21,263 nucleotides of DNA from a virus. The translations under genes and the position numbers were made by a program. The notes below the pieces were generated by a model that was given only the letters and a program-made list of their open reading frames with translations, had not been told where the DNA came from and did not search any database. The stretch is taken from positions 1-21,263 of IMG/VR virus record IMGVR_UViG_3300027631_003017; one strand, written 5' to 3'. Shown here one piece after another: positions 1 to 21,263 of the stretch; within the stretch, counting starts at the first letter, position 1; each line of letters opens with the position of its first letter.

Positions 1-1122
1 TTAGCATCTACTGGTTATACTTTTAACACAGCAACTTTAAAAGCTTATTATGTTAGACCTAATCTTACAGCTACATCTATATCCTTAGCTTCTCAAACAG
101 TATCAGGAACATGGGTTTCTGGGGGATTTGTTGAAGTAGATCCAATTAATATGCCGGGGCTTTATAGATTTGACGTGCCTAATGAAGTTATAGCTTCTGG
201 TGTTTCTAATTCTATGTTACAAGTAGTGAATACAGCTAATAATGATAGAGTAAATATAAATTATAAATTCTTTGATTCACAAATATTAGATCTAACTCAA
301 GATGTTCCTACTACAAATGTTGATCAAACTGTTGGAGACGCTTTTAATGCAGCAAGAGCATATGGATTTGGTAAGTGGGCTATTAATGGTAAGAATCTAG
401 AATATTATAATTCAGATGGCTCTGTAGTTATTAAAACATTAGGACTTGATAATCCTAACTATCCAAAATCAAGAGGGTTCGCAGAAACTACCGATGGCTT
501 GATTTTAGATTTAAGAGCATATGATTTAAATTCTTATTCTGGATCTGGCAATTTATGGAATGATTTGAGTGATAGCAATTATGATTGTATCTTATATTAT
601 AATCCTACATTTGTATTAGATGCAGGTGGAGCTATTCAATTTAATGGGTCTCAAATAGGTGTATGTGAATTTGGTACTAATGTAACATTCACTCAATTTA
701 CTTATAATATCTGGGTTAAAATAACGCAAAATTCAGCACAATGGCAATCATTTATAAACGTTAATAATGACAATTTCTTATTGGCTGTAAATAATTTAGG
801 AATTAACTCATATAATCCCACTTATTATGCGGGTTATAACATACCATTGAATACATGGATCAATGTATGTCAAACTTATGTCCAAGGTACTGCTCCATTA
901 ATATATGTTAATGGTATTTTAATACACACAGCTACATCATCAAATTTAAGTTATACAGGGCAGAGATTTTCAATTGGTGCTGGTGTAACTAATACAGTGG
1001 GCCCAACTGCTGATGAATTTCTATATGGAAGAATATCAGAAATATTGATATACAATAAAAGATTATCTGCCATTGAAATATATAACAACTACATGGCAAA
1101 AAAATATCGATATGGCTTGTAA
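1..1122 (+). CDS. Phage tail fibre-type protein with C-terminal LamG-like lectin domain (5' partial)
   Basis: The frame is open to the first base, so the true start lies upstream; the first in-frame ATG (151) falls inside a conserved module and is not the start. Of 373 visible residues, about 1-158 form a module also found at the C-terminus of the next gene (motifs SGGFVE, PGLYRFD, QTVGDA, GFGKWAING, then a Y..DG..V.K...LD...P..R end). From about residue 160 a jelly-roll/LamG (concanavalin A-like) domain follows, recognisable from LDLRAYDLNSYSGSG, LWNDLSD, the central F.Y..WVK strand, an INVC..Y strand and the terminal GRISEILIYNKRLS signature. In phages such domains bind cell-surface glycans or decorate virions. 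It is probably a receptor-binding or decorating tail protein. It is followed 33 bases later by the beta-helix protein, probably in the same transcript. Family assignment is by motif recognition only. Confidence 0.85.
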   Translation, partial: LASTGYTFNTATLKAYYVRPNLTATSISLASQTVSGTWVSGGFVEVDPINMPGLYRFDVPNEVIASGVSNSMLQVVNTANNDRVNINYKFFDSQILDLTQDVPTTNVDQTVGDAFNAARAYGFGKWAINGKNLEYYNSDGSVVIKTLGLDNPNYPKSRGFAETTDGLILDLRAYDLNSYSGSGNLWNDLSDSNYDCILYYNPTFVLDAGGAIQFNGSQIGVCEFGTNVTFTQFTYNIWVKITQNSAQWQSFINVNNDNFLLAVNNLGINSYNPTYYAGYNIPLNTWINVCQTYVQGTAPLIYVNGILIHTATSSNLSYTGQRFSIGAGVTNTVGPTADEFLYGRISEILIYNKRLSAIEIYNNYMAKKYRYGL

Positions 1123-1155
1123 GGAACTGTCCCTGGATTTTAGAAAGATATATAT

Positions 1156-2814
1156 ATGGCAACTTATTATGTAAGAAATGATGGAAATGATGCTAATTCA
1201 GGATTAGGTTCTACTGCTGGATTAGCATGGAAAACATTAACAAAAGCATTAGGATCTACTGGTGTATCTTCCGGAGACACAGTTTATATCGCTCCAGGAA
1301 CATATAGAGAAAATGTTACAATCAACGGAACATATTCGTCAGAAACATTTATTATTGGAGACCCTAAAGCATTAAATTTCGCAGGATTACAAGCAAACGA
1401 AGTAAGATTGACAAATATGCTTAGTGGTGATAACTCTGCTGGAAGTGGTCAATTATTTACAGCTACAAATAAAAATAATCTTACATTTAGAGGATTAATG
1501 TTTGAAGTCTATAACGCAAATACAATAGGATTTACAAACTGTTTAAATTGTACTTTTGATAAATGTGTTTTTATAGGGTCAGGCCCAGATATCGGTAATG
1601 GCAACTGCTCTTCAGGACCTAATTTAGTTGTAAAGAATTGTATTTTTGAAAATATTGGAAACATAAATGCACCATATTCAGTAAATATCACATTTACTTC
1701 TGGAGCAACAATCGTCAATCCATTTACTGTAACTAATTGTTATGCTAAAGCTTATAATAATCCTGGATTTCCAACATTTTGTATGATTCAGAATGGTAGC
1801 GGAGCACCAGCTACAGTTTCTGGTGGATCAATTACTAACTGCACTGTAATGAATTTCGGATACGGTGGATTAATAAGATGCGAATATGGCGGAACTTCTC
1901 TTACTCCTGTTGTAGTTACTAATAATCTTCTTGTTGGCAATGGAACTTCAATGGCTGGGTCATCTACTCAGTTACAAGAAAATTATAATAGATTCATAGG
2001 CGGCCATAGTAGACAAGGGACAGTAGTACCCGGTGCAAATTCAGTTACTTTAAACTCTTCTATGGGTATTGATGGAGGATATAGAATCTTAAATGGCCTT
2101 TCAATCGCACATCCAGTTTCTCCTTCCACTACAAACTTATCCAATACTAGTGCTGGAACATCAACCAATGCTTTTGCTACAGATATGAACGGATTTACAT
2201 GGCCAAATGCTAATCCGGATATTGGTCCATTATCTTCAAGTAGTTTATCATCTATCAGTAATTATTTACCATTTTCAAACGTAACAACATCTTATAAAAT
2301 ACCTGCGGGAACAACAAGTTATAGCATCAATATTTATTTAGGATCAAAAGGTTTATTATTCAGTACTCCTACTCTTTCTGCATTTTATCTCAGAAAAGGT
2401 AGCAGTTTACAGAATATTACTTTAGCTTCTCAAACGACAGGAGGAGCTTTTGTTTCTGGAGGATTTGTTGAATTAGACGCTAATCTTCTTCCAGGATTTT
2501 ATAGATTTGATATTCCTAATGCAGCTTTAGCCAGCGGAACAACTTCTGTATCTTTGGTCTTTAAAGGAGCTGGACAATCTTATTCAAACTTAATTGAAAT
2601 AGACTTACTTCCTGTAGCTTTAGATATGAATCAGCCTGTTCCTACATCAAATACAGCTCAGACGGTGGGAGATGCATTAAACGCAGCTAGAGCACAAGGT
2701 TTCGGTAAATGGGCTATCAATGGAACAACCTTATCCTTATATGCTCCAGATAATACCACAGTAGTTAAGTCATTTACATTAGACTCAGCAAAATTCCCTA
2801 GCCAGAGAGCATAA
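1156..2814 (+). CDS. Tailspike/tail-fibre protein with parallel beta-helix and shared C-terminal module
   Basis: 552 residues. The N-terminus (YYVRNDGNDANSG, then W.TL..AL, GDTVYIAPGTYRENV) is the classic start of a right-handed parallel beta-helix of the pectate-lyase-like/DUF1565 type. It is followed by irregular beta-rungs with repeated N..F.NC, V.NC.F and TNC patterns to about residue 300. Residues about 375-552 repeat the module of the preceding gene (ASQT...FVSGGFVELD, PGFYRFDIPN, QTVGDALNAARAQGFGKWAING, ending FTLDSAKFPSQRA), an ending common in environmental phage tail proteins. A glycan-binding or depolymerising tailspike is likely, but no catalytic residues can be named from sequence alone. 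The start has only a weak ribosome site (AGAAAGATATATAT before ATG). The stop runs directly into a bidirectional terminator. Confidence 0.9.
   Translation: MATYYVRNDGNDANSGLGSTAGLAWKTLTKALGSTGVSSGDTVYIAPGTYRENVTINGTYSSETFIIGDPKALNFAGLQANEVRLTNMLSGDNSAGSGQLFTATNKNNLTFRGLMFEVYNANTIGFTNCLNCTFDKCVFIGSGPDIGNGNCSSGPNLVVKNCIFENIGNINAPYSVNITFTSGATIVNPFTVTNCYAKAYNNPGFPTFCMIQNGSGAPATVSGGSITNCTVMNFGYGGLIRCEYGGTSLTPVVVTNNLLVGNGTSMAGSSTQLQENYNRFIGGHSRQGTVVPGANSVTLNSSMGIDGGYRILNGLSIAHPVSPSTTNLSNTSAGTSTNAFATDMNGFTWPNANPDIGPLSSSSLSSISNYLPFSNVTTSYKIPAGTTSYSINIYLGSKGLLFSTPTLSAFYLRKGSSLQNITLASQTTGGAFVSGGFVELDANLLPGFYRFDIPNAALASGTTSVSLVFKGAGQSYSNLIEIDLLPVALDMNQPVPTSNTAQTVGDALNAARAQGFGKWAINGTTLSLYAPDNTTVVKSFTLDSAKFPSQRA
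2362..2811 (+). repeat. Shared tail-protein module (second copy; first copy 1-477)
   Basis: Bases 85-478 and 2421-2811 encode homologous protein segments. Both DNA and protein similarity are visible, for example the start TTAGCTTCTCAAAC in both copies and GTTGGAGACGCTTTTAATGC versus GGTGGGAGATGCATTAAACG. In the first gene the module is followed by a LamG-like domain; in the second it ends the protein. This is module shuffling between tail genes, and a potential recombination substrate for swapping receptor-binding tips. Confidence 0.75.
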
Positions 2815-2842
2815 AAGCCTCCTAAAAAGGAGGCTTTCTTTT
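2814..2842. terminator. Bidirectional intrinsic terminator
   Basis: A 9-bp stem AAAGCCTCC (2814-2822) pairs with GGAGGCTTT (2829-2837) around a 6-nt loop, with CTTTT after it on the plus strand and TTTTAT on the minus strand. It separates the convergent tail genes and the minus-strand operon ending at 2841. Confidence 0.9.
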
Positions 2843-3290
2843 ATTGTTGAGGCTTTTGTTTCTGCCAGTTATCCATTACAATTTGTCGTAATCTGTTATT
2901 AGCAAAATTCACAACTTTTTGATCTTTTGGATTCATTCTAGCAATACCACTAACTAGAATATTATATTTAGGATCTCTATCAGTAAGAGAGGTCAAATCA
3001 ATTCCATTTTTCTTAGCAATACCAGCAATTAAATCATTAGCTACTTGATCAACATTAATATTAGCGCTCAGGTTACTCATGTTACCGAGATCTCTATTTG
3101 TATTTAACATACTAGCATATTGAGCTTTTATAGAAGCTTTTTCCGGATCGCTTAGTCTAGCATCCCCGTAGGCTTGATTCATTACAGTATCCGCTCCAGT
3201 TTTATCACCTGACATAAGCATCTTTTTAGCGGTATTTATATAATATGCATAAGTAGTATTTACTTGTGAAACTTTAATCCATTTACTCAT
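2841..3290 (-). CDS. Small phage protein with MSKWIKV-type N-terminal tag
   Basis: 149 residues, family not recognised. It begins MSKWIKVSQ, the same opening as the gene at 4489-4866 and related to MWYKIAQ at 13677-14117. This is followed by a helical stretch INTAKKMLMSGDKTGADTVM that resembles the longer N-terminal tag seen elsewhere in the window. The rest is predominantly helical and polar, with no membrane segment or cysteines visible. It is the last gene of a four-gene minus-strand operon: its ATG lies 2 bases after the upstream TAA, with GGAT just before it as a ribosome site. The terminator follows at once. It is probably a minor virion or assembly protein, by context only. Confidence 0.75.
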   Translation of the reverse strand: MSKWIKVSQVNTTYAYYINTAKKMLMSGDKTGADTVMNQAYGDARLSDPEKASIKAQYASMLNTNRDLGNMSNLSANINVDQVANDLIAGIAKKNGIDLTSLTDRDPKYNILVSGIARMNPKDQKVVNFANNRLRQIVMDNWQKQKPQQ

Positions 3291-3292
3291 AA

Positions 3293-4486
3293 TTATCCGA
3301 TTACCACATTCTTTTCTCCATTAGTAATAATTACAAAAGGTTCTTCATGCACACTACTACCTTCGGATTCCATATTTAGCTTTTTAAATAATGGAGAAAT
3401 TTCTTTTTGTCTATCTACTCTTTTTTGTCTTCGTTCTGTTCCAATAGGTCTTTTATATTTTAATCCAATAACTAGACCTTCTCCTGGTATTTTTTCACCT
3501 TCAATATCATCAAGAAATCTAAGGTCATGTCTATCTCCATTAACAACTCTGTATGTCTTTCCATGATAGGTTAAAGTATCTGGAATTTGATCAAACACAA
3601 TAGCTACATTACCGCCTCTTTCAAGAAAGTTAAGAGCTTGTGATTTGTTTGATTCAGATCTAGAGAATGTCATATGATAGTTAGGATTAAATGGCTTGCC
3701 TGTATATGGATTTTGGCCTTTTAAATACATATCCATAAATTTAGGAACTTTAGTATAATCATAGAATGTTACATCAGAAAATTTTTCATGTAAATGTGCT
3801 GCTTCTTTAGCCCAGTTAATATCAGTGGTTCCGTTTAACCTAACTACTGGCTTTACATTTAAATCAAATACTGTATTTAGATTATGGCATAGGGATATTA
3901 AATTTCTAATATCTACTTCTAATATTTTATTTGAAAAATCTTTTGTTGCTGGATGAAACATTCTGCTAGTTTTCATTTCTCTACTAGCTTGAACATTATC
4001 AATCCCGCCTCTACCTGTGTGATAAATACAATCTTTTAAACATTGTGGAGAAGCATGTGTACAGGTTGTTTTAGTAGCATGAGGTGTATTATCTTTTTTA
4101 AACTTTTCCCATAATTGTGTTGTACTTAGACCTGATTTTTTATTCTCTAATTTATATTGATCAAATTCATCCATATTATAAATTTGAGATGCGCCTGGTT
4201 CAAGATATAAAATAGCTGTAATATAGCCTGATTTTAGTCCTTTAGGGGTTTTTGCATCATTTCCAACAGATAATAAATGGAATTTTGTAGCTTCTATTAA
4301 TTGATTTATTTTATTTAACTTTATAGGATCAATTTCATTATCAGATAAATCAGTATCAATATCATTACTAATCTCATCTAATTCTTCCGGTACATCTACT
4401 TGAGCTATTCTATTAAATACATAATCTGCATAAGAAAATAAATTCTTCTTTTCAATTTCTGCTAATTTTTTAAAAACAAGATGCAT
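3293..4486 (-). CDS. GP88-family phage protein with N-terminal tag
   Basis: 397 residues. After a tag-like N-terminus (residues 1-29, ending ADYVFNRIAQ) the body matches the phage GP88 ('gene product 88') family as I know it. Visible landmarks are NDAKTPKG, GYITAILYLEP, a Cys-rich patch THASPQCLKDCIYHTGRGG, VRLNGTTDINW, TFYDYTKVPKF, YHMTFSRSESN, NVAIVFDQ and DLRFLDD. Members occur widely in actinobacterial and other phages with no established biochemical role. The conserved Cys/His cluster suggests a metal or Fe-S site, which is inference. Usual members start near the NDAKT motif, so the first roughly 75 residues, including the tag and an acidic linker, look added on. It sits 2 bases downstream of the preceding stop, so it is translationally coupled within the 5147-2841 operon. 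Confidence 0.88.
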   Translation of the reverse strand: MHLVFKKLAEIEKKNLFSYADYVFNRIAQVDVPEELDEISNDIDTDLSDNEIDPIKLNKINQLIEATKFHLLSVGNDAKTPKGLKSGYITAILYLEPGASQIYNMDEFDQYKLENKKSGLSTTQLWEKFKKDNTPHATKTTCTHASPQCLKDCIYHTGRGGIDNVQASREMKTSRMFHPATKDFSNKILEVDIRNLISLCHNLNTVFDLNVKPVVRLNGTTDINWAKEAAHLHEKFSDVTFYDYTKVPKFMDMYLKGQNPYTGKPFNPNYHMTFSRSESNKSQALNFLERGGNVAIVFDQIPDTLTYHGKTYRVVNGDRHDLRFLDDIEGEKIPGEGLVIGLKYKRPIGTERRQKRVDRQKEISPLFKKLNMESEGSSVHEEPFVIITNGEKNVVIG

Positions 4487-4488
4487 GA

Positions 4489-4866
4489 TTATTTACTTTC
4501 GTTGTTAAGATCAATCGTACTACCAACAAATTTAATATTGTGATTATTTGATACATTAGATTTACCACCCGCATTTTCTGTATATGTGGTGGTGTTAGGT
4601 TTTTTATCAGGATTAGGTTCTTTTTCTTTTTTTCTTTTTTGGCGGATTCTAGTTTTACGTTCTTTATCTGTTAAGTTTTTCGCCTTATTAGCAGGGGTAC
4701 ATACAGGCTTTTTACCTTTTGATGTATCGCCTCTTCCACAAGGTTCATATCCCTTACCTTTTTTCTTAGGTCTTGAGACATCTACCCATTTTTCTTTAAA
4801 CCAATCTTTTAAATCAGCTTCTTTAGTGAATTCAGTATCTTCATCTACTTTAATCCATTTACTCAT
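4489..4866 (-). CDS. Small basic phage/viral conserved protein (WFKEKWVDVSRPKK motif)
   Basis: 125 residues, very basic. It opens MSKWIKV, matching the gene at 2841-3290. Residues about 22-95 carry a motif I know from many phages and large DNA viruses: DWFKEKWVDVSRPKKKG, EPCGRGDTSKGKKPVCTPANKA, then KRKKEKEPNPDKKPNTT. It resembles DUF5872-type proteins, although I am not certain of the accession. The two cysteines flanking basic residues could bind metal or nucleic acid; the role is unknown. The C-terminal 30 residues are Asn-rich and low complexity. AAGAG seven to eight bases before the ATG serves as a ribosome site, and the upstream gene ends five bases earlier. Confidence 0.8.
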   Translation of the reverse strand: MSKWIKVDEDTEFTKEADLKDWFKEKWVDVSRPKKKGKGYEPCGRGDTSKGKKPVCTPANKAKNLTDKERKTRIRQKRKKEKEPNPDKKPNTTTYTENAGGKSNVSNNHNIKFVGSTIDLNNESK

Positions 4867-4871
4867 GATAT

Positions 4872-5147
4872 TTAACTCTTTTTATAAGTTCCGCCTCTTT
4901 GTTTATAAAGGCGAACCAAAGCTGCAGATCCATAAGCAGAAGGCCAAATTTTAAATTTCTTCTTTACTTCTGATTTACAACGAGAATAAAGTTCTGGATC
5001 ATTAGGAACATTATTTTTCTTTGCTGGTTTCTTCTTTGCTATCTTTACAAATACATCTTGTAAATCATTAGCAACAACAATATTTCCATCATTTTCCAGT
5101 AATGTAATGATATGATTTAAATCATTGAGTAAGTTATTAGTATCCAT
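4872..5147 (-). CDS. Small phage protein: N-terminal tag plus WPSAYGSAALV domain
   Basis: 91 residues in two parts. Residues 1-38 are a clear N-terminal tag (LLNDLNHIITLLENDGNIVVAN, then LQDVFVKIAKK). Residues 48-91 (LYSRCKSEVKKKFKIWPSAY, then GSAALVRLYKQRGG) are a short conserved domain widespread in phages and large DNA viruses, of unknown function. It is the first gene of the 5147-2841 operon. Its leader ends AAATAAGTATG, identical to the leader end of the nitrilase gene at 19779, and no clear Shine-Dalgarno is present. The pairing of a common tag with a short basic domain supports a virion or assembly role, which is inference. Confidence 0.8.
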   Translation of the reverse strand: MDTNNLLNDLNHIITLLENDGNIVVANDLQDVFVKIAKKKPAKKNNVPNDPELYSRCKSEVKKKFKIWPSAYGSAALVRLYKQRGGTYKKS

Positions 5148-5184
5148 ACTTATTTTTTCTATGTAAAATTATTTGTAACCTTAT

Positions 5185-5213
5185 TTGACATTGCCATTAT
5201 ATTGGTATACAAT
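5185..5213 (+). promoter_or_regulatory. Sigma70-like promoter for the HNH gene
   Basis: A consensus -35 TTGACA (5185-5190) is followed by a 17-base spacer and -10 TACAAT (5208-5213). The predicted start is near 5220, leaving a leader of about 13 bases before the ATG at 5234. It is the only full consensus promoter I see in the window, which suggests direct recognition by host RNA polymerase and perhaps early expression. Confidence 0.8.
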
Positions 5214-5233
5214 ATGCTATCTGAAAGAATTTT

Positions 5234-5743
5234 ATGAACAGAGTATTATTACTTAATTTGGATTATGAACCTTTAAATATTTGTGATTTGCCTAGAGCTA
5301 TTAAATTGCTTATAAATGACAAAGCAGAAACATTACATTATAAGGATCATAAATATTTTTATTCTGGTAATGGTGATCGCTACTCAGTTCCTTCTGTCAT
5401 AAGATTAAAACACAATGTCCGCCGTAAACATAACACCAGCTTTAAAGTTAGTAGAGGTGGAATTTATGGCAGAGATAATTACACATGTCAATATTGCGGT
5501 ATTAGAAATATTGATTTAACTTTAGACCATGTTTATCCCAGGCATTTAGGTGGAAATCATACTTGGGATAATCTTGTCACTTGTTGTAGATCCTGTAATA
5601 TCAAGAAAGCTGGAAAAACGCTAGAAAAAAGCGGAATGAGACTACTTTCTAAACCTAACCTGCCTGTATATTCTTTTTATCATTTATTGTGCTCATATAA
5701 AGAAAAAGATAGCGAATATTGGGACTATTATTTGGTGAGATAA
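5234..5743 (+). CDS. HNH endonuclease
   Basis: 169 residues. Residues 85-88 (CQYC) and 118-121 (CRSC) give the two zinc-binding CxxC pairs. Residues 97-99 (LDH) supply the catalytic His, and W111-N113-L114 is the usual HNH 'WDNLV' segment, so all signature residues are present. The N-terminal 80 residues (VLLLNLDYEPLNI...RAI.LL..DKAE) match the extension of the common stand-alone bacterial/phage HNH family. Members are free-standing nucleases, some linked to packaging or homing. There is no sign of a surrounding intron. It has its own consensus promoter and ends in a strong terminator, so it is a monocistronic cassette inserted between two minus-strand operons. Confidence 0.92.
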   Translation: MNRVLLLNLDYEPLNICDLPRAIKLLINDKAETLHYKDHKYFYSGNGDRYSVPSVIRLKHNVRRKHNTSFKVSRGGIYGRDNYTCQYCGIRNIDLTLDHVYPRHLGGNHTWDNLVTCCRSCNIKKAGKTLEKSGMRLLSKPNLPVYSFYHLLCSYKEKDSEYWDYYLVR

Positions 5744-5744
5744 A

Positions 5745-5770
5745 AAAAGAGGACTTTTCAGTCCTCTTTT
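5745..5770. terminator. Bidirectional intrinsic terminator
   Basis: An 11-bp perfect stem AAAAGAGGACT (5745-5755) pairs with AGTCCTCTTTT (5760-5770) with a TTTC loop; A-runs and T-runs flank it. It serves the HNH gene and the convergent gene ending at 5784. Confidence 0.93.
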
Positions 5771-5783
5771 CTATTTATGCTTT

Positions 5784-6590
5784 CTATTCAAAATCATAGT
5801 CGCCGAGTTTTTCTCTTTGTAGTCTATCAACTGTATATGTTCTTACCATTGATAAATGGAATAATTCATCTTTCAAATCAGCCATAGTTTCTGGTATTTC
5901 AGTAGCTTTGAATGATGAATTGCTAACAAAGATAAATTCATCATCACCATACATTTCAGGCAATGACATTCCTTCTTCTTTTGCATCCATTAAAGACACT
6001 GCGACAGGAGCAACAGATATTTCCATCTCTCTACCGGCTCTTTTATAATGTTCAGCTATAACTCTTCCAAAACCATATGCATCAGATTCAGAAGAAAAGA
6101 CTAAATCTTTACCTTTGACATCTAAAATGTTTTCATTGATCATTAACAAGAATCCGAAATCACCAATATCTTCTATTCCGGAAGCTAAAGCATCTTCTAA
6201 TTCTTGAGTTTTGCGAGCATCTGATTCTGAACGCACCCATTCAACAATTAAAATATTTACTGGTATTCTGACAATTGTTAGATTTTCTAAACCAGTCATA
6301 GCTTTAACTTTTCCTCTTATTTCAGGAAGATCTTGATCAAAAGGTAAAGCTGCTAAATATTTTCCTTCATGCATTACTGGTTGATTAGTGGCAGCATTAA
6401 AAAATACAGGTGTCGGATGAATTATCTCATGAGGAGTATTGTCATCATCTTCTAAATCATCTTCGTCATCGTAATTTTCTTCATCATCTTGTGTTTGTGA
6501 TAAAACCAAGTTAAAAATATAATCTGATCTTTTATATTGACCAGTCTTATCTAAATTTGATGCTAGTTTAAGGTATTGCTTGTAATTCAT
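5784..6590 (-). CDS. Unknown phage protein with N-terminal tag and acidic linker
   Basis: 268 residues. Residues 1-35 are a typical copy of the recurrent N-terminal tag (YLKLASNLDKTGQYKRSDYI, then FNLVLSQTQD). A strongly acidic linker follows (EENYDDEDDLEDDD, about residues 37-50), then a mixed alpha/beta domain of about 210 residues that I do not recognise (for example TIVRIPVNILIVEWVRSESD and a conserved-looking GFGRVIAEHYK). There are no cysteines and no membrane segment. The arrangement tag, flexible linker, domain suggests the tag acts independently of the body. An 87-base gap separates it from the GIY-YIG gene. TAGAAT lies six bases before its ATG and could be a -10 box of a leaderless promoter. 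Confidence 0.8.
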   Translation of the reverse strand: MNYKQYLKLASNLDKTGQYKRSDYIFNLVLSQTQDDEENYDDEDDLEDDDNTPHEIIHPTPVFFNAATNQPVMHEGKYLAALPFDQDLPEIRGKVKAMTGLENLTIVRIPVNILIVEWVRSESDARKTQELEDALASGIEDIGDFGFLLMINENILDVKGKDLVFSSESDAYGFGRVIAEHYKRAGREMEISVAPVAVSLMDAKEEGMSLPEMYGDDEFIFVSNSSFKATEIPETMADLKDELFHLSMVRTYTVDRLQREKLGDYDFE

Positions 6591-6677
6591 TAAAATATTC
6601 TACTTTGTACTATTTTTAAAGTTTATAACTTGTTCTTTTGTCCATAGATGTTTTGCTGTCATATGGATGGTTAGATT

Positions 6678-7379
6678 TCAGCCGTCAAGATTGTCTTTAT
6701 CACAAATAGGGCAGGTATATCTTGGTCTGTTTAGAGCATTTTGGATATATACTTTTTTATCTGTTTTATTTTCATAAGGCTTAGATATGTTAATCAAACA
6801 ATACCCTGCACATGAGCCTTTTGAAAAAGTTTTATCTTGATTACTGATGAGAGTTTGATAATTGAGATTATTTTGTTCACAATATGTTCGTAAATTTAAT
6901 GCACTCAATTCAATAACATCATTATTTGGAGTTATCAAATGGTATAAAAATTTGGCATTTAAAATACTTCTAGATTTAGCACCACCTTTTGCATGCCATT
7001 CTTTTCCATATTTTTCAATTATAGCTTTACCGCCTTTTTTACCGGCATTACTTTGATGTTCTAAAAATGATTTATAATCATTTTGTTTCATTTCTTTCAA
7101 ATGATTTCCGCCGCCAAATGCCATATTGTAGGAATTTTTATCATTTACAACTTCAGCATTTACAACTTTTCTTTCGAGATCCCAAAGCTCTTCTGTAGTT
7201 TCGCATTGATATAAAATTTCTTTACTGAAATTTTCTTTGCCATATTTATTGATTGCATTGATAATTCCAATGCCACTCCCAAAATAATCATCATTTATAT
7301 TATCTGTTGAATGTCTTCCAATATAATATTTACCATTGATATTGTTAGTAATTTTATATAAATAATGAAACTTTCTCAT
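6678..7379 (-). CDS. GIY-YIG family endonuclease (putative homing endonuclease)
   Basis: 233 residues. The N-terminal catalytic module is clear: YLYKITNNINGKYYIGRHST carries the two short strands of the GIY-YIG fold (here YLY...YIG) with the following Arg, and the catalytic Glu is probably in the LERKVVNAEVV helix around residues 70-78. Y-F-G-S-G (residues 32-36) is typical of phage members. The C-terminus ends with CPICDK, half of a zinc ribbon, which may indicate a partial or degenerate DNA-binding tail. Its ATG overlaps the upstream stop by one base (TAATG), so it has inserted tightly into an operon of small tagged proteins, as free-standing homing endonucleases often do. The DNA target is not identifiable. 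Confidence 0.9.
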   Translation of the reverse strand: MRKFHYLYKITNNINGKYYIGRHSTDNINDDYFGSGIGIINAINKYGKENFSKEILYQCETTEELWDLERKVVNAEVVNDKNSYNMAFGGGNHLKEMKQNDYKSFLEHQSNAGKKGGKAIIEKYGKEWHAKGGAKSRSILNAKFLYHLITPNNDVIELSALNLRTYCEQNNLNYQTLISNQDKTFSKGSCAGYCLINISKPYENKTDKKVYIQNALNRPRYTCPICDKDNLDG

Positions 7380-7966
7380 TATTTACCCTTAAGATTGTCA
7401 GATACAGATCTCCCAGCTTCCCAATTGCGACATGACCACCAACGAGCTTTCCACTTTTTACCTGGATTGTCACAATTATGCCTGGCTCTGAAATTTTTTC
7501 TACGTTCTGGGTCGTCTCTTTTAATTTCCATGTCTGGCGAGCCAAAATTAACCTTAATGATATTACCCTTATCGTTCTTTACATAAACAGAGAACTTTTT
7601 AGGACCACCCGGAGTTCTGAAAGGCTTGTTTAGTTTCTTGCCATCATTTTTAGCAGCTGTTTTCTGACCAACAGTTTCTTCGCTGACTAAATAATCAGAG
7701 ACACCTTTTAGCATTTGAACAGCATTAGAAATTTTAGACTGTACCCAAGCCATCAAATTCCCTTCGCCATCTTCGCCCACTACATCTTCAATGCCTTCAA
7801 TAGCTCTTTTAGCAGTTTCCATTTCATTTCTGACCATATCGTATTCATGGTCCCAATCTTCATTAGCAAATTTGTTCATTGCTAAAGTAATTTTATCTGC
7901 TAATCTATGAGCACTATTATTATCTAATTCTAATGCTAAATCTGCTAAATCTTCAATAGTAGCCAT
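7379..7966 (-). CDS. Tagged phage protein with RARHNCDNPG/WWSCRNW C-terminal motif
   Basis: 195 residues. Residues 1-35 are an N-terminal tag (IEDLADLALELDNNSAHRLA, then DKITLAMNKFANED). The middle is helical. The C-terminal 75 residues carry a motif I recognise from many T4-like and other large phages: KFSVYVKNDKGNIIKVNFGS, DPERRKNFRARHNCDNPG and KARWWSCRNWEAG. The His/Cys pattern suggests a small metal-binding fold. I associate this motif with head or assembly-related phage genes, though its function is not established. The start follows the upstream stop directly, with CGGAAG as ribosome site, so the gene is cotranscribed with 7967-8269. The GIY-YIG endonuclease sits directly downstream. 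Confidence 0.82.
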   Translation of the reverse strand: MATIEDLADLALELDNNSAHRLADKITLAMNKFANEDWDHEYDMVRNEMETAKRAIEGIEDVVGEDGEGNLMAWVQSKISNAVQMLKGVSDYLVSEETVGQKTAAKNDGKKLNKPFRTPGGPKKFSVYVKNDKGNIIKVNFGSPDMEIKRDDPERRKNFRARHNCDNPGKKWKARWWSCRNWEAGRSVSDNLKGK

Positions 7967-8269
7967 TTATTCTTCCGATCTAAGCATTTCTTCCGCTTCA
8001 GAAAGATTTTTTGCTTTTACTTGTTCTAATTCTCTAGCTAACTGTTGAGCTTTGAATTGGCCATCAACATAATAATTTTCTCTAAAGTTTTGCCAACCTT
8101 CATTTTTAGCAACATTATTAAGTGCATGAGCCATGGCAAGATAATCAACATCTTCGTTTTTATCAAAAATTCCGGACAGTCTCTTCATTACAGAAGTGAT
8201 TTCATTCGCTTCCTTGTACATACCATAATTATCTAAATCGTTAGCAATAGAAGCTAATTTATTAAGCAT
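7967..8269 (-). CDS. Small helical protein with N-terminal tag
   Basis: 100 residues. The first 36 (LNKLASIANDLDNYGMYKEA, then NEITSVMKRLSG) are one of the clearest tag copies. The remaining 60 residues are predicted helical and charged (ALNNVAKNEGWQNF, ARELEQVKAKNLSEAEEMLR), with no recognised domain. A good Shine-Dalgarno (TTGGAGATTTAGAA before ATG) makes this the first gene of the minus-strand operon 8269-6678. It may be a small assembly or internal virion protein, from context only. Confidence 0.78.
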   Translation of the reverse strand: MLNKLASIANDLDNYGMYKEANEITSVMKRLSGIFDKNEDVDYLAMAHALNNVAKNEGWQNFRENYYVDGQFKAQQLARELEQVKAKNLSEAEEMLRSEE

Positions 8270-8365
8270 TTCTAAATCTCCAAAAACAATATAATCTAAT
8301 ATTTCTTCTACAATAATATATGAACCTTTAAAAGGTAATATAACATTCTTCTAGAAAATAACAAT

Positions 8366-8713
8366 ATGTACAATAATAAGCTCTATAGAACAGCGGAAAA
8401 TTTATCTGAAAAATTCATTGTTCCATCTAATGTTCAAAAAATTGCTCAAGAAGGTTATGATTGGGGAAGAAATAATAGAAATTATTGTTCTTCAAAACAG
8501 TTGGAATTATCTAGAATATTAGCAATGCAAAATATGATGAAGTTATCAGATATTATTGATATTCACGAATACACTGCTAAGAATAGATTTAGAATACCTT
8601 CAGATCCAGAAAGAAAAGAAGCTTGGATTTGGAAAATGTACGGAGGAGAAGAGGCTAGACGATGGAGCGAATATATTGTTCGTGTTAATAGCAAAAAACA
8701 TTTAAAAGTGTAG
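8366..8713 (+). CDS. Small unknown protein with tag-like N-terminus
   Basis: 115 residues with no recognised family. The first 29 residues (LYRTAENLSEKFIVPSNVQK, then IAQ) end in the same KIAQ motif as other tags, though the middle differs. The rest is rich in aromatic and basic residues (YDWGRNNRNYC, AWIWKMYGGEEARRWSEYIV). It is transcribed divergently from the operon at 8269, with 96 bases between the starts. There is no Shine-Dalgarno. The gene ends just upstream of the promoter for the large RNA, so read-through could also transcribe that RNA. Confidence 0.65.
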   Translation: MYNNKLYRTAENLSEKFIVPSNVQKIAQEGYDWGRNNRNYCSSKQLELSRILAMQNMMKLSDIIDIHEYTAKNRFRIPSDPERKEAWIWKMYGGEEARRWSEYIVRVNSKKHLKV

Positions 8714-8733
8714 ATGCATTTTAATAAGAATAA

Positions 8734-8741
8734 TGTATAAT
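8734..8741 (+). promoter_or_regulatory. -10 promoter element of the large non-coding RNA
   Basis: TGTATAAT ends at 8741 and contains a perfect TATAAT (8736-8741). No good -35 is present at 16-18 bases. The predicted start is near 8748. The same TGTATAAT string occurs at 9499-9506. Confidence 0.6.
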
Positions 8742-8747
8742 AGTGTT

Positions 8748-9491
8748 GTACTTTGAAAATTGAATAAGTGATTCTCGGTGGCTTGACATCGTAAGATAGT
8801 AGAGTGTGAAAAAAGGGATAAAGCTATTCTCTACAGCTCCCGCCCAACTCAGGGTCATTCAAGCAAGCTCATCTCTCTAAGGTTTTGCAATAGAATGTGG
8901 AACTATGATTGAAGATGTAAATTAAGGTGGCAGCAATCATACTTAATTTGTGCGAACATCGAAATCTGAAGAGTAAGAGTAGTATAAAGGTCTGATGTAC
9001 ACGGCAAAAGGCTTTTATGCATGATTAGAGGTGAAACGATATAACAGTCGTATTAATCTCAAAATCACGCCTGGTAACTTCGTGAAAGTGAAAGGCATGG
9101 AATGTGTCATATTTCTGTGAAGAAGTGACAAAACGAGCACATTCTTGTAGAGTAGGGTATGTAATCGCAATATCAGCGTATTTAGTAACCCATAAATAGA
9201 CTCGTTTCGTGTTGGAAGTAAGCAGTGACTGTCGAAACATTTAAGAAATACATTCAGGAACTATAAATAAAAAAGTGTAAATCTTAATTCAGAACCTTAT
9301 TCATCGCAATTGAGTATACGTTCTGATATAACTAGGAAACCAACATTAGACTGGGCCGCCTCCAGTATAAATAGGACACTGTATGATCTTACTAGTAATA
9401 GTGGACAAATGGGCAAATCATATTTGCGAGTGATGTAATCCCATTAAATAGATCATAAGAGCAAGGTAAGTCTAACCTTGCTCATTCCTTT
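8748..9491 (+). ncRNA. Large structured non-coding RNA, about 740 nt (GOLLD/ROOL size class, family unassigned)
   Basis: No frame holds a credible gene across 8714-9512, and base composition is visibly less AT-rich than the neighbours. The stretch is bounded by a TATAAT box and a perfect 9-bp terminator with a T-run. Perfect helices I can pair by eye: 8781-8786/8859-8864 around 8799-8804/8829-8834; 8904-8911/8934-8941 (8 bp); 8919-8926/8942-8949 (8 bp); 9036-9040/9047-9051; 9100-9106/9138-9144 enclosing UUCU-GUGA-AGAA with a GNRA loop (9113-9124); 9150-9153/9200-9203 and 9155-9158/9188-9191; 9204-9209/9233-9238; 9289-9295/9320-9326; 9350-9354/9362-9366; 9382-9389/9450-9457 enclosing 9408-9413/9440-9445 and 9413-9418/9422-9427. 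Size, phage context and elaborate architecture fit the giant ornate phage RNAs GOLLD and ROOL. I cannot confirm either from memory, and no tRNA is adjacent. It could be a new class. Confidence 0.8.
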
Positions 9492-9493
9492 TT
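9459..9493 (+). terminator. Intrinsic terminator of the large RNA
   Basis: GAGCAAGGT (9459-9467) pairs perfectly with ACCTTGCTC (9475-9483) around a 7-nt loop and is followed by ATTCC and TTTTT (9489-9493). It sets the RNA 3' end near 9491. Its 3' arm contains the probable -35 of the next promoter. Confidence 0.92.
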
Positions 9494-9506
9494 AACTCTG
9501 TATAAT
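9478..9506 (+). promoter_or_regulatory. Promoter placing transcription start at or next to the ATG of 9513
   Basis: TTGCTC (9478-9483), a 17-base spacer and TATAAT (9501-9506) form a sigma70-like promoter. The -10 ends six bases before the ATG, so the predicted start coincides with the start codon and the mRNA would be leaderless. The -35 overlaps the terminator stem of the large RNA. Confidence 0.65.
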
Positions 9507-9512
9507 ATATCT

Positions 9513-10436
9513 ATGAACAATATTAGTAATGGCGTAAGCTTCAAGAAAAAGAATAGTCAATCCATAGATACTGAAAAAGCTCTAACTGCTGGTATTTACT
9601 CTTGGATTGACGATAATAAAAATCTCGTACATATTGCACAAAGATTAGCTGGTTTAACAGTAAATCTAGGACTTTGCGATACTAATGTACACAACCCATT
9701 TCAGATTGTTCCTACAGATTTATTTGCTGAAAACGGTAATCTGCATCATGAATTATTTCTAAATATTGATCATGCAGCTTGGGGATATTTTAGAATACAA
9801 ATTGAATCAGAATGTAAATTTAGTGTTGTAGAGCCTAAGCTAATTAATAATTCTGAATCCCCTATGATTTATATGTCTGAATTAGAAGTAGAAGAATATA
9901 TTAAATCACTAGCAGGAAGATTAGATGATCATTATAAACTTCTTGAGTTATTAGATGAAAATAAATTAGAAGAAGCACAAAACATTCTTGATTCTGCTTT
10001 GGATATTTACAAGAGATCAATTTCAGAACCATTGTCTAGTATTAAAAATATTATTGATTTCTTCAATGGAGAAGTTGTTATTAAAGCTACTAATGATGAA
10101 ACAGCTGTCCAATCTGTAAAATCTTTAGATACTAGATATGATTTAGCTCTTTTGCATCCTGAGAACTGGGTTGTTACAAAGAGCGATGGAATATGTGGTC
10201 AAGAATGGTTATCTTCTCATCTTAAGGCTTTCTTTGTCTTAGAAAATAAATCCGCATCTCTTCTTTATCTATATCAAAAACTAATCAAGGATGCGGGATT
10301 TAGATTAATTGTCCACACTGATTCTGTAAAGTCCGAAGCAGATTTTACAGATGAAGTAATGAGAGATGAAGCTATGAAATTAACTTTAGTTCGTCCTGTA
10401 ATTCATGCTACTAAATTAGAAATCTTAAATGGATAA
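9513..10436 (+). CDS. Unknown phage protein, first gene of a glycosyltransferase/Fe-S carrier operon
   Basis: 307 residues, no family recognised. The N-terminus is polar and basic. Residues about 55-110 look beta-rich (NPFQIVPTDLFAENG, HHELFLNIDHAAWGYFRIQI). Residues about 125-190 are helical with coiled-coil-like spacing (EVEEYIKSLAGRLDDHYKLL and onward). The last 110 residues are mixed. There is no signal peptide and no tag of the kind seen elsewhere. No Shine-Dalgarno precedes the ATG, which sits six bases after a TATAAT box, consistent with a leaderless message. Its last 8 bases overlap the next gene, so the two are translationally coupled. Confidence 0.75.
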   Translation: MNNISNGVSFKKKNSQSIDTEKALTAGIYSWIDDNKNLVHIAQRLAGLTVNLGLCDTNVHNPFQIVPTDLFAENGNLHHELFLNIDHAAWGYFRIQIESECKFSVVEPKLINNSESPMIYMSELEVEEYIKSLAGRLDDHYKLLELLDENKLEEAQNILDSALDIYKRSISEPLSSIKNIIDFFNGEVVIKATNDETAVQSVKSLDTRYDLALLHPENWVVTKSDGICGQEWLSSHLKAFFVLENKSASLLYLYQKLIKDAGFRLIVHTDSVKSEADFTDEVMRDEAMKLTLVRPVIHATKLEILNG

Positions 10437-11709
10437 TTGGGGTATTACTGGTGGAGGATGGGGAGATGTATTTGTTTCCCTGTCCAATGCTAAAAGAAGA
10501 AACATTAGAAATATTATTCTTTTAGGTCCATTTCCAGAACTAAAAGAATTTATTTTAGCTCAAGATTTCGTTGATAATTGTGAGCATTATTTATTCACAC
10601 CCGCAGAATCTATTTATTGGCAGAGTTTTGTAAATCTATGTTCTCCTTGGAAAACAGAAACACAAATAAAAGAATACAAAGTTTATTTTAATTTGCCACA
10701 AGATAGAGAATATACATCAATTCAATTAAGTGTATCTGGCGGTGAAGATTTATCATTATTAGACACATATAATTATTCATCAAGAGCTTATGAATATTTA
10801 CCAGATTACGAAGATTTTATTTTATTTCAACCATCTTCTAATCATTCCACTCCTGATGAAAATAAATGGAAATATTGGCCAGAATTTTTAAATGAAGTAT
10901 GTGAATTTTTCCCTAATAACAAAGTAATTTTAATCGGTCAAGGTAATCAGGGATATAATGATATAAAGTACCCTAATTTCATTAATTTGAGGGATAAATT
11001 CAGTAGTGCGGAAGGTGTAGCTTTATTTGCAGAGAAGGCTAAGTTGATTATCACTTTACCAAACAACTTAATCTATTGGTTACATGTAAAAAATAAACCA
11101 GTAATAAGTATCTCTAATAAAGAATTTAACTTATTGTCTCCTTTTAAAAGATTATTAATCAAGCCTACTTTAATAGATCTTGAATTTGATGTCACTTATG
11201 AAGATGCGGTTAATACACTTCATAACTGGGAAGCATTAGTTAACAGAGATAGAAAAGAAATAACTTGTCCTTATAAATTTATATCTAAATTTACTATGAT
11301 TAATCAGCATACAGTTAATGATTTATATAGTAATAAATCTAGTATGTCAATATACAGAAATATAATGTTAGATAATAAGGATGTTGATTGGTTTTTCTTT
11401 AGTGAAATTGATATCAAATATTTATATAGTGTTTTGAATATATTAGGTGGTAATTTCGAAGTAGGAGTTACGCTTAATGAAACACTTATGGAACAATATA
11501 ATAATTTAGAAAAATATTTAGTTTTAAGAAAATATGGCGCAGTGAAGAATCCTTTTGTCATATGTAGTAAAGCTAATTTAGAAAGTGTTTTAGCTGCAAA
11601 TGTTATCGGTTTTATTTGTATTGGTGATAATATCTATAGTCATTCGTTGCAAGAATATGAAGTAGTTAGATACCAGGAGTTTATGCATGGAAGAAGAATT
11701 AAAAATTAA
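10429..11709 (+). CDS. GT-B glycosyltransferase-like protein (GT9/heptosyltransferase-like) with unknown C-terminal domain
   Basis: 426 residues. The first 35 residues (NWGITGGGWGDVFVSLSNAK, then a RNIILLG strand) resemble the glycine-rich first loop of ADP-heptose-type GT9 enzymes (G.GD....). The middle (DFILFQPSSNHSTPDENKWK, then YWPEFLNEVCEFFPNNKVIL, IGQGN, then LFAEKAKLIITLPN) matches the C-terminal Rossmann half, where the nucleotide sugar binds. Residues about 285-426 (from SSMSIYRNIMLDNKDVDWFF on) are an extra domain I do not recognise. A role in modifying host surface glycans or phage DNA/virion sugars is possible; the substrate cannot be told. It overlaps the preceding gene by 8 bases and the Fe-S carrier gene by 23. 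Confidence 0.6.
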   Translation: MDNWGITGGGWGDVFVSLSNAKRRNIRNIILLGPFPELKEFILAQDFVDNCEHYLFTPAESIYWQSFVNLCSPWKTETQIKEYKVYFNLPQDREYTSIQLSVSGGEDLSLLDTYNYSSRAYEYLPDYEDFILFQPSSNHSTPDENKWKYWPEFLNEVCEFFPNNKVILIGQGNQGYNDIKYPNFINLRDKFSSAEGVALFAEKAKLIITLPNNLIYWLHVKNKPVISISNKEFNLLSPFKRLLIKPTLIDLEFDVTYEDAVNTLHNWEALVNRDRKEITCPYKFISKFTMINQHTVNDLYSNKSSMSIYRNIMLDNKDVDWFFFSEIDIKYLYSVLNILGGNFEVGVTLNETLMEQYNNLEKYLVLRKYGAVKNPFVICSKANLESVLAANVIGFICIGDNIYSHSLQEYEVVRYQEFMHGRRIKN

Positions 11710-12067
11710 TATTACCGAAGCAGCATCTGAAGAGATCATTTCTATTATGGAGTCACATCCTGATATGGAATTATGTGTCAGATTAGGTGTATCGGCTGGT
11801 GGTTGTGCTGGATATAAGTATCATTTAGGCTTAGAAGAATTCGTACCTGAAATTGATGATATTATTTTAGATGACAAAATCAAAATAGTTGTCAATACAG
11901 ATATTATGAAAATAGTCAACGGATCTGAAATTGATTTTATTAAAGACCAAAATGGATTTAAAGTTACTAATCCTAATATGAAAAAAGGATGTGGCTGTGG
12001 TCAATCTTTTAGCGTTGGGGGAGATTCATCAGGTTCTAGCGGTTGTGGAAGTTGTGGAAACTTTTAA
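11687..12067 (+). CDS. A-type iron-sulfur carrier (HesB/IscA/ErpA family)
   Basis: 126 residues. The three ligand cysteines of the family are in place: C40 (AGGCAGYKY) and the pair C102/C104 (KKGCGCGQSF). The alternating strands INITEAASEEI, LCVRLGV and IKIVVNTDIM between them fit the fold. These small dimers bind Fe-S clusters or iron and deliver them to apoproteins. The family usually stops soon after CGCG.SF; here an extra Gly/Ser-rich tail adds a second pair, C120/C123 (SSGCGSCGNF). AGGAG seven bases before the ATG at 11687 decides the start, inside the end of the upstream gene. It is followed by a terminator and faces the SOD/Dps-like operon. Confidence 0.92.
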   Translation: MEEELKINITEAASEEIISIMESHPDMELCVRLGVSAGGCAGYKYHLGLEEFVPEIDDIILDDKIKIVVNTDIMKIVNGSEIDFIKDQNGFKVTNPNMKKGCGCGQSFSVGGDSSGSSGCGSCGNF

Positions 12068-12071
12068 ATAA

Positions 12072-12097
12072 TAAAGGCCCCTTTTATGGGGCCTTTA
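12072..12097. terminator. Bidirectional intrinsic terminator
   Basis: A 10-bp perfect stem TAAAGGCCCC (12072-12081) pairs with GGGGCCTTTA (12088-12097) with a TTTTAT loop, between the convergent Fe-S carrier and Dps-like genes. Confidence 0.92.
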
Positions 12098-12099
12098 CT

Positions 12100-12468
12100 T
12101 TAGCTGAGTGTAAGTAAATATTTCAGTTTATTTAGCTCTGCGGACATTTCATCTCTAATATTCATGAGATCTGTATCCTTAGCAGTATCTAGACCATTTA
12201 CTAAAGGTCCCATAAGATAATCTAAAAATGCTTCAATGAATTTAGTAACATCTTCATCGCCATTTAGATTTCTAAGAGTGATGGTAAAGTTATTCTGTGC
12301 TTTTAACATACCATTCTTACCTTGGAACACTTCGATAAATTGATCAATAAGCAATGTTAGAGCATCATAAGCTCCACCAAATGCCATATGAGCAGCGTAA
12401 GATCTAGTTTGCCAATGATAAACTTTAAGTTGATTATGTAAAGTTAATAGATTTGTAATAAGATTCAT
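12100..12468 (-). CDS. Dps/ferritin-like small protein
   Basis: 122 residues, shorter than Dps (about 160-170). Residues 10-48 carry a Dps-like metal signature: H11, HW at 18-19 (LKVYHWQTRSYAAH), H27, D42 and E46. The H27-D42 (15) and D42-E46 (4) spacings equal those in the E. coli Dps ferroxidase site (H63, D78, E82), whereas HW to the next His is 9 instead of 12. The same LK.FHW.T.SYA.H pattern occurs in small ferritin-like proteins of phages and large DNA viruses. Likely roles are iron binding, peroxide detoxification or DNA binding; oligomer size is unknown. It is the last gene of the SOD operon, 2 bases after the upstream stop. Confidence 0.72.
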   Translation of the reverse strand: MNLITNLLTLHNQLKVYHWQTRSYAAHMAFGGAYDALTLLIDQFIEVFQGKNGMLKAQNNFTITLRNLNGDEDVTKFIEAFLDYLMGPLVNGLDTAKDTDLMNIRDEMSAELNKLKYLLTLS

Positions 12469-12470
12469 CT

Positions 12471-12995
12471 TTATTCCATTCCAAGAAGATCTTCTGAATC
12501 TTCCATATTTTCTTCTAGAAGACTTAATGCTGCTTTCATAGTTTCAGGACCAACAGCACCATCTGGAGTAATACCATGAGCTTTTTGGAAGTTCTTAGTA
12601 ACAAGCATAGTAGATTGTCCAAAACGTCCATCATCATCTAGTCTGCCATCAAAGTGGTCATTGAGGAATCTTTGCCAATTTCTAACGCCAGATCCAGCAA
12701 CATTAATTCTCATGCCCATACCTAATCTATAACCATGTTCTGCCATTTGATTAAGAATATCTTGTTTATCCTTAGCTTTGTCCATAGTGTCCTTAACTAA
12801 AGCCCCAGCACCACCGGCCATTCCAAGACCAGCAGCCCAATTAACACCTTTAGATAAAAAATCTTTTCTAGACATATCTGCTTGAGCTACTTTTTCAAAT
12901 ACTTCTTGTACCTGAGATGCTAAAGTATATTTACCCTTTGATTCTAAAGAATTGATAACATTGTTTAGATTATTTAATGTTGCAATACGATCCAT
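12471..12995 (-). CDS. Tagged peptidoglycan-binding domain protein
   Basis: 174 residues. Residues 1-38 are the best copy of the N-terminal tag (LNNLNNVINSLESKGKYTLA, then SQVQEVFEKVAQ). Residues about 48-65 are Gly/Ala-rich and mildly hydrophobic (NWAAGLGMAGGAGALV) and might touch a membrane. Residues about 100-160 form a PG_binding_1-type domain (VRNWQRFLNDHF, DDDGRFGQSTMLVTKNFQKA, then HGITPDGAVGPETM), which binds cell-wall peptidoglycan in hydrolases and virion proteins. No catalytic domain is attached. A tagged wall-binding protein fits an internal virion or tail component acting during genome entry, which is inference. It lies 1 base after the SOD stop, with CGGAG as ribosome site. Confidence 0.85.
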   Translation of the reverse strand: MDRIATLNNLNNVINSLESKGKYTLASQVQEVFEKVAQADMSRKDFLSKGVNWAAGLGMAGGAGALVKDTMDKAKDKQDILNQMAEHGYRLGMGMRINVAGSGVRNWQRFLNDHFDGRLDDDGRFGQSTMLVTKNFQKAHGITPDGAVGPETMKAALSLLEENMEDSEDLLGME

Positions 12996-12996
12996 A

Positions 12997-13677
12997 TTAT
13001 TCTCCGTTATATTTTTTTGAAATAAAGTCCCAATTTACTACTTTAAACCAAGATGTAATGTATTTCTCTCTATTATTCTGATATTTGAGATAATATGCAT
13101 GTTCCCATACGTCACATCCCAAAACAGGAATCCCACATTTTTCAATGTATGGATTAGATTGATTATCAAAACTTTGTATTTTTAATTTACCATCATTAAC
13201 ACAAAGCCATACCCATCCAGACCCAAAATGCTTGACTCCCGTTTCAATAAATTCTTTTTTAAACTTATCAAAACTTCCAAACTGTTTATCAATATTATCT
13301 GCAAGTTTTCCAGATGGTTTTTGATTCATTTCAGGGGACATTGTAATCCAGAAATAAGAATGGTTAAAATGACCACCAGCATTATCTAAAAATGCTTCTT
13401 TATCTTTTACATCTTTAGGATCTTGTAATAATTCAACTAAAGTCTTATCACTGTTACCAAGAAGCTCATTCATTTTATCTACATATTTTTTATGATGTTT
13501 GTCGTGATGTAATTTCATTGTAGCTGCATCAATAACAGGCTCTAATGCAGAATGAGAATATGGTAATTTTGGTAATTCAAGTCCGAAATCATGATCTTCG
13601 CTTAATGATTTGAATATTTCTTTTACTTTTTTGGAAGTTCTAATATTTTTATCATAAAAAGTAATGTAATCGATCAT
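12997..13677 (-). CDS. sodA: Superoxide dismutase, Mn/Fe family (Mn-type features), N-terminally extended
   Basis: 226 residues. All four metal ligands align with E. coli MnSOD: H57 (LHHDKHH), H106 (NHSYFW), D189 and H193 (CDVWEHAYY). H61 and Y65 match second-sphere H30/Y34. G102 (GGHFNHS) and Q173 (DNQSNPY) are the Gly/Gln pair typical of Mn rather than Fe enzymes. It would convert superoxide to peroxide and oxygen. The normal enzyme begins around residue 32 (LELPKLPYSHSALEP); the first 31 residues are an extra helix-forming extension ending VKEIFKSLSED, not a signal peptide, and they resemble the ends of the window's N-terminal tags. It overlaps the upstream stop (start at 13677) and is followed 1 base later by the peptidoglycan-binding gene. 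Confidence 0.93.
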   Translation of the reverse strand: MIDYITFYDKNIRTSKKVKEIFKSLSEDHDFGLELPKLPYSHSALEPVIDAATMKLHHDKHHKKYVDKMNELLGNSDKTLVELLQDPKDVKDKEAFLDNAGGHFNHSYFWITMSPEMNQKPSGKLADNIDKQFGSFDKFKKEFIETGVKHFGSGWVWLCVNDGKLKIQSFDNQSNPYIEKCGIPVLGCDVWEHAYYLKYQNNREKYITSWFKVVNWDFISKKYNGE

Positions 13678-14117
13678 TAGCTTACTCCAACCATAACTGG
13701 ATTTGTATCGGCTGGTGGGGTAGTAGGGATACTAAGATTAGTTATACCAGTAATATCAATAGCTGGATGTAAACCTGTAGCTGGATTAACATTGCCTACT
13801 CCACAAGCTAATATTTGTGTAACAGTAGGATCCATGCCGTTATTTCTCATCCATTGTGCTAGATCTTGTTCAGCGATACTAGTTCCACCAACATCAAAAT
13901 ATTCTACACCATTAGAATAGTTGCCATGTAATACTAAGAATTTTTTACCATCTGTTGTAGTGAATTGGTATGGCTGATGTGAATCTAAGGACTTTTTAAT
14001 ATTTTGTGCTGTAGGATAATCGACAGAAAATCCAGCATTACCACCTCCAGAAACATGTGTCGGAGAGGTTGTGTCAGCTATATTTTGAAAATTTTGTTGA
14101 GCAATTTTATACCACAT
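13677..14117 (-). CDS. Unknown protein with short MWYKIAQ N-terminal tag
   Basis: 146 residues, family unknown. It opens MWYKIAQQ, related to the MSKWIKVSQ starts at 3290 and 4866 and to the KIAQ end of the longer tags. A Gly/Thr-rich segment follows, then a compact domain (PYQFTTTDGKKFLVLHGNYS, then VEYFDVGGTSIAEQDLAQWM, then ILACGVGN) and a Pro/Thr-rich C-terminus (NLSIPTTPPADTNPVMVG). It is the first gene of the SOD/peptidoglycan-binding/Dps-like operon and is divergent from thioredoxin reductase, with 66 bases between starts. No catalytic motif can be named. Confidence 0.72.
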   Translation of the reverse strand: MWYKIAQQNFQNIADTTSPTHVSGGGNAGFSVDYPTAQNIKKSLDSHQPYQFTTTDGKKFLVLHGNYSNGVEYFDVGGTSIAEQDLAQWMRNNGMDPTVTQILACGVGNVNPATGLHPAIDITGITNLSIPTTPPADTNPVMVGVS

Positions 14118-14168
14118 ATCTAAAAGTTCTTCTTTATTCTTATTATTTCCTACTGTTGCTAAGAATTT

Positions 14169-14176
14169 GGTACAAT
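14169..14176 (+). promoter_or_regulatory. -10-like element directly before trxB
   Basis: GGTACAAT, with TACAAT at 14171-14176, ends seven bases before the ATG at 14184. No Shine-Dalgarno and no convincing -35 are present. The spacing predicts a leaderless or near-leaderless transcript, as at 9501-9513. Confidence 0.45.
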
Positions 14177-14183
14177 ATTTAGT

Positions 14184-15104
14184 ATGGAAAATATCGCAAT
14201 TATTGGTAGTGGACCAGCTGGATATACAGCTGCCATCTATTGTTCTAGGGCTAATTTAAGTCCAGTGTTATATACAGGTTTTATGCAAGGTGGTCAATTA
14301 ATGAACACCACAGAAGTAGAAAATTACCCAGGTTTTAAGGATGGGATTTTAGGGCCAGACTTGATGAATGAAATGGAACAACAAGCATTAAGGTTTGGTA
14401 CTAGAATGATTTATCAAGATGTTTCAGAATTAGAAAAACAAGGTGATAAATTTTTAGTAACATCAGATGGAATTACTGAAGAATATAAATCTGTTATTTT
14501 TTGTACTGGTGCTTCTCCTAAATGGTTATCTGTGCCTGGAGAGTCTGAATTTTTAGGCAGAGGAGTTACATCTTGTGCTACCTGTGATGGATTTTTCTAC
14601 AAAGGCAAAAATGTAGTAGTAGTGGGTGCTGGTGATACTGCTATGGAAGAAGCCTTGTATCTTAGTAAAATCTGTTCTTCTGTTCAGCTTATTAATCGTT
14701 CCTCATCCTATAAAGCATCTAAAATTATGGTGAATAAGGTTTTCAATACAGAGAATATTACTGTGTATGAAAATACTGTAATCAAGCAAATTATTGGAGA
14801 TGATAAAGTAAATGCTGTGATCCTACATAATGATGTTCTTGAAAAAGAATCATTATTATCAGTAAGTGGTGTTTTTGTAGCAATTGGAAATATACCTAAT
14901 TCATCATTAGTGAAGCATTTTAACATTGTAGAATCTGATGGATATATTTCTACTGTTAACACAAAAACTAATATTCCAGGATTATTTGCTTGCGGGGATG
15001 TTGCAGATAAACATTATAAACAAGCAATAACATCAGCAGGTTCAGGATGTATGGCAGCTTTGGAGTCTGAAAGATATTTGCTTACTCAGACTGCGACCAC
15101 ATAA
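14184..15104 (+). CDS. trxB: Thioredoxin reductase
   Basis: 306 residues, normal length for the low-molecular-weight bacterial enzyme. FAD is bound by GSGPAG (8-13) and the C-terminal ATG-like motif with GLFACGDVAD. The redox-active disulfide CATC is at 131-134, and the NAD(P)H-binding GAGDTA is at 148-153. In E. coli the 2'-phosphate of NADPH is held by HRRDGFRA; here the equivalent is NRSSSYKA (171-178), so one Arg is Ser and another Lys, which may weaken NADPH preference. It would reduce thioredoxin or a glutaredoxin-like partner for ribonucleotide reductase or redox repair. No thioredoxin gene lies in the window. It is divergent from the SOD operon and overlaps the convergent gene at 15082 by 23 bases. 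Confidence 0.95.
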   Translation: MENIAIIGSGPAGYTAAIYCSRANLSPVLYTGFMQGGQLMNTTEVENYPGFKDGILGPDLMNEMEQQALRFGTRMIYQDVSELEKQGDKFLVTSDGITEEYKSVIFCTGASPKWLSVPGESEFLGRGVTSCATCDGFFYKGKNVVVVGAGDTAMEEALYLSKICSSVQLINRSSSYKASKIMVNKVFNTENITVYENTVIKQIIGDDKVNAVILHNDVLEKESLLSVSGVFVAIGNIPNSSLVKHFNIVESDGYISTVNTKTNIPGLFACGDVADKHYKQAITSAGSGCMAALESERYLLTQTATT

Positions 15105-15621
15105 CATTACATTCATAAAGCATACAATGTTCGCATAGCTCTTCTAAAGAAGCTAAATATTCCATTACATCATCGGAATATATAAAAGATGCATCAGAGT
15201 CACCCATCATCGTTAGAATTCTCTTTTGCATCTTTTCTGAATGTAAAATTCCATCCATTGATAAATTCATCAATGTTAGTAATTTAGTAGCTAATGTAGA
15301 TGGAACGTCAATTTTCAGTTTCTTTTCGTTAACATGTAAAGCTCTGATATTTACAATTAATATAATATCGTCATCATCATACATACAATATTGCTTTTGA
15401 TAATCAGAGTTAAATTCAATATTCAGATCATAATAGTCCATTTGTTCTAAATAATGCTTTACAGGTAATGGACAATCACAAGAATTCAAAAAGTGTAATA
15501 ACTCGAATGGGATCTGAATTTGATCTCCAAGTAATTTATAAGTACACATCCACAATATATTATTATTAGGTATTGTTTCTTCTTTATTAACTTGTGGATA
15601 GAATGAAATAAATTTGAACAT
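15082..15621 (-). CDS. Unknown protein
   Basis: 179 residues, not recognised. It has no signal peptide or tag. It is rich in Asp/Glu and Cys (LNSCDCPLPVKHYLEQ, YCMYDDDDIILIVNIRALHV, ELCEHCMLYEC); the CxxC in the C-terminal helix and the CDC pair could bind metal, but spacing matches no family I know. The core looks alpha/beta with a helical C-terminus. Its last 23 bases overlap the end of trxB on the other strand. A hairpin separates it from the gene upstream, so it may have its own promoter. No Shine-Dalgarno is seen (AAAAATAATAAC before ATG). Confidence 0.7.
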   Translation of the reverse strand: MFKFISFYPQVNKEETIPNNNILWMCTYKLLGDQIQIPFELLHFLNSCDCPLPVKHYLEQMDYYDLNIEFNSDYQKQYCMYDDDDIILIVNIRALHVNEKKLKIDVPSTLATKLLTLMNLSMDGILHSEKMQKRILTMMGDSDASFIYSDDVMEYLASLEELCEHCMLYECNVMWSQSE

Positions 15622-15641
15622 GTTATTATTTTTAATAAAGT

Positions 15642-15674
15642 AAACCCCCTAGACCTTGATAGTCTAAGGGGTTT
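15642..15674 (-). terminator. Probable intrinsic terminator
   Basis: AAACCCC-C-TAGAC (15642-15654) pairs with GTCTA-A-GGGGTTT (15662-15674), 12 pairs with one mismatch, just after the stop of the minus-strand gene at 15683. The following T-run on the minus strand is interrupted (ACTTTATT), so termination may be partial. Confidence 0.65.
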
Positions 15675-15682
15675 GTAAAAGT

Positions 15683-16207
15683 TTAAGGCTTGAGAAGTTC
15701 TACAAAATTAATCAAGAACTTACGAACAGAAGCTACTGTTGCACCCTTATTAGGAATAGTCTTGAGCTCTACTACAGCTTGATTATAAACCTTAGCGAAC
15801 TTAGAATCTTCCATATCTTCTGCTACAACTTCAAGATGTTCAAGCTTCTGATCCATCATCGCAGCCATCTCAGCATCTTCATCAACATCATACATAGCGA
15901 TCTTAGCATCCATTGCCTTGAGAAGATCTTCTCTCATCATAAGCATTTCATCCTTGGATACGGATTCTGTGCGAACAACATTTACAATAATATCTAAGAT
16001 TTGCTGTTGATTTAGAGAAGCTGGTGCAGGATCAATCATAACAGGAACACGCTTAACCTGTTCCATTACGTCCTTTAGCAATAGATCAAACTTATAATCC
16101 ACTTCAGCTCTATGTGTTGAAACGAAATCCAGTACCTCTTGTCGTGTCATAACGTCAGGAGTTTCTACTACTACTTCGTCCTTCTTGAATAAATCAAATA
16201 AACCCAT
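15683..16207 (-). CDS. Unknown helical/coiled-coil protein with distinct base composition
   Basis: 174 residues. It begins MGLFDLFKKDE, a short amphipathic start seen in many small phage proteins, followed by a linker and long charged helices (AEVDYKFDLLLKDVMEQVKR, EDAEMAAMMDQKLEHLEVVA) with heptad-like spacing, and a helical end (ATVASVRKFLINFVELLKP). No family is recognised. The DNA is clearly richer in C and G at third positions (TTC, AAG, ATC preferred) than neighbouring genes, which in phages often marks a highly expressed or recently acquired gene. GAGGT eight bases before the ATG is a strong ribosome site. It follows the secretin-like genes by 25 bases. Confidence 0.78.
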   Translation of the reverse strand: MGLFDLFKKDEVVVETPDVMTRQEVLDFVSTHRAEVDYKFDLLLKDVMEQVKRVPVMIDPAPASLNQQQILDIIVNVVRTESVSKDEMLMMREDLLKAMDAKIAMYDVDEDAEMAAMMDQKLEHLEVVAEDMEDSKFAKVYNQAVVELKTIPNKGATVASVRKFLINFVELLKP

Positions 16208-16232
16208 AATTAATACCTCAGTGCATTATACC

Positions 16233-16724
16233 CTAGTTTCTACCACCACCACCAAAGTTGTTACCATTCCCTCTAGATCTACCAAATTGATTGATGAACA
16301 AAATATTACCAAAAATACTCTGTAAATCAAATGGGTCGATATGATTAAACTTAATAACTTCCCAAGCAATAGAATTATTTTTCTGAGCCATTAATAAACC
16401 AGCATCAAAATCTGGATCTGGATTAGCTTCAATTTTAATTCTTCTTGCCTTTACAATCCATACATCATTTTCTTTAATATATGTAAGAGGAACTGTAGAA
16501 GCTCTCATCACTATCTTTAAAGAATTTTCAAATGGTATATCTGTGAGAGTGCATGTTACAAAGCCAGATACAGAATTATCAATAACATAATTTTTAATAC
16601 CAGCCTGTTTAAACATCATTTCAATTGTTGATCTGATAGGTGCTTCTTTTAAATCAACAGTAATATTTTGGCTATAAGATGGAATAGCACATAAGCAAGC
16701 TAAAAGAGCTAATAGTTTTTTCAT
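16233..16724 (-). CDS. Exported protein with secretin/TonB N-terminal (STN-like) domain
   Basis: 163 residues. Residues 1-18 are a signal peptide (MKKLLALLACLCAIPSYSQ, cleavage probably around SYSQ), so the product goes to the periplasm. Residues about 20-95 look like an STN/secretin short domain: ITVDLKEAPIRSTIEMMFKQ, AGIKNYVID, a SGFVTCTLTDIPFENSLKIV strand-helix and YIKENDVWIVKARR. In secretins and TonB receptors this domain docks inner-membrane partners; here the pore-forming domain is missing. The C-terminus is a low-complexity GRSRGNGNNFGGGGRN tail. Its ATG overlaps the stop of the similar upstream gene (ATGA), and GAGGT is the ribosome site. A role in modulating host secretion, pili or the envelope is speculation. 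Confidence 0.72.
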   Translation of the reverse strand: MKKLLALLACLCAIPSYSQNITVDLKEAPIRSTIEMMFKQAGIKNYVIDNSVSGFVTCTLTDIPFENSLKIVMRASTVPLTYIKENDVWIVKARRIKIEANPDPDFDAGLLMAQKNNSIAWEVIKFNHIDPFDLQSIFGNILFINQFGRSRGNGNNFGGGGRN

Positions 16725-17065
16725 TTCTTGACCTCTACATCATATATTTTATTTTTTCCAATAGACTGAATCTTAAATACAATATTATATTTAAATGACA
16801 AATATTCCATTGTTTCTTCAACAGTAAAACCGATAAAGCTAAAGTTTTTATGATCTACTTTTTCTAAGGATGAATCAATACTTTTATTTCTAATATTAGC
16901 TTGCTTGAAAAACCCTTCTACCACTTCTTTAGCATTTTTATAATATGTTGAATTAATGCTAATTAGGATCTCTTTCTTTGGCTTAGGAATATCTTGTGAA
17001 TAAGAATATTTACTTAAGGATGCGAATAGTAAAACAGTGAATAATATAGTTTTATAGAACTTCAT
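16721..17065 (-). CDS. Exported small protein, second STN-like paralogue
   Basis: 114 residues. A signal peptide occupies about residues 1-23 (MKFYKTILFTVLLFASLSKY, then SYSQ). The remaining 90 residues have the same layout as the next gene: a strand ILISINSTYYKNA, a helix VVEGFFKQANIRN, the short I-D-S-S loop, then F.GFTVEETMEYLSFKYNIV and a strand KNKIYDVEVKK. Compare MMFKQAGIKNYVID and IPFENSLKIV in the neighbour. The pair looks like a duplicated, diverged STN-like domain. A ribosome site AAAGGAC lies within the first codons of the divergent gene, whose start is only six bases away. Function is unknown. Confidence 0.65.
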   Translation of the reverse strand: MKFYKTILFTVLLFASLSKYSYSQDIPKPKKEILISINSTYYKNAKEVVEGFFKQANIRNKSIDSSLEKVDHKNFSFIGFTVEETMEYLSFKYNIVFKIQSIGKNKIYDVEVKK

Positions 17066-17071
17066 TTTTTT

Positions 17072-17371
17072 ATGTCCTTTTTTTCTTTGTACAAATCTGA
17101 TATGGATGAACTAGAAATATCTCACGAAGAGTTATTATTATATAAGAAACAACAATTGAAAACATTTGATTCCGCAGATATCCATTCATTGATATATGAC
17201 ACAATAACTTCCACTGACCTTCTAATTGAATCTTATAATATTGCAAAAGATTTAACTCAATCAGAAGCTATGAATCTACTGACCATTATGAAGCTACGAG
17301 AATGTTTATCTGATGTTAGTGTATGGATAGAACATTCATATAATCATGAAGAGACAGACGATGAACTCTAA
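17072..17371 (+). CDS. Small unknown protein (start 17072 or 17102)
   Basis: 99 residues from ATG 17072, or 89 from the in-frame ATG at 17102. The product is helical and acidic (ISHEELLLYKKQQLKTFDSA, SEAMNLLTIMKLRECLSDVS) with no recognised domain. Neither start has a Shine-Dalgarno. A TACAAA box (17090-17095) six bases before ATG 17102 mirrors the leaderless arrangement at 9513 and 14184. Starting at 17072 would leave no upstream space, because the divergent gene starts at 17065. I therefore lean to 17102. It is the first gene of a six-gene plus-strand operon running to 18968. Confidence 0.65.
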   Translation: MSFFSLYKSDMDELEISHEELLLYKKQQLKTFDSADIHSLIYDTITSTDLLIESYNIAKDLTQSEAMNLLTIMKLRECLSDVSVWIEHSYNHEETDDEL

Positions 17372-17717
17372 AATAAACCTAGATCCTAAGATTCTTGGTG
17401 AAAAGTTAATTAATAAATTACTTGAATATTTCCCTAAGGATTTTGATTGGTCAAGATTACATGTAGATAATAAAACAACCTTATGTATTTTTAAATCTGA
17501 CGAAGGTAATATGATTGCATTAGGATGTAAATATTGCTTTGCTGGAGAAGATGGTTTAGATAGTCTTGGCGAACCGACTTTAGATGGCAAAAAACTACTA
17601 AAAACCGAAGATGTAAAAGAAGCACCACAAGATTTACCAATAGAAATAAGAAGTAATCTTTGGTTCTGCCCTTGTTGCCATAGACCAATAACAAAATTTA
17701 TGCCGAAATTTGGATAA
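17346..17717 (+). CDS. Small protein with two CxxC pairs (putative zinc-binding)
   Basis: 123 residues from 17346; an in-frame ATG at 17361 (MNSKINLDP), preceded by GAAGAG about eight bases upstream, is a more likely start and reduces the overlap with the previous gene from 26 to 11 bases. CKYC in the middle and CPCCHRP near the C-terminus give two cysteine pairs able to hold one zinc. A helix (KILGEKLINKLLEYF) leads the protein. No known family is recognised. The next gene starts two bases after the stop. Confidence 0.7.
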   Translation: MKRQTMNSKINLDPKILGEKLINKLLEYFPKDFDWSRLHVDNKTTLCIFKSDEGNMIALGCKYCFAGEDGLDSLGEPTLDGKKLLKTEDVKEAPQDLPIEIRSNLWFCPCCHRPITKFMPKFG

Positions 17718-17719
17718 TT

Positions 17720-18148
17720 ATGTCTGCTTATAAAAAAATAGAATGTGATTTTGTTGATAAAGATATTTTACTTAAAGCTTTATCATTATTAGGATTCGAA
17801 GCTTCCACACATGATGACCCTGTACACTTAACAGACTATATGGGTAAACAAAGACCTGAAAAAGCAACAATAGTCGTAGGAAGAGATCAAATCAATTCTA
17901 TGTTTACTGGAGCTTCTAACGATATAGGTTTTATCTGGAACGAAGAATCTAAAAAATATGACATGATTTGCTCAGAATATGATAAAAGATTATTAATTGA
18001 TTTTAGAGTTATTCAAGCTTATGCAAAAGAAGCTATTGAAGCTGTATTAAAAAAGAATGGTTTTAAAATCAAAGTAAATATCGCTGAAGAAGAGTTTAAA
18101 AAGAGACAAATGACTGATATGACATTGAAAGTTAGGAAAATAATCTAA
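17720..18148 (+). CDS. DUF1257 (Ycf35-like) protein
   Basis: 142 residues. The pattern matches DUF1257/Ycf35: an N-terminal ferredoxin-like strand-helix (YKKIECDFVDKDILLKALSL, then LGFE), a beta segment with KATIVVGRDQIN, the signature GASNDIGFIWNEESKKYDMI (residues 64-83), SEYD, and the C-terminal helix RVIQAYAKEAIEAVLKKNGF followed by a strand. The family is found in cyanobacteria, plastids, other bacteria and phages without a settled function, and is commonly next to DUF2997, as here. GGAT before the ATG serves as ribosome site. The next gene starts on the last base of this stop codon (TAATG). Confidence 0.85.
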   Translation: MSAYKKIECDFVDKDILLKALSLLGFEASTHDDPVHLTDYMGKQRPEKATIVVGRDQINSMFTGASNDIGFIWNEESKKYDMICSEYDKRLLIDFRVIQAYAKEAIEAVLKKNGFKIKVNIAEEEFKKRQMTDMTLKVRKII

Positions 18149-18357
18149 TGAGTAAAGAAGTAGAATTGGAAATTACTGTGGGGAAAGATGGAAAAATCTT
18201 AGTCACCCCTCACGGAACTCAAGGATCTGAATGTTTAGATCTTATGAAGTTTTTAGATAAAATAGATGGTATCAAAGTATTATCAACTACACCAAACGAA
18301 GACATGAAAGATAATACAATCAAAAATATTAATAAAGTTGAGGTAAAGCAAAAATGA
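18148..18357 (+). CDS. DUF2997-like small protein
   Basis: 69 residues. Residues 4-38 (VELEITVGKDGKILVTPHGT, then QGSECLDLMKFLDKI) follow the DUF2997 pattern: a strand with a G-T/S-x-C turn, then an amphipathic helix around a conserved Cys. The usual domain stops near here; the remaining 30 residues are a charged tail. The family co-occurs with DUF1257, whose gene overlaps it by one base, so the two products probably act together. Function is unknown. Its stop overlaps the amidase start as ATGA. Confidence 0.82.
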   Translation: MSKEVELEITVGKDGKILVTPHGTQGSECLDLMKFLDKIDGIKVLSTTPNEDMKDNTIKNINKVEVKQK

Positions 18358-18968
18358 ACAAAATTTCAGAATTTACATGGAAATTATTATCAACAGACAA
18401 ATTTGATGATGTGTCTGCCCTAGCTATCAAAACTCCAGGACCAGTAGCCAAAAAAGCTGCAGAAGATTGTATGAGAGATGATGTTCTAGATGTAAGAGAA
18501 GAAGGCAATAACAGAGGCAAATGGGTTCTTCAATATCTTAAAGCAGTATTTTTAGGTGCAGGTAATCCATGGTGTCAAGCTTTTGTTGTGTATAGATTAA
18601 TCAAAGCTGCTCATACCCTAATTATCAATATTCCTAAAGAATTTCCTAGAACTGGATCCTGTACTGTATCTGTCAAGTGGGCTCAATCAGAAGGACATTT
18701 TATTCGTAGAGCAGATATTGAATTGCGAAGAACAAGAGTACAAGTAGGTGATATCGCTTATTTCTGGTTTCCTAATCTCGGACGATGGGCGCATACCGGG
18801 ATTGTTGTAGAAGTAAATAAAGATGGATCCTTTGTTACTGTAGAAGGAAATACAGCTCCATCACCATCCTCCGAAGATGTTGTAAGAGAAGGTCAGGGAG
18901 TTTATGCGAAATCCAGAACACTAAAGAGCCTCGGAGTTCTTGGTGGATTTATGCGTCTTCCATATTAA
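18354..18968 (+). CDS. CHAP/NlpC-P60-like cell-wall amidase (putative endolysin)
   Basis: 204 residues. C74 in GNPWCQAFVVYRL, H147 in GRWAHTGIVVEV and the EGNT motif (164-167) give a Cys-His-polar catalytic triad in the order seen in CHAP and related peptidases, with the typical VQVGDIAYFWF strand before the His. It would cleave peptide or amide bonds in peptidoglycan, acting as endolysin or virion hydrolase. There is no signal peptide, no separate wall-binding domain and no holin next to it, so lysis versus entry is open. Its 3' end overlaps the convergent nitrilase gene by 20 bases, and its terminator lies inside that gene. Confidence 0.82.
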   Translation: MNKISEFTWKLLSTDKFDDVSALAIKTPGPVAKKAAEDCMRDDVLDVREEGNNRGKWVLQYLKAVFLGAGNPWCQAFVVYRLIKAAHTLIINIPKEFPRTGSCTVSVKWAQSEGHFIRRADIELRRTRVQVGDIAYFWFPNLGRWAHTGIVVEVNKDGSFVTVEGNTAPSPSSEDVVREGQGVYAKSRTLKSLGVLGGFMRLPY

Positions 18969-19779
18969 AATATAAGATTTCTTCTTTATCCTTACTAGAA
19001 GGCTTGGCTAACACCAAGCCTTTTTTATTTACTATTTCAGAAGATCCTCTAAAATACAATCCCGGAAATAACCATCCACAACAATAAGGTCTCAAAATAG
19101 GAACATTATTTTCTCTTGCTCTATCTCTATGTGGTGTTTCTTTAGATTCATCAAAAGGATACCAAGGAAATATTCTATATCCATTACTAGGAACAAGAAT
19201 TACCTCAGCCCCATTATCCACAATCTTTTTAGTATATTCTGGATCATTTATATCAAAACAAATAGCTAATCCCACTTTTGTATTATCTATTTGAACAGTC
19301 TCAGGATTATATACGCTTTTAACACCCCAAGCTTTTTCAATCCCAACAAGCTTATATTTATATCTTTGATCTATTAATCCACCATCTCTACTATAAAAAG
19401 AACAAACATTATATAGATTATTATTTTTTTTAATATAATAAGTACCGGAACATATATTAATCTCATATTTTTTAGATAAATACATAAAAACAGATTCTAT
19501 AATGTTTTTTTGCTTATCTGTAGCAACTAAAGCTTTCATCCAAGAAAGATTGATTCTACTGATAATAAATTCAAATATGTGTTCTAGTATTGGTTTGATA
19601 GATAAAGCAGCTATATCGTTGTATTTTGTCCATAAAATACATAGGTTGATATCTTCTGGAAATACTACAAGATCAGCATTATTATCTTTAGCTTTAGAAA
19701 TAATATTTTCCATATGATTAACATATTGATCAAAATATCTATATTGATTTAAATTTAATTGAACTATTGCGATCTTCAT
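18949..19779 (-). CDS. Nitrilase-superfamily (C-N hydrolase) amidohydrolase
   Basis: 276 residues, normal length. The Glu-Lys-Cys triad is visible: E42 (VVFPEDIN), K141 (QRYKYKL) and C174 (VGLAICFDINDPE), with E148 as the second structural Glu and the usual ILVPSNGYR and RDRARENNVPILRP elements. Branches of this superfamily hydrolyse omega-amides, N-carbamoylputrescine, deaminated glutathione or the amide of NAD precursors; I cannot choose between them. The leader has no Shine-Dalgarno and ends AAATAAGTATG as at 5147. It is a single gene divergent from the structural gene at 19848, and it overlaps the amidase gene tail to tail. Confidence 0.9.
   Translation of the reverse strand: MKIAIVQLNLNQYRYFDQYVNHMENIISKAKDNNADLVVFPEDINLCILWTKYNDIAALSIKPILEHIFEFIISRINLSWMKALVATDKQKNIIESVFMYLSKKYEINICSGTYYIKKNNNLYNVCSFYSRDGGLIDQRYKYKLVGIEKAWGVKSVYNPETVQIDNTKVGLAICFDINDPEYTKKIVDNGAEVILVPSNGYRIFPWYPFDESKETPHRDRARENNVPILRPYCCGWLFPGLYFRGSSEIVNKKGLVLAKPSSKDKEEILYFNMEDA
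18999..19026 (+). terminator. Terminator of the amidase operon, inside the opposing gene
   Basis: AAGGCTTGG (18999-19007) pairs with CCAAGCCTT (19014-19022) around CTAACA and is followed by a T-run to 19026. The hairpin is encoded within the C-terminal codons (about LVLAKPSS) of the minus-strand nitrilase gene. Confidence 0.85.
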
Positions 19780-19832
19780 ACTTATTTCTTCTGTAAAAGA
19801 TTATTGATATACTATGTAGAAATATTATATAT

Positions 19833-19837
19833 AGGAG
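19833..19837 (+). promoter_or_regulatory. Strong ribosome binding site for the 19848 gene
   Basis: AGGAG lies ten bases before the ATG, after an AT-only stretch. TATACT (19808-19813) upstream may be the -10. This contrasts with the leaderless-type starts elsewhere and suggests efficient translation of a virion protein. Confidence 0.7.
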
Positions 19838-19847
19838 ATTTTTTTAA

Positions 19848-20705
19848 ATGGATCCGGATGCTATTAATTTTACGATTGAAGTGCCAATTAGATTAGATGA
19901 TGCAAATGATGTTATGAATGCTTTTGCTACATCCTATGGCTATTCAGAAACGGTAGAAGTGGGACAAGGAATGACACAGCCTAACCCAATTTCTAAAGAG
20001 ATTTTTGTTTCTCAATGTGTAGAGAACTTTGTAATGAATGTTCTAAAAGCGCATATGGTTAAGAAAGAGTTTGAATTAGCCAGAAATACTGCTGAACAAT
20101 TAGCAGCGTCAAGACAATTAGACGCAGCACAATGGTTTGATGCAAGAAGAATTGAAGCTATTAGACCTAGTATTAATAGTGGTGATTTAATTATTGATGA
20201 AGATACTGCTGGAGATTTTGTAGCAGTTAGTGTAGATCCTAATAGTAAACCTCTATCTTATTCTGTTAGTGTTCAGCCTCTTCATGGATCTGTAAGTGTT
20301 TTAGATAATGTTTTCACTTACACTCCTAGCGCTAATTACTCTGGATTAGACGCATTTTCAATTGTAGCTTCTAACGATATTTGTTCTTCTGAAAATGGAA
20401 TTGTTAGTGTTGTTGTAAATGCTGTAAATGATGTTTTAACAGTAGATTCTTTTACTACTAATCTTGATAAAAATACCACAGTTGACGTTGAATTGACTGG
20501 TGTAGATTTAGATGGTGAAACTTTTGATTATGTAGTAGTAGATAGTCCTGTTCATGGTGAATTATCAGGTACAGCTCCATTACTTACATATACCCCTGAA
20601 GCTGATTTTGTAGGAGTTGATTCTTTTACCTATAAGATTACAAATACTGCTGAAGAATCTACTCTTGGTACAGTTACTATTAATGTAAATGAGGTCGTGT
20701 TATGA
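19848..20705 (+). CDS. Virion-type protein with N-terminal paralogous domain and two tandem Ig/cadherin-like repeats
   Basis: 285 residues. Residues 1-105 are homologous to the whole next gene (FTIEVPIRLDDANDVMNAF, then E.FV...V..FVMNVLK.H.VK, ending A..WFDARR). Two bacterial Ig/cadherin-like repeats of the 'tandem-95' type follow, each with P.HG.....L.TYTP...F.G.D.F.....N; see HGSVSVLDNVFTYTPSANYS and HGELSGTAPLLTYTPEADFV. Such repeats are common in adhesive and virion-surface proteins. It is probably a decoration or fibre-attachment protein whose N-terminal domain docks to the virion. The stop overlaps the next start (ATGA). Confidence 0.82.
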   Translation: MDPDAINFTIEVPIRLDDANDVMNAFATSYGYSETVEVGQGMTQPNPISKEIFVSQCVENFVMNVLKAHMVKKEFELARNTAEQLAASRQLDAAQWFDARRIEAIRPSINSGDLIIDEDTAGDFVAVSVDPNSKPLSYSVSVQPLHGSVSVLDNVFTYTPSANYSGLDAFSIVASNDICSSENGIVSVVVNAVNDVLTVDSFTTNLDKNTTVDVELTGVDLDGETFDYVVVDSPVHGELSGTAPLLTYTPEADFVGVDSFTYKITNTAEESTLGTVTINVNEVVL

Positions 20706-21001
20706 ATCCAACAATAGCTTTTACAGTTACAATTCCGATTAAGAATTCTGATGCTGCTAATTTGAAAGAAGCATTTTCTACACAATATAATTTTAAGCCT
20801 CAGGTTACAGATTCTTTGGGAAATGTTTTGTACATAACTGAAGAATTATTTATTGAAGATACAATTGCTTATTATATTATGAATGTGACAAAAGATTATT
20901 TAGTTAAGATGGCTGCTGAAGGTGCTGCTGACACTGCTAGATCTTCTGCTGAACTATATGCTAATAATCTTAAAGTTTGGTTTGAAAGCCAAAGAAGCTA
21001 A
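20702..21001 (+). CDS. Small virion-type protein, paralogue of the N-terminal domain of the preceding gene
   Basis: 99 residues consisting solely of the domain that opens the preceding protein: IAFTVTIPIKNSDAANLKEA matches INFTIEVPIRLDDANDVMNA, ITEELFIEDTIAYYIMNVTK matches ISKEIFVSQCVENFVMNVLK, and the C-termini end AELYANNLKVWFESQR and AEQLAASRQLDAAQWFDARR. No Ig-like repeats are attached. It is translationally coupled by ATGA overlap. It probably shares a docking surface or co-assembles with the longer form. Its stop overlaps the stop of the minus-strand gene by four bases. Confidence 0.8.
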   Translation: MNPTIAFTVTIPIKNSDAANLKEAFSTQYNFKPQVTDSLGNVLYITEELFIEDTIAYYIMNVTKDYLVKMAAEGAADTARSSAELYANNLKVWFESQRS

Positions 21002-21263
21002 GATACATCAACTCTTCTTCTTGAAGATTCGGTGTTTTTAAATGCTAAATACCACCCAGTTCTACCCGCAGCTCCAGAGGCAGCAGTAGAGTTTAGGGTG
21101 GTATATTGTATGTTAAATTCATTTCTTGTGGTAAAGTCATTAATCTTACCAATCATATTTGCAGATACAGGTGATGTTTCTGCACAAATAGCACTCGTAG
21201 AATTTAATTTTGTAAACACACCTGAAGTTGCATTACCATTACCATCATCGTCACCGTAAGATA
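20998..21263 (-). CDS. C-terminus of a tail-type protein (5' partial, continues beyond the window)
   Basis: The minus frame is open from the window end to TAG at 20998-21000, giving 87 residues of Ser/Thr/Asn/Gly-rich sequence typical of phage fibre tips (YGDDDGNGNATSGVFTKLNS, then IGKINDFTTRNEFNIQYTTL, then GAAGRTGWYLAFKNTESSRR). A GTG at 21219 is only an internal codon. The composition favours this reading over the overlapping plus-strand frame. No domain can be named from the fragment. Confidence 0.7.
   Translation of the reverse strand, partial: SYGDDDGNGNATSGVFTKLNSTSAICAETSPVSANMIGKINDFTTRNEFNIQYTTLNSTAASGAAGRTGWYLAFKNTESSRRRVDVS

Follow-up and report, generated by a model that had tools for sequence, protein, structure and literature searches.

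Many otherwise unrelated proteins encoded in the window (the whole 21,263 nt stretch that was analysed) and in related contigs carry a common terminal segment, here called the tag, which occurs as a long, two-helix form and as a short form, MWY[KR]xA. It is probable, at roughly 70%, that the tag is a signal which, in one clade of huge tailed phages, loads proteins into capsids and is cleaved by a protease. The first-pass annotation had described the helical N-terminus on proteins with different bodies and proposed that it is a packaging or targeting signal with cleavage near an A-Q end. The shared two-helix N-terminus is confirmed as real and far above chance, and sequence-level tests support, rather than prove, the packaging reading. 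The support comes from recovery of the segments by a profile, a head protease in the clade, a motif common to protease, scaffold and tags, the classes of cargo, and tagged genes in the head operon. No description of the tag was found in the open-access library searched, where neither MWYK[LI]AQ nor MWYR[LI]AQ appears in any paper.

The long tag

An HMM built from six N-termini in the window matched six other proteins encoded by the 166-kb parent contig IMGVR_UViG_3300027193_000501, with E values of 2e-13 to 8e-6 and matches that start at residue 1 in five cases and at residue 5 in the sixth. When the 16 seeds of the long-tag profile were left out one at a time, 13 were recovered with E <0.005. 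The profile thus recovers the segments genome-wide, while the controls, reversed and shuffled proteomes of the parent contig, contained no copies (best E 0.27). An iterated profile search found 88 long-tag copies in five related contigs of 166-379 kb. The region gave no megablast match in INPHARED, nor did the tag in a tblastn search of phages. The genes of the window that bear on the tag are:

2841-3290, minus strand: 149-aa product carrying MSKWIKVSQ, a variant of the short tag
3293-4486, minus strand: GP88-family protein (E 4e-29) with a weak, long-tag-like N-terminus ending NRIAQ
4489-4866, minus strand: 125-aa product carrying MSKWIKV, also a variant of the short tag; its homologs have long tags or no recognised tag
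4872-5147, minus strand: DUF5872-family protein (E 1.7e-8), long tag at residues 1-38 (MDTNNLLNDLNHIITLLENDGNIVVANDLQDVFVKIAK), then a lysine-rich linker; leave-one-out E 2e-5, tag also on three orthologs
5784-6590, minus strand: 268-aa protein, function unknown, with a long tag at residues 1-32 and an acidic linker after it; leave-one-out E 8e-4, ortholog G030_19263 tagged
7379-7966, minus strand: 195-aa protein with a phrog_7595-like body, long tag at residues 1-35 ending KFAN; leave-one-out E 1e-3, tagged orthologs in 4/4 other contigs
7967-8269, minus strand: 100-aa protein, long tag at residues 1-32 (MLNKLASIANDLDNYGMYKEANEITSVMKRLS); leave-one-out E 7e-12
8366-8713, plus strand: 115-aa protein with the N-terminus MYNNKLYRTAE, only loosely like the short tag
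12471-12995, minus strand: peptidoglycan-binding protein, long tag at residues 1-38 ending EKVAQ, a hydrophobic segment, then a PG_binding_1 domain (E 4e-10); leave-one-out E 4e-9, GH108/PG-binding relatives tagged
12997-13677, minus strand: Fe/Mn superoxide dismutase with an N-terminal extension of about 32 residues that is not a tag; Sod domains from residue 34
13677-14117, minus strand: 146-aa protein with the short tag MWYKIAQ at its start

Five of the six carriers originally listed were recovered; the sixth, the GP88-family protein, has an N-terminus with visible similarity only (leave-one-out E 0.87). A looser tag had also been reported at 8366, but the KIAQ there (residue 25) sits in a body region that by eye appears conserved in orthologs (IPSNVK.A); a long tag is present on two of three orthologs of this protein (G005_298044 and G041_231009). 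The tag ending ascribed to the superoxide dismutase is not at its N-terminus; it is the product of the upstream gene at 13677-14117 that starts with MWYKIAQ. As claimed, the tag is absent from trxB, from the HNH and GIY-YIG nucleases, and from the Fe-S carrier and nitrilase. Candidate relatives of the peptidoglycan-binding protein (L006/L007) were rejected as chance similarity with a T4-like NNLNNVIN stretch.

AlphaFold2, given 30 aligned tags, predicts a helical hairpin with helices at residues 3-20 and 23-37 (pLDDT 97). A Foldseek search with the predicted hairpin returned generic two-helix matches only (best E 1.0) and no specific PDB match.

A short tag with the same ending

The short form is found at the starts of 50 of 1854 ORFs and after only one of 6237 internal methionines (p=2e-31). 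The control patterns MYW and MKS[WYF] were at background level, and the variant MSK[WYF] is enriched at ORF starts (p 1e-5). In four other contigs, homologs of the 13677-14117 product begin with MWY[KR]xA/S or MSWYRLAQ. The short form lacks a hairpin altogether but keeps [KR]xA, and both forms close with [KR]xA[Q/S]; among the N-terminal long tags, 69 of 79 end in [KR]x[AS]. In the PcfJ family, homologous bodies bear the short form in some cases and the long form in others. Segments related to the long tag also occur at the C-termini of about ten proteins in related contigs. These C-terminal copies and the short form show that the system goes beyond an N-terminal two-helix propeptide.

The generic fold, with no specific structural match, and the tandem arrangement of tagged genes, which suggests duplications, would suit an ordinary single TPR-like hairpin that was inherited through gene duplications and has no targeting role. 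However, tags that are 54-76% identical are attached to bodies with mostly chance-level similarity, the placement of the tag is mostly terminal, orthologs keep their tags, and a second, unrelated form shares the same ending. The listed 25 of 28 Pfam families of 138 tagged proteins include no TPR match at E <= 0.001, and a single TPR_10 match had E 0.048. We consider this explanation highly unlikely.

Head protease, scaffold and the [KR]xA[QS] motif

PHROGs, together with homologs in Gordonia phage Pupper and phage G, served to assign the protease, portal, TerL and MCP. In G005 the protease domain lies at residues about 30-320 of the product of 133072-137289. The head maturation protease was found in 15 of the 22 records searched, including most of the large tagged relatives. 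The suggestion in the first-pass annotation that a prohead protease might act on the tag is borne out to the extent that close relatives encode one; the contig that contains the window is incomplete and has no copy of the gene, so the link between tag and protease runs through those relatives. Some tagged genes lie inside the head operon, between TerL and portal.

When 1854 ORFs were ranked by enrichment of [KR]hA[QS], the head protease polyprotein came first (8 against 0.52 expected) and a scaffold-like protein third (4 against 0.15 expected). Of 10,976 patterns tested de novo in these two proteins, [KR]xA[QS] was the top one (47 versus 9.9). This motif was derived independently of the tags and coincides with their ending. 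It is found at conserved columns of the protease and scaffold (up to 31/33), and is enriched about 3-8x in nearly all of some 73 relatives, though the proteins counted are homologous and not independent. We infer that [KR]xA[QS] is the cleavage motif of the head maturation protease. The 284-aa MCP, considered as a place to check cleavage, was set aside because it has no propeptide.

Alternatively, the tag might serve for docking to the capsid or virion: it would bind the core or capsid and remain attached to the cargo, it would not be a protease substrate, and its [KR]xA[QS] ending would be a by-product of the basic, amphipathic character of the helix. The terminal motif is absent from the C-terminal copies and from 10 of the 79 N-terminal long tags, and the hairpin alone is predicted to be a stable fold, all of which would fit a module that is retained. 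It is harder to square with a by-product that the short form keeps [KR]xA in the absence of any hairpin, or that [KR]xA[QS] is the pattern that stands out in protease and scaffold, and we regard retention without cleavage as unlikely.

It counts against the capsid-loading reading that relatives on a deep branch of the MCP clade have the protease and the motif, yet hardly any tags of either form can be recognised in them. A tag-like system there was considered and rejected, as the N-terminal motif excess was weak in G058 and none was clear in G060. Basic amphipathic helices could by themselves raise the frequency of [KR]xA, although a rise of equal size is not seen for the reversed motif.

Candidate cargo and the proposed loading model

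The families listed for the 138 tagged proteins include GH108, NLPC_P60, Glucosaminidase, LysM, PcfJ, ART-PolyVal, InPase and NUDIX, while the untagged control set includes DNA pol III, primase, sigma70, PhoH and RNase HII. Tags are thus on lysins and polyvalent-type effectors, and enzymes of replication, transcription and metabolism are untagged. The paper on polyvalent proteins predicts that ART-PolyVal and InPase are packaged and injected (PMC5512222).

A single N-terminal address common to many unrelated enzymes could also direct them to another compartment, for example a phage nucleus or early vesicle, a lytic complex or the membrane of the host, and a hydrophobic segment, read from the sequence, follows the tag in some proteins (12471-12995 and G001_86503). 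However, matches to the phiKZ nuclear shell protein gp54 (best E 0.28) and virion RNAP (best E 0.015) were not significant in five contigs, replication proteins are the ones without tags, and both the end of the tag, with its match to the head-protease motif, and the head-operon position of some tagged genes point to the capsid. Sorting to another compartment is therefore distinctly unlikely.

Under the capsid-loading reading, cargo bearing either the helical hairpin or MWY[KR]xA would be synthesised during head assembly. The tag would bind the inner core of the nascent prohead, made of scaffold and protease polyprotein, and the cargo would be co-assembled. The head maturation protease would then cut at [KR]-x-A-[Q/S] sites, chopping up the scaffold and freeing the cargo from the tag. 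The freed cargo would be present in the virion, exit together with the DNA when the next cell is infected and act early in the host; such early-acting cargo would be the cell-wall hydrolases, ART, NUDIX, and PcfJ- and InPase-type polyvalent effectors. We lean slightly towards a broader proposal, that the tag is an address code of general use which can be transferred between proteins, exists in two interchangeable forms, works at either protein end and loads roughly 20-40 different proteins per head. Gain of a tag would then make any gene an injected effector, and the injected proteome could be read from sequence.

Comparison with known systems

The tag is best read as a probable analogue of the capsid targeting sequences of T4 and P1, on a larger scale, in two forms and sometimes C-terminal. 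Like the T4 sequence, it is a short terminal segment common to unrelated proteins. The T4 cut motif is [LI]xE, whereas here it would be [KR]xA[QS], and T4 differs further from the system here, which has two tag forms, a hairpin in one of them, C-terminal copies and far more carriers per genome. In T4, the unrelated internal proteins IPI, IPII, IPIII and Alt have a common short N-terminal propeptide with a targeting part followed by a processing part; the cargo is released by the prohead protease gp21 and ejected with the DNA, and Alt, an ART, is also processed C-terminally (PMC9026906). The Gp23 and Peptidase_S77 families gave zero matches in 20 records, where the tool's controls were also without a match; the MCP and protease found here are homologs of the phage G and Pupper types. 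The N-terminal 30 residues of P1 DarB suffice for entry of a reporter into heads, but no common consensus was found among the Dar proteins by the authors (PMC9024508), whereas a single profile covers dozens of proteins here.

SPN3US and other phiKZ-type phages have large heads with many internal proteins whose N-terminal propeptides are cut by gp245 at A-X-E; in SPN3US these are mostly long (111-254 residues) with no common transferable tag (PMC10052503). The putative cut motif here is a different one, and no significant homologs of the phiKZ shell and RNAP were found in the five contigs. Bacillus phage G, Mycobacterium cluster C phages, Gordonia phage Pupper and Rhodococcus phage E3 have head modules whose portal, capsid maturation protease and MCP are homologous to those here. 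Phage G and Pupper yielded neither long nor short tags, and no proteolysis data for phage G were found in the literature; some head-region proteins of phage G have extra K-x-A-S sites. The polyvalent proteins (Iyer et al. 2017) include ART-PolyVal and InPase cargo domains, as here, where PcfJ and NUDIX are also among the tagged proteins. There, packaging is predicted from domains and genome context, and a targeted term search of that paper found no common packaging tag (PMC5512222).

The injected proteins of huge phages are normally learned by virion mass spectrometry of isolates, and this clade has none. If the tag is a loading signal, the candidate cargo of an uncultivated phage clade could be listed from sequence alone, and dozens of unknown proteins would gain a place of action. 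It would also provide a cut motif, open to testing, for the family of proteases common to phage G and the cluster C mycobacteriophages, and the tag could serve as a modular means to load chosen proteins into large phage heads. Relatives of the capsid protein are encoded in 143 IMG/VR stretches, and tags are present down to about 72% identity.

A helical tag on proteins of the window and its parent contig

The 21 kb window, an IMG/VR virus record (G000), matches, in reverse orientation, approximately 44–65 kb of the 166 kb parent contig IMGVR_UViG_3300027193_000501 (G001), with 100% identity in both proteins compared. The minus-strand genes named in the first-pass annotation are present where it placed them, and no RNA genes were found in the window using Rfam and ARAGORN. 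That annotation had also proposed an N-terminal segment shared by unrelated proteins. When an HMM seeded with six N-termini from the window was used to query the 253 ORFs of G001, 6 further proteins beyond the window were recovered (E 2e-13 to 8e-6; matches beginning at residue 1 or 5), bearing out the proposal, while the best match among reversed and locally shuffled proteins had E 0.27. With a 16-member seed, leave-one-out E values were <0.005 for 13 members; the weak members were GP88 (0.87), G001_90189 (0.3) and G001_101358 (0.02). AlphaFold2, given 30 aligned tags, predicted a hairpin with helices at residues 3–20 and 23–37 (mean pLDDT 97). The hairpin found no match in the PDB better than E 1, and the fold, as modelled, is generic.

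A short form of the tag

A short form, starting MWY[KR]xA, shares the [KR]xA[Q/S] ending of this long tag. A run of G001 genes has the starts MWYRYAA, MWYRTAI, MWYRISA and MWYSLAA, and MWYRLAQ and MWYKIAQ also occur on this contig. In five large contigs (G001, G041, G005, G030 and G010; 1854 ORFs), 50 ORFs start with MWY, whereas WY follows just 1 of 6237 internal methionines (Fisher p 2.4e-31), and the control starts MYW and MKS[WYF] show no excess. Counting starts anywhere within the first 60 residues (n=55), position 4 is K or R in 48, position 6 is A or S in 45 and Q is the commonest residue at position 7. The variant MSK[WYF] is less frequent but also enriched at starts (p 1e-5). The tag ending earlier assigned to superoxide dismutase belongs instead to its neighbour:

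Window 12997–13677, Fe/Mn superoxide dismutase
Window 13677–14117, neighbouring gene with the short form MWYKIAQ

The dismutase has an N-terminal extension of approximately 32 residues that differs from the tag, and the N-terminus of its G005 relative differs too.

A degenerate DNA pattern encoding MWY[KR]hAQ matched 54 IMG/VR stretches, several contigs more than once, a few of them plainly by chance. Long-tag profile A2 has matches in 27 of the 43 records with this pattern, and an iterated long-tag profile found 88 stretches in the five contigs at a cut-off of E 1e-3. Tags within one genome are 54–76% identical, while the bodies that bear them are mostly no more alike than shuffled sequences. 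Most orthologs are tagged as well. In one homologous PcfJ-type family (several members of 489–602 aa), the proteins of three genomes have the short form and those of another genome a long form. The family that includes G001_2101 and G005_229886 has the long form at the C-terminus, and most of its members also have a short-form or KIAQ-type segment close to the N-terminus. Further C-terminal long tags are on proteins of 611–1008 aa, several preceded by an acidic linker.

The tag ending recurs in head operon proteins

The head operon of relatives includes, in order, TerL, several smaller genes, portal, a protease polyprotein of approximately 1400 aa that contains a head maturation protease domain, an acidic scaffold-like protein, a 223 aa protein and MCP. 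The portal is homologous to phage G gp14 and others, the protease to Gordonia Pupper gp94 and Rhodococcus E3 gp77 and, by sequence inspection, MCP to phage G gp27. When the 1854 ORFs were ordered by their excess of [KR][IVLMFTY]A[QS] relative to shuffled sequence, the protease polyprotein came first (8 observed, 0.52 expected) and the scaffold-like protein third (4 observed, 0.15 expected). Among 10,976 residue-class patterns tested de novo, without use of the tags, [KR]xA[QS] was the most enriched in the protease and scaffold-like proteins (47 versus 9.9). Almost every one of the roughly 73 MCP-linked loci shows an excess of approximately 3–8-fold, with little in L182, and many sites are conserved alignment columns (up to 31/33).

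Of the 79 long tags at N-termini, 69 have [KR]x[AS] at their end, and the residue that follows is most often Q. The motif occurs in the first 12 residues at 2–3 per 1000, versus 0.2–0.55 mid-protein, in G001, G041 and G005. The excess is smaller in G030; G010 has none there, its excess lying at residues 13–60.

In phage G (NC_023719), gp4 (3934–4737), gp7 (6287–9079), the portal (12336–14282) and gp19 (16840–17742), a protease-domain match, contain more [KR]xA[QS] sites than shuffled sequence, and the phage G protease may share this specificity.

Tags as probable capsid-loading signals

We interpret the tags as capsid-loading signals, and infer packaging, cutting and injection of the proteins that carry them. 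The tags would bind the prohead core, the head maturation protease would remove them at [KR]xA-[Q/S], cutting before or after the Q/S, and the cargo would then be ejected together with the DNA. The nearest known parallel is the capsid targeting sequence of T4, in which residues 4 and 7 target and residues 8 and 10 process (PMC9026906); T4 Alt, an ART, is processed at its C-terminus as well (PMC9026906). The signal of P1 DarB is also comparable (PMC9024508).

Pfam families among 138 tagged proteins include GH108, PG_binding, LysM, NLPC_P60, Glucosaminidase, Peptidase_C92, PcfJ, ART-PolyVal, DUF3990, InPase, NUDIX, HAD_SAK_2, DnaJ, FHA, zinc ribbons and DUF5872. A comparison set of 90 conserved proteins that lack tags, with a mean length close to that of the tagged set, includes DNA polymerase III subunits, primase, sigma70, RusA, PhoH, RNase HII, a methylase and others, with DnaJ common to both sets. 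Packaging and injection were predicted for ART-PolyVal and InPase domains by Iyer et al. 2017 (PMC5512222). Some tagged genes are also located among those that separate TerL from portal in the head operon.

Distribution

Within the MCP clade, long tags are present down to approximately 72% MCP identity, and are absent or nearly so (one match, in G061) from the branch at 57–66%. Phage G and Pupper have no long tags, though they and the 57–66% branch all share the protease family. G018 (IMGVR_UViG_3300033067_001661, 334 kb) has MWYKLAQ and MWYKFAQ proteins and a protease in a 2005 aa frame and no long tags, and may be an outgroup with the short form only. As G001 is a fragment without the protease locus, the window is linked to the protease via close relatives only.

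A clade MCP (79% identity) was found in L229, a 1.36 Mb contig of an Armatimonadetes MAG (JAFDWS010000002.1), which could contain a prophage, offer a clue to the host or be a huge phage that was binned wrongly. Record G062:C5, probably the same contig, contains a protease polyprotein and weak tags at 144–427 kb.

Other proteins of G001 are:

16579–17955, ClpX-like ATPase (PHROGs/BLAST)
75059–76675, GroEL-like protein (read from sequence)
117825–118424 and 146336–146977, two ClpP-like proteins (read from sequence)
101358–105122 and 119402–121777, two large proteins with a common C-terminal domain, which in the former matches a hypothetical protein of Microcystis phage MaMV-DC at 40% identity

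What the first reader, a model, noticed from the sequence alone, without database searches (positions are those of the whole stretch)
16233..17065. Two exported STN-like (secretin N-domain) proteins encoded by a phage
Adjacent genes with overlapping ATGA both have signal peptides and short domains resembling the STN domain that secretins and TonB receptors use to contact inner-membrane partners, but no pore domain follows. They look like a diverged duplication. They might interfere with host type II/IV systems or TonB-linked transport, e.g. superinfection exclusion or receptor masking. The SYSQ signal-peptide endings hint at Bacteroidota.
Basis: partly seen in the sequence, partly recalled or inferred. 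Interest (0 to 1): 0.6.

Follow-up and report, generated by a model that had tools for sequence, protein, structure and literature searches.

The report
Phage-exported pair of pore-less secretin-like domains
Five related giant-phage lineages carry two small genes for exported proteins that keep only the docking domain of bacterial outer-membrane pores and receptors, probably so that the phage can occupy the host's own docking partners during infection.

Summary
Window 16233-17065 (-) encodes two exported proteins, A (114 aa, 16721-17065) and B (163 aa, 16233-16724), whose genes overlap by ATGA. The pair recurs in all five jumbo-phage lineages found.

B is a signal peptide plus a secretin-type N0/STN domain plus a short low-complexity tail, with no pore. 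Its best matches are PilQ (NCBIfam, PDB) and the pIV secretin (PHROGs). All 5 members score 36-50 bits on a secretin-N0 profile and 27-35 on a receptor-STN profile (decoys 6.3 or less).

A folds as N0/STN (model core pLDDT about 95; VIA-align Z 9.7 to InvG N0, 8.9 to PilQ N0 and a Bacteroidota FecR C-domain). Its sequence leans weakly to FecR_C.

No secretin pore was found in eight phage records. TrxB relatives suggest a Bacteroidota host; 120 of 247 sampled genomes of that phylum have a secretin.

Most likely function (inferred): free periplasmic docking domains that occupy host secretin or anti-sigma partners, as overproduced free receptor signalling domains are known to do. The target is unproven. 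I found no such phage pair in print.

The parts
16721..17065 (-). Gene A: exported 114-aa protein with one N0/STN fold, FecR_C-like by weak sequence similarity
16994..17065 (-). A: putative signal peptide, residues 1-24 (ends ...YSYSQ)
   Evidence: hydropathy and motif; cleavage site inferred
16724..16975 (-). A: N0/STN-fold domain, residues 31-114, beta-alpha-beta-beta-alpha-beta-beta
   Evidence: AlphaFold2 model
16233..16724 (-). Gene B: exported 163-aa protein, secretin-type N0 without pore; start overlaps stop of A (ATGA)
16668..16724 (-). B: putative signal peptide, residues 1-19 (MKKLL...SYSQ)
   Evidence: hydropathy and motif; cleavage site inferred
16440..16667 (-). B: N0/STN domain, residues 20-95
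   Evidence: PilQ N0 4ar0, TIGR02515, secretin-N0 profile
16275..16439 (-). B: residues 96-150, conserved I-x-x-x-x-IDPxDL-x(4)-G-x-IL block, possibly the first strand and helix of a secretin N1 domain
   Evidence: whole-protein secretin matches run into it, but it matches nothing on its own: weak
16236..16274 (-). B: Gly/Asn/Arg-rich tail, residues 151-163 (about 60-70 aa and Gly-rich in L005, L010, L011)
   Evidence: alignment

Best explanation
A and B are periplasmic docking-domain decoys made during infection. Shown here: the two genes are a conserved, adjacent pair in jumbo phages; both encode N0/STN folds without the pore or barrel that normally follows; B is of the secretin (PilQ) type; A is nearer to FecR_C. 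Inferred: Sec exports them to the host periplasm, where B (alone or with A) binds by the N0/STN surface to the inner-membrane partner that the host's own secretin or STN receptor would contact (a PilP/GspC-like protein, or a FecR-type anti-sigma factor). With that partner occupied, secretin-linked or TonB-receptor-linked surface functions fail. The benefit would be exclusion of other phages that use those surface structures, or silencing of host envelope signalling until lysis. A, being FecR_C-like, may be B's own partner, since STN and FecR_C domains form complexes in known systems.
For: B's only strong relatives are N0/STN domains. In each of 6 phage records the PilQ model matches once, at B, and covers only its first 71 to 116 of 428 positions. 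No secretin pore in 8 of 8 records and no TonB-receptor barrel in 5 of 5, so these are not parts of a phage-encoded pore seen on these contigs. Possible targets exist: 120 of 247 sampled genomes of the phylum have a secretin pore domain, and STN receptors with FecR next to them are common there. [quoted passage not shown] The isolated PilQ N0 domain binds the PilP C-domain (PMC3441751, passages). Phage-coded inhibitors of type IV pili for superinfection exclusion are known, though cytoplasmic (PMC11656802, passages). Purifying selection: dN/dS about 0.2-0.4 where dS could be estimated.
Against: No binding partner, host or phenotype was tested. B's own model was poor (pLDDT 36.8), so its fold rests on sequence. 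A's FecR_C similarity is weak: 2 of 5 members exceed all 1000 decoys and none passes Pfam's cut-off. The most conserved part of B in the five-member alignment is the last beta hairpin (PLTYxKENDVxIVK), not obviously the PilP-contacting face described for PilQ (first helix and strand). Half of the sampled phylum lacks a secretin. The contigs may be incomplete, so a pore gene elsewhere is not excluded.
Confidence: 0.4

Rival explanations
1. A and B bind mainly each other and form a phage-own envelope scaffold used in lysis or egress, a spanin-like link between membranes, and do not touch host secretins or receptors.
For: They lie close to the endolysin gene (CHAP domain in the window) in all five lineages; a two-gene overlapping cassette of exported proteins near the endolysin is the usual place for spanins (recalled); A and B resemble the two halves of a known interacting fold pair.
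Against: Neither has a second hydrophobic segment and no convincing lipobox is seen, so there is no obvious membrane anchor for a spanin; they are on the strand of the SOD side, opposite to the endolysin.
Confidence: 0.2
2. A is the free partner (FecR_C mimic) and B the free STN mimic of a cell-surface signalling system: the pair specifically rewires host sigma/anti-sigma signalling of SusC-type receptors rather than secretins.
For: A prefers FecR_C over the two other profiles in 5 of 5 members; structure hits to FecR_C 4m0h/4m0n and PupR; B also scores on receptor STN (27-35 bits); free signalling domains block signalling.
Against: B scores higher on secretin N0 in 5 of 5, and PilQ, not TonB receptors, fills the PDB sequence list. 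A's scores are weak.
Confidence: 0.25
3. A and B are virion-associated: their fold is the tail-hub (gp27/VgrG-like) domain, and the signal peptides act only after entry or are misleading.
For: Foldseek on BFVD lists many tail and hub proteins for A, and VgrG and tail proteins appear among the PDB hits; several neighbours look like virion proteins (judged by eye).
Against: Clear hydrophobic N-termini in 10 of 10; B's sequence is secretin N0, not hub; the hub resemblance is a known general resemblance of the fold (recalled).
Confidence: 0.1

Closest known systems
PilQ, type IV pilus secretin (N0 domain; 4ar0, TIGR02515) and pIV of filamentous phages (phrog_1012)
   Same: Signal peptide followed by N0; sequence match E 5.4e-8 (PDB profile), 1e-8, 1.3e-9.
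   Different: No N1 beyond a possible first strand and helix, no beta domain, no pore; only about the first quarter of the PilQ model is covered; encoded by tailed jumbo phages as a 157-218 aa protein.
STN signalling domain of TonB-dependent transducers (FpvA, FoxA, PupB, SusC-type)
   Same: Same fold and export; free exported signalling domains inhibit signalling (PMC11637429).
   Different: No plug, barrel or TonB box; B scores lower on this type than on secretin N0; no barrel in the phage contigs.
FecR/PupR C-terminal domain (FecR_C, PF16344)
   Same: A: VIA-align Z 8.9 and 8.7 to 4m0h/4m0n, best of three profiles in 5 of 5 members.
   Different: Single N0-like module, exported and soluble, no transmembrane or cytoplasmic anti-sigma part; below Pfam's cut-off.
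DotD, Xanthomonas VirB7 and BfpG: small envelope proteins with a lone N0-like domain
   Same: Lone N0-like domain on a small exported protein; A matches DotD (3ady, Z 6.2), VirB7 (6gyb 6.6, 2l4w 5.8) and the small chain of the BfpBG complex (9u5s, 6.5).
   Different: Those are parts of cellular secretion or pilus machines, some of them lipoproteins (recalled); A and B lack a clear lipobox and are phage-encoded. Z under 8 alone is weak.
Phage type IV pilus inhibitors (Tip, Aqs1, Zip)
   Same: Phage-coded blockers of a surface structure giving superinfection exclusion (PMC11656802, passages): what A and B may work like.
   Different: Those act on cytoplasmic PilB or PilZ; A and B are exported N0/STN domains.

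Membership tests
Secretin (PF00263/PilQ) | C-terminal pore (secretin) domain | tested here: not met
   0 of 8 phage records have PF00263 at E<=1; B ends after residue 163
Secretin (PF00263/PilQ) | N-terminal N0 domain | tested here: met
   TIGR02515 E 1e-8 over residues 19-138, 4ar0 E 5.4e-8, secretin-N0 profile 36-50 bits in 5 of 5
Secretin (PF00263/PilQ) | N1 domain after N0 | tested here: inconclusive
   whole-protein matches run to residue 138-147; the part alone matches nothing
STN (PF07660) | Pfam gathering score for STN | tested here: not met
   4 of 5 B members match at best E 0.0031; best 16.4 bits against cut-off 28.4
N0/STN fold | beta-alpha-beta-beta-alpha-beta-beta fold matching solved N0/STN domains | tested here: met
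   A: pLDDT about 90-96 over residues 31-114, Z 8.9 to PilQ N0 with rmsd 3.8 over 87 (2.4 over 76 in 4av2). B: by sequence only; its model was poor
TonB-dependent transducer | beta barrel after STN | tested here: not met
   PF00593 in 0 of 5 records
FecR anti-sigma regulator | FecR_C domain at Pfam cut-off | tested here: not met
   best 15.4 bits, cut-off 24.4; 2 of 5 A members at best E 0.025
FecR anti-sigma regulator | transmembrane segment between a cytoplasmic anti-sigma domain and the periplasmic part | tested here: not met
   110-122 aa with a hydrophobic N-terminus only
Spanin | membrane anchor (TM or lipobox) on each partner | tested here: inconclusive
   one hydrophobic N-terminal segment each; lipobox judged by eye only
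Sec-exported protein | signal peptide | tested here: met
   hydropathy in 10 of 10 and S-[YF]-[AS]-Q ending in 5 of 5 B; no SignalP available
Known anti-phage defence system | PADLOC model match | tested here: not met
   0 matches for A and B at E<=0.1

The most novel reading that the evidence does not exclude
Jumbo phages of Bacteroidota deploy a soluble, secreted STN/N0 plus FecR_C-like pair as a general jamming device for trans-envelope docking: one protein occupies the inner-membrane partners of secretins and STN receptors, the other caps the receptors' or secretins' own docking domains, shutting down surface machines and signalling at once. That would be a periplasmic counterpart of the known cytoplasmic phage inhibitors.
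Probability: 0.25. Interest if true: 0.75.

Novelty: new variant of a known kind. Interest (0 to 1): 0.47.

Why it matters
If A and B work as free docking domains, phages exploit the same trick that was built artificially in Pseudomonas (free signalling domains blocking cell-surface signalling), but in nature and possibly against secretins. It gives a directly testable pair, a new place (the periplasm) for phage takeover of surface machines, and ready-made reagents to ask which inner-membrane partners read N0/STN domains in Bacteroidota.

Tried and rejected
B in the annotated phage collection: no match; A from L011: no match. B in genome contigs by peptide patterns: 109 candidates, none confirmed. 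Further viral scans with the five-member alignments returned only contigs already known. AlphaFold2 for B gave pLDDT 36.8; its PDB search is therefore not used. The 'second half of B is N1' idea was tested alone and failed. It survives only because full-length secretin matches extend into it. A standalone bacterial homologue of B was sought in 296 genomes of the phylum: 14 had a match at E<=0.001, all inside long ORFs (703-1260 aa) and none standalone (only 10 candidates per genome were scored there). A frameshifted or split secretin was rejected: no pore in the window or related contigs. Relation of A to DUF7821 (E 0.00094, one of 5 members, below cut-off) is taken as chance. PADLOC: nothing. 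The A profile's local hits to FecR ORFs are mostly very weak: the best whole-sequence score is a sum of poor repeats, and only L116 has a single domain at E 0.0033. Two host probes by tblastn gave no clear host: the 307-aa protein matched nothing; the endolysin and the GP88-type protein matched phages of scattered hosts at under 60% identity. Shine-Dalgarno-like sites were counted upstream of 28 window ORFs (9 of 28, control 0), too few to say anything about the host. Literature for a phage STN/secretin-N0 pair: the searches listed none (one search listed 15 of 38 and 12 of 5,153 papers); that is the whole extent of the check. One search (pili in Bacteroidota) gave nothing used; two searches were used as listings only. 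Absence from fold lists is not used as evidence.

Biases to keep in mind: the secretin-N0 modules (35 from 16 ORFs) and receptor STN domains were cut out with B's own profile, and the receptor loci had been chosen for likeness to B, while 25 of the 26 secretin loci were chosen by their pore (the other, L121, by likeness to B). I dropped 4 of 19 receptor extracts (L114, L116, L122, L123, wrongly framed cuts) and 2 of 18 FecR candidates (L103, L126) before building profiles.

Full report
OBSERVATION. On the minus strand, gene A (16721-17065, 114 aa) is followed by gene B (16233-16724, 163 aa), sharing ATGA. The window is a 21,263-base viral record. Identical proteins occur on three other contigs (L002, 165.9 kb; L003; L004), and relatives on L005 (358 kb contig), L006 (300 kb), L011 (316 kb) and L010 (26 kb). 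In a profile search A and B are each the sole strong match in 5 of 5 records searched, side by side. The overlap is kept in 4 of 5 lineages; L011 has a 5-base gap. Neighbours are shared: the divergent endolysin (CHAP in the window) with small genes on one side, and a 179-180-aa protein, a superoxide dismutase and a small protein with a conserved HWQT motif on the other.

EXPORT. All ten N-termini are hydrophobic (11-residue maxima 2.4-3.8 against at most 2.02 later). All five B proteins start MKK and pass into the mature chain after S-[YF]-[AS]-Q. No SignalP was available, so export is well supported but predicted.

WHAT B IS. B matches PilQ in NCBIfam (TIGR02515, E 1e-8, residues 19-138), the pIV secretin family in PHROGs (E 1.3e-9; 5 of 5 members) and Neisseria PilQ N0 in the PDB (E 5.4e-8). 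Pfam STN itself is only weak (4 of 5 members, best E 0.0031), below the curated cut-off. Scanning six phage records with the PilQ model gives one match per record, always B, and only the first 71-116 of 428 positions. There is no secretin pore in 8 of 8 records (three of the eight are the window's own phage on other contigs) and no TonB-receptor barrel in 5 of 5. I built three local profiles from genomes of the Bacteroidota phylum: secretin N0 modules (35), receptor STN domains (15 of 19 kept) and FecR C-termini (16 of 18 kept). The five B proteins score 36.5-49.6 bits on secretin N0, 26.8-35.0 on receptor STN and about 0 on FecR_C; the best of 1000 shuffled decoys scores 4.6, 6.3 and 7.7. The modules were extracted with B's profile, a bias for both the secretin and receptor sets; the receptors were in addition preselected for likeness to B. 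Profile-profile comparison agrees (98.7% secretin, 97.7% receptor). Several of these secretins have three tandem N0 modules. After N0, B has a conserved IDPxDL block that could be the start of N1, but alone it matches nothing. It then ends in a Gly/Asn-rich tail of 13 residues here and some 60-70 in L005, L010 and L011.

WHAT A IS. No family passes its cut-off. With five sequences AlphaFold2 gives mean pLDDT 82.6, the 31-114 core at 90-96. Foldseek's first PDB rows are PilQ N0, a Parabacteroides FecR-type anti-sigma factor and VgrG1 (E 0.06-0.09, probability 0.95-0.99). VIA-align puts InvG N0 (2y9k Z 9.7, rmsd 1.9 over 72), PilQ N0 (Z 8.9), the FecR-type domain (4m0h 8.9; 4m0n 8.7, rmsd 2.1 over 72), MxiD, PupR and FpvA on top. 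Z of 7-8 can be a common arrangement by the tool's own note. Here nearly the whole top list is one fold family, which makes the N0/STN assignment sound, while tail-hub proteins share the fold too. By sequence A prefers FecR_C to the two other profiles in 5 of 5 members, but only 2 of 5 exceed all decoys (15.2 and 11.2 bits; the others 7.2, 5.9 and 0.6). In a Pfam FecR_C scan of 5 phage records, A is the best or second match in 3 of 5, all below cut-off. A and B may share a remote origin: the A profile finds B at E 0.03-0.04 in 2 of 5 records, with hhalign at 62.6%.

SELECTION. dN/dS is about 0.2-0.4 where dS can be estimated; two of the five A comparisons have saturated dS. Gene A of L010 is only 25% identical to that of L005, although their SOD is 90% and B 72% identical, so A has been replaced or has changed fast in that line.

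HOST. By their titles 76 of 80 are Bacteroidota, at up to 55% identity; the others are L035, L050, L067 and L101. Peptide patterns preselect the hits and the gene could be transferred, so the host is likely, not shown. In the phylum of G008 (a Sphingobacterium genome by the title of L022), 120 of 247 sampled genomes have a secretin pore, and the closest bacterial relatives of B in 296 sampled genomes are domains of long ORFs, none standalone.

MECHANISM. Shown: a conserved pair of exported N0/STN proteins without a pore. From the literature: exported free signalling domains of TonB-dependent transducers abolish cell-surface signalling by shielding the anti-sigma factor (PMC11637429, section 6), and PilQ N0 by itself binds the PilP C-domain (PMC3441751, passages). 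Inferred: A and B occupy such partners in the host. I give 0.4 to decoy action in general; the share between secretin partners and FecR-type partners is open, and A-B self-association is plausible. Superinfection exclusion is the likeliest benefit, by analogy with cytoplasmic phage pilus inhibitors (PMC11656802, passages). Rivals are a lysis scaffold, a signalling-only target and a virion role.

COMPARISON AND NOVELTY. The domain is well known; a phage that exports it alone, as a pair with a FecR_C-like partner, was not found in my literature searches. It works like a dominant-negative docking domain, but is not a secretin, not a receptor and not a FecR regulator by the tests listed. I rate it a new variant of a known kind.

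Noticed in passing
window 4872-5147, 5784-6590, 7379-7966, 7967-8269, 12471-12995 (all -): Five otherwise unrelated proteins share a similar N-terminal ~35-residue amphipathic helical stretch (LxxLAxxLDxxGxYxxAxxIxxVxxKxA); possibly a virion-delivery propeptide. A profile from these five finds L005 15265-15864 (homologue of 7379-7966) and little else.
   Followed up: partly
window 11687-15104: Redox and Fe-S cluster of genes: IscA/SufA-type protein (TIGR00049 E 1.3e-28), Mn/Fe superoxide dismutase, thioredoxin reductase (TIGR01292 over cut-off), and a small protein with an HWQT motif at 12100-12468.
   Followed up: partly
L010 7606-7965 against L005 7639-8004: Gene A is only 25% identical between two phages whose SOD is 90% and B 72% identical: allele replacement or very fast change.
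   Followed up: partly
L005 13152-13619 (-): Another exported-looking 155-aa protein (signal-peptide-like start, ends in ...GSFIL), possibly a small outer-membrane barrel.
   Followed up: no
L121 487-2571 (-), L128, L132: Secretins of the sampled phylum carry three tandem N0 modules before the pore.
   Followed up: partly
window 12471-12995 (-): Peptidoglycan-binding domain (PF01471) behind the N-terminal helical stretch, a possible virion or lysis protein.
   Followed up: no
window 5234-5743 (+) and 6678-7379 (-): HNH and GIY-YIG homing-type endonucleases interrupt the gene order.
   Followed up: no
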